The notes under the pieces: generated by a model
What the model was told of the DNA's origin: nothing
Databases searched by the model: none
What the model saw: the letters and a program-made list of their open reading frames with translations, nothing else
Made by a program: the position numbers and the translations under genes
In this document: one piece after another, positions 1-40,419 of the stretch
Position numbering within the stretch: the first letter of the stretch is position 1
Layout of the letters: each line of letters starts with the position of its first letter
DNA from: a virus
IMG/VR virus record: IMGVR_UViG_3300038548_000181
Span: 1-40,419 of that record
Strand: one strand, 5' to 3'
Length of the DNA: 40,419 nucleotides

Positions 1-127
1 AAACTTTTGATACTTCATCTGTCTCTAAATCTCTAGTGCGTTCCTTGCCTAGCATTGCCTTCTGTACTGGCTTCCATAGAAACTGTTTAGCTAGGTCATC
101 AGTCCAAGGAATATCTATCTCAGGCTT
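1..127. repeat. Terminal direct repeat, left copy
   Basis: Bases 1-127 are identical to the last 127 bases of the window (40293-40419). A leftward gene broken at the ends becomes a continuous 149-codon frame when the two copies are merged, so the sequence is a circle of about 40,292 bp. A 127-base overlap equals a common assembler k-mer, so this is more probably an assembly overlap of a circularly permuted (headful-packaged) genome than a physical terminal repeat. Confidence 0.95.
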
Positions 128-349
128 TAATACAGCCTTCATATCTAACCCAGCATTATCAAGCTCTAAAACTAACTTACGTAGCCAAAGGTGTAGCGCT
201 CTATTTTGCTTATTAGTGCGCGTTCCTTTTTTGGGAGGGGAGGCATTTAATACAGTCTGCCCTTCACACAGCTTTTGGCTTGCAGCATCAACCGGCATGT
301 ATTTAGGTATACCAGATTCATAGCCTACGAAAGTTAGTTCTATGCTCAT
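1..349 (-). CDS. NinB/Orf-like recombination protein, N-terminal part (continues at 40292)
   Basis: After circular closure the gene runs 349 to 1 and then 40292 to 40192, giving 149 aa. The residues seen include a TNKQNRALHLWL segment, then an aliphatic helix, LKPEIDIPWT, and VYETLNRHMANKFG with VPFPE near the C terminus; this is a conserved phage family. The N-terminal QNR..L..WL stretch and the place directly upstream of ninG resemble lambda NinB (Orf), a recombination mediator that helps load annealing protein on SSB-coated DNA. That assignment is inference from a weak match plus context; the reading frame itself is firm. The start ATG at 349 is two bases from the stop of the upstream gene, so it is co-translated with it. 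Confidence 0.75.
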   Translation of the reverse strand, partial: MSIELTFVGYESGIPKYMPVDAASQKLCEGQTVLNASPPKKGTRTNKQNRALHLWLRKLVLELDNAGLDMKAVLKPEIDIPWTDDLAKQFLWKPVQKAMLGKERTRDLETDEVSKV

Positions 350-351
350 TA

Positions 352-663
352 TTATTTAATCCACTTAGGCGCAGGTGGCGCTATTGCTTCAGTTAATTTA
401 ACTGCTGAAGATGGAACGCCATTATTATCAACAACCCATACATTAAACGTACAGTTGCCATAAACATCTAATTCAACGCTAACACCCTTAACAATAATCT
501 CACCTACCTGCCTGCCACAATCGTAATTAATCACAGTATGCTTAACTTCATCAAGCGGTGATCCATCCACTCTAGTCGTCGGCAAATCCCAGCTTAATGT
601 TACAGATGAGAAAGCCATTGACGAAGAGAGCGCCATGCCCGCGATAACCAGCCCCCTACCCAT
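352..663 (-). CDS. Small secreted-looking fibronectin-III-like protein
   Basis: The product is 103 aa. It has an N-terminal hydrophobic stretch (about residues 4-20, ending in an A-F-S-S region) that could be a signal peptide, then a beta-rich domain beginning VTLSWDLPTTRVDG and ending near PPAPKW, which looks like one fibronectin type III or Ig-like fold. Two cysteines (YDCGRQ and GNCTFNV) could form a disulfide. The start overlaps the end of the preceding fn3-like gene, so they are translationally coupled. The function is unknown; it is odd to find it between SSB and NinB-like genes. Confidence 0.75.
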   Translation of the reverse strand: MGRGLVIAGMALSSSMAFSSVTLSWDLPTTRVDGSPLDEVKHTVINYDCGRQVGEIIVKGVSVELDVYGNCTFNVWVVDNNGVPSSAVKLTEAIAPPAPKWIK

Positions 664-922
664 CGTAAGAAAACCTTAAGTTTGCTGGTGCTGGTGGGGC
701 TTGGAACTTTACAACTAACGGCGAAGTTTTAGGTGAAGGTAATCCAGTTGTTTCATCAAACGCCTCAACCTGGTACTGATAACTCCCCATTGGCTTAGCT
801 GTCATATCAATAGATAAAAACAATGTGTCAATGTTAGCGGCAATTAATACCCCATCTTCATAGACTCGAAATGTCATATCGGGAACAGAGTCATATTCCC
901 ATTTTAGTGTATGTCCTGCCAT
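656..922 (-). CDS. Fibronectin-III-like single-domain protein
   Basis: The product is 88 aa and beta-rich, with fn3 hallmarks: LKWEYD near the start, YQYQVEAFDETTG in the middle and a proline-rich tail PAPANLRFSYDG. There is no clear signal peptide. A strong ribosome site (AAAAGGAGAGC) precedes the ATG. It overlaps the next leftward gene by 8 bases. Its domain resembles that of its neighbour, so the pair may come from duplication or from splitting of a two-domain protein. No function can be assigned; fn3 domains in phages usually mediate surface or carbohydrate contacts. Confidence 0.75.
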   Translation of the reverse strand: MAGHTLKWEYDSVPDMTFRVYEDGVLIAANIDTLFLSIDMTAKPMGSYQYQVEAFDETTGLPSPKTSPLVVKFQAPPAPANLRFSYDG

Positions 923-934
923 GCTGCTCTCCTT

Positions 935-1297
935 TTAGAAGGGAATTTTATCGTCGAATTGATCATTGATAGGTGCTTGCTGTGCGTTTACGGCGTTGTT
1001 TAATTGAGGCGCTTGCTGGTTCATTGCCTGTTGAGCTTGTGCCATACCTTGAGCTTGTACGGCTTCCTGACCATCTCTCCAGAACACTTGAACATTACCT
1101 AAGATTGGGCCTTTAATACCCGAATCCTTCTCTTCTTTTTTAACGTCCTGAGTAATCATCCCGTTATTGTCGTATTGATCTTTTTCATCAATATCAATAA
1201 AAACGGTAGCGTCTAAATATTTGCCTTTCTTGCCAACAAACAATCTAGCCTTCTCGATTTTGGTTACGTCTAGTTTAATCTTTACGCCTATTTTCAT
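935..1297 (-). CDS. ssb: Single-stranded DNA-binding protein (SSB-like)
   Basis: The product is 120 aa. Residues 1-75 form a compact basic and beta-rich domain (KLDVTKIEKARLFVGKKG, ATVFIDIDEKDQYDNNG), consistent with an OB fold. Residues about 76-110 are a Gln/Ala-rich flexible linker, and the protein ends DQFDDKIPF, matching the acidic-hydrophobic C-terminal tip (DDxIPF) by which SSBs recruit partners. It directly follows the annealing-protein gene with a one-base stop/start overlap, the usual pairing in phage recombination modules. Role: protects ssDNA in the cytoplasm during replication and recombination. The role rests on the tip, the linker and the context. Confidence 0.85.
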   Translation of the reverse strand: MKIGVKIKLDVTKIEKARLFVGKKGKYLDATVFIDIDEKDQYDNNGMITQDVKKEEKDSGIKGPILGNVQVFWRDGQEAVQAQGMAQAQQAMNQQAPQLNNAVNAQQAPINDQFDDKIPF

Positions 1298-1890
1298 TAC
1301 TTTTTATCCTCAAAGTATCTGGCCGTAGCCTCTTTGTATTCAGTTGATCCAAATAGTTTAGACTCTTCTATTGTGAATATGCCGCCCTTGGTACTAGCAA
1401 GACCTAAAGCTATTCGGGTATCGTCGTCCATCTCTCTCATTGCCTCTGCTGCTGAATCCCATTCACCCTCTCTTAATGCGACTTTAACGTAATTGATAGT
1501 TACAATATTATCCCTTACAGCTTCATTGTGCTTAATCAGCCTATCAGTAGCCTCCATTACATGCTGCTTAATAATAGCGTCTGATACCTCGTTAGCTGAT
1601 GCCACTTGATCGCCACCAAAGTTTAAAGCAGCTAAAGCTCTGCCCCAAGCTGATGTCTCACAGTTCTCTAAGGCTGATGTTTTATTGATATTGGTTGAGC
1701 CTCTAACCTCTTCAGCATGGCCGGTAGCTAGCACTCTATCCTTATCATCTCTTATAGTGGCCTTAATGATCACTACGTCACTGTTAGACACTATTTCAGA
1801 CTCTAGTGAGCATTCAGGGTATAGCTCTCTAAACTGCCCTATACGCTCTGCTACGGTGGTGTATTCTTTGTTGTGAATTTTTATAGGCAT
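1297..1890 (-). CDS. Single-strand annealing protein, Rad52/ERF-like
   Basis: The product is 197 aa from ATG 1890; a GTG two codons earlier (1896) is possible, but the ATG has the better-spaced GAGGAA site. The N-terminal half shows a pattern typical of phage annealing proteins: IKATIRDDKDRVLATGHAEE, then KTSALENCETSAWGRALAAL and NFGGDQVASANEV. These conserved blocks sit in the DNA-binding fold of a Rad52/ERF-like family; the C-terminal third is helical and variable. Role: anneals complementary strands in recombination-dependent replication. It is followed immediately by the SSB-like gene. Family naming is moderately sure; annealase function is inferred. Confidence 0.75.
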   Translation of the reverse strand: MPIKIHNKEYTTVAERIGQFRELYPECSLESEIVSNSDVVIIKATIRDDKDRVLATGHAEEVRGSTNINKTSALENCETSAWGRALAALNFGGDQVASANEVSDAIIKQHVMEATDRLIKHNEAVRDNIVTINYVKVALREGEWDSAAEAMREMDDDTRIALGLASTKGGIFTIEESKLFGSTEYKEATARYFEDKK

Positions 1891-2042
1891 TTCCACATTT
1901 CCTCAAAGTTATCTAAATTATGATTATCTATAGCCTCAGTTTCATACCTAAGACCATAGCCCTCTATATATAAATCACTGGCATCCTCTCTAGCTGGTAT
2001 GCCTGAATGACAATATTGCTCACCTAATTCGAAATCGCTCAT
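1881..2042 (-). CDS. Small hypothetical protein, 53 aa
   Basis: The ATG at 2042 is preceded by a well-spaced AACGAGGG leader, the ribosome-site style used across this genome. The 53-codon frame is acidic (MSDFELGEQY at the start, NLDNFEEMWKCL at the end) and overlaps the start of the annealing protein by 10 bases, which suggests translational coupling. No family is recognised. The leader and overlap are the evidence that it is a real gene. Confidence 0.65.
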   Translation of the reverse strand: MSDFELGEQYCHSGIPAREDASDLYIEGYGLRYETEAIDNHNLDNFEEMWKCL

Positions 2043-2231
2043 TTACTTACCCTCGTTAATAAAATATTCATTAATAATGATTTTACATACAGCAATCATT
2101 AGTTTGCCGTTATCGCTATCCTCATCAAATATCTTTGTATCTTCTCTGGTTTCATAGCCAAAGTGCGGCGCTAAAGTCTCATAAACATCATGGAATTCTT
2201 TTGCCATATTTACTGGGTTGATAATTTTCAT
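2043..2231 (-). CDS. Hypothetical protein, 62 aa
   Basis: Start chosen at 2231, where an AACGAGGGTAGAGAA leader precedes ATG; a longer frame upstream lacks such a site. The product begins MKIINPVNMAKEFHDVYETL and ends IIINEYFINEGK. It is helical and acidic, with no recognised domain. It abuts the next gene without spacing. Confidence 0.65.
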   Translation of the reverse strand: MKIINPVNMAKEFHDVYETLAPHFGYETREDTKIFDEDSDNGKLMIAVCKIIINEYFINEGK

Positions 2232-2244
2232 TTCTCTACCCTCG

Positions 2245-2418
2245 TTAAGATCGTTTAACTTCTTCTCGTTGTGTGTAGCCGCATACTGAGCAGGTTCTTT
2301 TCTGCCATGACTCAACAGTCTGGAATGGCTGTGCGTTTTTTGGGCAGAAGATTCCAGGTGATACCGTAAAGCCCTGACTGTACTCTTCCCACTTACTCCA
2401 TTTATGAAATAGATGCAT
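2245..2418 (-). CDS. Small protein with a single CxxC knuckle, 57 aa
   Basis: Start at 2418, preceded by AACGAGGGGTGATAAGG; this leader lies inside the end of the upstream gene. The product is basic and aromatic (MHLFHKWSKWEEY) with CPKN in the middle and CSVCGYTQRE near the end. The CxxC pair plus the earlier cysteine and histidines could bind zinc, as in small zinc-ribbon phage proteins. Function unknown. Confidence 0.65.
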   Translation of the reverse strand: MHLFHKWSKWEEYSQGFTVSPGIFCPKNAQPFQTVESWQKRTCSVCGYTQREEVKRS

Positions 2419-2611
2419 CCTTATCACCCCTCGTTGTATTCTCTTTGAATTTCTCTTCTGCTCTATCAACGTCCTCATACAATTCTTTGACGTTGGTAAA
2501 TTCTTTAATTGCTCTGCGATAGGATGCTATTAACACCCACATTTCAAGCTTAAGCACAGCAGCCTTATCTAGCTTCTTTGTGTCATATAAAGTGTTGTTA
2601 AAGTCGGCCAT
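2402..2611 (-). CDS. Hypothetical helical protein, 69 aa
   Basis: The ATG overlaps the stop of the upstream gene by one base (TAATG), indicating coupled translation. The product (MADFNNTLYDTKKLDKAAVL...) is highly charged and predicted helical, with a probable coiled coil over residues 25-60. The 3' end encodes the leader of the next gene, so the last residues may be constrained by that RNA signal. No family recognised. Confidence 0.65.
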   Translation of the reverse strand: MADFNNTLYDTKKLDKAAVLKLEMWVLIASYRRAIKEFTNVKELYEDVDRAEEKFKENTTRGDKDASIS

Positions 2612-2883
2612 TAGTCTCTCACTATATATTCAGCTATATGCTTAACCAGCGATGTAAGGAGCTGCTGATTGTATTGGATTTCCATTAAGGTTGGATTGCG
2701 GCCTAATATTGCACCATCCATCAATGCTACAAGACTCTCAGTAGCATGATTGTCTTCACCTACTGCCTCTACTATTAGATTGATTGAACTGTCATCACCG
2801 CCAGTTGCTAGCTCTAAGACATGCTCTAGCTTTAACCATTGATCAGTATCGAGTGTTAACCCTCTTGTTGTTGGTCTGCACAT
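2611..2883 (-). CDS. Hypothetical protein, first gene of the leftward operon, 90 aa
   Basis: The ATG at 2883 follows an AACGAGGG leader, and the gene is the first frame downstream of the leftward promoter region and the structured element at 2906-3026. The product is acidic and helical, with no cysteine cluster beyond residue 2. Many leftward phage operons start with regulators or host-takeover proteins, but no motif supports either here. Function unknown. Confidence 0.65.
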   Translation of the reverse strand: MCRPTTRGLTLDTDQWLKLEHVLELATGGDDSSINLIVEAVGEDNHATESLVALMDGAILGRNPTLMEIQYNQQLLTSLVKHIAEYIVRD

Positions 2884-2905
2884 ATTGTTTCCCTCGTTAG
2901 TTATG

Positions 2906-3026
2906 AGTACGAATATGAAGGGGCGCTAGGCGGCAGAATCGAACTGCATAAGTCTTAACCACCACGGGTAAATGGGAATCGAACCCAACCAGCACCTTGC
3001 ACCTAACACCACCACATATTCGTACT
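2906..3026 (-). ncRNA. Structured RNA element E1, closed by a 12-bp stem
   Basis: Read leftward, AGTACGAATATG (3026-3015) pairs perfectly with CATATTCGTACT (2917-2906), enclosing about 97 nt. Inside are two tRNA T-arm-like hairpins with TTCGATT loops (around 2973-2987 and 2933-2947) and a D-arm-like GTGGTTAAGAC segment. The outer arms (24 and 22 bases) match those of the element at 7534-7655 in inverted orientation, while the interiors differ. It lies in the 5' leader of the leftward operon. RNA status is inferred from complementarity; it could also act as DNA. Confidence 0.55.
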
Positions 3027-3034
3027 ACCAACAA

Positions 3035-3052
3035 AGCCCCAATTAAGAGGCT
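3035..3052 (-). terminator. Terminator- or attenuator-like hairpin in the leftward leader
   Basis: Read leftward, AGCCTC pairs with GGGGCT around a TTAATT loop and is followed by TTTGTT. The stem is six pairs including a G-T. It lies between the leftward promoter and element E1, so it would attenuate rather than end the operon. The T-run is interrupted, so strength is uncertain. Confidence 0.4.
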
Positions 3053-3163
3053 TGCGGGCAGTTGTCAATTGCTAGGGATTTACCCCCTGAGTTGCATTTT
3101 CTTATCCTCTGTCGAGTTTACGACTGATTAGCCTCTGTGGCGTTTTTGTTAAACTGTGAATTA

Positions 3164-3191
3164 ATAATACTCCTATCTATTAACATTGCAA
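3164..3191 (-). promoter_or_regulatory. Candidate leftward sigma70-type promoter
   Basis: Read leftward: TTGCAA (3191-3186), 16-base spacer, TATTAT (3169-3164). This would transcribe element E1 and the leftward recombination operon. The -10 box differs from consensus at one base, the -35 at two. It is inferred from motif and position. Confidence 0.45.
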
Positions 3192-3215
3192 CAACTCTTT
3201 CTTGCAATCATGCAA
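3186..3215. promoter_or_regulatory. TTGCAA-box cluster, operator candidate
   Basis: TTGCAA occurs at 3186 and 3202, and TGCAA at 3211; the last two form an inverted repeat TTGCA-ATCA-TGCAA. The boxes coincide with the -35 regions of both divergent promoter candidates. Such a site could be bound by the small HTH protein at 3259 or the XRE protein at 4013; which one, if either, cannot be told from sequence. Confidence 0.45.
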
Positions 3216-3230
3216 TTACTTCTATAAGAT
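3202..3230 (+). promoter_or_regulatory. Candidate rightward promoter
   Basis: TTGCAA (3202-3207) is followed after 17 bases by TAAGAT (3225-3230); an alternative -10 is TATAAG with a 15-base spacer. Both are weak matches. It lies 28 bases before the first rightward gene, which has an AAAGGGG ribosome site. Confidence 0.4.
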
Positions 3231-3258
3231 GGACTCAACTTAATAAAAGGGGCGAAAA

Positions 3259-3462
3259 ATGAAGCAGGTAATTTTTAAAGATATAGCCGCGTATCTAATT
3301 GAGGCGGGCGATCCATCTATTACAAGCATTGCTTATAGGTGCGGTACAACAGCCGATACAGTTAGACGTATAGCTAACGGCTCAACAACTAAGGTCGAGT
3401 ATCACATTGGCTGCGGATTGATTGAGATTCATAAAGGTGTGTTAAGGAGAGAGTGCAAATGA
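3259..3462 (+). CDS. Small HTH protein, Cro-like candidate, 67 aa
   Basis: First gene of the rightward operon, transcribed away from the divergent control region. Residues 18-43 (SITSIAYRCGTTADTVRRIA and following) read as a helix-turn-helix: helix, glycine turn, recognition helix TADTVRRIANG. Its size and position fit a Cro-like early regulator acting on the TTGCAA boxes just upstream. No family-level match is recognised, so DNA binding is an inference from the helix pattern. It overlaps the HNH gene at its stop codon. Confidence 0.7.
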   Translation: MKQVIFKDIAAYLIEAGDPSITSIAYRCGTTADTVRRIANGSTTKVEYHIGCGLIEIHKGVLRRECK

Positions 3463-4016
3463 GTCCGCGAGATGAAAGCGGCGAAACGAACGCATTGATC
3501 GTTGAAAATCTCAAATATGACCCGGAAACAGGCGTTATTTTGTGGCTAAAAGATAAAGGGAGAGGCAGGACAGGAAAGGAGGCGGGATGTCCACGTAACC
3601 CCGAGAATGGACATGTGCAGTATAGGTCTATTGGTATTAACGGGCTGCATTTATCGGCACATAGAATCGCATGGTTTCTTCATTATGAAGAGTGGCCGAA
3701 TGCAATCGATCATATAAACGGTGACGGACTCGATAATAGAATAACTAATTTAAGAAACGTGACTCGGGTAGAGAATGCCAAAAATAGCTGTATGTATGCA
3801 AATAATACAAGTGGCGTTCTTGGTGTGTCGTGGCACAAGCATAGAAAGAAGTGGGAAGTAAGAATAAGCAATAACGGAAAGTCTCTTAATATTGGATGCT
3901 TTATTGACATAGAAGATGCTAAGAAGGCAAGAGCACAAGCCGAAATTAAATATGGGTACCATCCCAATCATGGCAGGAAAAGAACTGCTTACTCACAAAC
4001 CGAGGGAAAATTATGA
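3459..4016 (+). CDS. HNH-AP2 homing-type endonuclease
   Basis: The start is taken at ATG 3459, overlapping the previous stop, giving 185 aa. The centre carries an HNH core: AHRIAWFLHYEEWPNAIDHI, then NGDGLDNRITNLRNVT, the classic IDHINGDxxDNRxxNLR motif with catalytic His in DHI and a conserved Asn. The C-terminal third (SGVLGVSWHKHRKKWEVRIS) is an AP2-type DNA-binding domain. Such proteins are free-standing homing endonucleases in phages and nick or cut DNA near their insertion point. It sits between two putative regulators, so it may be a mobile insertion in the operon. Confidence 0.9.
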   Translation: MSPRDESGETNALIVENLKYDPETGVILWLKDKGRGRTGKEAGCPRNPENGHVQYRSIGINGLHLSAHRIAWFLHYEEWPNAIDHINGDGLDNRITNLRNVTRVENAKNSCMYANNTSGVLGVSWHKHRKKWEVRISNNGKSLNIGCFIDIEDAKKARAQAEIKYGYHPNHGRKRTAYSQTEGKL

Positions 4017-4186
4017 ACTACGCAAAATTATTAATAAACAAAAGACGCGCATTACACCTAAGCCTAATAGACATGGCACGTAAGATAGGCGTATCAATGC
4101 CAGCTCTACACAATTACGAACAGGGCTTAAACGTATCAGATAGCAGCGAAGAGAAGATGATAGCTTACATTGAGGGGGTAGCATGA
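4013..4186 (+). CDS. XRE-family HTH protein, 57 aa
   Basis: The ATG at 4013 overlaps the end of the HNH gene, with a GAGGGAAAATT site before it. The frame reads MNYAKLLINKRRALHLSLID, then a canonical XRE helix-turn-helix: MARKIGVSMPALHNYEQGLN, covering the two helices and the YE.G turn. It ends with an ATGA overlap into the next gene. Single-domain XRE proteins act as phage regulators of early promoters. The nearby TTGCAA boxes are a possible target. Confidence 0.8.
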   Translation: MNYAKLLINKRRALHLSLIDMARKIGVSMPALHNYEQGLNVSDSSEEKMIAYIEGVA

Positions 4187-4551
4187 GAGATATTAAATTC
4201 AGAGCATGGCTTCCTGATGGCCATTGGGCAGTAGCGGCTTGTGGGCAAATGGTTGATGATTATGCCGAAGACAATTTATTCGAATCAATTGGGTTTTATG
4301 GTGACTGTGGCGTTATTTTTATGCAGTTCACCGGCCTAACCGACAAGAACGGAAAATCCATATATGAGGGGGATTATATTAAATCTGGCTACGACACCAC
4401 ACTAGAGGTGTATTGGTCTAACAAATTCGCGCAGTTTAGATTTAAGGAGCGCGGGCATGGTAATCAAGAATGCTTGTTTTGGGATTTAGAGCAATTTGAG
4501 GTTATCGGCAATATATACGAAAACCCCGAGCTAATGGAGGCCAAGCCATGA
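4183..4551 (+). CDS. YopX-family protein
   Basis: The product is 122 aa with the YopX pattern: N-terminal MRDIKFRAWLPDG, central FMQFTGLTDKNGKSIYEGD and C-terminal VIGNIYENPELM. The family is widespread in phages and prophages and its biochemical role is unknown. It is translationally coupled to both neighbours by 4-base ATGA overlaps. The family assignment is firm; no function is claimed. Confidence 0.9.
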   Translation: MRDIKFRAWLPDGHWAVAACGQMVDDYAEDNLFESIGFYGDCGVIFMQFTGLTDKNGKSIYEGDYIKSGYDTTLEVYWSNKFAQFRFKERGHGNQECLFWDLEQFEVIGNIYENPELMEAKP

Positions 4552-4700
4552 AATACTTACGAAAGCACATAGGCTTTAAATTGTTACTAACAGCTTTTAC
4601 ACTGCTTATGCTCCTATACGCTAATAACATCGGCTCTGCTACAGAGAAGGTAATTATACATGACCTATCAACCTATGAGGATATTGACCATGCCAGATAG
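4548..4700 (+). CDS. Small single-pass membrane protein, 50 aa
   Basis: The ATG overlaps the stop of the YopX gene (ATGA). Residues 10-26 (FKLLLTAFTLLMLLYA) form one hydrophobic segment after a basic N terminus, so it should sit in the inner membrane with N-in topology; the tail is polar and acidic (STYEDIDHAR). No family known. Coupled translation and a clean hydrophobic core support it as a gene. Confidence 0.65.
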   Translation: MKYLRKHIGFKLLLTAFTLLMLLYANNIGSATEKVIIHDLSTYEDIDHAR

Positions 4701-4881
4701 CCTAATAAGAATGAAAGAGCTGGTGATTGATATAGCAGACCTCCGCAAAGAGTTCCTGGCATCATGTAAACGCAATAAAGACCTAGAGAGCATGAATGAA
4801 CGATTGAGGGCTAAGATGGATGTTATGGAGTTACAGCATAATAACTGCATGGCTAAGCTTAAAGATAACGGCATTAGATAA
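4690..4881 (+). CDS. Coiled-coil hypothetical protein, 63 aa
   Basis: The start is placed at ATG 4690, with GAGG nine bases upstream; in-frame ATGs at 4660 and 4675 lie inside the previous gene. The product (MPDSLIRMKELVIDIADLRK...) is one long heptad-rich helix with spaced Leu and Met, so a dimeric coiled coil. Function unknown. Confidence 0.6.
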   Translation: MPDSLIRMKELVIDIADLRKEFLASCKRNKDLESMNERLRAKMDVMELQHNNCMAKLKDNGIR

Positions 4882-4894
4882 CGAGGGCGATACT

Positions 4895-5227
4895 ATGAGC
4901 GCGTATAAGGTATATGGGGTTAGCTATCTAAAGATACTGAAAAGACTGAGAAAGTCTATCTCAATAGGAAAGCTCAATGCGGACGAGCATGAAGCGAAGT
5001 GCAAGGGTTGTGCGGCAGAAGCCTTTAAGACTGAAAGCCCTACGGCTTTGTCTGCGCCATTTGATGCGCCTCAATTTTGCAATGACTTTATAGCGCTGTG
5101 CGACCCTAAAGAGTTCCGGGCGCTATCAATAAAATCTTACCAAAAAAACGGGAAAACAGTAACTAAAGGGAAGAGAGAAGGGCTTGATGCTTATACCTGG
5201 CTTCCCGCCAACGAGGGCGCACCATGA
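4895..5227 (+). CDS. Hypothetical protein with CKGC motif, 110 aa
   Basis: Start at 4895 after the standard AACGAGGG leader. The product begins MSAYKVYGVSYLKILKRLRK, carries CKGCAAEAF in the middle and ends WLPANEGAP. The single CxxC and a later cysteine could coordinate metal, but no fold is recognised. It is joined to the next gene by an ATGA overlap. Confidence 0.65.
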   Translation: MSAYKVYGVSYLKILKRLRKSISIGKLNADEHEAKCKGCAAEAFKTESPTALSAPFDAPQFCNDFIALCDPKEFRALSIKSYQKNGKTVTKGKREGLDAYTWLPANEGAP

Positions 5228-5346
5228 AAAAAAGCTTCATAGAGTCATATATAAAAACAATCTCAGATAAGCAATTGCTAAACGTGCTTAGGCTGGTTAA
5301 GAAGATGGTTTCATATAGAGGGTTAGATAAGGAGGTGGCGTCATGA
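5224..5346 (+). CDS. Hypothetical basic helical peptide, 40 aa
   Basis: The ATG overlaps the previous stop (ATGA), and the stop overlaps the next start the same way. The 40-residue product (MKKSFIESYIKTISDKQLLN...) is basic, amphipathic and helical. Tight double coupling argues for translation. No family recognised. Confidence 0.6.
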   Translation: MKKSFIESYIKTISDKQLLNVLRLVKKMVSYRGLDKEVAS

Positions 5347-5582
5347 GTGAATGGATTAGTGTAGATGATGATATGCCTGAAACTTTTGAAACTGATGGTA
5401 ACTACCACGCTTCTAAAGAGTGTTTAGTTCTTTGTGCCGGTAATTATGAACTGGGGCTTTTCCAGTATGGACCCGATAGCGGTGGCTGGCATAATTGGTA
5501 TTCACATTTTTATGAAGACACGTTTGATGGAGTGACCCATTGGATGCCACTTCCCCCACTACCTAAAGGAGAAGATCAATGA
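5343..5582 (+). CDS. DUF551-family protein
   Basis: The product is 79 aa, beginning MSEWISVDDDMPE and ending VTHWMPLPPLPKGED. The N-terminal WISVxxxxPE and C-terminal THWMPLP motifs are the two hallmarks of DUF551, a small domain common in phage accessory genes and of unknown function. Coupled by 4-base overlaps on both sides; a strong AAGGAGGTGGCGTC site precedes it. Confidence 0.9.
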   Translation: MSEWISVDDDMPETFETDGNYHASKECLVLCAGNYELGLFQYGPDSGGWHNWYSHFYEDTFDGVTHWMPLPPLPKGEDQ

Positions 5583-5965
5583 AACTTGAATGGGAAGAAC
5601 ACGAACTAAGCGGCAATCTTGAATCAGGTGTTTACTCTATCTATGATAGTGGTGATATATGGTATCTGGACGAGTTTAAGGATTCATGGGGGTTTATACC
5701 TGTCGGCCAGTTTAAAACGCTTGAGGAGGCTAAGGAGGCTGCTGATAAGATGGTGAGTCATCCATTAACACCCGCTAAAGGCCAGCCAATGCCCCGTACA
5801 ATAGAATATTACATTAAGCGGGGTGATATGGATCAAGAGCTAATCATGGAGCAGAAAGAAGAGATTAGCCGGTTAAAGCAGAAGGTTAATAATTTGAGGC
5901 AGAGGATAATTTCATTAAGGTCTGAGAGAGATAGCCAGAATGTTAATGACGTATCAATACTTTAG
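5579..5965 (+). CDS. Hypothetical protein with C-terminal coiled coil, 128 aa
   Basis: The N-terminal half (MKLEWEEHELSGNLESGVYS, then WGFIPVGQFKTLEEAKEAAD) looks like a small alpha/beta domain. Residues 85-122 (EISRLKQKVNNLRQRIISLR) form a strong coiled coil. The gene is ATGA-coupled to the DUF551 gene. No function assigned. Confidence 0.7.
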   Translation: MKLEWEEHELSGNLESGVYSIYDSGDIWYLDEFKDSWGFIPVGQFKTLEEAKEAADKMVSHPLTPAKGQPMPRTIEYYIKRGDMDQELIMEQKEEISRLKQKVNNLRQRIISLRSERDSQNVNDVSIL

Positions 5966-5974
5966 GGGGATGCA

Positions 5975-6136
5975 ATGAAAGAGCATAAGGAATGGAAAGA
6001 TAGGCATCATATTCTAGGCAGTGGCGCAAAGATTGAAGTTCTCCGTTGTACCTATATCTCGCACGAGAAGAAGGTTGCATCTATAACGGCTAATAAGATC
6101 ATCCGGAATATGATGGCCTCAATTAAAGAGGGTTAA
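5975..6136 (+). CDS. Small hypothetical protein, last gene of the early rightward operon
   Basis: The 53-codon frame has a GGGGGATGCA site before the ATG at 5975. The product is basic (MKEHKEWKDRHHILGSGAKI...) with a helical C terminus. Its stop codon lies inside a hairpin that may end the operon. No family recognised. Confidence 0.65.
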   Translation: MKEHKEWKDRHHILGSGAKIEVLRCTYISHEKKVASITANKIIRNMMASIKEG

Positions 6137-6164
6137 ATCCCCCTCTTTCGCGCTCTAGCGGGGG
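6125..6164. terminator. Hairpin between convergent operons
   Basis: AAAGAGGG (6125-6132) pairs with CCCTCTTT (6141-6148); a competing pairing joins the C-run near 6139 with GGGGG at 6160-6164. There is no good T-run, so it is a weak candidate for stopping the rightward early transcript. The remaining 120 bases to the convergent gene show only a short hairpin (6 pairs, CCACGC/GTGTGG, near 6270-6284). Confidence 0.4.
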
Positions 6165-6282
6165 TACTAGCCTTATGATTAGGGAAAATTCTAACCCCTA
6201 GCACTTACTGTTTATTTACTGACCTATGCGCAATTACAGACCGGAATGATCTAGCTAACATAGTCATAGCGAACAGCCACGC

Positions 6283-6525
6283 TTAGTGTGGTGAGCATTT
6301 AGGACAACTACAGGATAAGCCCATAGGTTGTGCTATCTCATCTGCTGAGAGGCTATCCCATAGACAACCGCTACTTCTTAATGCTTTCTCCATTATGCTA
6401 ATCTGCCTGCAATTCTTCATAAGGATTTCTTGCCAGTTAATAAGCATATCCGGCGCATAGTTATAGACTATCTCTAGATTCTCCTTGATTAACTCTAGCT
6501 CATTGGCTATTTCGTTGTTATCCAT
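6283..6525 (-). CDS. Hypothetical protein with C-terminal CxCxxC, 80 aa
   Basis: The start follows an AACGAGGGGAATATA leader. The N-terminal two thirds are helical and acidic (MDNNEIANELELIKENLEIV); the C terminus carries LSCSCPKCSPH, a possible metal site with the upstream SSGC cysteine. Transcribed opposite to its left neighbours and paired with the next small gene. Function unknown. Confidence 0.65.
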   Translation of the reverse strand: MDNNEIANELELIKENLEIVYNYAPDMLINWQEILMKNCRQISIMEKALRSSGCLWDSLSADEIAQPMGLSCSCPKCSPH

Positions 6526-6548
6526 TATATTCCCCTCGTTAACCTTTA

Positions 6549-6743
6549 TTAATCTTTATCAAACTCAGCAGCCCCAGCTTCTTGATATAAGCCAGCAAGA
6601 GTTAATCCAACAGCCTCAATCTTAGCATTCAGATTAAACTCAATAGCGGCAGGATGGTCAATCAGCAATTCATCAATCATCATAACAACCGTGCTTATTC
6701 TATCAACTAATTCTATGCCGTGGCCTTCATTATATTCACTCAT
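6549..6743 (-). CDS. Hypothetical acidic helical protein, 64 aa
   Basis: The ATG at 6743 follows an AAGGGG site. The product (MSEYNEGHGIELVDRISTVV...) is acidic, all-helical and lacks cysteines. It forms a two-gene leftward unit with the 80-aa gene. A promoter would lie in the 6744-6780 AT-rich stretch, back to back with the rightward promoter at 6780. No family recognised. Confidence 0.6.
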   Translation of the reverse strand: MSEYNEGHGIELVDRISTVVMMIDELLIDHPAAIEFNLNAKIEAVGLTLAGLYQEAGAAEFDKD

Positions 6744-6779
6744 ACAAACCCCTTATTGAAGCTTTATTATAACATAGCA

Positions 6780-6808
6780 TTGACACACAAACTGTATTGG
6801 CTGATAAT
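6780..6808 (+). promoter_or_regulatory. Strong sigma70-type promoter for the RNA locus
   Basis: TTGACA (6780-6785), 17-base spacer, GATAAT (6803-6808): a consensus -35 and a -10 with one mismatch. It points toward the tRNAs with no protein gene of size immediately downstream. It is the best promoter match in the window. Confidence 0.8.
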
Positions 6809-6814
6809 TCACAG

Positions 6815-6932
6815 CATGAAAACTTACTCAAACAACAAGTCTCTACTGCCCCCGATTTATCCGGAGGCTTTTCTGTGAGAGTTTAAAACACCTCATATTT
6901 AATAGCCTCGATTTGTTCGGGGCTTTTTTTTG
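6815..6932 (+). ncRNA. Short leader RNA with two tandem terminator hairpins
   Basis: Between the promoter at 6780 and the first tRNA there are two hairpins of the same design: GCCCCCG/CGGAGGC followed by TTTTCT (6847-6872) and GCCTCGA/TTCGGGGC followed by eight T (6905-6931). Transcription would give an RNA of about 115 nt, or be antiterminated into the tRNAs. A 20-codon ATG frame (6816-6878) lacks a ribosome site. A small regulatory RNA or attenuator are both possible. Confidence 0.6.
6905..6931 (+). terminator. Rho-independent terminator upstream of tRNA genes
   Basis: A seven-pair GC-rich stem (GCCTCGA with TCGGGGC, one G-T pair) and short loop are followed directly by eight T. This is a strong intrinsic terminator by form. 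The tRNAs begin only 11 bases later, so their transcription requires read-through or antitermination. Confidence 0.8.
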
Positions 6933-6941
6933 CCTGTTTTT

Positions 6942-7019
6942 CTGTGTGTAGCTCAGTTTGGTTAGAGTACTCGCCTTGGACGCGAGGGGTCGTAGGTTCG
7001 AATCCTACCACACAGACCA
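6942..7019 (+). tRNA. tRNA-Pro (anticodon UGG)
   Basis: A full cloverleaf can be drawn: acceptor CTGTGTG/CACACAG, D stem GCTC/GAGT, anticodon stem CTCGC/GCGAG with loop CTTGGAC (anticodon TGG), T stem GTAGG/CCTAC with loop TTCGAAT, discriminator A and encoded CCA. All stems pair fully apart from one G-T. It should decode CCA and related proline codons. Confidence 0.95.
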
Positions 7020-7025
7020 ATTTAT

Positions 7026-7103
7026 GCTCCCTTGGCCCAATTGGCAGAGGCGGCGGTTTTAGAAACCGTCCATGTCTAGGTTCGAATCCTAGAGGGAGTA
7101 CCA
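7026..7103 (+). tRNA. tRNA-Leu (anticodon UAG) with a short variable loop
   Basis: Acceptor GCTCCCT/AGGGAGT, anticodon stem GCGGT/ACCGT with loop TTTAGAA (anticodon TAG), T stem CTAGG/CCTAG with loop TTCGAAT, discriminator A, encoded CCA. It should read CUA leucine codons. The region between the anticodon and T stems is only about six bases, whereas bacterial leucine tRNAs carry a long class II variable arm; the D loop still looks leucine-like. Charging identity is therefore less certain. Confidence 0.85.
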
Positions 7104-7130
7104 TATTACTAGCACATAGGTTGAATAGTC

Positions 7131-7139
7131 TGCTATAAT
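7131..7139 (+). promoter_or_regulatory. Extended -10 promoter of the structured RNA locus
   Basis: TGCTATAAT is a perfect extended -10 element. No good -35 is visible, as is acceptable for extended -10 promoters. It is located 28 bases after the tRNA-Leu and would start transcription near 7146 into the structured region. Confidence 0.6.
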
Positions 7140-7140
7140 A

Positions 7141-7288
7141 CTGAGGTAGGCGTTTGGTAGCGCTTTAGAGAAGATTAAAGATTAGGGTCATAATGTAAGC
7201 TGATTTTAAAGAGCAAGGTTTAATACTACCAAAGTTCTTTAATCTCAACCCCAAGTCTTTAGGGTCAGTTTTCATTATGGCCTTTTTT
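7141..7288 (+). ncRNA. Structured RNA segment with crossing helices
   Basis: Three perfect or near-perfect long-range pairings are visible: TTTGGTAG (7153) with CTACCAAA (7226), GATTAAAGA (7173) with TCTTTAATC (7236), and GGTCATAATG (7186) with CATTATGGCC (7273). They cross one another, so they form a pseudoknot or alternate states. The last helix is followed by TTTTTT, like a terminator. No protein frame fits. It probably belongs to the same RNA locus as the modules at 7386-7786. Confidence 0.6.
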
Positions 7289-7364
7289 GTGCCTGTAGTT
7301 TAATTTGGTTAAAACAGTTGCCTCATAAGCTTCAGATCAGGGTTCAAATCCCGCAGGCGCACCA
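7289..7364 (+). tRNA. Degenerate tRNA-like gene, anticodon CAU (Met or Ile2)
   Basis: The ends fit a tRNA: acceptor GTGCCTG/CAGGCGC, discriminator A, encoded CCA, D stem GTTT/AAAC, loop CTCATAA with anticodon CAT. But the anticodon stem GTTGC/GCTTC has two T-T mismatches, and the T arm GGG-TTCAAAT-CCC has only three good pairs and is one base out of register with the acceptor. It may be a decayed tRNA or a tRNA-like domain of the surrounding RNA. The type of tRNA is a guess. Confidence 0.5.
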
Positions 7365-7385
7365 TTTCTAAAGGCGTTATGTAGT

Positions 7386-7525
7386 CTGTTTTAATGAGAG
7401 TAAAGCTATGCGGAAGCGTCCGACCGGTCATAAAACCGGCGGGTAGCGCCAAGCACAGTGCTGGTGAGCCACAGGCTTTAAATAAGTGGATTTGACTTCC
7501 CCAGCCAGCACTCTCTTTAAAGCAG
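7386..7525 (+). ncRNA. Structured RNA module B
   Basis: A 16-base arm (7386-7401) pairs with 7510-7525 with one mismatch and one G-T. Inside are the GC-rich hairpin CCGACCGGT/ACCGGCGG (7418-7443) and a second helix AGTGCTGG (7457) with CCAGCACT (7505). No coding frame or ribosome site is present. It is the first of three consecutive stem-closed modules. Confidence 0.6.
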
Positions 7526-7533
7526 ATTGCAGT

Positions 7534-7655
7534 AGTACGAATATGTGGTGGTGTTACCAGCTTGGCAACCAAGAAATAGTCTTAACGAGCTAGACCCTCG
7601 ATACTTGTTGTCACTGCCGTTAGTAAGCTGGCTAGCGCCCCTTCATATTCGTATT
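7534..7655 (+). ncRNA. Structured RNA module C, relative of element E1
   Basis: AGTACGAATATG (7534-7545) pairs with CATATTCGTATT (7644-7655), eleven Watson-Crick pairs plus one G-T. Inside, CCAGCTT pairs with AAGCTGG, CTTGG with CCAAG and CGAG with CTCG. The outer 24 bases on the left and 22 on the right are identical to those of E1 (2906-3026) read on the other strand; the interior is unrelated. The shared arms suggest a conserved docking or processing stem. Confidence 0.6.
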
Positions 7656-7664
7656 ACACACAGT

Positions 7665-7786
7665 CTATATAACAGGGGTGTGGCCAAACCTCTTAGGCAA
7701 GCCCTCTTATCACTGGCAACTATAGCTCTTGCTATTTGATAATGGAAAGAATGCTGGTATCGAATCCAGTCGCCCTTGTTATATAG
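7665..7786 (+). ncRNA. Structured RNA module D
   Basis: The 16-base arm CTATATAACAGGGGTG pairs with CGCCCTTGTTATATAG (7771-7786) apart from G-T and one end pair. Inside, CTGG-TATCGAAT-CCAG (7754-7769) is a T-arm-like hairpin. Module lengths B, C and D are similar (about 120-140 nt), which hints at a repeated architecture. No gene lies between here and the Phd-like gene at 7896. Confidence 0.6.
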
Positions 7787-7895
7787 ATTGTACCCCTCCA
7801 CGTTTACCCAGTTACATTAATTGCAGAAAGTAGTTGCATATCTTTTTATTTACATTACTATAGCGCATGTAGCACAATATATTAACGAGGGAAGT

Positions 7896-8060
7896 ATGAA
7901 GACATTCACATCAACGGAGCTAAGACGCGAGAGTTCAGCGGTATATAACGAAGTCCAGGAAAAGGGCAGCGTTAGTATTGTTCATAGAGACCGGCCAATG
8001 ATGGTTTTAATTACAGTTAAAGCGTTAGATAAGATAACAAGGTTAGCCGATAAGAAATAA
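7896..8060 (+). CDS. Phd/YefM-like antitoxin or repressor, 54 aa
   Basis: Start at 7896 after AACGAGGGAAGT; an upstream in-frame ATG lacks a site. The product begins MKTFTSTELRRESSAVYNEV, then GSVSIVHRDRPMMVLITVKA. This is the Phd/YefM N-terminal fold: a short helix pair, VYNEV, and the RDRP..VLI strand, which binds DNA as a dimer. The toxin-neutralising C-terminal tail is short, and no toxin gene follows. It is more probably an orphan Phd-type DNA-binding regulator. A hairpin follows directly. Confidence 0.75.
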   Translation: MKTFTSTELRRESSAVYNEVQEKGSVSIVHRDRPMMVLITVKALDKITRLADKK

Positions 8061-8065
8061 AAAAA

Positions 8066-8090
8066 CCGCCAAGCTGGGGAGCGAGGGCGG
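8066..8090 (+). terminator. Hairpin after the Phd-like gene
   Basis: CCGCC (8066-8070) pairs with GGCGG (8086-8090), flanked by an A-run upstream and CTTAATT downstream. It is short-stemmed and lacks a strong T-run in either direction, so termination would be partial. Confidence 0.4.
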
Positions 8091-8123
8091 CTTAATTAAC
8101 TACATTTACTAGAGCCAATTATA

Positions 8124-8831
8124 ATGAAGAAATCGTTTTTAGTCCACAAGGACAGCTTAGAGGTTTTAGATGATCTTTCTGTTGAGCAGTGTGGAGAGTT
8201 ATTTAGGGCTATCAAGGCATACCACGCCAATGAACAAATGAACCTTTCCCCTGTTGTAAAAATAGCTTTTTCCCCATTTAAGAACCAATTTATCCGTGAT
8301 GCTGAAAAGTATGAAAAGACGTGTATAGCTAGAGCTGATGCGGGTTCAAAGGGGGGTAAGCAAAGGGTAGCAAATGCCAGCAAAAGCAAGCAAAAGGTAG
8401 CTAATCAAGTAGATAAGGATAGTAAGAAGGATAAGGATAGTGATAATGAAAGTGACAAGGATAGTATTAAAACATTAGATCAAAACGAGTTTGATCGCCG
8501 CTTTGAATTATTCTGGTTGTCTGGAATTAGGAAGGTCAACAAGAAGAAAACCAAATCCCTATTTAACAATCTTTTAAAAAACTACTACGGCGACCCTGAT
8601 GAATTTGTTGGCGAACTGATTGCTGATGTACAAGCAAGGCTTAAACTTAATCAACTGGGTTTTGCAGAGATGCACCCTACAACGTATTTAAACGGCGAAC
8701 GCTGGAACGATGAGAAGATAGCGCCGAAAGAGATAACGGTATCGGGGCCAGGATTTGTAGAGAAGCACACAGGCACTAACTGGCAAGATGAAATAATAGA
8801 GCGAGACGAATTAACCACTGATGGCCTATAA
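8124..8831 (+). CDS. Replication initiation protein, O-like (DUF6291-type N terminus)
   Basis: The product is 235 aa. Residues 1-65 (MKKSFLVHKDSLEVLDDLSV, then CGELFRAIKAYH) match the DUF6291-type N-terminal domain of phage replication proteins. Residues about 75-115 are a Lys/Asp/Ser-rich linker, and the C-terminal domain (ELFWLSGIRKVNKKKTKSLF, ending MHPTTYLNGERWNDE) is the common C-terminal module of phage replisome-organiser proteins. Role: binds the phage origin and recruits the host helicase. The linker DNA holds iteron-like repeats, as in lambda O. No helicase loader is recognised nearby. Confidence 0.8.
   Translation: MKKSFLVHKDSLEVLDDLSVEQCGELFRAIKAYHANEQMNLSPVVKIAFSPFKNQFIRDAEKYEKTCIARADAGSKGGKQRVANASKSKQKVANQVDKDSKKDKDSDNESDKDSIKTLDQNEFDRRFELFWLSGIRKVNKKKTKSLFNNLLKNYYGDPDEFVGELIADVQARLKLNQLGFAEMHPTTYLNGERWNDEKIAPKEITVSGPGFVEKHTGTNWQDEIIERDELTTDGL
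8415..8465 (+). repeat. Iteron-like repeats, origin candidate inside the replication gene
   Basis: AAGGATAGT occurs three times (8415, 8433, 8457) with spacings of 18 and 24 bases; just upstream, AGCAAA motifs recur (8358-8397). In lambda, the origin iterons also lie in the linker of the O gene. The repeats coincide with a low-complexity KDSDKD protein segment, so they may simply reflect codon repetition. Confidence 0.4.
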
Positions 8832-8847
8832 CCAAGAGGATAGAGAG

Positions 8848-9039
8848 ATGCCGGCGACATTAAAAAATAGAACATGCCATGAGATGGTCTGCTGCCTAGC
8901 GCCATTCTCTGATGTGAGGCTTGAGTTTAGGATGCCTGACGGTACGCTAGTTCAAGCTGAAAAATTTGAACTTATTGATGATCACTACGAAGGTGAGACA
9001 TTAGTCATTCAAATGCAGCCTGTTATTTTTGGCGAATAA
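8848..9039 (+). CDS. Hypothetical protein, 63 aa
   Basis: Start at 8848 with AAGAGGATAGAGAG before it, a variant of the repeated leader of this region. The product (MPATLKNRTCHEMVCCLAPF...) is beta-rich, with three cysteines near the N terminus. No family recognised. It follows the replication gene without a visible terminator. Confidence 0.6.
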   Translation: MPATLKNRTCHEMVCCLAPFSDVRLEFRMPDGTLVQAEKFELIDDHYEGETLVIQMQPVIFGE

Positions 9040-9040
9040 G

Positions 9041-9139
9041 ATGGATAAACACTTAACAGAGAGTCAGATATTTTTGTCTTGTATAGCGGGCATTGCGCTC
9101 GGTGCAGTGTTTATTATTTGGGCGAATTTCATTTATTAA
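9041..9139 (+). CDS. Tiny membrane protein, 32 aa
   Basis: The ATG lies one base after the previous stop (AATAAGATG). The product (MDKHLTESQIFLSCIAGIAL...) has one hydrophobic helix from residue 10 to 31, so an N-in inner-membrane peptide. Its stop is inside a GGCCTATAACGAGG leader of the next gene. No function is known. Confidence 0.5.
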   Translation: MDKHLTESQIFLSCIAGIALGAVFIIWANFIY

Positions 9140-9162
9140 TGGCCTATAACGAGGGGAATAAT

Positions 9163-9348
9163 ATGTTTCTAAAATACAGAATTGAAAAATTAAGTCTGAA
9201 GGTTGATGTTCAAAAGGCTTATGTGGATAAAATTGAAATCGCTGCAAAGGAATACTGCAATTCATACTACACAGACAAGCTTCACAGAGAACACTTGAAG
9301 TATCTGAATTTAAACTCAAGGCTTCATTGGCTAGAGCGTGGACTATAA
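9163..9348 (+). CDS. Hypothetical coiled-coil protein, 61 aa
   Basis: Start at 9163 after AACGAGGGGAATAAT. The product (MFLKYRIEKLSLKVDVQKAY...) is helical, basic and tyrosine-rich, with heptad-like spacing. The stop lies within the leader of the following gene. No family recognised. Confidence 0.6.
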   Translation: MFLKYRIEKLSLKVDVQKAYVDKIEIAAKEYCNSYYTDKLHREHLKYLNLNSRLHWLERGL

Positions 9349-9362
9349 CGGGAGATAGAGAG

Positions 9363-9590
9363 ATGGATTGCAAACCAAACCTAGAAAAGCTAGCACTTAG
9401 CAGGACGCTAACAGATAAAGAGGGCGGGTTTATTACCTCTAGTGTTTGTCATAACTATGGAATTGTGAGCGGCTGCGATGAAGGCTGTCCGGCATTGTTG
9501 GCAGGGGATTGTGAAGTGCCAAATGACGCTATTGAATGCTGTGACGTTGACGAAGATGAGCGCAAGCAGATATTGAATTTATATAGTTAA
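9363..9590 (+). CDS. Cysteine-rich acidic protein, 75 aa
   Basis: Start at 9363 after the full CTATAACGGGAGATAGAGAG leader, which recurs identically before the gene at 9899. The product has seven or more cysteines (MDCKPN, SVCHNYG, GCDEGCPALLAGDCE, ECCDVDED), a density suggesting metal binding. No known family. The function is unknown. Confidence 0.6.
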   Translation: MDCKPNLEKLALSRTLTDKEGGFITSSVCHNYGIVSGCDEGCPALLAGDCEVPNDAIECCDVDEDERKQILNLYS

Positions 9591-9607
9591 CAACCACCAT
9601 AGCGAGC

Positions 9608-9676
9608 ATGTTAAAAAAACAGAGAGATAAAGCGCAGTCTCGCTGGTTTAAAATTAAATGCGCCCAATATGATTAA
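9608..9676 (+). CDS. Possible 22-aa basic peptide
   Basis: A short ATG frame (MLKKQRDKAQSRWFKIKCAQ...) lies between two better-supported genes. The upstream sequence has only an AGCGAG-type weak site. It is listed because the 100 bases here hold no other gene; it could equally be non-coding spacer. Confidence 0.25.
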   Translation: MLKKQRDKAQSRWFKIKCAQYD

Positions 9677-9689
9677 GAGATAAAACCTT

Positions 9690-9839
9690 ATGAAAACTGA
9701 AACTGTAAATGCAATTAAAACTTTAACCAAAAAAGCAGCTAAAGCAGAAAAGGCTTGTGACGCTTTACAACTATCACAAGCGGCTTTAAACCTTGCCCAT
9801 ACGGAGGCCACAATATCAAGCATAAAGTGTAAGGAGTAA
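9690..9839 (+). CDS. Small Ala/Lys-rich helical protein, 49 aa
   Basis: The 49-codon frame (MKTETVNAIKTLTKKAAKAE...) is one amphipathic helix rich in Ala, Lys and Thr with two cysteines. The site before it (AAGAGATAAAACCTT) is moderate. The composition resembles small nucleic-acid-associated or coiled-coil phage peptides, but this is only a resemblance. Confidence 0.5.
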   Translation: MKTETVNAIKTLTKKAAKAEKACDALQLSQAALNLAHTEATISSIKCKE

Positions 9840-9898
9840 GTTAAATCGCGCCGCTAACATAGGGCGCATAATAACACCATATAACGGGAGATAGAGAG

Positions 9899-10123
9899 AT
9901 GAGCAGAGAGCAGCGATTGAAGAGTTCATGCAGGCAAGTTGAGCAAGCTATAGCTGAAGCCATCGGCAATCTAGATGACCCTGCCTTTGTTGAAGAGATG
10001 AACAATAAGCTCCATGACTTGCATTTGGCAAGTATTAAGGATGACCTTGAGAGGCAGGAAATTCTTAAAAGCTGGAGCAGCCCAAGTGGGTTTATTAACT
10101 ATGCGACCTATGACGGGAGATAG
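9899..10123 (+). CDS. Hypothetical helical protein, 74 aa
   Basis: The gene has the same 22-base leader as the gene at 9363, so the start is secure. The product (MSREQRLKSSCRQVEQAIAE...) is helical and charged, with a C-terminal SPSGFINYATYDGR. No family recognised. Confidence 0.65.
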   Translation: MSREQRLKSSCRQVEQAIAEAIGNLDDPAFVEEMNNKLHDLHLASIKDDLERQEILKSWSSPSGFINYATYDGR

Positions 10124-10275
10124 ACATCAGCACACGAGAAGACACAGGCTACACCAAAGAAGATCGCATTAAAAAGCGTGTGCCAATATCAGATTACGGC
10201 AAGGCTGCTAAGGCTGAAAGGGCTAAGGCAGAGTTAAAGAGTTTAATCAAAGAGCTAACGAGGGTAGAGAAATGA
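10120..10275 (+). CDS. Probable gene with ATA start or lost start, 51 aa
   Basis: An open frame from ATA (10120) runs 51 codons and ends in an ATGA overlap with the next gene, which also carries the next leader at its 3' end. The bases before it match the regional leader (CTATGACGGGAG), but where ATG is expected the sequence reads ATAGACATC. The product is basic (REDTGYTKEDRIKKRVPISD and an Ala/Lys/Glu helix). Either a rare ATA/ATC start is used or the start has decayed; sequencing error is a third option. Confidence 0.45.
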   Translation: MDISTREDTGYTKEDRIKKRVPISDYGKAAKAERAKAELKSLIKELTRVEK

Positions 10276-10586
10276 TTGAAGAACTAGAGTTAATTAAGCA
10301 ATTGGTAGGCGAGTTAACAGGCGCTGGTATATGGGTATTTGTTGGCGTGGTTGGCTACAAGTTAGTTAAGTTAGGCGTTATTGTCTGGTTTTTCCACTCG
10401 CTGATAGGTAGGATTTTTACCTTTGTGAGCGCTGACATCAGCAAAGACGAAGCCAATAGACTCAAGAGCAGAATCCTTCAGGCAGAAGATCAGCTCAGCA
10501 GCGCATCCACCAAGCATGAAACAGAAATGAATGAGGTTAAGGCGATGTATAAAATTCTTAAGGAGGCTAACGATGTTTCTGAGTGA
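10272..10586 (+). CDS. Membrane protein with cytoplasmic coiled coil, 104 aa
   Basis: Start after the AACGAGGGTAGAGAA leader. Residues 18-50 contain one or two hydrophobic segments (GIWVFVGVVGYKLVKLGVIV and FFHSLIGRIFTFV), followed by a charged helix (residues 56-100). Location: inner membrane. No similarity to known holins can be claimed. It overlaps the next gene by 14 bases. Confidence 0.65.
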   Translation: MIEELELIKQLVGELTGAGIWVFVGVVGYKLVKLGVIVWFFHSLIGRIFTFVSADISKDEANRLKSRILQAEDQLSSASTKHETEMNEVKAMYKILKEANDVSE

Positions 10587-10770
10587 TAGTGATTTAGCGT
10601 ATCAGCAAATGTTAGCTCAGGGCCTTGCTGGTCAGCAAGCGGGTGGATTACTAGGCGCTTTCAGCGGCTGGGGTCAGGCAGGATTGCACGTCCGTTACAG
10701 CGAGACACTGAGCTTCAAGGAAAAGATGCGGATAGAAGTTAAGGAGTATCTGAAAGACTGGGATAAATAA
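10573..10770 (+). CDS. Hypothetical protein, 65 aa
   Basis: Start at 10573, preceded by AAGGAGGCTAACG, inside the end of the previous gene. The N-terminal half is Gly/Gln/Ala-rich (MFLSDSDLAYQQMLAQGLAG...) and the C-terminal part is a charged helix (SFKEKMRIEVKEYLKDWDK). No family recognised. Confidence 0.6.
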   Translation: MFLSDSDLAYQQMLAQGLAGQQAGGLLGAFSGWGQAGLHVRYSETLSFKEKMRIEVKEYLKDWDK

Positions 10771-10788
10771 TCTAACGAGGGTAGAGAA

Positions 10789-11232
10789 ATGAATATGAAA
10801 ACTTGGAACAATACAGATAAGTCAGAATGGGCAAGCGGCGAGTGGGTGGATGAGCCAGATAAGGCGCAATGGGTATCAAGCAACCTTGATTGCTTGATTG
10901 TGCGTGGGCCTATGGGCGCTCTGTGTGGCTATGTCGGAGTTCCTGAATCGCACCCTATGTTTGAGAAAGATTATAACTCAGCAGATGTTGAGGTTCATGG
11001 GGGGCTGACTTTTGCTAACAGATGCTCCCCAAGCCCAGAGGGTGATCACAAAGGTATTTGTCATGTCGAAGAGGGCGCGGCTAATGAGACTGTGTGGTGG
11101 TTAGGGTTCGACTGCGGCCATGCGTGGGATGTAATACCTAGATATGATTTCACTTTTGGCTCAGATGAAACGTACAGAAATTTTAGCTATGTTAAAAAGG
11201 AAGTTGAGGGCCTTGCTAGACAGCTAGCATAA
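10789..11232 (+). CDS. Conserved phage hypothetical protein, 147 aa
   Basis: Start after AACGAGGGTAGAGAA. The sequence is rich in Trp, Gly and Asp, with blocks I recognise as recurring in phage accessory genes: HGGLTFANRC, WWLGFDCGHAWDVIP and a C-terminal YVKKEVEGLARQL. The His/Cys/Asp clusters (FDCGHAWD, NRCS, GICHVEE) could bind metal. The function of the family is unknown. Confidence 0.75.
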   Translation: MNMKTWNNTDKSEWASGEWVDEPDKAQWVSSNLDCLIVRGPMGALCGYVGVPESHPMFEKDYNSADVEVHGGLTFANRCSPSPEGDHKGICHVEEGAANETVWWLGFDCGHAWDVIPRYDFTFGSDETYRNFSYVKKEVEGLARQLA

Positions 11233-11257
11233 CGCACACCATAACGAGGGATACATC

Positions 11258-11656
11258 ATGCAAACAATCATAGATATGCCAGACAGATGGGATTACTTCG
11301 ATGAGAACACATATTATAAGATTGGCAGGTTTAACTATGTCTTCATGTGGAACAACAAGCACTGGCAGCGCTCCAGCAGAACAGAAGACGATCTAAACCC
11401 CACAGTAAAGCCTAGCGCACTATCCAGGCCTAAACCCCCACCAATCAAAGAGGAGGCCAAGAAAGCAAGAGTATTAAGGGCTATCCACGACAAAGGGGGC
11501 AGGAACAAACAAGAGCTACAGATTGACACAGGATTAAACAAAGCATCACTAAGATACGCGCTTAAAGATTTAGTCAGTGTAGGCAAGTTGCAGCATAGGC
11601 AAGGGGTTTATTCTGTACCGGCTCAATTATCTATTTTCATGGGGTTAAAATTATGA
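11258..11656 (+). CDS. Protein with C-terminal winged-helix domain, 132 aa
   Basis: Start after AACGAGGGATACATC. Residues 1-50 are aromatic and beta-rich (YYKIGRFNYVFMWNNKHWQR). After a proline hinge (PKPPPIKEE), residues 70-125 read as a winged helix: KARVLRAIHDKGGRNKQELQ, NKASLRYALKDLVSVGKL and the wing HRQGVYSV. This suggests a DNA-binding regulator. Its four-base overlap couples it to the next small basic gene. Target unknown. Confidence 0.7.
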   Translation: MQTIIDMPDRWDYFDENTYYKIGRFNYVFMWNNKHWQRSSRTEDDLNPTVKPSALSRPKPPPIKEEAKKARVLRAIHDKGGRNKQELQIDTGLNKASLRYALKDLVSVGKLQHRQGVYSVPAQLSIFMGLKL

Positions 11657-11865
11657 ATAAGACCAGAATAGGACAAGCAACCATACACTTTAACATCAGA
11701 AGGCTGCTGAAGGGCCGTAAGCGGGGCTTACGCTGCTTTGAGATACGTAACCTATACATTCTAAGGTATAAGCACAGATATTCGGAGAGCGGCTTCTCAG
11801 CGCGTTTAAGAGAGATGAGGGATGTTAGATGCAACCTAACTAATTACACTTATAAGCTCGTATGA
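11653..11865 (+). CDS. Small basic protein, 70 aa
   Basis: ATGA-coupled to the winged-helix gene and, at its end, to the next gene. The product has a very basic stretch (IRRLLKGRKRGLRCFEIRNL) and SGFSARLREMRDVRCNL, which fits a small helix-turn-helix or wing (recognition segment SARLREMR). DNA or RNA binding is likely from charge; no family recognised. Confidence 0.65.
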   Translation: MNKTRIGQATIHFNIRRLLKGRKRGLRCFEIRNLYILRYKHRYSESGFSARLREMRDVRCNLTNYTYKLV

Positions 11866-11981
11866 TCGATAGATTAATATTTTACGTGATAATCATAGCG
11901 CTAGAAGTCCCGCTTATTGGCTGGTATCAGAACTTTGAGCCATGCCAAGGATGGAATGAGCGGCAGTGCCAGGATTATTAA
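11862..11981 (+). CDS. Small membrane-anchored protein, 39 aa
   Basis: ATGA overlap with the previous gene. One N-terminal hydrophobic helix (MIDRLIFYVIIIALEVPLIG) is followed by a short polar tail with two cysteines (CQGWNERQCQDY), presumably periplasmic. Function unknown. Confidence 0.55.
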   Translation: MIDRLIFYVIIIALEVPLIGWYQNFEPCQGWNERQCQDY

Positions 11982-12013
11982 CCTACAGATATGTGACTAG
12001 GGAGTAATGCAAA

Positions 12014-12196
12014 ATGAGCGCTGAATACACACACAACCCTGAAACACTAGAGAAAGATATTGCATTAATTGAGCGACTGAAGGGAACTTACGATAGTGAT
12101 TGCAGTGAGTTTTACGCTTCGCTCGATAATATTTTGCGTTTTGCTAAATGGGTAAAACTAGGCACCAATGGCGCACTAGAAAGCGACAGTAACTAA
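12014..12196 (+). CDS. Hypothetical acidic protein, 60 aa
   Basis: The product (MSAEYTHNPETLEKDIALIE...) is acidic and helical. The ribosome site is GGGAG 10 bases before the ATG. Downstream begins a second leader type that recurs at 13019. No family recognised. Confidence 0.6.
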   Translation: MSAEYTHNPETLEKDIALIERLKGTYDSDCSEFYASLDNILRFAKWVKLGTNGALESDSN

Positions 12197-12224
12197 CAAT
12201 AATGTAAACATTGAGAGTTAAATT

Positions 12225-12374
12225 ATGCCAATTAAAGAGCCGCTACTTCGTCACCGTTTACAGGCCATTCGCGAAGCTAGAAAAAATAGACCGAAAAAGA
12301 AGTTAATAAAGCTCAAGCCTCCACGATATGACGATGTTTATTATCAAGGCGTTAAGTGGTTGGATTCGCAGTAA
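12225..12374 (+). CDS. Small basic protein, 49 aa
   Basis: The start is set by a 24-base leader (12204-12227) that is identical to the one before the gene at 13040. The product is strongly basic (HRLQAIREARKNRPKKKLIK) with a tyrosine-rich tail, consistent with nucleic-acid binding. No family recognised. Confidence 0.55.
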   Translation: MPIKEPLLRHRLQAIREARKNRPKKKLIKLKPPRYDDVYYQGVKWLDSQ

Positions 12375-12408
12375 AACACATAGAATTGTAACAAAAGGAA
12401 TACAGGAA

Positions 12409-12594
12409 ATGAGATTTGAAGATTTTTTAGAGGCACTTGATAAAGCAGGATGGGGAGCTGTCGGTGATGCTCAACACTCAAAAATAGAGAAGCTTTGGCG
12501 GGAAATGTTCCCAGTTGTCGCGGCTATGCACGATGAGATAACGGAGCTAGAAAGTGACATTAAAGAATATGTTGATGCCCAGCCACCGATCTAA
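12409..12594 (+). CDS. Hypothetical protein, 61 aa
   Basis: Start at 12409 with CAGGAA just before it; an upstream in-frame ATG (12328) lies inside the previous gene. The product (MRFEDFLEALDKAGWGAVGD...) is helical and acidic. Its upstream TAAAACACATAG motif recurs upstream of the next gene. Function unknown. Confidence 0.6.
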   Translation: MRFEDFLEALDKAGWGAVGDAQHSKIEKLWREMFPVVAAMHDEITELESDIKEYVDAQPPI

Positions 12595-12641
12595 AACACA
12601 TAGTTCTGTAATAAAACAAATACAACGGAGAGTAAAAAATT

Positions 12642-13022
12642 ATGGCTAAAGAATTAAATGAAAGCATATTGAGCGAAATGCTTGGGTCGCTGGCCGATTC
12701 TTTCACGAAAGAAAGGCAGAAATCCGAACCTTATAAAGAAATGTTTAAGGCTGGCAGCACGCACACAGGTTTGCTTCGGTCTTTAGAAGGGAAAATGTCG
12801 GACCACATACTTGATGCGTGCGACATATTTAAGGAAAGGCATGGCGTAAAAATTAACCATAACCAATACCATGTTCTTTTAGCTTTACCTCTTCTCGCAG
12901 TGATCGCTGAAAATAATGCTCGTGCAAACGAGGGTATGGCCTGCTGCGTTGACAAGGCTTATTTTCTTCTATCAGAGCAATTGATAGCCCTTAGCGACTC
13001 GCCAAGTAACAGTAATCTGTAA
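12642..13022 (+). CDS. Hypothetical helical protein, 126 aa
   Basis: The start follows AACGGAGAGTAAAAAATT. The product (MAKELNESILSEMLGSLADS...) is all-helical, with a central hydrophobic stretch (HVLLALPLLAVIAENNA) that is probably a buried helix rather than a membrane span. No domain recognised. Confidence 0.65.
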   Translation: MAKELNESILSEMLGSLADSFTKERQKSEPYKEMFKAGSTHTGLLRSLEGKMSDHILDACDIFKERHGVKINHNQYHVLLALPLLAVIAENNARANEGMACCVDKAYFLLSEQLIALSDSPSNSNL

Positions 13023-13039
13023 ACATTGAGAGTTAAATT

Positions 13040-13330
13040 ATGACTACAACAAAGGTCGAGCTAGGCGAAAATTGCCACTTAATCGGAGATGGCGCGGTTG
13101 ATTCAGGATGCAAAGTTCTAGGCGTCCCACATAGCCATCACATCAATGACTCAATTACCGTCTGCTGTGAGTGCGGGATAAACCTTAAGTTGATTCACTC
13201 ATTACAGGAAAACAATTTAATTGAATGGTGGCAATTGCGACTTGCTATCAAAGATGGGCGCCTGCACACATTAGGTGGTGTGGGTGAAGTCTCAGTTCGT
13301 AAATTAAGAGCGGTGAGGATAAGACAGTAA
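13040..13330 (+). CDS. Hypothetical protein with Cys/His cluster, 96 aa
   Basis: The start is fixed by the repeated leader ending at 13042. The N-terminal half has GENCHLIG, DSGCKVLG, PHSHHIND and TVCCECGINL, a set of Cys and His that could bind zinc. The C-terminal half is a basic alpha/beta segment. No known family. Confidence 0.6.
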   Translation: MTTTKVELGENCHLIGDGAVDSGCKVLGVPHSHHINDSITVCCECGINLKLIHSLQENNLIEWWQLRLAIKDGRLHTLGGVGEVSVRKLRAVRIRQ

Positions 13331-13374
13331 CTCACTGCTTTGACACAATTACCGCGTTGGCGGTGGAGAATTAC

Positions 13375-13617
13375 ATGCAAGAAAAGTTTGGTGGGTCAGT
13401 ACAAGTGAAAGTTAAAGTCGGTATGAAAGCCCAAATAAAGATGTCTTTATCGGCCTTCGGCCATATTCATCGAGGAAAGATTTTTGTCATTGATAGTAGC
13501 CCTAGAGATTTATGTGGAACTGAGGTTGTGGCATTAAATAACTTGGATAGAACCCGATTTAGTGCTGGCTATGACTTATCAATGCTAGAAATTACAGACA
13601 CAACTATAACGGATTGA
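13375..13617 (+). CDS. Hypothetical beta-rich protein, 80 aa
   Basis: Start at 13375, with GTGGAGAATTAC before the ATG. The product (MQEKFGGSVQVKVKVGMKAQ...) is beta-rich and looks like a small barrel (SH3-like pattern: HRGKIFVIDSSPRD). No family recognised. Confidence 0.55.
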   Translation: MQEKFGGSVQVKVKVGMKAQIKMSLSAFGHIHRGKIFVIDSSPRDLCGTEVVALNNLDRTRFSAGYDLSMLEITDTTITD

Positions 13618-13640
13618 TTGACACTAAAAGCGAGATAACC

Positions 13641-13712
13641 ATGAGTTGTGAATGTCACACATGTAAGATTTGTACCTTAATCTTGCTCTATAGCATTATC
13701 CGTGGGCTATGA
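13641..13712 (+). CDS. Possible 23-aa cysteine-rich peptide
   Basis: A 23-codon frame (MSCECHTCKICTLILLYSII...) begins with CxCxxCxxC and continues into a hydrophobic segment. A GCGAGATAACC site precedes it. The cysteine pattern is striking for a chance frame, but the frame is too short to be sure. Confidence 0.35.
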   Translation: MSCECHTCKICTLILLYSIIRGL

Positions 13713-13723
13713 TAAAATAGGGA

Positions 13724-13936
13724 ATGGACAGAGAATCGTTAACGGATGTACAAACAGACACCATAGGTGCTATCAAGCATTACCTGGATGTTTATCATAT
13801 GCCGCCAACTTATGCGGAGTTAGCTAAGATGTTTGGCATCAGGCCCAATGCGGTTAGAGATAGGCTGCTAATTCTGGTCAGAAAGGGCCATTTAGAACTA
13901 ATACCCAATATTGCTAGAGGAATAGTATTGCTATAA
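13724..13936 (+). CDS. LexA-type winged-helix domain regulator, 70 aa
   Basis: The product matches the LexA N-terminal DNA-binding domain: LTDVQTDTIGAIKHYLDVYH, MPPTYAELAKMFGIRPNAVR, DRLLILVRKGHLELIPN and RGIVLL at the end. The PPT.AELA and RGI elements are hallmarks. The protease half of LexA is missing, so it cannot self-cleave; it would be a simple repressor or activator. It stands alone at the boundary between early and late genes, with a GGGA site before the ATG. Confidence 0.85.
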   Translation: MDRESLTDVQTDTIGAIKHYLDVYHMPPTYAELAKMFGIRPNAVRDRLLILVRKGHLELIPNIARGIVLL

Positions 13937-13953
13937 TCATAACGGGGGAATAC

Positions 13954-14151
13954 ATGGAAATAGGCGCACAGGCAGGCACGTTCAAAGGCTTTTTCTTGGT
14001 TAGAGATAGCACAGGAAAGCCGAAGTTTGACGATATTTTTAACATCGCTCCTGAATTCTGGAACGAATTAACTAAAGCAGAGCAAGAGACTATCTTGCAA
14101 GAGAGAATATTATGGCAGTTACGCACAGCACCTCAGCAAGAACATCACTAG
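13954..14151 (+). CDS. Hypothetical protein, start of the late region, 65 aa
   Basis: Start after AACGGGGGAATAC. The product (MEIGAQAGTFKGFFLVRDST...) has a short beta part and an acidic helical C terminus (FWNELTKAEQETILQE). It overlaps the next gene by 40 bases. No family recognised. Confidence 0.6.
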   Translation: MEIGAQAGTFKGFFLVRDSTGKPKFDDIFNIAPEFWNELTKAEQETILQERILWQLRTAPQQEHH

Positions 14152-14477
14152 CAAACGCAGTACTCGATGACATCGACGTAGGCACAGCCGGTCTTTTAGA
14201 GTTTCAAACATCAGGCTCAGCAGAAGTGGCAACACTAACGCTTACCGATCCAGCAGGAAACGTATCAGGCGCGGTGCTGACATTCTCATCCATTACATCC
14301 GATACAAACGCTACAGGCGGGGTGGTATCTAAATTTGAGCTTCAGACTAGTGCAGGCGCTGCTGTTGTGTTGGGTAACGTACTAACCTCAGGCGGTGATA
14401 TTAACTTATCCAGCCTAACAGTTGGCGCTACTGACACAGTTTCAATGAGTTCGTTAACTTATACCGCTCCTGTATAG
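14112..14477 (+). CDS. Conserved phage structural-type protein, 121 aa
   Basis: The product is rich in Thr, Ser, Ala, Gly and Val, with few charges (TLTLTDPAGNVSGAVLTFSS, GGDINLSSLTVGATDTVSMS). It matches a family of small beta-sheet phage proteins often found near tail or fibre genes. Virion location is inferred from composition and place. The precise role is unknown. Confidence 0.7.
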   Translation: MAVTHSTSARTSLANAVLDDIDVGTAGLLEFQTSGSAEVATLTLTDPAGNVSGAVLTFSSITSDTNATGGVVSKFELQTSAGAAVVLGNVLTSGGDINLSSLTVGATDTVSMSSLTYTAPV

Positions 14478-14486
14478 AGGTGACAC

Positions 14487-14861
14487 ATGAATCATCTTTA
14501 CGACATAGCGACAGGTAGGCTAGAAAGCTCTACAGCCTTGGACGTTACAACTATCCCTGACGGGAGGGCTGTGAAAGCCTCAAGCAAGACAGGCGTTTGG
14601 AATACTCAGACTTTAGACTTCGACCCTATCCCCCCTAATACAGTTATAACCATGCAGGAGTTCACCAAGCGGATAGGCATGATTAAGATGCAAGCTATTC
14701 TTGTGGCATCAAAAACAGACATTGCAGTAGAAACCCTTCTAAGATACACAGATAAATTTACAACAGTTGACACCACAGACCCTGAATTAATGTATGGCAT
14801 GAATTATCTAGTGCAAATAGAGATATTCACACAGGCTGAAATGGATGAAATTCTCAAATGA
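14487..14861 (+). CDS. Hypothetical late protein, 124 aa
   Basis: The start follows AGAGGTGACAC. The N-terminal part (MNHLYDIATGRLESSTALDV) resembles the ends of fibre-tip proteins and of tail-assembly chaperones; the C-terminal part is helical (QEFTKRIGMIKMQAILVASK). The stop overlaps the next start by ATGA. Function not assigned. Confidence 0.6.
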   Translation: MNHLYDIATGRLESSTALDVTTIPDGRAVKASSKTGVWNTQTLDFDPIPPNTVITMQEFTKRIGMIKMQAILVASKTDIAVETLLRYTDKFTTVDTTDPELMYGMNYLVQIEIFTQAEMDEILK

Positions 14862-15715
14862 GTATTGTTGATCAAAGTACCGCAGTAACGGCATCAAGTA
14901 CAGGTGTAGTGGTGACATCTGGCGCAGGCTCCAATACATTAGGAGGTTTTCAAGAGCTGATAGCAAGCACTAGTGTAGAAACTTATTGGTATCAACTGGC
15001 AGTCAAATCGCCTCGTGTGCTGGGGTCAGATGAAAATATAATTGTGGAGTTAGCTTTAGGCGCGGCCTTATCTGAGGTGGTTTTTTGTCGCTTTCCTGTA
15101 TTCATGAACGTCGATGGGGTTATTCCTTTGCCTCCGATGCCAAAAACGATAGCTTCCGGGTCAAGGATATCGATGCGTATACAAGCCACAGCCGCCAGCA
15201 AAACTATTGAGGTTATGATCTTTCTATCTGACAATGACGAGTTTGGAACGTCCACAGAACAGGAGTCTATCGGAGTAGATTCCGGCACATCAAGAGGTAC
15301 CGATGTTGATACCGGCTCAACAGATAACGTCAAAGGGGGCTATGTCGAACTATCTAGCAGCATATCTATAGACGCGAATTATGTGGTTGTTTTACTCGGT
15401 AACTCTGATAATAATAACCAGTCAAACTTAGCCTTTCTTTATAGCATTGCAAACGGCGCAGCTTTATCAGAAGTCGATAGAATTGATAATGCTCTATTTA
15501 GCTCCAGTTCAGTCGAGTTGTCATCCATATCGCAGGGCTTCTTTCAAGATTTTAGCTCAGCCGACCGTATATCAGTCAACGCACAAACGAACGATGCAAC
15601 GGATTCCAACGATAGGATTATAGATGTTGCAATGATACTTTTTAAAATGGTGCCCCCAGCAGGCGGCGGTGGTGGCATAGCTCAAATAGTCGGCAGCGGC
15701 GGCATAGTAGGATAA
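14858..15715 (+). CDS. Beta-rich virion-type protein with internal duplication, 285 aa
   Basis: Two halves share pattern: GAALSEVVFCRFPVF with later SRISMRIQATAASKTIEVMI, and again GAALSEVDRIDNALF with later DRISVNAQTNDATDSNDRII. This points to a tandem duplication of a roughly 130-residue beta-sandwich. The C terminus is glycine-rich (PPAGGGGGIAQIVGSGGIVG), as in tail-tip or fibre proteins. It is ATGA-coupled to the previous gene. Function: probable receptor-contact or decoration protein; inference only. Confidence 0.7.
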   Translation: MSIVDQSTAVTASSTGVVVTSGAGSNTLGGFQELIASTSVETYWYQLAVKSPRVLGSDENIIVELALGAALSEVVFCRFPVFMNVDGVIPLPPMPKTIASGSRISMRIQATAASKTIEVMIFLSDNDEFGTSTEQESIGVDSGTSRGTDVDTGSTDNVKGGYVELSSSISIDANYVVVLLGNSDNNNQSNLAFLYSIANGAALSEVDRIDNALFSSSSVELSSISQGFFQDFSSADRISVNAQTNDATDSNDRIIDVAMILFKMVPPAGGGGGIAQIVGSGGIVG

Positions 15716-15718
15716 ATT

Positions 15719-16114
15719 ATGGATTTAGGCGATAGAGCAGAAGATTCGACAATTGATTTTAAATTCCCTACAAGGAACGTCAGCGCGGCCCCTGCTACAT
15801 TAGCGGGAACGCCTGTCATATCAGTGTATAAGGCTAACGGAACTACTGAGAGCGTGGCAGGTGTTACGCTAACGGTTGATTTTGACGGTAAAACAGGAAT
15901 GCACCACGTTAGAATTGATACGTCAGCAGATGCTTTTTATGCAATAGCTAATGACTATGATGTGGTTATCACTACAGGCACAGTCAACAGCGTATCAGTG
16001 GTGGGCTATCCCGTAGCGTCATTCTCAATAGAAAACAGATTTACCAATGTTAATCAAATTAACGATGTTCCAGTTATAGGCGTGGGTACATCTGGCGATA
16101 AATGGCGGGCTTAG
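15719..16114 (+). CDS. Conserved phage structural-type protein, 131 aa
   Basis: The product begins MDLGDRAEDSTIDFKFPTRN and contains GVTLTVDFDGKTGMHHVRID and YDVVITTGTVNSVSVVGYPV, a recurring phage beta-sandwich family. It follows the previous gene by three bases. The usual neighbours of this family are repeat-rich virion proteins, as here. Role unknown. Confidence 0.7.
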   Translation: MDLGDRAEDSTIDFKFPTRNVSAAPATLAGTPVISVYKANGTTESVAGVTLTVDFDGKTGMHHVRIDTSADAFYAIANDYDVVITTGTVNSVSVVGYPVASFSIENRFTNVNQINDVPVIGVGTSGDKWRA

Positions 16115-16117
16115 ATA

Positions 16118-17023
16118 ATGGCCTCGTTTGACTCCAGTGCTTTTGATACCGATGCGTTTGACGTTGATGCGTTTGATATTGATGTAGGGATAACAGGCTC
16201 AGGTGCTCTAGCATCTCAAAGCGCCACTACATCAGGAACAGCCGAGATAGTTAAGACTGGCTCCGGCGCTTTAGCTTCACAATCAGCAAGCACAGCGGGT
16301 ACAGGTGCAGTTGGGGCAGTAGTAACAGGTAGCGGCGTTCTATTATCCCAGGTTGCAACGACTAGCGGCACAGCGGAAATAGTAAAAACCTCCACAGGAG
16401 CCTTACAGTCACAATCAGCAGCAACCAGTGGTACAGGTGTTGTAAGCGCAATCATCACAGGGAGTGGCGCACTTCTATCTCAAGATGCCACAACCTCCGG
16501 CACAGCAGAGATAGTCAAGACAAGTACGGGTGCGTTACAATCTCAGGACGCAGTAACAGCCGGTAGCGGTGATGTAACAGCAGGAGTAATAGGAGAGGGA
16601 GAGCTACAGGCCCAAGACGCTAACACAAGCGGCACGGGGCTAATAGAGAAAACCAGCACAGGCGCGCTACAGTCTCAAAACGCCACCACATCAGGCGCGG
16701 GTAAGCTAGAGAGGAAAGGTTCAGGCGTATTAGTCTCTCAAAGCTCACAAACGCAAGGCACAGGCTTTGTAGGGCAAGTAGTTACACAGGATTGCTTTAC
16801 AGCCTTAACATCGCTAATAGAGCCATTCAATGCGTTTACAGGGTTAATTGATGATGGTGATACAGTAGTCACAGGTATCATTAACGAGTTTACAGCCAGA
16901 AACAGCTTTATTGATGCAAGTGATATAGTATTAAGTAGCTTGATTGATCCAGAAGGGCTAAGTATTAACAGCAACATACAACCAACATTCAATATAACCA
17001 GCGAGCTATGCAATTGTGAGTAA
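16118..17023 (+). CDS. Repeat-rich probable tail/fibre or decoration protein, 301 aa
   Basis: The N terminus has an AFD repeat (SSAFDTDAFDVDAFDIDVGI). Residues about 26-222 hold nine tandem units of 20-23 aa with core GxGxLxSQxAxTxGT; two flavours alternate (GSGALASQ and STGALQSQ). The C terminus is a different domain ending ITSELCNCE. Such Ser/Thr/Ala/Gln-rich repeats build extended beta structures in phage fibres and collars. The repeat number may vary between relatives. The function is an inference. Confidence 0.75.
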   Translation: MASFDSSAFDTDAFDVDAFDIDVGITGSGALASQSATTSGTAEIVKTGSGALASQSASTAGTGAVGAVVTGSGVLLSQVATTSGTAEIVKTSTGALQSQSAATSGTGVVSAIITGSGALLSQDATTSGTAEIVKTSTGALQSQDAVTAGSGDVTAGVIGEGELQAQDANTSGTGLIEKTSTGALQSQNATTSGAGKLERKGSGVLVSQSSQTQGTGFVGQVVTQDCFTALTSLIEPFNAFTGLIDDGDTVVTGIINEFTARNSFIDASDIVLSSLIDPEGLSINSNIQPTFNITSELCNCE

Positions 17024-17026
17024 ATT

Positions 17027-17359
17027 ATGAGCTTAAAAGTAGGCGAAATCGGTAAGATTATAAACGTGAATGCAAAGTTCGATATGTCGGGTAATACTGA
17101 TTTAGAGATAAACTTTATCAAGACAGACTTAAGCACGTTGACAGTCAACAAGGCAGGTGGTGTATCAGCTCCAGCTATACCCTTTACCGATCCAGACACA
17201 GGCGAGATATTCGCAGCTAATGAATACTGGAGCTATGCCACTAAATCAGGTGACATCGACCAATCAGGAGCCTGGACATTGTCAGGCCGATACATAGATG
17301 CAACACCTAAAGATTTTTGCGGGGATACAGCTAACTTCACAGTATTGCCTTGTGGATAA
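17027..17359 (+). CDS. Small beta-sandwich late protein, 110 aa
   Basis: The product (MSLKVGEIGKIINVNAKFDM...) has alternating strands, with YWSYATKSGDIDQSGAWTLS typical of small Ig-like phage proteins, and two cysteines at the end. It overlaps the HNH gene start by one base. Function unknown; virion part is inferred from the neighbours. Confidence 0.65.
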   Translation: MSLKVGEIGKIINVNAKFDMSGNTDLEINFIKTDLSTLTVNKAGGVSAPAIPFTDPDTGEIFAANEYWSYATKSGDIDQSGAWTLSGRYIDATPKDFCGDTANFTVLPCG

Positions 17360-17703
17360 TGCACGTAGTCTATTTACTACTAGCAGGATTTGTAGCTAGC
17401 CTGATACTGGGAGACATACAAACCCATCAAAAGGAGTTAGCTGAGTATTTAGCTAAGCGTAAGAAGAAGGTTAATTTCTATTCAACATGGGCATGGCGTA
17501 AACTAAGGTACAAAGTCATTAAGCACTACGGACGTACTTGTATGATGTGCAACGCTCACGGCGAGGGCGTACAGATACAGGTAGACCACATTAAACCAAG
17601 AAGCCTATATCCAGAAGATGCCTTAGACTTCGACAACATGCAGATTTTATGCGCTGATTGCAATATGGGTAAGAGCAATGCAGACTTCACAGATTGGCGA
17701 TAA
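17359..17703 (+). CDS. HNH endonuclease with N-terminal membrane segment
   Basis: The product is 114 aa from ATG 17359. Residues 1-16 are hydrophobic (MHVVYLLLAGFVASLILG). Residues 40-110 carry the HNH core: WRKLRYKVIKHYGRTCMMC, VDHIKPRSLYPEDALDFDN and MQILCADCNMGKSN, with the two CxxC pairs and DHI histidine in place. HNH proteins next to terminase genes assist DNA packaging in many phages. The membrane segment is unusual and could be a mis-set start or a real anchor. Confidence 0.85.
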   Translation: MHVVYLLLAGFVASLILGDIQTHQKELAEYLAKRKKKVNFYSTWAWRKLRYKVIKHYGRTCMMCNAHGEGVQIQVDHIKPRSLYPEDALDFDNMQILCADCNMGKSNADFTDWR

Positions 17704-17715
17704 ATAAAGTATAAT
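17686..17715 (+). promoter_or_regulatory. Promoter candidate before the packaging genes
   Basis: TTCACA (17686-17691), 18-base spacer, TATAAT (17710-17715): -35 with one mismatch and a perfect -10. It lies at the 3' end of the HNH gene and would drive the small basic gene and the terminase-portal block. Confidence 0.6.
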
Positions 17716-17740
17716 ACTGTATAAGATAACAGGTGAGACT

Positions 17741-17839
17741 ATGGCACATAAAAAGCCAGTAAGAGGCCAAAGAGTAAAGACCAATAAGGCCACATCACAT
17801 AAGCGCAAGACAAAGAAAGCAACGAGGGGTAAGAAATGA
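17741..17839 (+). CDS. Tiny highly basic protein, 32 aa
   Basis: The 32-codon frame (MAHKKPVRGQRVKTNKATSH...) is almost half Lys, Arg and His, so it should bind nucleic acid. A GGTGAGACT site precedes it and its stop overlaps the next start (ATGA). No family known; it could be a DNA-condensing or internal virion peptide, which is a guess. Confidence 0.55.
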   Translation: MAHKKPVRGQRVKTNKATSHKRKTKKATRGKK

Positions 17840-18087
17840 CTTTTGAGGAATGGGCAAACGAAGGCATAAATTATGTTGTCATTGATGACTGGGGTAATGC
17901 TAAAGAGATATGGGAGGCGGCATATAACGAAGCGCTCAAGGCAGCTAGTGAATATATCATTGAATGCGAGGGCACTGACTTCGATCTCATTAAAACGCTA
18001 GAAATAACAGAAGACGAAGAGCTAGCCCAAATAGCAGAATCACGCAAAGACCAAGAAGAGATAGAGGTAGATATAGAATGCCTATAA
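17836..18087 (+). CDS. Hypothetical acidic protein, 83 aa
   Basis: The start follows AACGAGGGGTAAGA. The product (MTFEEWANEGINYVVIDDWG...) is strongly acidic, with an aromatic N-terminal domain and a Glu-rich tail. It is coupled to the basic peptide upstream, so the opposite charges might pair. No family recognised. Confidence 0.65.
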   Translation: MTFEEWANEGINYVVIDDWGNAKEIWEAAYNEALKAASEYIIECEGTDFDLIKTLEITEDEELAQIAESRKDQEEIEVDIECL

Positions 18088-18155
18088 ACAAAGCTTATAT
18101 GTACTTAAACCTATTAACAGACACTAAAGGCCATAGGATAGATATCTATGCCTAA
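18078..18155 (+). CDS. Possible 25-aa peptide overlapping terminase start
   Basis: A short ATG frame (MPINKAYMYLNLLTDTKGHR...) bridges the 60-base gap between two genes and overlaps both. There is no convincing ribosome site. It is listed only as a candidate for coupled translation into the terminase gene. Confidence 0.25.
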   Translation: MPINKAYMYLNLLTDTKGHRIDIYA

Positions 18156-18693
18156 ACTAACCGCTAAACAACAAGCATTCTGCGAAGAGTACCTAATTGA
18201 TTTAAATGCTACTCAAGCTGCTATACGTGCGGAGTACAGCGAAGATACAGCAAGACAGATAGGATCAGAGAACTTGTCAAAACCAGCTATAGCCGATTAC
18301 ATAGCTGAGCTTCAAGCTAAACGTAGCGCTAAGACAGCAATAACTGCTGACTACGTGCTTTCAAGCCTTCACAAGGTAGCTGAGAGATGTATGCAAGCTG
18401 TGCCTGTTATGGAGTTCGACAAGGGCGAGGGAGGCATGAAGGAAACAGGAGAGTATAAGTTCGAACACTCAGGGGCTAACAAATCACTAGAGCTATTAGG
18501 TAAACACCTAGCCTTATTCACAGACAAGACAGAAGTTACAGGGACTATTGGTATAGAGGCTTATGAACTCACTGAAACAGAGCGAAGTGCGCGAATTGCT
18601 GCCTTACTTAACCAAGGCCGAAGCCGAAGAGATGGAAAGGCTGATAACTCAGGGAGTGCCGAAGTGGACACCGCTGGAAGGCCCACAGACTGA
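18148..18693 (+). CDS. terS: Terminase small subunit
   Basis: The product is 181 aa with the Terminase_2 pattern: LTAKQQAFCEEYLIDLNATQ, AAIRAEYSEDTARQIGSENL, then a helical core with DYVLSSLHKVAERC, and a basic C-terminal tail (RSRRDGKADNSG). The N-terminal HTH binds packaging sites in the DNA, and the ring-forming core passes it to the large subunit. It overlaps the large subunit gene by 131 bases, so the C-terminal tail is encoded in two frames. The family is firm; headful packaging is inferred from the P22-like context. Confidence 0.9.
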   Translation: MPKLTAKQQAFCEEYLIDLNATQAAIRAEYSEDTARQIGSENLSKPAIADYIAELQAKRSAKTAITADYVLSSLHKVAERCMQAVPVMEFDKGEGGMKETGEYKFEHSGANKSLELLGKHLALFTDKTEVTGTIGIEAYELTETERSARIAALLNQGRSRRDGKADNSGSAEVDTAGRPTD

Positions 18694-20083
18694 AGCTTAT
18701 GACTCACTAGCTGATATTGTAGGTTATGGTGGTGCGGCAGGAGGGGGCAAGACAGACTTAGAGGTAGGCTTAGCACTAACTAGGCATACCAGGTCTATTA
18801 TCTACAGGCATGACGGAACACAGCTACAAGGCATATACGACCGCATAGAAGAGATAGTAGGTAGCAGGGACGGATTTAGTGAGCAGATAAAGAAGTGGCG
18901 CATTGACGGTAGGATTATAGAGTTTGGCGGTGTATGTGCCAAGCCTTTAGATTACAAGAAGTACCAAGGCAGGCCACACGACTTAAAATGCTTTGATGAA
19001 GTCACTGAAATGCCTGAGTTTGTTGTCAGGTTTTTAATGGGATGGCAGCGATCAAGCGACCCTAACCAGAGATGTAGGGTACTGATGGCGTTTAACCCAC
19101 CAACAACTAGCGATGGTCGATGGGTAATAGATTTCTTTGGCCCTTGGCTGAACAAGAAACACCTTAACCCTGCCAAACCTGGAGAGCTTAGATATTACAC
19201 AACTATTGAAGGCAAAGACGTTGAGCTGCCTAACGGCGATCCTGTAGAGGTGGAAGGCGAAATGGTTACCCCTCTATCAAGAACATTTATACCCGCCAGA
19301 GTAGAGGACAATGTTTATTATATGGAGTCAGGATATAAGGCTACATTGCAGGCTCTACCTGAACCACTAAGAAGCCAGATGTTAAAGGGCGACTTTGCGG
19401 CAGGCATGGAAGAAAGCCCATGGCAGGTAATCCCCACTAAATGGGTGGAGGAGGCTATAGCTAGATGGGAGCCACTACGCACTAAGGTTCCAATGGATTC
19501 AATGGGCGTTGATGTAGCAAGGGGCGGTAAAGACTTTACAGTCATATCTAAGCGACATGGTAACTGGTTTGATAAGCTTGTTAAGTATCCAGGCACAGCA
19601 ACGCCAGATGGCCCTATTACAGCAGGGCTAGTCATCAATGAGAGGCGAGACAAAGCCCCTGTTCATATCGACGTTATAGGTTGGGGTTCAAGCCCTTATG
19701 ACTTCCTGAAAGAGAACGGTGTTCACACAATCCCTATCAATAGCGCTGAATCTGCCAAGGATGCAGCCGGTGAGCCGCTACTAAGCAAAGAAGGTGAGCT
19801 TAAGTTTATCAATGTGCGAGCAAAGTTATGGTGGAGGATGAGAGAAGCCCTCGACCCAGCTAATGGCGAGCTTATAGCCCTGCCTGATGATGATGACTTG
19901 TTAACTCAGCTAACCTGTTTAACATGGTCATTCACCAAACAGGGCATTAAGGTAGAGTCTAAGGAAGACGTGTATACTAGGATTCAAAGATCAACCGATG
20001 ACGCTGATGCTATAATTTATGCAAATGTAGACACGCCAAAAGAGTCAGCAGAACCTATAAAACTTAATCAGAGTGGATGGTAA
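18563..20083 (+). CDS. terL: Terminase large subunit
   Basis: The product is 506 aa. Walker A GYGGAAGGGKTDL (about residues 53-65) drives ATP-powered DNA translocation; the Walker B region is LKCFDEVTEMPEF; the C-terminal nuclease half contains MGVDVARGGKDFTVI and downstream acidic residues. The start at 18563 (GAGGCTT before ATG) is supported by the N-terminal segment ELLPYLTKAEAEEMERL, which relatives also have; a shorter start at 18632 is possible. The motor acts at the portal vertex. It ends in a TAATG overlap with the portal gene. Confidence 0.95.
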   Translation: MNSLKQSEVRELLPYLTKAEAEEMERLITQGVPKWTPLEGPQTEAYDSLADIVGYGGAAGGGKTDLEVGLALTRHTRSIIYRHDGTQLQGIYDRIEEIVGSRDGFSEQIKKWRIDGRIIEFGGVCAKPLDYKKYQGRPHDLKCFDEVTEMPEFVVRFLMGWQRSSDPNQRCRVLMAFNPPTTSDGRWVIDFFGPWLNKKHLNPAKPGELRYYTTIEGKDVELPNGDPVEVEGEMVTPLSRTFIPARVEDNVYYMESGYKATLQALPEPLRSQMLKGDFAAGMEESPWQVIPTKWVEEAIARWEPLRTKVPMDSMGVDVARGGKDFTVISKRHGNWFDKLVKYPGTATPDGPITAGLVINERRDKAPVHIDVIGWGSSPYDFLKENGVHTIPINSAESAKDAAGEPLLSKEGELKFINVRAKLWWRMREALDPANGELIALPDDDDLLTQLTCLTWSFTKQGIKVESKEDVYTRIQRSTDDADAIIYANVDTPKESAEPIKLNQSGW

Positions 20084-22320
20084 TGGCAGATTATAGTAAG
20101 CACTCAGTAGTAGTTGACCTTCAAGAGAAGGCGCAAGCTGCTGACCAAGACATGAGAGATTTAGTCAAAGAACAGCGGGACTTCTTACACGTTAAGGACG
20201 GTATGTGGGAGCCTGATGTATGGAGACAGCGAGACAAGCACCCTAGATACACTATCGACAAGACAACTCCATTGATCGAAGAGACTACCGGCAGGATTAA
20301 GAAGGCCGACTTTGGTATCAAGGTACAGCCTGTAGACAGTTCAGCCAGTGAAGATGCAGCCGACATGATAGCCGGTCTCATTCGTAACAGTTCAAACCTA
20401 TCTAACGCTGACCACATATTCAACCAAGCTGTTACCCATGTAGTAGAGAGTGGGCTAGATGGCTGGGAAGTCGTGCAGGAACACGCTGACACTAAATCAT
20501 TTCATCAAGACTTAATGTTTAAGCCTGTTAACAACTGGGTAGATAGAGTGTGGTTCGACCACGCCTCATTAAGCCGAACCCCTATCGATGCACGACACGC
20601 CTTTAAGCTAACCTCATTCGCATTAGATGATTATAACGAACGGTGGCCTAAAGGTTCAGGTACATCCCTATCTCAGGATAAGAACCACAACGCACTGCAA
20701 ACCAATAGAGACAATGTGATTGTAGGGCAGGTTTATTACATGAAAGAGACTAAGATGGATTTAGTCTTGATGTCTAACGATAACGTCTATGAAGACAATG
20801 CAGACTTTAAAAAGATATCTGATGAGCTAGAGCTAGAAGGAGTGACCGAGGTAGACCGTAGAACCACCACAACCAAGGTTCAATGGATCAGGCAGTATGA
20901 CGGCGGTGGGTGGCTTAAAGAGGCTGAGGTGACAGTATTTGAATTTATATCCCTATGTCCTGAATACGGTAAGTTTGCTGTTATTGACGATGTTATAACC
21001 TACCGAGGCATGACATTAAAGCAGATGGACCCCCAAAGGATATACAACTACGCACGTTCAAGACAGATTGAAGAAGGTGCATTAGCTCCCCGTGAGAAGC
21101 TGATGGCCACTAAGGAACAGATAACAGGGTATGAACCCGATTACGAAACCATGAATACAAGCGCTAGTGCTGTACTGCCTTACAACCACGTTAACGGACA
21201 GCCGCCACCATTCAAAATAGGCGGCTCCCAAGTTAATCCAGGCCTAGAAACCACAGCGCTTAGCATGACTCAAGACATGAGAGAGGTAGCCAATAAATTC
21301 TCAGCATCTATGGGCGATGGTATCAATGCTAGAGCGGGTGTCATTGTTGATGAGCTTAAAGAGTCATCAGATACAGGCGATATAGACTGGACTGAAGGCC
21401 ATGAGATAGCCCTATGTTATACGTTCAAGGTTTGGTTGAGTGGTATGCGTAAGGTATACAGCGGCACTAGAACAGTAAGGTCTATTAACGAGGCTGGCGT
21501 TCCTTCAATGGAGGAAATCAACACTACTCGTACAGATAGGCAGACAGGTGAGGTTGTTACTATTAACGATCTATCAGCGGGCATCTATGATGTTGTTTGT
21601 TCTGCTGGTAAGTCATACAAGTCCCGCCAAGGTGAGACTATCGCAGGTATCCTAGAGATAGGCCAAGTTGATCCTAATGTCATACTGGAAGGTGAGGATA
21701 TTCTAGTAGCTGCATCCGATGGCCCTGGAATGAAAGAGATTGCCGAGCGCATCAGAGCTAGGAAGATGGCCGAAGGTTCTATTCCACAATCACAATGGAC
21801 TGATGAGGAAATGGAGCAGGCTATTGCAGCACAACAAGCAGCACAGAACCAGCCACCTCAAGAAGACCCATTAATGGTAGCGGCTAGAGCTGAAGAGACT
21901 AAGGGTAATGCTGAGCTAATGACCGCACAGAACAAACAGATTGAGATACAAGGCACTCAGCAGGTCGCTATGGGCAGGTTACAGCTAGAGAACAAGGTTA
22001 TTGACCTAGATACTCAGAAGTTCTTAAGAGCGGGTGAAGACAAGTTTAATGTGGAAGCGGCTAAGATAGACCAAGGGCAGCAGAAACTAGACCAAACTCA
22101 ACAGCAGTTTGACTTCAATGTATTCACTGAGCAGCAGAAGCTACAAGCTCAACAGATGAACGATATGTTTAATAACATGAAGACTATATCTGAAGTGATG
22201 CAGAACTTTGTCGGCCCCCACATAGTAGAGGCTGGCATTAACCAAGCAGTAGCTATTACTGAGGAGCAGGAAGCCCAAGGTATTGATACAGATATAGCTG
22301 AGGATATTATAGAGGGCTAA
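20083..22320 (+). CDS. Portal protein, P22 gp1-like
   Basis: The product is 745 aa, close to the 725 aa of P22 gp1. The N-terminal part (YTIDKTTPLIEETTGRIKKA, then SNADHIFNQAVTHVVESGLD) is the P22-portal signature. The C-terminal 130 residues are Gln-rich and helical, like the P22 barrel. It forms the twelve-mer through which DNA enters and leaves. The start at 20083 overlaps the terminase stop. The family is firm. Confidence 0.92.
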   Translation: MADYSKHSVVVDLQEKAQAADQDMRDLVKEQRDFLHVKDGMWEPDVWRQRDKHPRYTIDKTTPLIEETTGRIKKADFGIKVQPVDSSASEDAADMIAGLIRNSSNLSNADHIFNQAVTHVVESGLDGWEVVQEHADTKSFHQDLMFKPVNNWVDRVWFDHASLSRTPIDARHAFKLTSFALDDYNERWPKGSGTSLSQDKNHNALQTNRDNVIVGQVYYMKETKMDLVLMSNDNVYEDNADFKKISDELELEGVTEVDRRTTTTKVQWIRQYDGGGWLKEAEVTVFEFISLCPEYGKFAVIDDVITYRGMTLKQMDPQRIYNYARSRQIEEGALAPREKLMATKEQITGYEPDYETMNTSASAVLPYNHVNGQPPPFKIGGSQVNPGLETTALSMTQDMREVANKFSASMGDGINARAGVIVDELKESSDTGDIDWTEGHEIALCYTFKVWLSGMRKVYSGTRTVRSINEAGVPSMEEINTTRTDRQTGEVVTINDLSAGIYDVVCSAGKSYKSRQGETIAGILEIGQVDPNVILEGEDILVAASDGPGMKEIAERIRARKMAEGSIPQSQWTDEEMEQAIAAQQAAQNQPPQEDPLMVAARAEETKGNAELMTAQNKQIEIQGTQQVAMGRLQLENKVIDLDTQKFLRAGEDKFNVEAAKIDQGQQKLDQTQQQFDFNVFTEQQKLQAQQMNDMFNNMKTISEVMQNFVGPHIVEAGINQAVAITEEQEAQGIDTDIAEDIIEG

Positions 22321-22324
22321 AGGA

Positions 22325-22441
22325 TTAGCCCCAAATCAACTGAACTACCACAGGTATGCCAATCATAAAGCCGAAAAACATGCATGTAATTAATATTACC
22401 TCGTTGTCTGATTCTTTGAACCCTAACTGGTGCTTGTCCAT
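22325..22441 (-). CDS. Small membrane protein of the portal-scaffold moron, 38 aa
   Basis: The frame starts at 22441 with GGGAGGGGTAGAT before the ATG. The product (MDKHQLGFKESDNEVILITC...) has one hydrophobic helix, residues 14-37. It is the last gene of a leftward four-gene unit lying against the late direction. Function unknown. Confidence 0.6.
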   Translation of the reverse strand: MDKHQLGFKESDNEVILITCMFFGFMIGIPVVVQLIWG

Positions 22442-22443
22442 AT

Positions 22444-22578
22444 CTACCCCTCCCATTTATCTAAACCATACAGAACAAAAGCAGCAGCTAGAAAGGAACT
22501 ACCGGCGGCAACATCAACAAATAGAAACGCAACGGAGAATATAATACAGGCCCAATAAGCCTTATCTAATTTACTCAT
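22444..22578 (-). CDS. Small membrane protein of the moron, 44 aa
   Basis: The ATG at 22578 overlaps the end of the Phd-like gene by eight bases. The product (MSKLDKAYWACIIFSVAFLF...) has two short hydrophobic segments (residues 9-21 and 22-37), enough for one or two spans. It is two bases from the next gene. Possible roles include superinfection exclusion, but no homology supports this. Confidence 0.65.
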   Translation of the reverse strand: MSKLDKAYWACIIFSVAFLFVDVAAGSSFLAAAFVLYGLDKWEG

Positions 22579-22738
22579 CATCAACCTCCTTCTCAGGCTC
22601 TCTACGCTCTCTACCCTTTAATATAAACACTTTATCAGGATAGCGATCATGGTTAATAAGTGCTTCCCCGTTCTTATCCACTTCGCTAAATATCTTAGCT
22701 GGACGGTTGCTTAGGTCACTTGCGCTATACGTCTTCAT
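22571..22738 (-). CDS. Phd/YefM-like protein of the moron, 55 aa
   Basis: Start at 22738 with ATAAGGATAAGA before the ATG. The product begins MKTYSASDLSNRPAKIFSEV and continues NGEALINHDRYPDKVFILKG, the Phd/YefM DNA-binding fold, and resembles the Phd-like protein at 7896. The tail is Arg/Glu-rich and short. The upstream gene overlaps by 14 bases and is not a recognised toxin. It probably represses its own operon through the inverted repeat at 22916-22941. Confidence 0.75.
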   Translation of the reverse strand: MKTYSASDLSNRPAKIFSEVDKNGEALINHDRYPDKVFILKGRERREPEKEVDDE

Positions 22739-22898
22739 TCTTATCCTTATTGTGGGGGAATTTATGAAGAGGCTGGAATATAGCAACCGCCAAATCTGCC
22801 CTCTTATCTTCTGGTACGCCTTGCTCATCCCACACTTTGTTTAGCGCTTTAGTTATACGCTTTGCACCCTCTTGAGGTGTTATGAAGTTATTAGCCAT
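22725..22898 (-). CDS. First gene of the moron, hypothetical, 57 aa
   Basis: The ATG at 22898 follows GAGAGGAGAGATAG, a strong ribosome site. The product (MANNFITPQEGAKRITKALN...) is helical and basic, with DLAVAIFQPL in the middle. It is the partner of a Phd-like gene, so a small toxin is conceivable, but toxins usually follow the antitoxin and no catalytic motif is visible. Function unknown. Confidence 0.65.
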   Translation of the reverse strand: MANNFITPQEGAKRITKALNKVWDEQGVPEDKRADLAVAIFQPLHKFPHNKDKNEDV

Positions 22899-22915
22899 TC
22901 CTATCTCTCCTCTCA

Positions 22916-22941
22916 GGTCTATCTAGTCTATCAGGTAGACC
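22916..22941. promoter_or_regulatory. Inverted repeat, operator candidate of the moron
   Basis: GGTCTA (22916-22921) and TAGACC (22936-22941) are inverted, with TCTATC direct repeats in between. The repeat lies between the promoter candidate and the ribosome site of the leftward unit, so a bound repressor would block transcription. The Phd-like protein of the unit is a plausible ligand. Confidence 0.45.
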
Positions 22942-22944
22942 ACA

Positions 22945-22953
22945 ACTATAGCA
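22945..22953 (-). promoter_or_regulatory. Extended -10 promoter candidate of the moron
   Basis: Read leftward, TGCTATAGT is an extended -10 with one mismatch. No good -35 is visible. It is located just upstream of the inverted repeat and would make the moron independently transcribed. Confidence 0.45.
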
Positions 22954-22981
22954 CATAACAAGCCACACCCTCTAGTGAATA

Positions 22982-23005
22982 GTACAATTGCAATATCAAC
23001 TGTAC
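22982..23005. repeat. Inverted repeat upstream of scaffold gene
   Basis: GTACAATTG and CAACTGTAC (one mismatch) are separated by six bases. It lies between the divergent moron and the scaffold gene and could be an operator or the boundary mark of the inserted unit. Confidence 0.4.
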
Positions 23006-23044
23006 GTGACAGTTTCACGAGATAGATTACCAGTAGGTATACCC

Positions 23045-23833
23045 ATGAGTGAGCAGCAAGCAGCAGAGGTTTTAGACCAGCCAGAAGTTGAACAGCATCA
23101 AGATGAACAGACAATTGATCAAGATGTTTCACCGACTGCCGGTGATAGTGGAGAACACCACGAAGAAAAAATCACGTTCACACCGGAACAACAGAAGATA
23201 CTTAATCAAAACGCCTTTGATGTTAGAGGTGAAAAGCGGAAAACAGAAGCATTACAAGCCCGCCTTGATAAGTTAGAAGCTGCTGTACCAGTTGAACAAG
23301 CGCCAGTAGTACCAGCGATGCCCGATCAGTATTCAGATACGTTTGATGCGGATATGGCAACAAGGGATGCAGCGCTACTAGCTAGGCGAGACTTTGAACA
23401 CAACGCTCAGAATCAGCAGCAGCGGCAAGATTGGCAGTTGCAAGAGCAGCAAAGGGTAGCTAACGAAGACTTGAATAAGTCAAGGCAGGTTTATTCGGGA
23501 CGCGCAACAAATTTAGGCATTAGTAACGAACAGTCGCAAGCGGCTATAGATATAGTTATTGGGTACGGGATAGACGGCCAAGTGCAAGATTATCTCTTAA
23601 AGCAAGAGGTAGGGCCATTAATCACCCAATACCTAAGTCAAAATCCGCAGGCGATGGACACGTTACGCAGTTTGCCACCAACAAGCGCGGCGGTCTTCAT
23701 TGAAACCCAAGTTAAGCCAGAGGCTATTAAACTTAAACCCAAGCAGTCTGATGCACCACCTCCTGCTGAGGCACTAAATGGTAACGGCGTCCCAGCAACG
23801 CAAGGCGGACCACCAGGCACAACATACGAATAA
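23045..23833 (+). CDS. Scaffolding protein
   Basis: The product is 262 aa from ATG 23045 (an upstream in-frame start at 22988 has no site). It is acidic, Gln-rich and mostly helical: MSEQQAAEVLDQPEVEQHQD, TFTPEQQKILNQNAFDVRGE and a long NAQNQQQRQDWQLQEQQRVA helix. This is typical of phage scaffolds (P22 gp8, 303 aa), as is the place between portal and coat. It directs procapsid assembly and leaves before packaging. The assignment is mainly by position and composition. Confidence 0.8.
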   Translation: MSEQQAAEVLDQPEVEQHQDEQTIDQDVSPTAGDSGEHHEEKITFTPEQQKILNQNAFDVRGEKRKTEALQARLDKLEAAVPVEQAPVVPAMPDQYSDTFDADMATRDAALLARRDFEHNAQNQQQRQDWQLQEQQRVANEDLNKSRQVYSGRATNLGISNEQSQAAIDIVIGYGIDGQVQDYLLKQEVGPLITQYLSQNPQAMDTLRSLPPTSAAVFIETQVKPEAIKLKPKQSDAPPPAEALNGNGVPATQGGPPGTTYE

Positions 23834-23845
23834 TAGGAGCCACTC

Positions 23846-25132
23846 ATGGCTAATAGTTTTGACTCAAATTTCTCACGCAAGCTTATGGAGGTGTTTTTAG
23901 ATAAATTTGAATCTGAAAGGGTTCTATCTAAGAACGTTGACACACAGCTTTTCCAGGGTAAATTCAACCCATCAACCGGCGATAGCATTGATGTTAAGCG
24001 CCCTACTGACTTTTTATCCGTTCGCTCTGCTAATGGTGACGTTTCCGGCGATACAGCCTCAGACATCATCACAGGTAAGGCTACTGCTACTGTCCAAGAT
24101 TACTTTACCTCTTTCGTTGATTATGACGAAGCAGATGAAGCTATCAAAATGAATCAGATTGACCAGTTGTTGGCTCCAATGGCAACACGCATGGTTACTG
24201 ATTTTGAAACGGACTATGCGCGGTTTATGATGGAAAACACGGCATTACTTACCGGCGCGGTAGGTACAGCCATCACTACATGGGATCAGGTAGCAGAGGC
24301 AGGCGCGTTAATGTCTTCAGCCGGTGTCCCTCAAGACGGCTCTTGGATGATGGCAGTTAACCCATTCACTCAAATCACACTGGCTAGCGACCAGCGCTCA
24401 TTGGGTGCAGGTGGTGTAGCAGGTGGTCTTGTTAAGAGCGCTAATGACAGGGCTACTATCACTGACAATTTTGCAGGAATGCGAGTATTGACAGCTACTA
24501 CCTTAGCGACTTATACCACCGACTCAGAGGCAGACCGTATTGGCGCTGTTGCTGTAACACCGGCTGGTAATTACCTAACCGCCAAAGACACCATGACCAC
24601 GACTATCGCAGTCTCAGGTTTTGGTAATGACTTGGAAATACGTGCAGGTGAAACGATTACAGTAACGGCTGCGGCTGGTGCGGTTAACCGTCTTAACTTG
24701 TCTACTAGAGCACCTATCGTTAATGCGGCAGGTGCAGCTATTGTCTACAGTGGTACAGTAACGACTGCTGTGACATTGAGCGGCACAGGCACAGGTAGCA
24801 TCACCATCACAGGTGCAGCTATCTCTGAGTCTGATGGTCAGTATGATACGGTTACTCAGCCTATCCTAATCACTGATGTACTTACATTGGGTGGCGCGGC
24901 TAGTACGTTGATTCAACCTAACCTGTTCTGGCACAAGCAAGCATTTACTGTTGCCTCTGTACCTATCAAGAAACTTCACTCTACTGATACCACGGCTGTC
25001 ACAGCAGACGGCTTAGCATTTCGCGTATCTAAAGGTGTTGGCTTCCTTGAGAACCAACAGAAGGTGCGTATCGATTTCCGTCCAGCTTATGGGGTAATGA
25101 ATCCGTTCTTTGCCGGTCAAGCTTTCGGTTAA
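23846..25132 (+). CDS. Major capsid (coat) protein, P22 gp5-like
   Basis: The product is 428 aa, close to P22 coat (430). N-terminal blocks fit the P22 coat family: FLDKFESERVLSKNVDTQLF, FNPSTGDSIDVKRPTDFLSV and EAIKMNQIDQLLAPMATRMV. An inserted beta-rich domain (residues about 225-340, AVTLSGTGTGSITITGAAIS) occupies the place of the P22 insertion domain. The ATG follows AATAGGAGCCACTC. A strong terminator lies 18 bases after the stop. It forms the HK97-fold shell. Confidence 0.92.
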   Translation: MANSFDSNFSRKLMEVFLDKFESERVLSKNVDTQLFQGKFNPSTGDSIDVKRPTDFLSVRSANGDVSGDTASDIITGKATATVQDYFTSFVDYDEADEAIKMNQIDQLLAPMATRMVTDFETDYARFMMENTALLTGAVGTAITTWDQVAEAGALMSSAGVPQDGSWMMAVNPFTQITLASDQRSLGAGGVAGGLVKSANDRATITDNFAGMRVLTATTLATYTTDSEADRIGAVAVTPAGNYLTAKDTMTTTIAVSGFGNDLEIRAGETITVTAAAGAVNRLNLSTRAPIVNAAGAAIVYSGTVTTAVTLSGTGTGSITITGAAISESDGQYDTVTQPILITDVLTLGGAASTLIQPNLFWHKQAFTVASVPIKKLHSTDTTAVTADGLAFRVSKGVGFLENQQKVRIDFRPAYGVMNPFFAGQAFG

Positions 25133-25150
25133 TCCTTAACTAAACTTAAC

Positions 25151-25171
25151 AAAGGGCTTCGGCCCTTTTTT
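25151..25171 (+). terminator. Rho-independent terminator after the coat gene
   Basis: AAAGGGC-TTCG-GCCCTTTTTT: a seven-pair stem with a stable TTCG tetraloop and T-run. It would trim coat mRNA and lower expression of downstream genes; read-through must occur for the tail genes. Confidence 0.9.
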
Positions 25172-25192
25172 GGGTAACAACTAGGGGCAATT

Positions 25193-25378
25193 ATGATCTA
25201 TACAAGGCCAAGCGGTAGTACGATAGAATTAGCAGATACCAAAGAGATGCGGGCATTTGCTAAAGCTAACGATTTCAAGCAGACACGCAAATCTAAAGAG
25301 GCTAAAGAAGATGGCGACAGCGGCTCAAGTGATAAAGGCTTCTTTACTAAAAATACTAGTACAAGGTTCGGAGGCTGA
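25193..25378 (+). CDS. Small hydrophilic late protein, 61 aa
   Basis: The product (MIYTRPSGSTIELADTKEMR...) has a short beta/helix N-terminal part and a Lys/Gly/Ser-rich tail. The start has AGGGGCAATT before it. It overlaps the start of the gp4-like gene by 68 bases, so it must be read in a second frame. Unknown; it may be a head-completion accessory. Confidence 0.6.
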   Translation: MIYTRPSGSTIELADTKEMRAFAKANDFKQTRKSKEAKEDGDSGSSDKGFFTKNTSTRFGG

Positions 25379-25802
25379 GCTACAGCCTGACGAGTTCCAG
25401 GATGCTATCTTTGATCTTAATAACCTTATGCTGGCCTATGATGCTGACGGTATTACCTTAGGTTACACAGAGGTTTCTAACTTGGGTGATCAAGTAACAG
25501 TTCCATTAGGGGCGTTACGTGGAATCATTTACAACCTAGCTATTGAGATTGCGCCCGAATATAACGGCACAGTCACCCCTGGAATAGAGAGAATCGCCCT
25601 AGCAGGCTTATCAGCTATGCGTAAACTAGGCGTAGCAATCCCCGTATCAAGATTACCTTGCACACTTCCCATTGGCTCAGGCAATGAAGGCTACGGCCAC
25701 AGATATAACCCATTCTTCCACTGTGATGAAGATGCAATATTAGCCGAGACCACTGGCAGTATCTCATTAGAGTCAGGCACCAACCAAGCAGCGAGTTCTT
25801 AA
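25311..25802 (+). CDS. Head-to-tail adaptor, P22 gp4-like
   Basis: The product is 163 aa from ATG 25311, matching P22 gp4 (166 aa). Characteristic segments: DEFQDAIFDLNNLMLAYDAD, GITLGYTEVSNLGDQVTVPL and RGIIYNLAIEIAPEYNGTVT. Gp4 binds under the portal after packaging and seals it for tail assembly; P22 gp4 also has reported muramidase activity, not judged here. A further upstream start (25257) would lack a site. Confidence 0.9.
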   Translation: MATAAQVIKASLLKILVQGSEAELQPDEFQDAIFDLNNLMLAYDADGITLGYTEVSNLGDQVTVPLGALRGIIYNLAIEIAPEYNGTVTPGIERIALAGLSAMRKLGVAIPVSRLPCTLPIGSGNEGYGHRYNPFFHCDEDAILAETTGSISLESGTNQAASS

Positions 25803-25803
25803 G

Positions 25804-27381
25804 ATGTCCGATAATAATAGCGGTAACAGAAAGAAGAGTGATTTCCCAGCGGTAACATCTGTACCTGCTGGCTCATTTGTTGACGTATTCAGCAACGGTA
25901 TTAACCAAAAGATCACCTATGACAACTTTCTAGCAGGCTTAGGCGTAACAGGTACTCTAGCTCAAGCCGGTAATGTCCTTGCTACCCCCGTATTAGACAA
26001 GCAGGGCACAGTAAACAACATTCGTAACATTGAGGATGGTTCGGGCATTAAGTCCTCTATAAGCCCTCAGAACGGCTTAACGCTTGCTCATAACTTCAAT
26101 GTAGACACGGTTGGCGCTCCGTTAATGCTTAACCCCACTTTGGCTAACCCCACATTCCCTAGCTTATTGGGCAGCTCTAGTATTGCAGTTGTGCAGGATG
26201 GCAATCAAATTAGGTTTGAGGCTACCACGGCACCCGTATCCACTAAGACGGTCATTATTAACCAAGTCTCAGATTTCCCTACGGCAGTATCAGGCGTTAT
26301 TACATTAGCCAGCAATACTGATTACTTTATTACTAACGACATAACCACATCGTCTCGCTTTGTATTTGGAGACTCAACTCAATTCAGAGCGGCTGGCACA
26401 GTTATCATTACCCTAACCTATACCGGCACAGGGGCGATGATTACCTGTCAGGATTGTGATATTAGACTAAGAGAGATTACCTTAGCATTTCCTAATGGCT
26501 CACTATTCAATATTACCAGCTCAACAGCAGCAGGTATCGGGATTGTAGCCACTCAGAACACAGTATTAATTGGCGGCGCTCTAGGTAATGTAAGCTGTCG
26601 AATATTATCTATCTTCCTTTCTGGTGTTGTATTGACTTCAGGGGGCTTAGTATTAACCGCCTCAACAATGGATGTTTTATCGATTGATGCTGATACGTGG
26701 ATTCAATTTGCAGGAAAGGGAATAACTTTAGGCACAACGGTCTGTGAGAGCATCCAGACTAAAAACATATTCCTTACTATATCAAGCGGTGTTACGTTCC
26801 TTGACGGCTTGGCTAACTCTGGAAACATTACAGCAACGGGTGAAGGTCTAGTGGCTGATGTCAGAGGTACGGGGCTAGGTGTAGAGCTTGGCGCTAATAT
26901 TAACCCTGATGATGATAGATGGGCATTTGCAGCTAATTCACGTATTAGAAACACTATTAGAGACTCTATTTTATCAATGCATGGCAATACTACTGATACC
27001 GTTATAGGCACAGCTGGTATAGCTAATGCGGTTAAGGTGGCGGGTACATTCATTGTAGGCAGAGAATCAGGCTTTTCAGGTGATACCACAGGCGCTTCTA
27101 CTTATGATCTAGTGACTGGCATCGTATCTCCTATGACATGCACTATTAGAGTAGAGAAGGCTTCAGGCGGCGCTACTATCGTAGGTGCTGCCTTTGCTGT
27201 AGATGGCGTAGTGGACGTTAATAGTCAGATGACATGTGAATGCAGCTCCAGCGATCCAAACAATATATTTTTAACGTGGCAGGAAGAGTTAAGCCAAGGG
27301 CAGGTGGTAACTGTGGTTTGTTTCAATGAGAGCGGGACAATTAATAATACGGTAACTGACATGATTCTCAGGATTCAATAA
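25804..27381 (+). CDS. Beta-helix-like virion protein, tail fibre/spike candidate, 525 aa
   Basis: The N-terminal 60 residues (SDFPAVTSVPAGSFVDVFSN, INQKITYDNFLAGLGVTGTL) look like a virion-anchoring domain. The rest is low-charge Thr/Ile/Gly/Ser-rich sequence with repeated short strands (IVIITLTYTGTGAMI-like patterns), as in right-handed beta-helix receptor proteins. It lies between gp4- and gp10-like genes, where P22 has no spike. Role: probable receptor binding or stalk; inference. Confidence 0.7.
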   Translation: MSDNNSGNRKKSDFPAVTSVPAGSFVDVFSNGINQKITYDNFLAGLGVTGTLAQAGNVLATPVLDKQGTVNNIRNIEDGSGIKSSISPQNGLTLAHNFNVDTVGAPLMLNPTLANPTFPSLLGSSSIAVVQDGNQIRFEATTAPVSTKTVIINQVSDFPTAVSGVITLASNTDYFITNDITTSSRFVFGDSTQFRAAGTVIITLTYTGTGAMITCQDCDIRLREITLAFPNGSLFNITSSTAAGIGIVATQNTVLIGGALGNVSCRILSIFLSGVVLTSGGLVLTASTMDVLSIDADTWIQFAGKGITLGTTVCESIQTKNIFLTISSGVTFLDGLANSGNITATGEGLVADVRGTGLGVELGANINPDDDRWAFAANSRIRNTIRDSILSMHGNTTDTVIGTAGIANAVKVAGTFIVGRESGFSGDTTGASTYDLVTGIVSPMTCTIRVEKASGGATIVGAAFAVDGVVDVNSQMTCECSSSDPNNIFLTWQEELSQGQVVTVVCFNESGTINNTVTDMILRIQ

Positions 27382-28833
27382 ATGACGATCATTAACCTGC
27401 CAATAGCTAACGGCTTCTATCGCTCAGATGGTTTGCCTATCTCTGCCCAAGAATGTACTAATTGGTATCCTAATATCGTACAGACTGAAGGGTTAAACAA
27501 TGAGACTCTATTCGGCACTCCAGGCTTAGTTCAATTAGCTACCAGTGGCTCTATTAAGCAGGTAGGGCGCGGCGGTATGACAATGGCAGGCATTCCCTAC
27601 TTTGTTAACGGTACTACTTTATACAGATTAAACGAAGTCTTTGTTGACGATGTAGCAACCTATAACCTAGAGAGCTTAGGCACAGTAGAGGGTACGGGTA
27701 GGGTATCGATAGCCAATAACGGCACACAGTTAATGGTTCTATCCCCTGGCGACAAAGGTTACATATTCACAGAAAGCCCCGATACATTCACAGAGATAAC
27801 AGACGTAGATTTTAGGGCTAACGGTGAGCCTCAACACGTAGTTTATATAGACGGCTTCTTTGTTATCACCACAGATACCAAGAAGTTTATAGTTTCCTCA
27901 TTGAATGACGGGTTAAGTTATAACGCCTTAGACTTCGGCACTGCTGAAGCTGACCCTGATGACATAGTTGCTCCATTGGTATTCAAGAACCAGTTGTTCA
28001 TTGGCGGCACTTCTACAATGGAGGCTTTTGAGAACATAGGCGGGGCAGACTTCCCCTTTGTTCGCACAGGCTTGTTTTTAGACAAGGGCATAGATGCTGC
28101 TTTCTCTATTATCGTGACATCAGATACTTTTATGTTCATTGGTGGGGGTTTGAATGAATCACCGGCTATCTGGGCATTTGCAGGCAATACAGTACAGAAA
28201 GTCTCCACCACAGCCATAGACTCTATCTTGCAGAAGGTTACGCCAGAGGAATTAAAAGAGGTGTTTACATGGGGATACGCTCAGAAGGGCGCTTATTTCA
28301 TAGGATTTGTATTACCCACTACTACTTTAGTCTTTGAGACAGTAAGCCAAAGATGGCATGAGAGAAAGTCTAAGATTACAGATGCTAGAGGAGCGGTTAA
28401 TACTTTAAGGTTCAGGGCTAACTCAGTTATCACCGGTTATGGGAAAGTGCTGTGTAGTGACTCACAAGACGGGCGTGTAGGCTCATTAGACCCTAGAGTG
28501 TTCGATGAGTACGGTGTAGAGATAGTTCGCCGTATGGCTACACAGCCCTTCCAGAACAACATGCAATCTTTCACAGTTCCTAAGCTTGAACTAACTATTG
28601 AATCAGGTGTAGGTAATGATGCGGTTCCTAATCCTAAGATAAGGCTGGATATTAGCCAAGATGGTAAGACTTTTGGTGATGACCGTACTCGACCTATGGG
28701 CAAGAAGGGAGAGTTTGGCCGAAGAGTTATATGGAGAAGGAATGGTAGAACAGCCAGGTTTGATATATTCCGGTTTACTTTGAGTGATGCGGTTAGCCCT
28801 ACTGTCATTCAACTTACAGCGGACATCCTCTAA
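27382..28833 (+). CDS. Tail hub / packaged-DNA stabilisation protein, P22 gp10-like
   Basis: The product is 483 aa (P22 gp10 is 472). The signature N terminus is present: LPIANGFYRSDGLPISAQEC, TNWYPNIVQ and LFGTPGLVQLATSGSIKQVG. Middle repeats GYI and FVITT strands fit the beta-propeller-like gp10 fold. Gp10 forms the hexameric ring below gp4 and helps hold the DNA. It abuts its neighbours by 0-1 bases. Confidence 0.9.
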   Translation: MTIINLPIANGFYRSDGLPISAQECTNWYPNIVQTEGLNNETLFGTPGLVQLATSGSIKQVGRGGMTMAGIPYFVNGTTLYRLNEVFVDDVATYNLESLGTVEGTGRVSIANNGTQLMVLSPGDKGYIFTESPDTFTEITDVDFRANGEPQHVVYIDGFFVITTDTKKFIVSSLNDGLSYNALDFGTAEADPDDIVAPLVFKNQLFIGGTSTMEAFENIGGADFPFVRTGLFLDKGIDAAFSIIVTSDTFMFIGGGLNESPAIWAFAGNTVQKVSTTAIDSILQKVTPEELKEVFTWGYAQKGAYFIGFVLPTTTLVFETVSQRWHERKSKITDARGAVNTLRFRANSVITGYGKVLCSDSQDGRVGSLDPRVFDEYGVEIVRRMATQPFQNNMQSFTVPKLELTIESGVGNDAVPNPKIRLDISQDGKTFGDDRTRPMGKKGEFGRRVIWRRNGRTARFDIFRFTLSDAVSPTVIQLTADIL

Positions 28834-29081
28834 TGCCTAGATTAAATGCCGCTAACGCAATCACTGAAGAAAACCTGACAATGACGCAGGCCTTCAGACG
28901 GTTCATGCTACAGGTTGATAATAACTTACCCATTCTAGGTACTGGTAGCCCCGAAGGGGTTGTAGAGGCTCCACAGTTCAGCCTTTACATAGACTCACTA
29001 GGCACAACAGGAACGATTGAATATAGAAAGATGCAGACAGATATAGCGGGCAATAGAAAGCAGGGGTGGGTATTAGTATGA
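28833..29081 (+). CDS. Small late protein after gp10, 82 aa
   Basis: The product (MPRLNAANAITEENLTMTQA...) has a helical N terminus and a beta-rich C terminus (GTGSPEGVVEAPQFSLYIDS). TAATG-coupled to gp10 and ATGA-coupled to the next gene. It occupies the place of gp26, the tail needle, but is far too short and lacks a long coiled coil. Role unknown; perhaps a fibre-linking protein. Confidence 0.65.
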   Translation: MPRLNAANAITEENLTMTQAFRRFMLQVDNNLPILGTGSPEGVVEAPQFSLYIDSLGTTGTIEYRKMQTDIAGNRKQGWVLV

Positions 29082-29563
29082 AAGCTATTAGAACCTATGA
29101 CACAGAGATTATAGAGGGTCTAATGCGTATGCCTGACCTATGGGCAACTATAGCTGAAGATGGCCAAAATCCTGATGACTATAAGGCTGATTGTGAGGGT
29201 GAATGCTGGTTATTAATGATGAATGATACAGACTTTATAGGCGCTTATAACTTACACGCTCATAACTCGGTAACGGTTCAAATACACGCTCACGTTATCT
29301 CTGCTCATAGAAAGCAGTACAGCTATGAGACTGGAATGGCTGCATTGCAATGGATTATCGATAACACAGAATATCAAAAGGTAGTCGCCACTATTCCGAC
29401 TATTTACGAGAATGTTAAACGGTTTACTTGTTCCTTTGGATTTCAAGAGGAAGGCATTAACCGGCTATCTTATTTAAAAGATGGTGAGTTGGTCGATCAA
29501 TACTTACTAGGCATAACTAGAGATGAAATCATGGCAACTTTAAAAGGGGCGCAAGCAGCATGA
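29078..29563 (+). CDS. GNAT-like (DUF2824-type) virion assembly protein
   Basis: The product is 161 aa. The pattern resembles GNAT acetyltransferases (VQIHAHVISAHRKQYSYETG, then AALQWIIDNTEYQKVVATIP and a C-terminal FGFQEEGI strand). Phage proteins of this type lie between tail-hub and ejection genes, at the place of P22 gene 14. The usual acetyl-CoA loop Q/RxxGxG/A is degenerate (YSYETGMA), so activity is uncertain. Start at 29078 by ATGA coupling. Confidence 0.7.
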   Translation: MKAIRTYDTEIIEGLMRMPDLWATIAEDGQNPDDYKADCEGECWLLMMNDTDFIGAYNLHAHNSVTVQIHAHVISAHRKQYSYETGMAALQWIIDNTEYQKVVATIPTIYENVKRFTCSFGFQEEGINRLSYLKDGELVDQYLLGITRDEIMATLKGAQAA

Positions 29564-30039
29564 GTAGCGTAGTGGATACATTGTTTGGCGGCACTGATAA
29601 AAGCGCACAAAGAGCGCAGACCCAGGCTAACCAAAGAGCTGTAGATTTAATCGCAGAAAGGTCAGCTGAGGCTAGAGGGGATGTATTAAATCTATTCCCC
29701 GCGAGCGATACCAATAGAAACTTAGGGTTTCAGGCTGCACTCGACGTATTGGGTGAAACAATCCCCCAGCAATTCAGTGCATTTCAGCAAGGCAATGTGG
29801 GCGCTCAAGGTGCTTTATTGGCTGGATTACCTCAGTTTCAAAACGCTATTTTGGGATTGCCTACGGATTTCTCAGGCTTTCAACCTCAAACTATCGATTT
29901 TAATACAGGCTTTGCTCAGCAGCAATTACCTGAGTTTATTAGTTCAACAACAGCACTAGCCCCTGAAGAGGTAGCCAATCCTTTAGCGGGTAGGCCACCA
30001 GGACGACCAGGTGGCTTTAGATTCGGAGGTGGGCGTTAA
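29560..30039 (+). CDS. Probable ejection protein, first of block, 159 aa
   Basis: The N terminus (SSVVDTLFGGTDKSAQRAQT) and Ala/Gln-rich helix followed by a flexible Gly/Pro/Arg C terminus (PGRPGGFRFGGGR) are typical of small ejection or internal virion proteins in P22-like genomes (gp7 place). Coupled by overlaps on both sides. Role: likely enters the host envelope with the DNA; by position only. Confidence 0.65.
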   Translation: MSSVVDTLFGGTDKSAQRAQTQANQRAVDLIAERSAEARGDVLNLFPASDTNRNLGFQAALDVLGETIPQQFSAFQQGNVGAQGALLAGLPQFQNAILGLPTDFSGFQPQTIDFNTGFAQQQLPEFISSTTALAPEEVANPLAGRPPGRPGGFRFGGGR

Positions 30040-31478
30040 TGGCTATTTCAGCAGCACAACGGGCGCTTATGGCGCAAAGTCCACAAGCTTTTGGCGGCGC
30101 TTTAAGTGCTAATGCGTTTGCACCTCAACCCCCTGGACAGCCTATATTGCCAGTATTACCCCCTAATGCGGGCGGGCAGGCGAACATAGCAGGCCAAGGT
30201 CAACCACAAGCCTTTGGTGGGCAACCACAATTAGCGCCTAACGTACAAGGTGGGCCAATAGCTCCTCAAACTGGCTTAATTGGCCGTGAGCAAGCATTAC
30301 AAGGCGGTTTAGCAGCATCTCTAGCGGGTTTAACTGAAGGTATAGGTCAAGGTCAGCAAGGCATACAGCAGGGTTTAGCTCAAAGCTTAGGGTTATTAAA
30401 CCAAGGCCAAGGCCAAGCTCAGCAAGCTATACAAGGTGGATTAAACCAAGGCTTAGGCTTATTGAATCAAGCTCAAGGCCAAGGCTTAGGCGCTATCAAC
30501 CAAGCTATAGGGCAAGGTGTAGGCGGTTTAAATCAATTCACTGGCGCGGGCGTTCAAGGCCAACAACAACAAGCAGCTTTGGCGGGTTTAGGTGGGCAAG
30601 GTGCATTTGATCAAGCTTTTATCAATAACCCAGCTACTCAGTTTCTACAGCAACAAGGCGAACAAGCAGCACTAAGGACATCAGCGGCAAGAGGTGGTCT
30701 AGGTGGCGGCAATGTATTAAAAGAGCTATCAAGGTTTAATCAGGGCTTAGCTTCTCAAGACTTACAGAATCAGTTCAATAGAGCAGGCGCATTAACTGGT
30801 CAAGGTTTACAAGCAGCAGGCCAAATAGGTCAATTGAGAGGTCAGCAAGCAGGATTGTCTAGCAACCTTATAGGTAACTTAGGTCAGGCAGGCGCGGGCT
30901 TAGCTGGGCAGGCAGGCGGTCAATTAGGCGGTATAGCGGCTAACTTAGGTCAGGCAGGCGCAGGTTTCGCAGGGCAAGCAGGATCACAGTTAGGTCAGTT
31001 AGGTTTACAAGGTGCATTATTTGCCGGTCAAGCTGCATTAGGTACAGGGCAAGACTTAGCACAAGGCAGAACACAAGCAGGACAAGCTATAGCTGGCGGC
31101 ATTCAAGGTACTACCTCATCATTAGCTGATTTAATCAACCAGCAAGGCGGCGGTATATCCGATCTAACAGGGCAAGCAGGCAGTAACTTAGCTAACCTAT
31201 TAAGCGGTGCAGGCCAAGCTCAGGGCGTTAGTCAGCAACAGTTAGCAGCTCTATTAGCTAGTTTAAGTGTTGGCGAAGGCTCAACGGTTGCGGGATTACC
31301 TGGAATACCGGGCACACAGCAGAATCAAGGTATACTAGGCGGGTTAGGTCAATTAGCGGGCGGCATAGGTGCGGCGGCTACAGGCTTTGGGTTTGGCGCT
31401 CCACTGCCATCGGCGGCTACAACGCCACTACAGGCCGCAACGATTAATACCGGCTCAAGATTTGGAGGATTTGCATAA
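30039..31478 (+). CDS. Gly/Gln-rich ejection protein candidate, 479 aa
   Basis: Low-complexity protein dominated by Gly, Gln, Ala and Leu, with periodic units of about 11-15 residues (GLLNQGQGQAQQAIQGG and NLGQAGAGLAGQAGGQLG types). The terminal sequence GSRFGGFA is similar in kind to the end of its upstream neighbour. It lies in the ejection block (P22 gp20 place). The repeats suggest an amphipathic, fibrous or membrane-active structure. Function is inferred from the neighbours. Confidence 0.7.
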   Translation: MAISAAQRALMAQSPQAFGGALSANAFAPQPPGQPILPVLPPNAGGQANIAGQGQPQAFGGQPQLAPNVQGGPIAPQTGLIGREQALQGGLAASLAGLTEGIGQGQQGIQQGLAQSLGLLNQGQGQAQQAIQGGLNQGLGLLNQAQGQGLGAINQAIGQGVGGLNQFTGAGVQGQQQQAALAGLGGQGAFDQAFINNPATQFLQQQGEQAALRTSAARGGLGGGNVLKELSRFNQGLASQDLQNQFNRAGALTGQGLQAAGQIGQLRGQQAGLSSNLIGNLGQAGAGLAGQAGGQLGGIAANLGQAGAGFAGQAGSQLGQLGLQGALFAGQAALGTGQDLAQGRTQAGQAIAGGIQGTTSSLADLINQQGGGISDLTGQAGSNLANLLSGAGQAQGVSQQQLAALLASLSVGEGSTVAGLPGIPGTQQNQGILGGLGQLAGGIGAAATGFGFGAPLPSAATTPLQAATINTGSRFGGFA

Positions 31479-32563
31479 TGGCAGATTTCGCAAGAGCATT
31501 ACAGGGATTCGGCGCTGGTGTAGCAGGCCAAGGTGGTCAGTTTATACAAGGGCTTAGAGATGAGCAGGCACAACTTGACGAGCAGCGCAGCAATGCATTG
31601 TTAAAGGATGCGTTTACAGCTAGACAACATTTGTTAGGTGGTGATTCAGGCTCAGCCTTAACCCTATTTGATAATCGATTACGTGATATAGGTACATTAG
31701 GCGGTGATCCTTCTGATACTCAAGGTGTAAGGGATATGGTGGCCAGTGGTGACATATCAGGCGCTATTAGAGAGCTATCTATACCTATTGATTTTGCTAT
31801 CGCACAGGGACAGTTAATAGCTCCTGGTGGCCAAGCTGATAAACCAGCAGAGCAGTTAGCTTTTGAGGCTGTTATTGCTGATTTCTCACCAGAAGATAAA
31901 GTTATAGCCAACAGAATTAAGGCGGGGCTAGAGGGCAGGGCTGTAGGCTCTTCTGTGCAGACTATAGCCGAAAAAGGAACGGCGGCGGTCATTGCTGAAA
32001 CAGAAGGCATTATTGCAGGAGGCAAAGAGGGCGGTAAGCTTACCTCTCAACTTAAGTTTAAGCCTCAAATACAGAAAGCAGTTACATTAGCCACTAAGGA
32101 AGCTACAGCAAGAGGTGAATCGTTAACTAGCTTAGGCAGAGCAGAAGCGGCAATGCCGGGATTACTTGATAGTATTGGTCAGCTTAAAACGCTTGCATCG
32201 GTAGCTACTAGCACTCTAGGTGGCAGGGCGTTTGATGCGCTAGTAAAAGAAACTGGCTTCGGTTCAACTAAAGGTGCGGATTCAAGAGTTAAGTTTATAT
32301 CTATTATTAATAACCAAGTGCTTCCTTTGTTAAGAGAGACATTTGGCGCAGCATTTACCGAAAGGGAAGGCGAAACCCTTAAAGCAACAATGGGCGACCC
32401 TAACGCAACACCCTCACAGAAAATACTACAGCTTGAGTCATTTATAGATCAGAAGACGCGATCTATAGAAGGATTACAAAGAGAGCTAGGGAAAGATGTT
32501 GGTGTAAGCCTAGAAGGGCTAAGTGATGAACAATTACAAACAATGCTAGGGCAGGCGCAATAA
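31478..32563 (+). CDS. Probable ejection protein, 361 aa
   Basis: The N terminus MADFARALQGFGAGVAGQGG and helical, Gln/Glu-rich body (GLRDEQAQLDEQRSNALLKD) are like those of internal virion proteins that follow gp20-like genes. The C-terminal domain (LEGLSDEQLQTMLGQAQ) is helical and ends one base before the next gene. No enzymatic motif is visible. Confidence 0.65.
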   Translation: MADFARALQGFGAGVAGQGGQFIQGLRDEQAQLDEQRSNALLKDAFTARQHLLGGDSGSALTLFDNRLRDIGTLGGDPSDTQGVRDMVASGDISGAIRELSIPIDFAIAQGQLIAPGGQADKPAEQLAFEAVIADFSPEDKVIANRIKAGLEGRAVGSSVQTIAEKGTAAVIAETEGIIAGGKEGGKLTSQLKFKPQIQKAVTLATKEATARGESLTSLGRAEAAMPGLLDSIGQLKTLASVATSTLGGRAFDALVKETGFGSTKGADSRVKFISIINNQVLPLLRETFGAAFTEREGETLKATMGDPNATPSQKILQLESFIDQKTRSIEGLQRELGKDVGVSLEGLSDEQLQTMLGQAQ

Positions 32564-34366
32564 ATGGCGACTAGAGCAGAAATATTAGCAGAGATTGAGC
32601 GCAGGAAAGGCCCAAGCAGGGACAACATACTTGCAGAGCTAGAGCGTAGAGGTGTTCAGCCACAAGGTAACGCATTTAGGGCAGTTGCAGAGCCGCTAGC
32701 CGCTATTGCCTCAGGTGCGATAGCTGAACCTATAGCGGGTATAGCTGGCTTAGGTGCTGAAGCATTAAGCGCTTTAGGTGCCGATGTTCCATCTGGTGCT
32801 GATGTTATTGGTCAAGTTAAAGAGTCTTTAACCTTTCAGCCCCCTACCCAGGCAGGTCAGGCAGGGTTACAGGCTGTCGGTGATGTTATAGCTCCGATAG
32901 CTGAACCACTAGCACAGGGTGTTGATTTCTTAGCCGATAAAACCTTAGATATTACAGGTAGCCCAGCAGCGGCAGCATTCGTAAAAACTGCGCCGGTGGC
33001 TATAGCTGAGTTATTTGGGCTTGGCGCTTTAAGAAAGCTAAGAGTTGGCACTAAATTAATTGACGATGCGGGAAACCCCACCAAGGTATTAAGAAAGTCT
33101 CTTGATAAGCAGGGCTTAGATTTTGAGAACCTAACACCAGAAGCTAAAGCACAGATACCCGCTATAGCAGACCAAAGCTTTATAGCAGGCAGGCCATTAG
33201 TGCCAGAAGCCTCAGAGAATGCGCTTTTAGAGCAAATTAAATCAGGCGGGCGAGATGATGCGCTTGCAGGCTTAAAGATTGTTAATAATAAGGTAACTCC
33301 AGATAAGGCAGGCTTAGAGGCATTAAAACAGGGTTATGCCCCTGGATTTGTTCAATCAATCAAAACCTCTACGCCAGAAACTAAAGCTCAGATGCAAAAG
33401 ATGCTGAATATTAGCAGGCGCATTAAAAAGCAGGAGCGTGTGGGGCTTGATGTTAGACCAGGCAATATTGTTGGTGAGTCGGTATCTAAACGTATCCAAT
33501 TTATCCGCAATAAGGCTAACGATGCTAGAAAAGAGCTTGATGGTATTGCGCTTAAAAACCTACCAGGCAAAGAAATAAACTCATCTACCATTATTGACCA
33601 ATTACAGACATCGCTTAATGACTTAGATATTGAGCTTGTGGACGGGCCAAAGGGCGTACCTACCCCTGAGTTTAAAGGCTCTTTAATATCCAAGGATAGA
33701 GGCTCACAGAAAGCTATTAGGGACGTTGTTGATCTTCTCTCTGAGGGCGGCGCACCAGATGCATTAAGGGCGCATAAACTTAAGCGGCAATTAGACAATA
33801 TTATTGATTTTAATAAGAAGTCGGTACGTGGGTTAGGTAAGGAAGGCAGAACGGTTTTAATGGATATAAGGAAGTCTTTAAACAATGCTGTTAGGGATAT
33901 TGACCCTGATTATGCAAGGGTTAATGATACACTTAGCACATCGCTAACAGCCTTAGATAACTTTCAGGATGTAGCGGGCACTAAGATGGATATATTTGGC
34001 CAAGGCGCTAACAGCGCTATAGGTCAGAAGATGCGCGGGCTAATGAGCAATATACAAAGCAGAGTACCTTTAGAGAATGCGGTTAACGGGCTTGATAGCA
34101 CAGCTCTATCCCTTGGCGCTAAGTTTGGTGATGATGTTAAAGACTTAACCATGTTTGCTAACGCTTTGGATGCCAGGTTTGGAAATATCGCTAAGACGGG
34201 CTTTTCAGGACAAATAGAGCAGTCTATTAACCGAGTTCTAACCCAAGGCGTTAGCCAAGAGGCGTTACAGCAAGGCGCTAAGGTGGCTGGTAAACTAGCT
34301 AAGAAGTTTAGTGGTGTTAATGAGTTCAATGCTTTTGAGGCAATGACAGACTTACTTAATAAATAG
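32564..34366 (+). CDS. DNA ejection/injection protein, P22 gp16-like
   Basis: The product is 600 aa, near the 609 aa of P22 gp16. The N terminus (MATRAEILAEIERRKGPSRD) is followed by an Ala/Gly/Ile-rich hydrophobic region (residues 42-90 and 120-150) suited to membrane insertion, then a long helical part with basic stretches (KRIQFIRNKANDARKELDGI). Large terminal ejection proteins in this place translocate DNA across the envelope. Assignment by length, position and hydrophobic pattern. Confidence 0.7.
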   Translation: MATRAEILAEIERRKGPSRDNILAELERRGVQPQGNAFRAVAEPLAAIASGAIAEPIAGIAGLGAEALSALGADVPSGADVIGQVKESLTFQPPTQAGQAGLQAVGDVIAPIAEPLAQGVDFLADKTLDITGSPAAAAFVKTAPVAIAELFGLGALRKLRVGTKLIDDAGNPTKVLRKSLDKQGLDFENLTPEAKAQIPAIADQSFIAGRPLVPEASENALLEQIKSGGRDDALAGLKIVNNKVTPDKAGLEALKQGYAPGFVQSIKTSTPETKAQMQKMLNISRRIKKQERVGLDVRPGNIVGESVSKRIQFIRNKANDARKELDGIALKNLPGKEINSSTIIDQLQTSLNDLDIELVDGPKGVPTPEFKGSLISKDRGSQKAIRDVVDLLSEGGAPDALRAHKLKRQLDNIIDFNKKSVRGLGKEGRTVLMDIRKSLNNAVRDIDPDYARVNDTLSTSLTALDNFQDVAGTKMDIFGQGANSAIGQKMRGLMSNIQSRVPLENAVNGLDSTALSLGAKFGDDVKDLTMFANALDARFGNIAKTGFSGQIEQSINRVLTQGVSQEALQQGAKVAGKLAKKFSGVNEFNAFEAMTDLLNK

Positions 34367-34374
34367 GGTATAAC

Positions 34375-35001
34375 ATGGCCAGATTTGGTTTTATCGGCAA
34401 TCAATACGAAGACGATGCAGGTGCCCCCTTAATCGAGGGTAAGCTATTCTTCTTTGAATCAGGCACAACAACAGCCAAGGATACTTTTGCAGATGTTAAC
34501 TTAACTATCCTCAATACTAACCCTGTGATACTTACCGCGGCAGGCAGACAGCCTAACGTCTTCTTCAGCGGTTCAGCCAGGGTTATGCTAACTGACAGCG
34601 ATGATGTGCAGATAGAGGTACGCGATCCGATTGGAGGGGAATCTGCTGAAGGTTCATTCAACGACTGGAACGCCTTAACCATATATAATATCCCTGACAT
34701 CGTTGTTCGCAATGATTTGTTCTATATCTCGATCACAGATGGCAATCAAGATAACGACCCTGCAACAGATACGCTAAACTGGACTCAGGTTAAATTTACA
34801 AGGGTTTGGAACACTAACGAGACTTACTCTATTAACGCATTAGCTCAAGGCAGCGGTGGCAGTGTCTTTAAATCAACCACTAACGGCAATATAGGTAACG
34901 ACCCAGAGACAGATGCTATAAACTGGACGGGGGCAAGTGCTGTAGATATACCCCCAATTGTTAAGTCAGCTTCAAAAATCTTTGCATATAGGAATTTATA
35001 A
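34375..35001 (+). CDS. Tail fibre/spike protein with N-terminal virion-anchor and carbohydrate-binding modules
   Basis: The product is 208 aa. The first 90 residues (MARFGFIGNQYEDDAGAPLI, FFFESGTTTAKDTFADVNLT) form the small adaptor domain that attaches phage fibres to the head-tail hub. Two modules follow with Trp/Tyr patterns like CBM5/12 chitin-binding domains: IVVRNDLFYISITDGNQDND...NWTQV and VWNTNETYSINALAQGSG...NWTGA. It is short for a spike, so the enzymatic or tip part may reside in later proteins. TAATG-coupled to the next gene. Confidence 0.7.
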   Translation: MARFGFIGNQYEDDAGAPLIEGKLFFFESGTTTAKDTFADVNLTILNTNPVILTAAGRQPNVFFSGSARVMLTDSDDVQIEVRDPIGGESAEGSFNDWNALTIYNIPDIVVRNDLFYISITDGNQDNDPATDTLNWTQVKFTRVWNTNETYSINALAQGSGGSVFKSTTNGNIGNDPETDAINWTGASAVDIPPIVKSASKIFAYRNL

Positions 35002-35402
35002 TGACACAAAATGTAGATCCAATCTTCGCGCTAGTACCTAAAACGGTAGCGTCACAAATAACGGCTTCTGATACCACGAGTAATATAGTGGTTTATACGG
35101 CTGGAGCTAATGGGGGTGCTGTTGTATCTCTAGCAGCTTGCTCCTTTGATGCCTCTGATATGGTTCTAGTCGTTTCAGTTAACACTGGCTCAGTAGTCAG
35201 AGTATTAGGTTCGGTTACTATACCGGCCTTATCTGGTACTGATGGCACTGTAGGCGCGTTTAACGTGTTTACCAAGGCCAATATCCCCGCCTTACAGTCT
35301 GATGGTAGTTTGATACTAGAAGCCGGTGACACGCTTGAGGTTGCTGCTCTAGTGACGGTGACGGGTAATGTAGATATAACGGGTATAGCAGGGGATTACT
35401 AA
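35001..35402 (+). CDS. Late beta-rich protein, 133 aa
   Basis: The product (MTQNVDPIFALVPKTVASQI...) is rich in Ser/Thr/Val/Ala and low in charge, a predicted beta-sandwich (LVVSVNTGSVVRVLGSVTIP). It is coupled by one-base overlaps to both neighbours. Small proteins of this kind near fibre genes are usually virion parts; the role is unknown. Confidence 0.65.
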   Translation: MTQNVDPIFALVPKTVASQITASDTTSNIVVYTAGANGGAVVSLAACSFDASDMVLVVSVNTGSVVRVLGSVTIPALSGTDGTVGAFNVFTKANIPALQSDGSLILEAGDTLEVAALVTVTGNVDITGIAGDY

Positions 35403-36298
35403 TGCCACAGTTTAATACTTTCGCCATTCAAGATGATTCAGCGGGTGATACTTCTACCTTTGCGGGTAGTGCAGTTCCTACGCTAAGAGTCTCAGCAGTG
35501 CCTAGCCATTGGGATGCTCAGAAAACTAATGCCTTAGAGGGCTTCGCGTCATCGGTAGGTAGCCAAATAAAACTACCCACTACCTCTAGTAATGCATTAA
35601 CCTGCCTTGATGCTAGTGGTTCGGCGTTGTCTGGATGGCCTAAAGCTAATCCCGCAGCGGTTGTAGCGACTTACGATAATTGGTATGGCTTCTGGATGAA
35701 TGACGATGCCACGCTCCTTTATGTCGTATTAGTTGAGGTTGGCTCCACTCCTGATACTTTCGCATTAGTTACTATTAACGTAGCTGGAACGGTAGTCACT
35801 TTAGGCACAGACCAGCCTAGTAGTGATTTTACTACAGCATCATTTTGGGCATCGGATGCTGCGACCATACAGCCAGATGGCACAGGGTTTAAACTGCTTA
35901 ATGCTTATGATGATGCTACGAACGCACAGTTTGCAATTATTGATATAGCAGGACAATTCACCACAGACCCTACAGCTTTATATACAGATGCTGCTTTATC
36001 TATGAGCGCCGATCCTATTTACGAGACTGCTGATGGGTTTCTTATTGGGGGGGCTAAGCAGAATACAGATAGCTCAGACATAGAAATAGAAATACATAAC
36101 AAGACAGATAATATTGTCACTACTTTACCTCTTGGGAGCGTTAGAGGCTTAGGTACAACAAGCGGCGGCTTCATGCGGTGGCGTGATTATGTTGTTTTTT
36201 GGGAGGCTAGCGGTGTAGGTAGGCAAGGGCTTCTTAAATCTTCAGTATCAGATGCAGACACCTTTGCCAAACAATTAGCCGCTTACGTGGGCGTTTAA
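35402..36298 (+). CDS. Late virion-type protein, possible propeller or receptor domain, 298 aa
   Basis: Repeating units of strands with Trp/Tyr/Asp (YDNWYGFWMNDDATLLYVVL, FALVTINVAGTVVTL, YETADGFLIGGAK) suggest a beta-propeller-like fold. The C terminus is helical (VSDADTFAKQLAAYVGV). It lies after the fibre gene, so it may be the receptor-contact protein. Not assigned to a family. Confidence 0.65.
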   Translation: MPQFNTFAIQDDSAGDTSTFAGSAVPTLRVSAVPSHWDAQKTNALEGFASSVGSQIKLPTTSSNALTCLDASGSALSGWPKANPAAVVATYDNWYGFWMNDDATLLYVVLVEVGSTPDTFALVTINVAGTVVTLGTDQPSSDFTTASFWASDAATIQPDGTGFKLLNAYDDATNAQFAIIDIAGQFTTDPTALYTDAALSMSADPIYETADGFLIGGAKQNTDSSDIEIEIHNKTDNIVTTLPLGSVRGLGTTSGGFMRWRDYVVFWEASGVGRQGLLKSSVSDADTFAKQLAAYVGV

Positions 36299-36645
36299 TG
36301 AGTGTAATGGTTATGAATCTAAACGGATGGGCTAAAAAGATCATATCAGCAGCAGCGGTAATAACTGCTATTGGTGTGATGTCTGCCTATGTGGGTAGTT
36401 TTATTCCTAACTACGCTTTAGCCTCCGATCTTAAGGCTCATATTGTCTCATCTGATAATCGGTATGCTAAATCGATTAAGGCATCACTAAAGAAAGAGAT
36501 TAAGGTTATAGAGAACGCCATAGCCCTATATGGATTAGATAGGTCTAGCAGGGCATTAACGCCCCGTGAGAGCCTACATGAGACTCAGTTGATCAATATG
36601 AAGGCTGAGTACTTAAGGGACTTAGTAGAGCTTAGCCCCCGTTAA
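36298..36645 (+). CDS. Membrane protein at the end of the late operon, 115 aa
   Basis: One hydrophobic segment (residues 16-36: IISAAAVITAIGVMSAYVGS) follows a short N terminus; the rest is a charged coiled coil (KASLKKEIKVIENAIALYGL). ATG overlaps the previous stop by one base. Its stop codon interlocks with that of the convergent leftward gene. A pinholin- or spanin-like role is possible, without motif support. Confidence 0.65.
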   Translation: MSVMVMNLNGWAKKIISAAAVITAIGVMSAYVGSFIPNYALASDLKAHIVSSDNRYAKSIKASLKKEIKVIENAIALYGLDRSSRALTPRESLHETQLINMKAEYLRDLVELSPR

Positions 36646-37124
36646 AGCCTGCCATCAAATGTAATATCAGTATCATCTATCTTAATACTATCCATTAGAA
36701 ACAGTACCTTGCCCGAATTAGTGGAAGGTATTGTTATTTTGCCAACTTCTACCAAATAGCTTCTTATAGCCGGTGAGAATAATTCGCCCATATACCACAT
36801 AAACTCTGTTAGATCGTCTTTATCGTTACCCGCGCCCATCCATAAGCTGTCATTCCATAAAGGATGAGTTCTAGCTAATGTTATCCAGCCTCCAGGTGTC
36901 CATGTAATCAATGCTGCAAAAGGCGCTGTGCCTGCTGAAGGATGCTCTGTTGGCCATAATCCAATGCCAAACCTAACCTCATTAATAGTAAACTGGACTA
37001 ATTCGTGAGCCTCCCAAGTATTAATGCGGCGTATCTCATTAGGCTCATAATCCTCTATAGCCTGATAAGGTATAGCCTCAGCCTGTAGTGATACCAGTGC
37101 TATTAGTAATATTAAGTATTTCAT
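36642..37124 (-). CDS. Secreted protein of the lysis block, 160 aa
   Basis: The N terminus MKYLILLIALVSLQAEA is a clear signal peptide, with AEA as cleavage site. The mature part (IPYQAIEDYEPNEIRRINTW, GTAPFAALITWTPGGWITLA) is rich in Trp and Phe; no known domain is recognised. It is located at the end of the lysis operon. The site before it is an AACGAGGATTAGAC leader. It could modify the envelope or exclude other phages; unknown. Confidence 0.75.
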   Translation of the reverse strand: MKYLILLIALVSLQAEAIPYQAIEDYEPNEIRRINTWEAHELVQFTINEVRFGIGLWPTEHPSAGTAPFAALITWTPGGWITLARTHPLWNDSLWMGAGNDKDDLTEFMWYMGELFSPAIRSYLVEVGKITIPSTNSGKVLFLMDSIKIDDTDITFDGRL

Positions 37125-37126
37125 GT

Positions 37127-37372
37127 CTAATCCTCGTTTGCTGGTTGATTTATTTCATAGTCATTATTGCGGTGCAGCTTAACTGTTTTAACCCCTAGCT
37201 TCATATAGATAATGATTGAATGGCCGTATAATAATTTGTCATGCTGGTTATACTTAATCTGTAAACACTCAAGCTTTTTATACAGCAGATAAACCGCAAC
37301 GATTAGCAATGTAATTACTAATTGGGATATATTTAGTTCAACCCAAGATACAGCGCCCCTGATAAATTCCAT
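37127..37372 (-). CDS. Single-pass membrane protein of the lysis block, 81 aa
   Basis: Start set at ATG 37372 with GTGAGGGCATTATAC before it; a GTG start 18 codons earlier is possible. One hydrophobic helix (ISQLVITLLIVAVYLLYKKL) is followed by a basic tail (MKLGVKTVKLHRNNDYEI). It could be a second holin or i-spanin-like protein; length and topology do not decide. Confidence 0.65.
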   Translation of the reverse strand: MEFIRGAVSWVELNISQLVITLLIVAVYLLYKKLECLQIKYNQHDKLLYGHSIIIYMKLGVKTVKLHRNNDYEINQPANED

Positions 37373-37448
37373 GTATAATGCCCTCACAATAATTAATAAT
37401 GATGTTTTAAAAGCTGGGCTTTGCACCCTCGTTGAGTCTGGTCTTTTA

Positions 37449-37474
37449 CCTCCCCTGTAATGGGGGAGGCTTTT
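37449..37474 (+). terminator. Strong GC hairpin with T-run on the plus strand
   Basis: CCTCCCC (37449-37455) pairs with GGGGAGG (37463-37469), followed by CTTTT. On the plus strand this is a terminator that would stop late rightward transcription intruding into the leftward lysis genes; on the minus strand there is no T-run. Confidence 0.65.
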
Positions 37475-37649
37475 ATATCTCTTCTCTCCGGCGCTCTTCG
37501 TTTAATTCAATTGAAGCCCTTACTAGACCCTCTTCTATATGCTTAGCATCAAGGCTTTGAAGGTGTATAGCTTGGTGGCGATCATTATCCCAATCAAGCC
37601 TAAATTCCATCATTCTTTCATCCAACCATATCTTTGTTAACTTCGCCAT
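37473..37649 (-). CDS. Small helical protein upstream of membrane gene, 58 aa
   Basis: The frame from ATG 37649 (GAGAGGGTTAATT before it) gives a charged helix (MAKLTKIWLDERMMEFRLDW...). Only two bases separate it from the endolysin gene. The stop lies on the edge of the hairpin at 37449-37474. No family recognised. Confidence 0.6.
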   Translation of the reverse strand: MAKLTKIWLDERMMEFRLDWDNDRHQAIHLQSLDAKHIEEGLVRASIELNEERRREEI

Positions 37650-37651
37650 AA

Positions 37652-38062
37652 TTAACCCTCTCTCATCGCAATAACTAGCCTCTCAGCCCTCCCGCCCACT
37701 TGCCGATACCATTTGCTATCTATCATCGCATCAGCCGCTAGATCGTAAGCATTGACCCGTATAGCCGATATCATATTCTTAAACTTTAATACGCCATTAA
37801 CTCCAATATTAAACGCCATGTTAGCTATTACGAGCTGTCTATTATCATTTAGACGGCAGAACCATTGATGATTAGATAACTGGGCTATCTTCTCCATTAC
37901 TGCATGTTTAAGTAATTCTTCAGCTATACGCTCTGGCATATCATTATCTTCAAGGTTCCATCCATAGCCTACAGTCTGCTTATTAGCTGAACAGGCATAA
38001 ACTCTAGGCTCAAACCCTTCATCACGTTTTAAATCTTCGGTTAGTTGCTTTAAGTCAATCAT
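37652..38062 (-). CDS. Endolysin, GH24 lysozyme (T4-type)
   Basis: The product is 136 aa with the GH24 elements: catalytic Glu in LKRDEGFEPRVYAC, then TVGYGWNLEDND (the T-x-G-Y-G strand with Asp nearby), NMAFNIGVNGVLKFKNM, and the C-terminal SKWYRQVGGRAERL. It cleaves the glycan bond of peptidoglycan. No signal or anchor is seen, so it needs the holin to reach the periplasm. The start overlaps the tiny membrane gene upstream by ATGA. Confidence 0.95.
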   Translation of the reverse strand: MIDLKQLTEDLKRDEGFEPRVYACSANKQTVGYGWNLEDNDMPERIAEELLKHAVMEKIAQLSNHQWFCRLNDNRQLVIANMAFNIGVNGVLKFKNMISAIRVNAYDLAADAMIDSKWYRQVGGRAERLVIAMREG

Positions 38063-38130
38063 GCTGTAACCACCATTATAATAATTAATATAACTAACAT
38101 GCCTAAGCCTTGCTTCTCTTGAGTAGTCAT
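38059..38130 (-). CDS. Tiny membrane peptide before the endolysin, 23 aa
   Basis: Excellent GAGGGGAGCGTA site before ATG 38130 and ATGA overlap with the endolysin start. The product (MTTQEKQGLGMLVILIIIMV...) is one hydrophobic helix with a polar N terminus. It may couple endolysin translation or assist lysis. Confidence 0.6.
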   Translation of the reverse strand: MTTQEKQGLGMLVILIIIMVVTA

Positions 38131-38163
38131 TACGCTCCCCTCATCTATATCTCTTATGGTGTG

Positions 38164-38361
38164 TTATCCGTAGTCTCTTTCTAATTCTTGCTTCATAAAC
38201 ATTATCTTTTCATTTATCTCTTTACGGCTTTGGTAATATCTATCTTTGAGCCTAACTTTCTCGCGCTCTAGCACTCTTATTTCTGTATCTATCATTACGC
38301 CAACACAGATGTTTCTAGTTTCATAAGGTAGCGCGTTAAATGCATCTGAAACTTTTTTCAT
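38164..38361 (-). CDS. Coiled-coil hypothetical protein, 65 aa
   Basis: The product (MKKVSDAFNALPYETRNICV...) has a short N-terminal part and a basic coiled coil (EREKVRLKDRYYQSRKEINE). It starts two bases after the holin stop, with GGGGGATAGAG as the ribosome site. Function unknown. Confidence 0.65.
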   Translation of the reverse strand: MKKVSDAFNALPYETRNICVGVMIDTEIRVLEREKVRLKDRYYQSRKEINEKIMFMKQELERDYG

Positions 38362-38363
38362 CT

Positions 38364-38855
38364 CTATCCCCCCATCCGCTTAGTTTTTTCTTTAGAGCCT
38401 GAACTAGAGCCAAACCAGAAATTCATAATCTGAGCCTGAGCTGCGGTCATTATCCCTATAAGCGTTGTTACCAAACCCTGAATATCCACAGGGATTTTGA
38501 CATCGCCACTCATCAACATAAACATTAACCAGAAATAACCCACAGTATAAATGGAGCTGAGCGTTATCTGAGGCAAGATACCGGTATCAATGGCTAACTT
38601 TCTAGCGCTATCCCGATCCTGTATATCCAGCTTTTTCATCTGAACTCTGAAATCACCGTCTGCACTCTTCAATGCCAGGAGTTGGTCAGGAGTTGCCCCT
38701 AGAACAGCCTGAGAGATCATGTCCTCATCATAAGCGCCTTCCCGCCCTAGTAGAGCCTGTCCGATTACGTTTACAGCAGCGCCCGCTAATGGCCCTCCTA
38801 TGGCAGCAGCTAATGTTGGTGCTACTGCCGCTAATGTTTGTTTCCAATTACTCAT
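38364..38855 (-). CDS. Holin, 3-TM superfamily (GTA holin type)
   Basis: The product is 163 aa. The N terminus (NWKQTLAAVAPTLAAAIGGP, LAGAAVNVIGQALLG) and two later hydrophobic spans (LSSIYTVGYFWLMFMLM and LVTTLIGIMTAAQAQIMNFW) plus the C-terminal FWFGSSSGSKEKTK match the 3TM holin family. It forms inner-membrane lesions that release the endolysin. It is coupled by ATGA overlap to the upstream gene. The family match is strong. Confidence 0.88.
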   Translation of the reverse strand: MSNWKQTLAAVAPTLAAAIGGPLAGAAVNVIGQALLGREGAYDEDMISQAVLGATPDQLLALKSADGDFRVQMKKLDIQDRDSARKLAIDTGILPQITLSSIYTVGYFWLMFMLMSGDVKIPVDIQGLVTTLIGIMTAAQAQIMNFWFGSSSGSKEKTKRMGG

Positions 38856-39148
38856 ATTCTATGCTCCTCTACCATTCGCTCTACATCGTTAAGCGGTCTG
38901 TTCATTTCTGCTCTGATTATTGCTCTGTATTTGTCTATCTCTTTTTCTTGTTCAGCTATACCTGACTCTATTTGCTCTCTTAACCCCCTTAATAGAACGG
39001 TTGTCTCTTGATTAGAGAACGTGATTACTTCCATTACAATGTGTTCTAGGCACTTCTTTGCTATTTCCAATGATGCCAGCCTTTGCTTATGACTCCTTTT
39101 ATAAAACCTAGCCTCATCCTCAGCACTTTTCCTCTGAGCAGTAACCAT
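38852..39148 (-). CDS. Hypothetical helical protein, 98 aa
   Basis: Start at 39148 after TCGAGGGGAAAAGATT, inside the end of the preceding frame. The product (MVTAQRKSAEDEARFYKRSH...) is a charged, mostly helical coiled-coil protein ending VERMVEEHRI. ATGA-coupled to the holin gene. It might be an antiholin-like or regulatory partner, but no motif shows this. Confidence 0.65.
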   Translation of the reverse strand: MVTAQRKSAEDEARFYKRSHKQRLASLEIAKKCLEHIVMEVITFSNQETTVLLRGLREQIESGIAEQEKEIDKYRAIIRAEMNRPLNDVERMVEEHRI

Positions 39149-39423
39149 AATCTTTTCCCCTCGACTGTAATTAATAACAGTATACACCTAAAATGATACG
39201 CCATCGTCCTATTGCTCTGTGCTTTAAACATCCAATACCATATCCCGTCCAGCTTAATAGGCTCAACATCATCCATAGCTGACATTGTGTTAGTAAATGT
39301 TTTAAGGCTTTGTGGTTTTTCGCCGTTAGTACGGGCACCTAATACATGCGTCCTAATTATTGTGCGATGCAAAGGCCCACGAGCTGAATATAAAACTTGT
39401 CTTATCTCATTCGGTAAGCTCAT
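39061..39423 (-). CDS. Hypothetical winged-helix-like protein, 120 aa
   Basis: From ATG 39423 the first 75 residues (MSLPNEIRQVLYSARGPLHR, SLKTFTNTMSAMDDVEPIKL, DGIWYWMFKAQS) read like a small winged helix with a DGIWYW wing. The rest overlaps the next gene by 88 bases and is rich in Leu/Arg, so the natural stop may have been lost or the tail is a read-through. Its place after ninG and before the lysis genes is where late antiterminators are found. Function unknown. Confidence 0.55.
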   Translation of the reverse strand: MSLPNEIRQVLYSARGPLHRTIIRTHVLGARTNGEKPQSLKTFTNTMSAMDDVEPIKLDGIWYWMFKAQSNRTMAYHFRCILLLITVEGKRLWLLLRGKVLRMRLGFIKGVISKGWHHWK

Positions 39424-39660
39424 TTAAATATCCGTATGTTTCATAATAGATTGATGCACAATAGAGAACCGTACAGCCTTACCGCTTGATTCTTCTATGT
39501 CAGCCATTTTCATAATTGGAGTCTCAGGCTTAGCCCATATATAAATGACGTTTTTAACAGTCTTCTTACACCATCCCTGTGCTGGGAAGTTGTGCGTTTT
39601 CATGGTTATAAATCCCTGGCCTACAACATCTCTAAAGTCTTGAAATCTCATTGCTTTCAT
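39424..39660 (-). CDS. Hypothetical protein, 78 aa
   Basis: The ATG overlaps the NinG stop by one base (TAATG), with an AACGAGGGCAGAA leader. The product (MKAMRFQDFRDVVGQGFITM...) is basic, with a C-terminal alpha/beta segment. No family recognised. Confidence 0.6.
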   Translation of the reverse strand: MKAMRFQDFRDVVGQGFITMKTHNFPAQGWCKKTVKNVIYIWAKPETPIMKMADIEESSGKAVRFSIVHQSIMKHTDI

Positions 39661-40217
39661 TATTCTGCCCTCGTTATTGATTTAAGTTTACGCTGATAAA
39701 ACTTTTTCAACTCCTTTAATTCTTCTATGGTGTATTTCTTAGGTGTGTTTTCGCCCTCTAATTCATCAAGCTTTTTAATGCCGATCTTACTAATAAGATT
39801 TGGGCGGTAATTAGCAATGTTTCCGCTAAGATGATTATTGCAAGGAGCGCACTGCTTATGACAATTCCGCTCATTAAATCGTAATTCAGGATTAGCGCCG
39901 ACAGACTTATAATGACCAGCGTGGTATTGGCCGCTATGATGACGGCCACAACTGATACAAGGCAGAGAACCATCACGAGCGCGGATGAAAGAATTAAAAA
40001 CCTGCTGGCATTCTTTAATCCATTGAGAGCGTGATTTAATTGCATTCTTCATTCTCCTTGTTTCTTTGTTAAATTCCTTAGCAGCCTTAACCTTATTATC
40101 AGCTCTAATTAATTCTAGCGAACAGGTAACAGAGCAGGCTTTAGCCATTGAGCTGAAAGGTATAAAATCCTTTAGGCATACCCGACAGCGTTTAGGTTTT
40201 ATTATTTTCTTCTTCAT
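39660..40217 (-). CDS. ninG: NinG (Rap) recombination nuclease
   Basis: The product is 185 aa from ATG 40217 (a longer frame to 40259 overlaps the previous gene and starts without a site). N-terminal zinc-type cysteines (CRVCLKDF, ACSVTC) and the C-terminal core CISCGRHHSGQYHAGHYKSV, NCHKQCAPCNNHLSG are the NinG signature, with HNH-like CxxC pairs and histidines. Lambda NinG (Rap) is a structure-specific nuclease that acts on recombination junctions with the annealing protein. It overlaps the NinB-like gene by 26 bases. Confidence 0.92.
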   Translation of the reverse strand: MKKKIIKPKRCRVCLKDFIPFSSMAKACSVTCSLELIRADNKVKAAKEFNKETRRMKNAIKSRSQWIKECQQVFNSFIRARDGSLPCISCGRHHSGQYHAGHYKSVGANPELRFNERNCHKQCAPCNNHLSGNIANYRPNLISKIGIKKLDELEGENTPKKYTIEELKELKKFYQRKLKSITRAE

Positions 40218-40419
40218 AAAGTAATCTAAATATCTCAGGGAATGGAACGCTAACACCAAACTTATTAGCCATGTGACGATTCAATGTTTCATAAACTTTT
40301 GATACTTCATCTGTCTCTAAATCTCTAGTGCGTTCCTTGCCTAGCATTGCCTTCTGTACTGGCTTCCATAGAAACTGTTTAGCTAGGTCATCAGTCCAAG
40401 GAATATCTATCTCAGGCTT
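40192..40419 (-). CDS. NinB/Orf-like recombination protein, C-terminal part (joins 349-1 after closure)
   Basis: On the circle this is the 3' end of the gene whose start is at 349. The stop is at 40194-40192 and the last residues are EIFRLLYEEENNKT. The stretch 40293-40419 repeats bases 1-127, so the gene is 450 nt in all (149 aa). It overlaps the ninG start by 26 bases. Confidence 0.75.
   Translation of the reverse strand, partial: KPEIDIPWTDDLAKQFLWKPVQKAMLGKERTRDLETDEVSKVYETLNRHMANKFGVSVPFPEIFRLLYEEENNKT
40293..40419. repeat. Terminal direct repeat, right copy
   Basis: Identical to bases 1-127. See the left copy: the two together show that the assembly closes into a circle and that one copy is redundant. 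Confidence 0.95.

Follow-up and report, generated by a model that had tools for sequence, protein, structure and literature searches.

The tRNA cluster and its hairpins

The window analysed here is a 40,419-nucleotide stretch of viral DNA (IMG/VR record IMGVR_UViG_3300038548_000181). Its plus strand carries a cluster in which three tRNA genes stand together with a conserved leader RNA, X1, and the hairpins X2, X3 and X4; another hairpin, X5, lies on the minus strand (Table 1). By eye, X1-like elements also lie ahead of the array in relatives. The antitoxin-like gene past the cluster was used to seek relatives through its Phd-like protein, and the search returned a single contig, L004, which was already in the set.

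Table 1. Positions of the features discussed in the text.
Feature	Position	Strand	Remarks
Gene downstream of X5	2611–2883	minus	Leftward operon
X5, type A cassette	2906–3026	minus	Leader of leftward operon; 12-bp handle AGTACGAATATG/CATATTCGTACT
Predicted RNA freed from X5	2918–3012	minus	Predicted from handle length and RNase III cut offset (PMC4357697), with the usual 2-nt 3′ overhang
Promoter-like site upstream of cluster	6780–6808	plus	11/12 consensus match only
tRNA-Pro(tgg)	6942–7019	plus	Same cluster
tRNA-Leu(tag)	7026–7103	plus	
X1, conserved leader RNA	7160–7287	plus	Crossing helices; ends in CCTTTTTTGTG
tRNA-Met(cat)	7288–7363	plus	
X2, type B cassette	7383–7528	plus	AAUGAGAGUAAAG .. 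GCACUCUCUUU; internal three-way junction
X3, type A cassette	7534–7655	plus	Handle AGTACGAATATG/CATATTCGTATT
Predicted RNA freed from X3	7548–7643	plus	Predicted from handle length and RNase III cut offset (same source)
X4, third hairpin with handle	7662–7789	plus	AG + 12 bp, then AGGGG/CCCUU; tRNA-like arms in interior
Phd/YefM-type antitoxin-like gene	7896–8060	plus	Directly past cluster; retained in L004

The preliminary description of this DNA had singled out X5 and X3 as elements with shared arms and differing interiors, and both points hold. The arms are identical at 45 of 46 bases and pair inside each element, while the interiors, of 75–76 nt, are no more alike than shuffled sequences (score 6.0, against a shuffled mean of 7.09). 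The ends that it gave are those of a conserved 12-bp handle, described below. Positions 3004–3028 are, over all 25 nt, the exact reverse complement of 7532–7556, and 2908–2934 matches 7627–7653 at 93% over 27 nt. The window contains 20 inverted pairs of exact 18-mers, 13 of them due to X3 and X5, and none were seen in 20 first-order Markov windows. X3 and X5 both fold much better than their dinucleotide shuffles, with z values of −5.50 and −5.62 and none of 200 shuffles equal.

Two hairpin families with a constant frame

The hairpin represented by X3 and X5, here called type A, was found in 12 copies in nine phage records, and a sister hairpin, type B, in 11 copies in ten records, X2 among them. 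X3 and X5 are best explained as belonging to a family of phage RNA modules, transcribed and structured, in which the frame is constant and the interior varies. The arms are neither absent from relatives nor confined to one copy per genome, since three records hold two copies each.

The frame common to the two types is as follows. An A-U pair and then a G-U or G-C pair form the base, and a helix of 12 bp leads to a U·U mismatch. Above the mismatch, type A has UGGU/CCUU and GGUGYUA/UAGCACC, and type B has GAGAGU/ACUCUC. At one fixed distance, the 5′ A and G are invariant in all 11 type A and all 10 type B copies, and the 3′-terminal U is present in every one of the 11 and in 9 of the 10, respectively; the type B copy in L040 is without the A-U pair. 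In type A, 99.5% of 220 cells are paired and 7 of 20 pairs have changed on both sides, giving a covariation score of 0.384 against 0.140 when shuffled (none of 500 shuffles reached it), and sliding gave no more than 0.110. For type B, the corresponding figures are 98.3% of 180 cells and 8 of 18 pairs, with a score of 0.421 against 0.146 when shuffled.

The strand can be read from the wobble pairs and the neighbouring genes. In the unfiltered outer 12 columns, G·U outnumbers A·C by 12 to 4 in type A and by 12 to 1 in type B, and the nearest open reading frame runs in the direction of the element in 28 cases and against it in 7. Together, the G-U pairs and the adjacent genes indicate that the RNA is made from the motif strand. 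The element in L045 is almost symmetrical between strands. As a control, A-G/Y-U was present in 29 of 322 other 12-bp long-loop helices from the same loci, in which registers of one helix may have been counted repeatedly. In this comparison, the uniform ends of the elements and their lack of A·C are partly built in, as the element ends had been set by that rule; our conclusions rest instead on the invariance, the covariation and the unfiltered outer-column counts.

A second copy in G011 (AG/UU, with 11 of 12 pairs by eye) stands outside the type A counts of invariance, covariation, handle length, interiors and controls. The type B copy in L031 (one bulge and one mismatch; AG/UU by eye) stands outside those of handle length, A/G invariance, covariation and controls, and the L040 copy outside those of handle length and controls. 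Viral-contig rows were dropped as chance or unclear in five of seven cases (L006–L010), two of five (L011 and L013) and 11 of 19 (L039, L041, L043, L044 and L046–L052). The unclear ones are L050–L052, which hold one near-identical B-like stretch inside the tRNA arrays of large phages, and were excluded. Four stretches that matched the B pattern in species genomes were without the frame and were read as chance matches.

The interiors range from 56 to 156 nt. No conservation was seen among those of type A, whereas those of type B keep a three-way junction, judged by eye, and the interior of X2 resembles that of L016 (score 26; 84% over 37 nt). In two phages all 46 of 46 arm bases are identical and the contents unrelated. 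Frames and interiors have separate histories, and the modules look like interchangeable RNA cassettes.

In an Rfam 15 scan of the whole window, only the three tRNAs scored above gathering, and nothing did so in L012, all further matches being sub-threshold; A and B are two RNA families without an Rfam match. No cultured-phage relatives of A or B were found by blastn with the whole region, the arrays of two relatives or single A and B elements (E up to 10). What these searches turned up were tRNA hits, chance hits and three phages, two of Vibrio and one of Salicola, whose similarity to the cluster lies outside A and B. Among the titles and abstracts found in the open-licence literature, none describes such modules. 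ARAGORN, with introns and pseudogenes permitted, gave lists without meaning. Resemblances to hammerhead, k-turn, SRP and 5S RNAs were weighed by eye only and dropped.

The handle as a candidate RNase III substrate

We propose, from the sequence, that the modules are a family of structured RNAs, each of which host RNase III would release from a polycistronic transcript shared with the tRNAs and a leader; we give this a probability of about 0.68. The handle is probably cut by the host enzyme, for which the A-G/Y-U pairs would serve as distal box, with the cut falling at the mismatch, 12 nt away. Interiors would have been exchanged between frames.

In published work, the RNase III distal box is given as UU/AG (PMC5141509), is placed at −11/−12 from the cut (PMC4357697) and is enriched in U-G wobble (PMC11780869). 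Types A and B both have a helix long enough and UU/AG at −11/−12, the cut being assumed to lie at the mismatch, and G·U forms the second base pair in 6 of 11 type A and 7 of 10 type B copies. At position −5, where known sites are said to be without G-C, none of the 21 A and B copies has G-C. Ten of the 11 type A copies have CCUU ahead of the predicted cut; the one in L005 has CCAA. In the register set by the distal box, the proximal box CWUW/WAWG (2–5 from the cut centre) fits at three of four places, A-U or U-A being found where G-C is expected; type A has a perfect UAUG/CAUA proximal box, displaced by 2 bp towards the junction. E. coli RNase III sites from RNA-seq match the consensus poorly, according to PMC5371410, so that agreement with the consensus does not by itself amount to proof. 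Since GGUGYUA/UAGCACC is conserved past the cut and is unexplained by RNase III, another binder may be involved. No protein common to all these phages was found within the stretches examined, consistent with a host factor that recognizes the modules.

The RNase III signals of phage T7 (R0.3 to R18.5, with R1.1 as model substrate) are likewise irregular hairpins with a base helix, a cut placed at a mismatch or internal loop, CCUU ahead of the cut and A-U/G-Y 12 nt from it; the distance is exact in all seven locatable sites of ten tried. However, the loops in T7 are short and the stem, of AAGGUC/GGCCUU type, has 10 bp, whereas the modules have a base helix paired throughout, a different upper motif and a long, variable filling in the loop. 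Precursor stems of rRNA also enclose a structured RNA in a long helix that RNase III cuts; in contrast, the modules are short, occur several per phage and have unrelated interiors.

Alternative readings and meaning

T7 employs RNase III sites in mRNA processing, and on this precedent the hairpins could be sites that shape the transcript only, through leader trimming, tRNA separation or mRNA stability, the interiors being unselected filler. The unconserved type A interiors agree with this, as do X5, which lies in a leader right before a gene, and the second G011 copy, which is placed likewise. Yet the interiors lie inside strongly folding elements, are far from short loops and, in type B, retain their junction and some sequence; we think it rather unlikely that shaping the transcript is all the hairpins do. 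The leader position of X5, with terminator-like hairpins preceding the array, would also suit antiterminator RNAs of the HK022 put type, which bind RNA polymerase in cis, with X5 acting on the leftward operon. Put is a structured RNA acting in cis in a phage transcript, with a possible host target, and a universal host target would account for the spread among unrelated phages. However, PMC9378689 describes put as two stem-loops side by side, about 70 nt in all, whereas type A forms a single long hairpin whose interior varies and which has no sequence match to put. The type A motif pair was not found in HK022 28000–40751, and several copies stand in tandem behind tRNAs, which makes a put-like role very improbable.

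A further thought is that the hairpins enclose decayed tRNA genes or tRNA-like decoys. By eye, a pair of T-loop-like hairpins with UUCGAUU can be made out in X5 and parts like D- and T-arms in X4, and L030 215–356 resembles a tRNA-Leu body in a 12-bp handle. Against this, cmscan gave no tRNA match for X2–X4 at E up to 5 and none for X5 at the gathering threshold, and most type A interiors are without tRNA parts by eye; we give such an origin hardly any credence. The preliminary description had also offered interpretations of the pair, which are supported in part. It had raised the possibility that the arms are recombination arms and could invert the 4.6-kb region between them, and the near-identity of the inverted arms, and the occurrence, in different phages, of one arm sequence with unrelated interiors, are what terminal inverted repeats of mobile DNA, able to flip 2906–7655, would show. 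But 25 bp of inverted homology is by itself weak grounds for inversion, the outer stems change freely between phages while staying paired, orientation is mostly that of the neighbouring genes and copies recur in the RNA cluster. Integron attC sites, with conserved ends flanking a variable middle, have an RYYYAAC box in one arm and a GTTRRRY box in the other; none of the 12 type A elements has these boxes on either strand, and the modules, unlike attC, show an RNA strand bias. Mobility as DNA is accordingly the reading to which we assign next to no weight. Its other suggestion, RNAs built as cassettes on a common docking helix, draws support from the recurrence of type A across nine records, the covarying helix and the unrelated interiors even within identical arms.

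Returning to release by RNase III, it is tempting, if doubtful, to extend it to a scenario in which the enzyme excises, from a single transcript, tandem modules whose frames are the common coin of unrelated phages, and in which the interiors, as trans-acting RNAs against changing host targets, undergo swapping or rapid diversification, serving for example as host-defence decoys or regulators. That freed RNAs act in trans during infection is a guess. The frame supplies a search rule for more modules, namely A-G, 12 bp, a mismatch, a long loop and Y-U. Should the released RNAs prove stable, a single host enzyme would give phages a modular route to many unrelated structured RNAs, and the interiors would form a list of candidate host-directed RNAs.

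Type A hairpins of the window

The two type A hairpins of the window, X3 and X5, agree at 45 of their 46 arm bases, and their interiors of 75-76 nt resemble each other no more than shuffled sequences do. The preliminary description of two elements with matching arms and unrelated interiors is borne out, far above chance expectation. Its further suggestion, a 4.6-kb inversion between the two, has no support other than the geometry; the arms are conserved through pairing rather than in sequence.

X3 lies in a plus-strand cluster in the order promoter-like site, tRNA-Pro, tRNA-Leu, X1, tRNA-Met, X2, X3, X4 and a Phd/YefM-like gene. X5 is isolated, 22 bases upstream of the leftward gene 2611-2883. 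The record (40,419 bases) encodes a P22-type portal and coat, the closest portal being that of Pseudoalteromonas virus vB_PspP-H6/1 (36% identity), and megablast of positions 15000-35000 against cultured phages gave no match. By these comparisons, the window phage is distant from cultured phages. Its HNH endonuclease has relatives in L037 and L045 and weakly matches an AP2 domain, a feature of homing endonucleases.

Coordinates of RNA elements and neighbouring features (L, loci)
Feature	Record	Position	Strand	Remarks
X5	window	2906-3026	minus	type A
X3	window	7534-7655	plus	type A
Promoter-like site	window	6780-6808	plus	start of X3 cluster
X1	window	7160-7287	plus	leader-like; between tRNA-Leu and tRNA-Met
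X2	window	7383-7528	plus	type B; between tRNA-Met and X3
X4	window	7662-7789	plus	after X3, before Phd/YefM-like gene
X1-like sites	L027; L028	~5795-5935; ~5765-5895		
tRNA-Leu-like RNA	L030	215-356		
tRNA-Phe-like RNA	L016	~5628-5705		adjoins normal tRNA-Cys
Enlarged tRNAs	L032; L050	~8870-9000; ~3900-4070		~60-90 extra bases in anticodon region
117-nt hairpin RNA	L005	4393-4509, 4909-5025	minus	two nearly unchanged copies; AG/UU base
GTAAGTCTT..GAAAA..CCGGGGAAGGGCCGG	L026; L029	~868-945; ~2195-2275		shared with Salicola phage SCTP-2
B-like GATGAGGGTAAAAG..AGCACCCTCTTT	L050	4400-4560		also L051, L052
AAAAAACCGCC..GGCGG hairpin	window; L004	8061-8092; ~588-620		conserved; 3' of Phd-like gene
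Inverted repeat	window	2227-2250, 10256-10275, 10773-10792		ribosome-binding region TAACGAGGGTAGAGAAATG common to several genes
HNH endonuclease	window	3468-4013		

A paired frame shared by types A and B

In ungapped alignments, 99.5% of 220 type A cells and 98.3% of 180 type B cells are paired, with 7 of 20 and 8 of 18 pairs, respectively, changed on both sides. The covariation scores are 0.384 for type A (0.140 shuffled) and 0.421 for type B (0.146 shuffled); in neither family did any of 500 shuffles score as high, and sliding the type A arms by 1-3 positions gave at most 0.110 (type B, slid, at most 0.111). On these alignments, the arms form an RNA helix. In the outer 12 columns, unfiltered, G.U outnumbers A.C by 12 to 4 in type A and 12 to 1 in type B, an excess that points to RNA transcribed from the motif strand. 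Adjacent ORFs are co-directional in 28 cases and opposite in 7.

Types A and B differ in sequence and keep one common measure. From the base, this frame has A-U at pair 1, G-U or G-C at pair 2, ten further pairs, and a U.U mismatch at pair 13 in nearly all copies (U opposite A in L005 and L045). The base A and G are invariant (11/11 type A, 10/10 type B); type B L040 retains the G.U and lacks the A-U. The second type A copy of G011, the whole record holding L031, lies outside those 11; by eye, it too has AG/UU, with 11 of 12 pairs. The same 12-bp handle occurs in X4 and the tRNA-Leu-like RNA of L030, both picked up by the handle rule itself.

Correspondence with RNase III sites

For E. coli RNase III, PMC5141509 describes a distal box, UU/AG, at 10-11 positions from the cut centre and a proximal box, CWUW/WAWG, at 2-5. 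PMC4357697 locates the distal box at -11/-12 and reports that the middle of the proximal box lacks G-C, and PMC11780869 describes U-G wobble as enriched in the distal box. Assuming a cut at the mismatch, the frame fits the distal box, with A-U/G-Y at -12/-11. G.U occupies its second pair in 6/11 type A and 7/10 type B copies, and G-C is found at place -5 in none of the 21. Ten of the 11 type A copies carry CCUU ahead of the predicted cut. T7 offers an independent standard: at all seven sites that our script could place, of ten tried, the 12th base past the cut has the A of an AG as its partner, with site places and cut bases assumed. T7 R1.1 is cleaved into 47 + 13 nt, according to PMC4858673 and PMC6121014. 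In the distal-box register, only three of four proximal-box places match; type A has a perfect UAUG/CAUA proximal box, but 2 bp too near. E. coli RNase III sites match the consensus poorly, as stated in PMC5371410, so that a consensus match is weak proof of cutting. Cleavage with the usual 2-nt overhang would release 7548-7643, 2918-3012, 7397-7516 and 7676-7777 as predicted products. Above the predicted cut, GGUGYUA/UAGCACC is strongly conserved in type A, beyond what RNase III accounts for; it may serve another binder or shield the freed RNA's end.

Carriers, interiors and neighbouring RNAs

Viral-contig scans, a mismatch search of loci and a whole-record search yielded 12 type A elements in 9 records (two each in the window, L030 and L031/G011; one each in L004, L005, L026, L015, L017 and L032) and 11 type B elements in 10 (two in L026; one each in the window, L015, L016, L017, L030, L031, L040, L042 and L045). 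L026 and L012 are the same record; L032 and L045, both from the same metagenome, may represent a single phage. Neighbouring A and B elements lie 2-7 bases apart. The carriers are diverse, since a P22-type portal was found in the records of 4 of 12 relatives (3 exceed the cut-off) and no protein common to all was found in the stretches compared.

Type A interiors measure 56 to 156 nt (11 copies), with a mean pair similarity of 8.07 against 7.64 shuffled; a few pairs exceed most of their own shuffles, L026/L015 ranking highest (15.0). X3, X5, L004 and L005 have the same 12 base-helix bases, though the helix is free to vary. L017 and L032 are identical at 46/46 arm bases around interiors whose similarity is under the shuffle level. 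Frames and interiors therefore have separate histories: type A interiors are swapped out, or evolve much faster than the arms. Those of type B vary less freely; a three-way junction, judged by eye, is repeated among them, and X2 matches L016 at 84% across 37 nt. BLAST of 23 interiors against the loci of this set gave no relative of note beyond this pair.

Several neighbouring RNAs are unusual. X1 contains crossing helices and a run resembling CCCTTTTTTGTG, and has the look of a terminator-antiterminator for the RNA-cluster or late transcript. Similar leaders occur in L015, L016, L017, L026, L030 and L045; they lie ahead of the RNA cluster in many of these phages, and ahead of a tRNA in two cultured Vibrio phages, 1.110.O and 1.240.O. 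Parts resembling a D arm and a T arm occur in the X4 interior, which lacks the usual GG and carries an extra base in the T loop. In the tRNA-Leu-like RNA, uncalled by ARAGORN, the acceptor stem continues into the handle and the anticodon region is altered. The tRNA-Phe-like RNA has a normal GAA anticodon arm and an abnormal T loop; the enlarged tRNAs have normal-looking D/T arms. The SCTP-2 element sits among tRNAs in that phage. The phages of L050, L051 and L052 are large and carry tRNA arrays, in one case with a tmRNA as well, and many more unnamed stretches lie between their tRNAs.

Rfam scans matched no family to type A or B, no A or B element was found in cultured phages, none in species genomes (scanned for B only), and a text search of open-licence literature gave no description of such modules. 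RNase III processing hairpins are already known; as far as searched, tandem modules with a common handle and exchangeable contents are a new form of them.

Follow-up and report, generated by a model that had tools for sequence, protein, structure and literature searches.

A stretch of an aquatic podovirus genome that appears to encode a large modular RNA with tRNA-like blocks

The locus and its genome setting

The DNA analysed, hereafter the window, is IMG/VR record IMGVR_UViG_3300038548_000181 over its full 40,419 nucleotides; it is a complete genome, made up of 40.3 kb and a further terminal repeat of 127 bp. The phage is an aquatic, P22-like podovirus with a portal protein of phrog_156; the closest deposited portal was that of Pseudoalteromonas virus H6/1 (36%). 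Genes for tRNA-Pro and tRNA-Leu (6942−7103) lie directly ahead of the RNA locus. Just upstream of this tRNA pair, within 6780−6931, lie a near-consensus promoter (TTGACA-17-GATAAT) and, after it, an intrinsic terminator (6904−6931), perhaps a leader subject to attenuation or else a short RNA. On its 3′ side, the RNA locus is followed by a small Phd-like antitoxin gene and then by the gene for a replication protein. The antitoxin-like frame (7898−8060, Phd/YefM-like), which is common to the related contig L008, was named by sequence reading alone; it gave no PHROGs match, and a toxin partner was not evident.

The longest reading frames in the RNA locus were of 87 aa (antisense, TTG) and 64 aa (sense, GTG), and no counterpart of either was found in the relatives. 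No conserved protein gene exists in the interval, in agreement with a preliminary description that had seen no plausible protein gene at 7131−7790. Those boundaries were close, but the RNA probably extends to about 7850. The folding energy of the region corresponded to z = −8.7 for the plus strand vs −4.0 for the minus strand.

The locus is read on the plus strand and is headed by an extended −10 promoter element, TGCTATAAT (7131−7139). The 5′ domain (m0, 7142−7290) comprises the P1 hairpin together with three long-range helices, each crossing the others, and a terminator-like hairpin with T6. P1 (7149−7164) has the form GGCG(UUUGGUAG)CGCU, a layout kept in relatives, and its loop provides the 5′ strand of PK1 (7153−7160), which pairs over 8 bp with CUACCAAA at 7226−7233. 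P2 joins AGAUUAAAGA (7172−7181) to UCUUUAAUCU (7236−7245) over 10 bp and crosses both PK1 and P3. P3 is the 28-bp terminator-like hairpin (12+16 bp), with its 5′ strands at 7184−7195 and 7197−7212 and its 3′ strands at 7256−7271 and 7273−7284, running into T6 (7283−7288); within this 3′ portion (7256−7288), GGCCTTTTTTGTG is kept in relatives. Since the strand order for PK1, P2 and P3 is a1-a2-a3-b1-b2-b3, each helix crosses the other two. The extended −10 element and the three crossing helices had all been proposed in the preliminary description and were recovered in the same places. The predicted stability of P3 is −31.6 kcal/mol vs −7.2 for P2 and −5.7 for PK1. By our estimate, a single chain would hardly fit both P2 and a complete P3, with loops of ~10 and 23 nt set against a 28-bp rod. 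The T6 after P3 resembles an intrinsic terminator, and a separate short RNA of ~145 nt (7146−7290) could be the main product.

The slot after m0 holds a tRNA(CAU) at 7288−7363, identified by ARAGORN and by Rfam RF00005 (47 bits against a cut-off of 29). It had been described as degenerate, and mismatches are present in the anticodon and T stems, but it scores as a tRNA with both programs. In L037 and L008, a stem-closed non-tRNA module occupies this slot. The slot is followed by a conserved linker, TTTCTAAAG (7365−7373), which is identical or similar in most relatives. Module 1 (7380−7531) is closed by a 15-bp stem (7380−7394/7517−7531) with the inward extension GAGAGT/ACTCTC; its 3′ part resembles an acceptor stem plus T-arm, with the loop UUUGACU at about 7491−7497. 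The 14-bp closing stem of module 2 (7532−7657), 7532−7545/7644−7657, is continued by UGG-UGGUG/CGCC-CCUU. Module 3 (7660−7791) has the longest stem, 21 bp (7660−7680/7771−7791), around an interior with a D-stem-like GCC/GGC and a T-arm-like CUGGUAUCGAAUCCAG (7754−7769). Three stem-closed modules had been anticipated at these places, and their closing stems exceed chance: among 300 dinucleotide-shuffled versions of the region, none had at least two such stems. The probable 3′ end lies at 7801−7850, where GTTTACCCA, common to L008, is accompanied by a weak hairpin and a T-run; L008 has a clear terminator at the equivalent position.

A stand-alone fourth module, missed by the preliminary description, was found on the minus strand at 2897−3035, in the leader of a leftward operon. 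It shares with module 2 an identical 25-nt 5′ strand (3004−3028) and 22-nt 3′ strand (2908−2929) around a different interior, which contains two T-arms (2972−2988 and 2932−2948).

Relatives in other phages and conservation of base pairing

The first lead to relatives was internal, as the module-2 stem recurs in the fourth module; it is also present in L006 and L008 with other interiors. Contig L037 was fetched by replication-protein alignment and carries the whole array, with 71% identity to window 7146−7306. The conserved end of P3, GGCCTTTTTTGTGYCTG, fetched L050, L064, L095, L133, L138 and L140 alongside numerous terminators matched by chance; most of the 100 matches to it were ordinary terminators. 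By blastn from L037 and from the contigs matched, the Vibrio phages NF, phiV208, H2, Seahorse, 1.122, 1.116, 1.003 and VnaS-L3 were reached, along with Xanthomonas phage Kintu, Stenotrophomonas phages CUB19, S72 and SOVA965, and Acinetobacter phage Silvergun. In almost all of these named phages, the locus had been left unannotated by the depositors, often with tRNAs inside or adjoining it; Silvergun has small hypothetical genes there. In the Vibrio phages, the 5′ domain opens unannotated gaps of 600−900 nt. Relatives in numerous unrelated phages infecting Vibrio and other hosts have thus gone unannotated, so the ~700-base stretch, which reads as the gene for a large folded RNA of tRNA-like blocks, looks like a member of an overlooked class of giant phage RNA, comparable to GOLLD and ROOL though distinct from both.

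Most relatives have a sigma70-type promoter with a −10 element ending 4−8 nt before P1. In the window, Seahorse, H2 and 1.116 the slot holds at least one tRNA. In L037, L008, L064, L095 and NF it is filled by a module, tRNA-like or otherwise, with a closing stem like GUGYCUG/CAGRCAC. The linker after the slot resembles CCTTTCTAAAG across the family, and modules then follow. In the window's group these have the ends AGU...AUU with a frequent G.U pair. The Vibrio group has a long downstream domain of ~73% DNA identity between phages, which is unlike the window's modules. Through the 5′ domain, slot and linker, the link between the window's group and the NF-type Vibrio phages appears firm, while the more divergent Vibrio members were placed mainly by their downstream domain. 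The putative link to the Stenotrophomonas/Xanthomonas group is weaker and is based on a GUAGGCG hairpin with its loop pairing downstream, together with a 48-nt T-arm block that is 94% identical between L037 and Kintu. The genes neighbouring the locus vary among carriers (methylase, phosphatase, terminase, chaperone, endolysin), and six of nine records, some of them fragments, matched neither the portal nor the terminase of the window.

The interiors of the modules are exchanged between phages and are often tRNA-like, and the closing stems are conserved and covary, as supported by computation. Outside the called tRNAs, 17 T-arm motifs were counted vs 0.5 expected, with none antisense; two to four of the 17 may be uncalled ordinary tRNAs. 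The same closing stem was seen with a new interior both within one genome and across contigs, and whole tRNAs were found enclosed: a tRNA-His within a closed module of L095, and a tRNA-Cys plus another tRNA match within a single closed module of L037. For the module-1 closing stem, 6 of 20 pairs were double-changed in four phages, and for module 2, 10 of 20 in nine elements; slid controls collapsed in both cases. Part of module 1 (7459−7524) is 81% identical to L037, and a homologue of module 3 was not found in this analysis.

Computation also supported selection for base pairing in the P1/PK1/P2/P3 domain. A covariance model trained on eight other phages, with the window left out, matched window 7142−7289 with 87.6 bits (E = 2.1e-17); the same model also matched phiV208, L064, Seahorse and 1.116 with E = 4e-9 to 0.02, all E-values being from a short calibration. 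PK1 and P2 were present in 10 of 10 phages, with 150 of 150 cells paired and double-sided changes in 15 of 15 counted pairs (PK1, 7/7 core pairs; P2, 8/8 counted pairs), in a modest number of divergent sequences, some of them related. As the PK1 and P2 segments for this count had been selected manually because they were complementary, two less biased tests followed. In the first, each leader paired better with its own P3 loop than with the loops of other phages (0 of 20000 permutations). The second used L157 and L158, two contigs that a later pattern search had retrieved through P3, with no part played by PK1 or P2. Both have PK1 as GTGGTAG/CTACCAC, and their P2 strands are GGCAAAAGTA/TGCTTTTGCC and GGAAAAAGTA/TGCTTTTTCC, a compensatory change between near-identical contigs. 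Covariation was seen among relatives in P3 as well, although in the fetched contigs P3 is partly conserved by construction because the search pattern fixed its 3′ end. Covariation among homologues, which the preliminary description had put forward as a check, was strong.

Other searches returned little. With the window locus as the blastn query against phages, modules 1−3 gave no match, and the whole query gave, among the matches listed, only the preceding tRNAs. The exact module-1 pattern was found in none of the viral contigs. The contigs retrieved with a gapped stem pattern (L011−L019) were chance matches, as were three stem-pattern matches in genome contigs, two of which lay in the same kind of coding sequence. 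A look-alike stem at L026 12815−12944 was rejected for its position inside a 150-aa gene. The same contig has identical 17-bp hairpins at 11133−11237 and 11649−11753, 516 bp apart, which suggests a local duplication. A match in Klebsiella phage BUCT610 fell within annotated genes and is not included in the family. Neither is a 212-nt noncoding element of L024 (2834−3045, minus strand), which has only the AGU/AUU stem ends in common with the family. This element has a 21-bp closing stem and a hammerhead ribozyme core (Rfam HH9, 26.4 bits, E = 5e-4, under the cut-off), and its phage contig is related to the window via the replication protein.

Comparison with known RNA families

An Rfam scan of the window locus (E ≤ 10) gave tRNAs and chance matches only. 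The GOLLD model (RF02032) matched none of 16 records, the window and 15 relatives, at E ≤ 10. The ROOL model (RF03087) likewise matched none of the 16, nor the control genomes, and cmscan with all of Rfam agreed. The preliminary reading of a giant structured RNA beside tRNAs, GOLLD- or ROOL-like in setting and possibly of a new class, is supported by the covariation, and GOLLD or ROOL membership is unsupported. The locus resembles GOLLD in several ways: the RNA is large and noncoding, comes from a phage, has tRNAs inside or next to it, is less conserved in its 5′ part and has crossing or kissing helices. A long noncoding stretch near tRNAs, putatively transcribed, was found in the window and in many relatives. 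The locus differs from GOLLD in being a chain of stem-closed tRNA-like modules. ROOL is also a large ornate phage RNA near tRNAs, of 500−800 nt, and here too the difference lies in the unmatched model.

The start of the Stenotrophomonas/Xanthomonas gaps was matched by Proteo-phage-1 (RF03044) with 34.7, 16.8 and 13.2 bits, under the gathering cut-off of 42, the best being that of Stenotrophomonas phage SOVA965 (34.7 bits). These sub-threshold matches stand at the start of gaps of 600−900 nt in L142, L148 and L150, from Xanthomonas and Stenotrophomonas phages; the window had no match at E ≤ 10. These loci have GUAGGCG-type starts, a looser version of the 5′ domain, and the model, of 82 nt, would cover just the first part of such an RNA. 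From these matches, Proteo-phage-1 may correspond to the 5′ end of a giant RNA.

Bacterial Y RNAs (YrlA) and other tRNA mimics carry a tRNA-like domain with a T-arm inside a longer stem. The Rfam scans gave no Y RNA match, and the window locus differs in having several modules in series. Vibrio phage ICP1 produces a noncoding RNA of ~800 nt that is its most abundant transcript and has no reading frame (PMC7567579). In our set this stem-rich stretch is L156 20090−21112 (minus strand), assigned here to no family. It resembles the present RNAs as a large noncoding RNA of a Vibrio phage, but the 5′ domain is absent, both by the 5′-domain model, which gave no match, and by reading of the sequence. 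No published description of the RNA family was found in the open-access literature; one may exist elsewhere.

Possible function of the RNA

On balance, we favour as probable the reading of the locus as a member of a family of large (about 0.6−1.1 kb) trans-acting phage RNAs that act as an exchangeable tRNA-like decoy scaffold. That a real structured RNA family is involved is very likely, and a role in trans is likely; the decoy mechanism itself is put forward tentatively. A product that acts in trans and is passed between phage backbones is favoured because the promoter adjoins P1 in most members, the neighbouring genes differ and six of nine records, some of them fragments, match neither the window's portal nor its terminase. 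Transcription would start at 7146 and continue beyond the T6 of P3 as far as about 7850. Since PK1 and P2 compete with the full P3 rod, only part of the transcripts would end at 7290. The exact sequence conservation of the closing stems and the frequent G.U pair near their end suggest that these stems are recognised at the RNA level. With conserved frames and swapped tRNA-like interiors, the arrangement resembles a fast-changing display on a slow scaffold, as might be expected of bait for tRNA-binding proteins. The scaffold could present its tRNA-like domains to maturation or modification enzymes, or to host tRNA-cleaving defence nucleases, and so serve as an exchangeable decoy during infection.

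The alternative that survives best, rather unlikely in our judgement, is a GOLLD- or ROOL-like assembly made of RNA only. A single chain would not easily accommodate PK1, P2 and the full 28-bp P3 together, and some of these crossing helices would then connect separate copies. The size, the tRNA neighbourhood, the conserved mutually crossing helices and a 5′ part more variable than the 3′ part among the Vibrio members are consistent with this, and there is precedent in GOLLD and ROOL, where inter-chain contacts were found by covariation (PMC12286853). However, alternative conformers of a single chain explain the crossing equally well, the modules vary freely on single-strand linkers, and the GOLLD and ROOL models found no match. 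A bolder combination, which we regard as a long shot, is a widespread RNA class that assembles via inter-chain helices and shows fast-exchanged tRNA mimics, some of them real tRNAs, as bait against tRNA-targeting immunity.

An unlikely alternative to the trans-acting scaffold is a cis-acting leader in which P2/PK1 and P3 form an antiterminator/terminator switch controlling read-through into the tRNA slot and the downstream genes, the rest being a long leader. In every member, P3 and its T-run are shaped like an intrinsic terminator, the predicted stability of P3 far exceeds that of P2 and PK1, and the minus-strand module sits in the leader of another operon. On the other hand, the downstream genes vary from phage to phage, the L008 locus is closed by its own terminator, and conservation reaches 400−700 nt past P3.

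The T-arms and acceptor-like stems of the modules, the tandem tRNA-like blocks and the two genuine tRNAs ahead of the locus could also be read as a decaying tRNA cluster, with the modules being tRNA pseudogenes caught in inverted repeats. This is very unlikely, as the closing stems and PK1/P2 are maintained by compensatory change, which decay does not yield. Most improbable is a DNA-level cassette, such as an inverted-repeat mobile element or integron-like site, for although one genome has identical 25-nt stem ends around different interiors, the conserved G.U positions of the stems (G.U or G-C) would be mismatches in DNA, the tRNA-like motifs are strand-specific (17 vs 0), and no recombinase was found among the window proteins scanned. 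Readings as a retron, a type III antitoxin RNA mimic or attC were dropped, with no supporting gene or feature seen.

Giant structured RNAs of phages fall into only a handful of known classes, and the RNA family described here adds one. It occurs in cultured phages (e.g. Vibrio phages NF, phiV208 and Seahorse), which makes deletion, sequencing and imaging feasible. With its exchangeable tRNA-like modules, the family points to a connection, open to testing, between large phage RNAs and their adjoining tRNA islands, and the 600−900-nt blanks in many deposited phage genomes are indicated to be RNA genes.

Further noncoding elements were noted in the window. A 43-nt block with a CCGCC/GGCGG inverted repeat lies 3′ of the antitoxin-like gene (8054−8096); it is 98% identical in L008, compared with ~70−75% for the flanking DNA, and its core was absent from every other viral contig searched. 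A leader repeat beginning TAACGAGGG directly precedes the start codon in many genes, on either strand (2228−2247, 6523−6541, 9147−9165, 10256−10275 and 10773−10796) and is perhaps a shared translation or regulatory signal.
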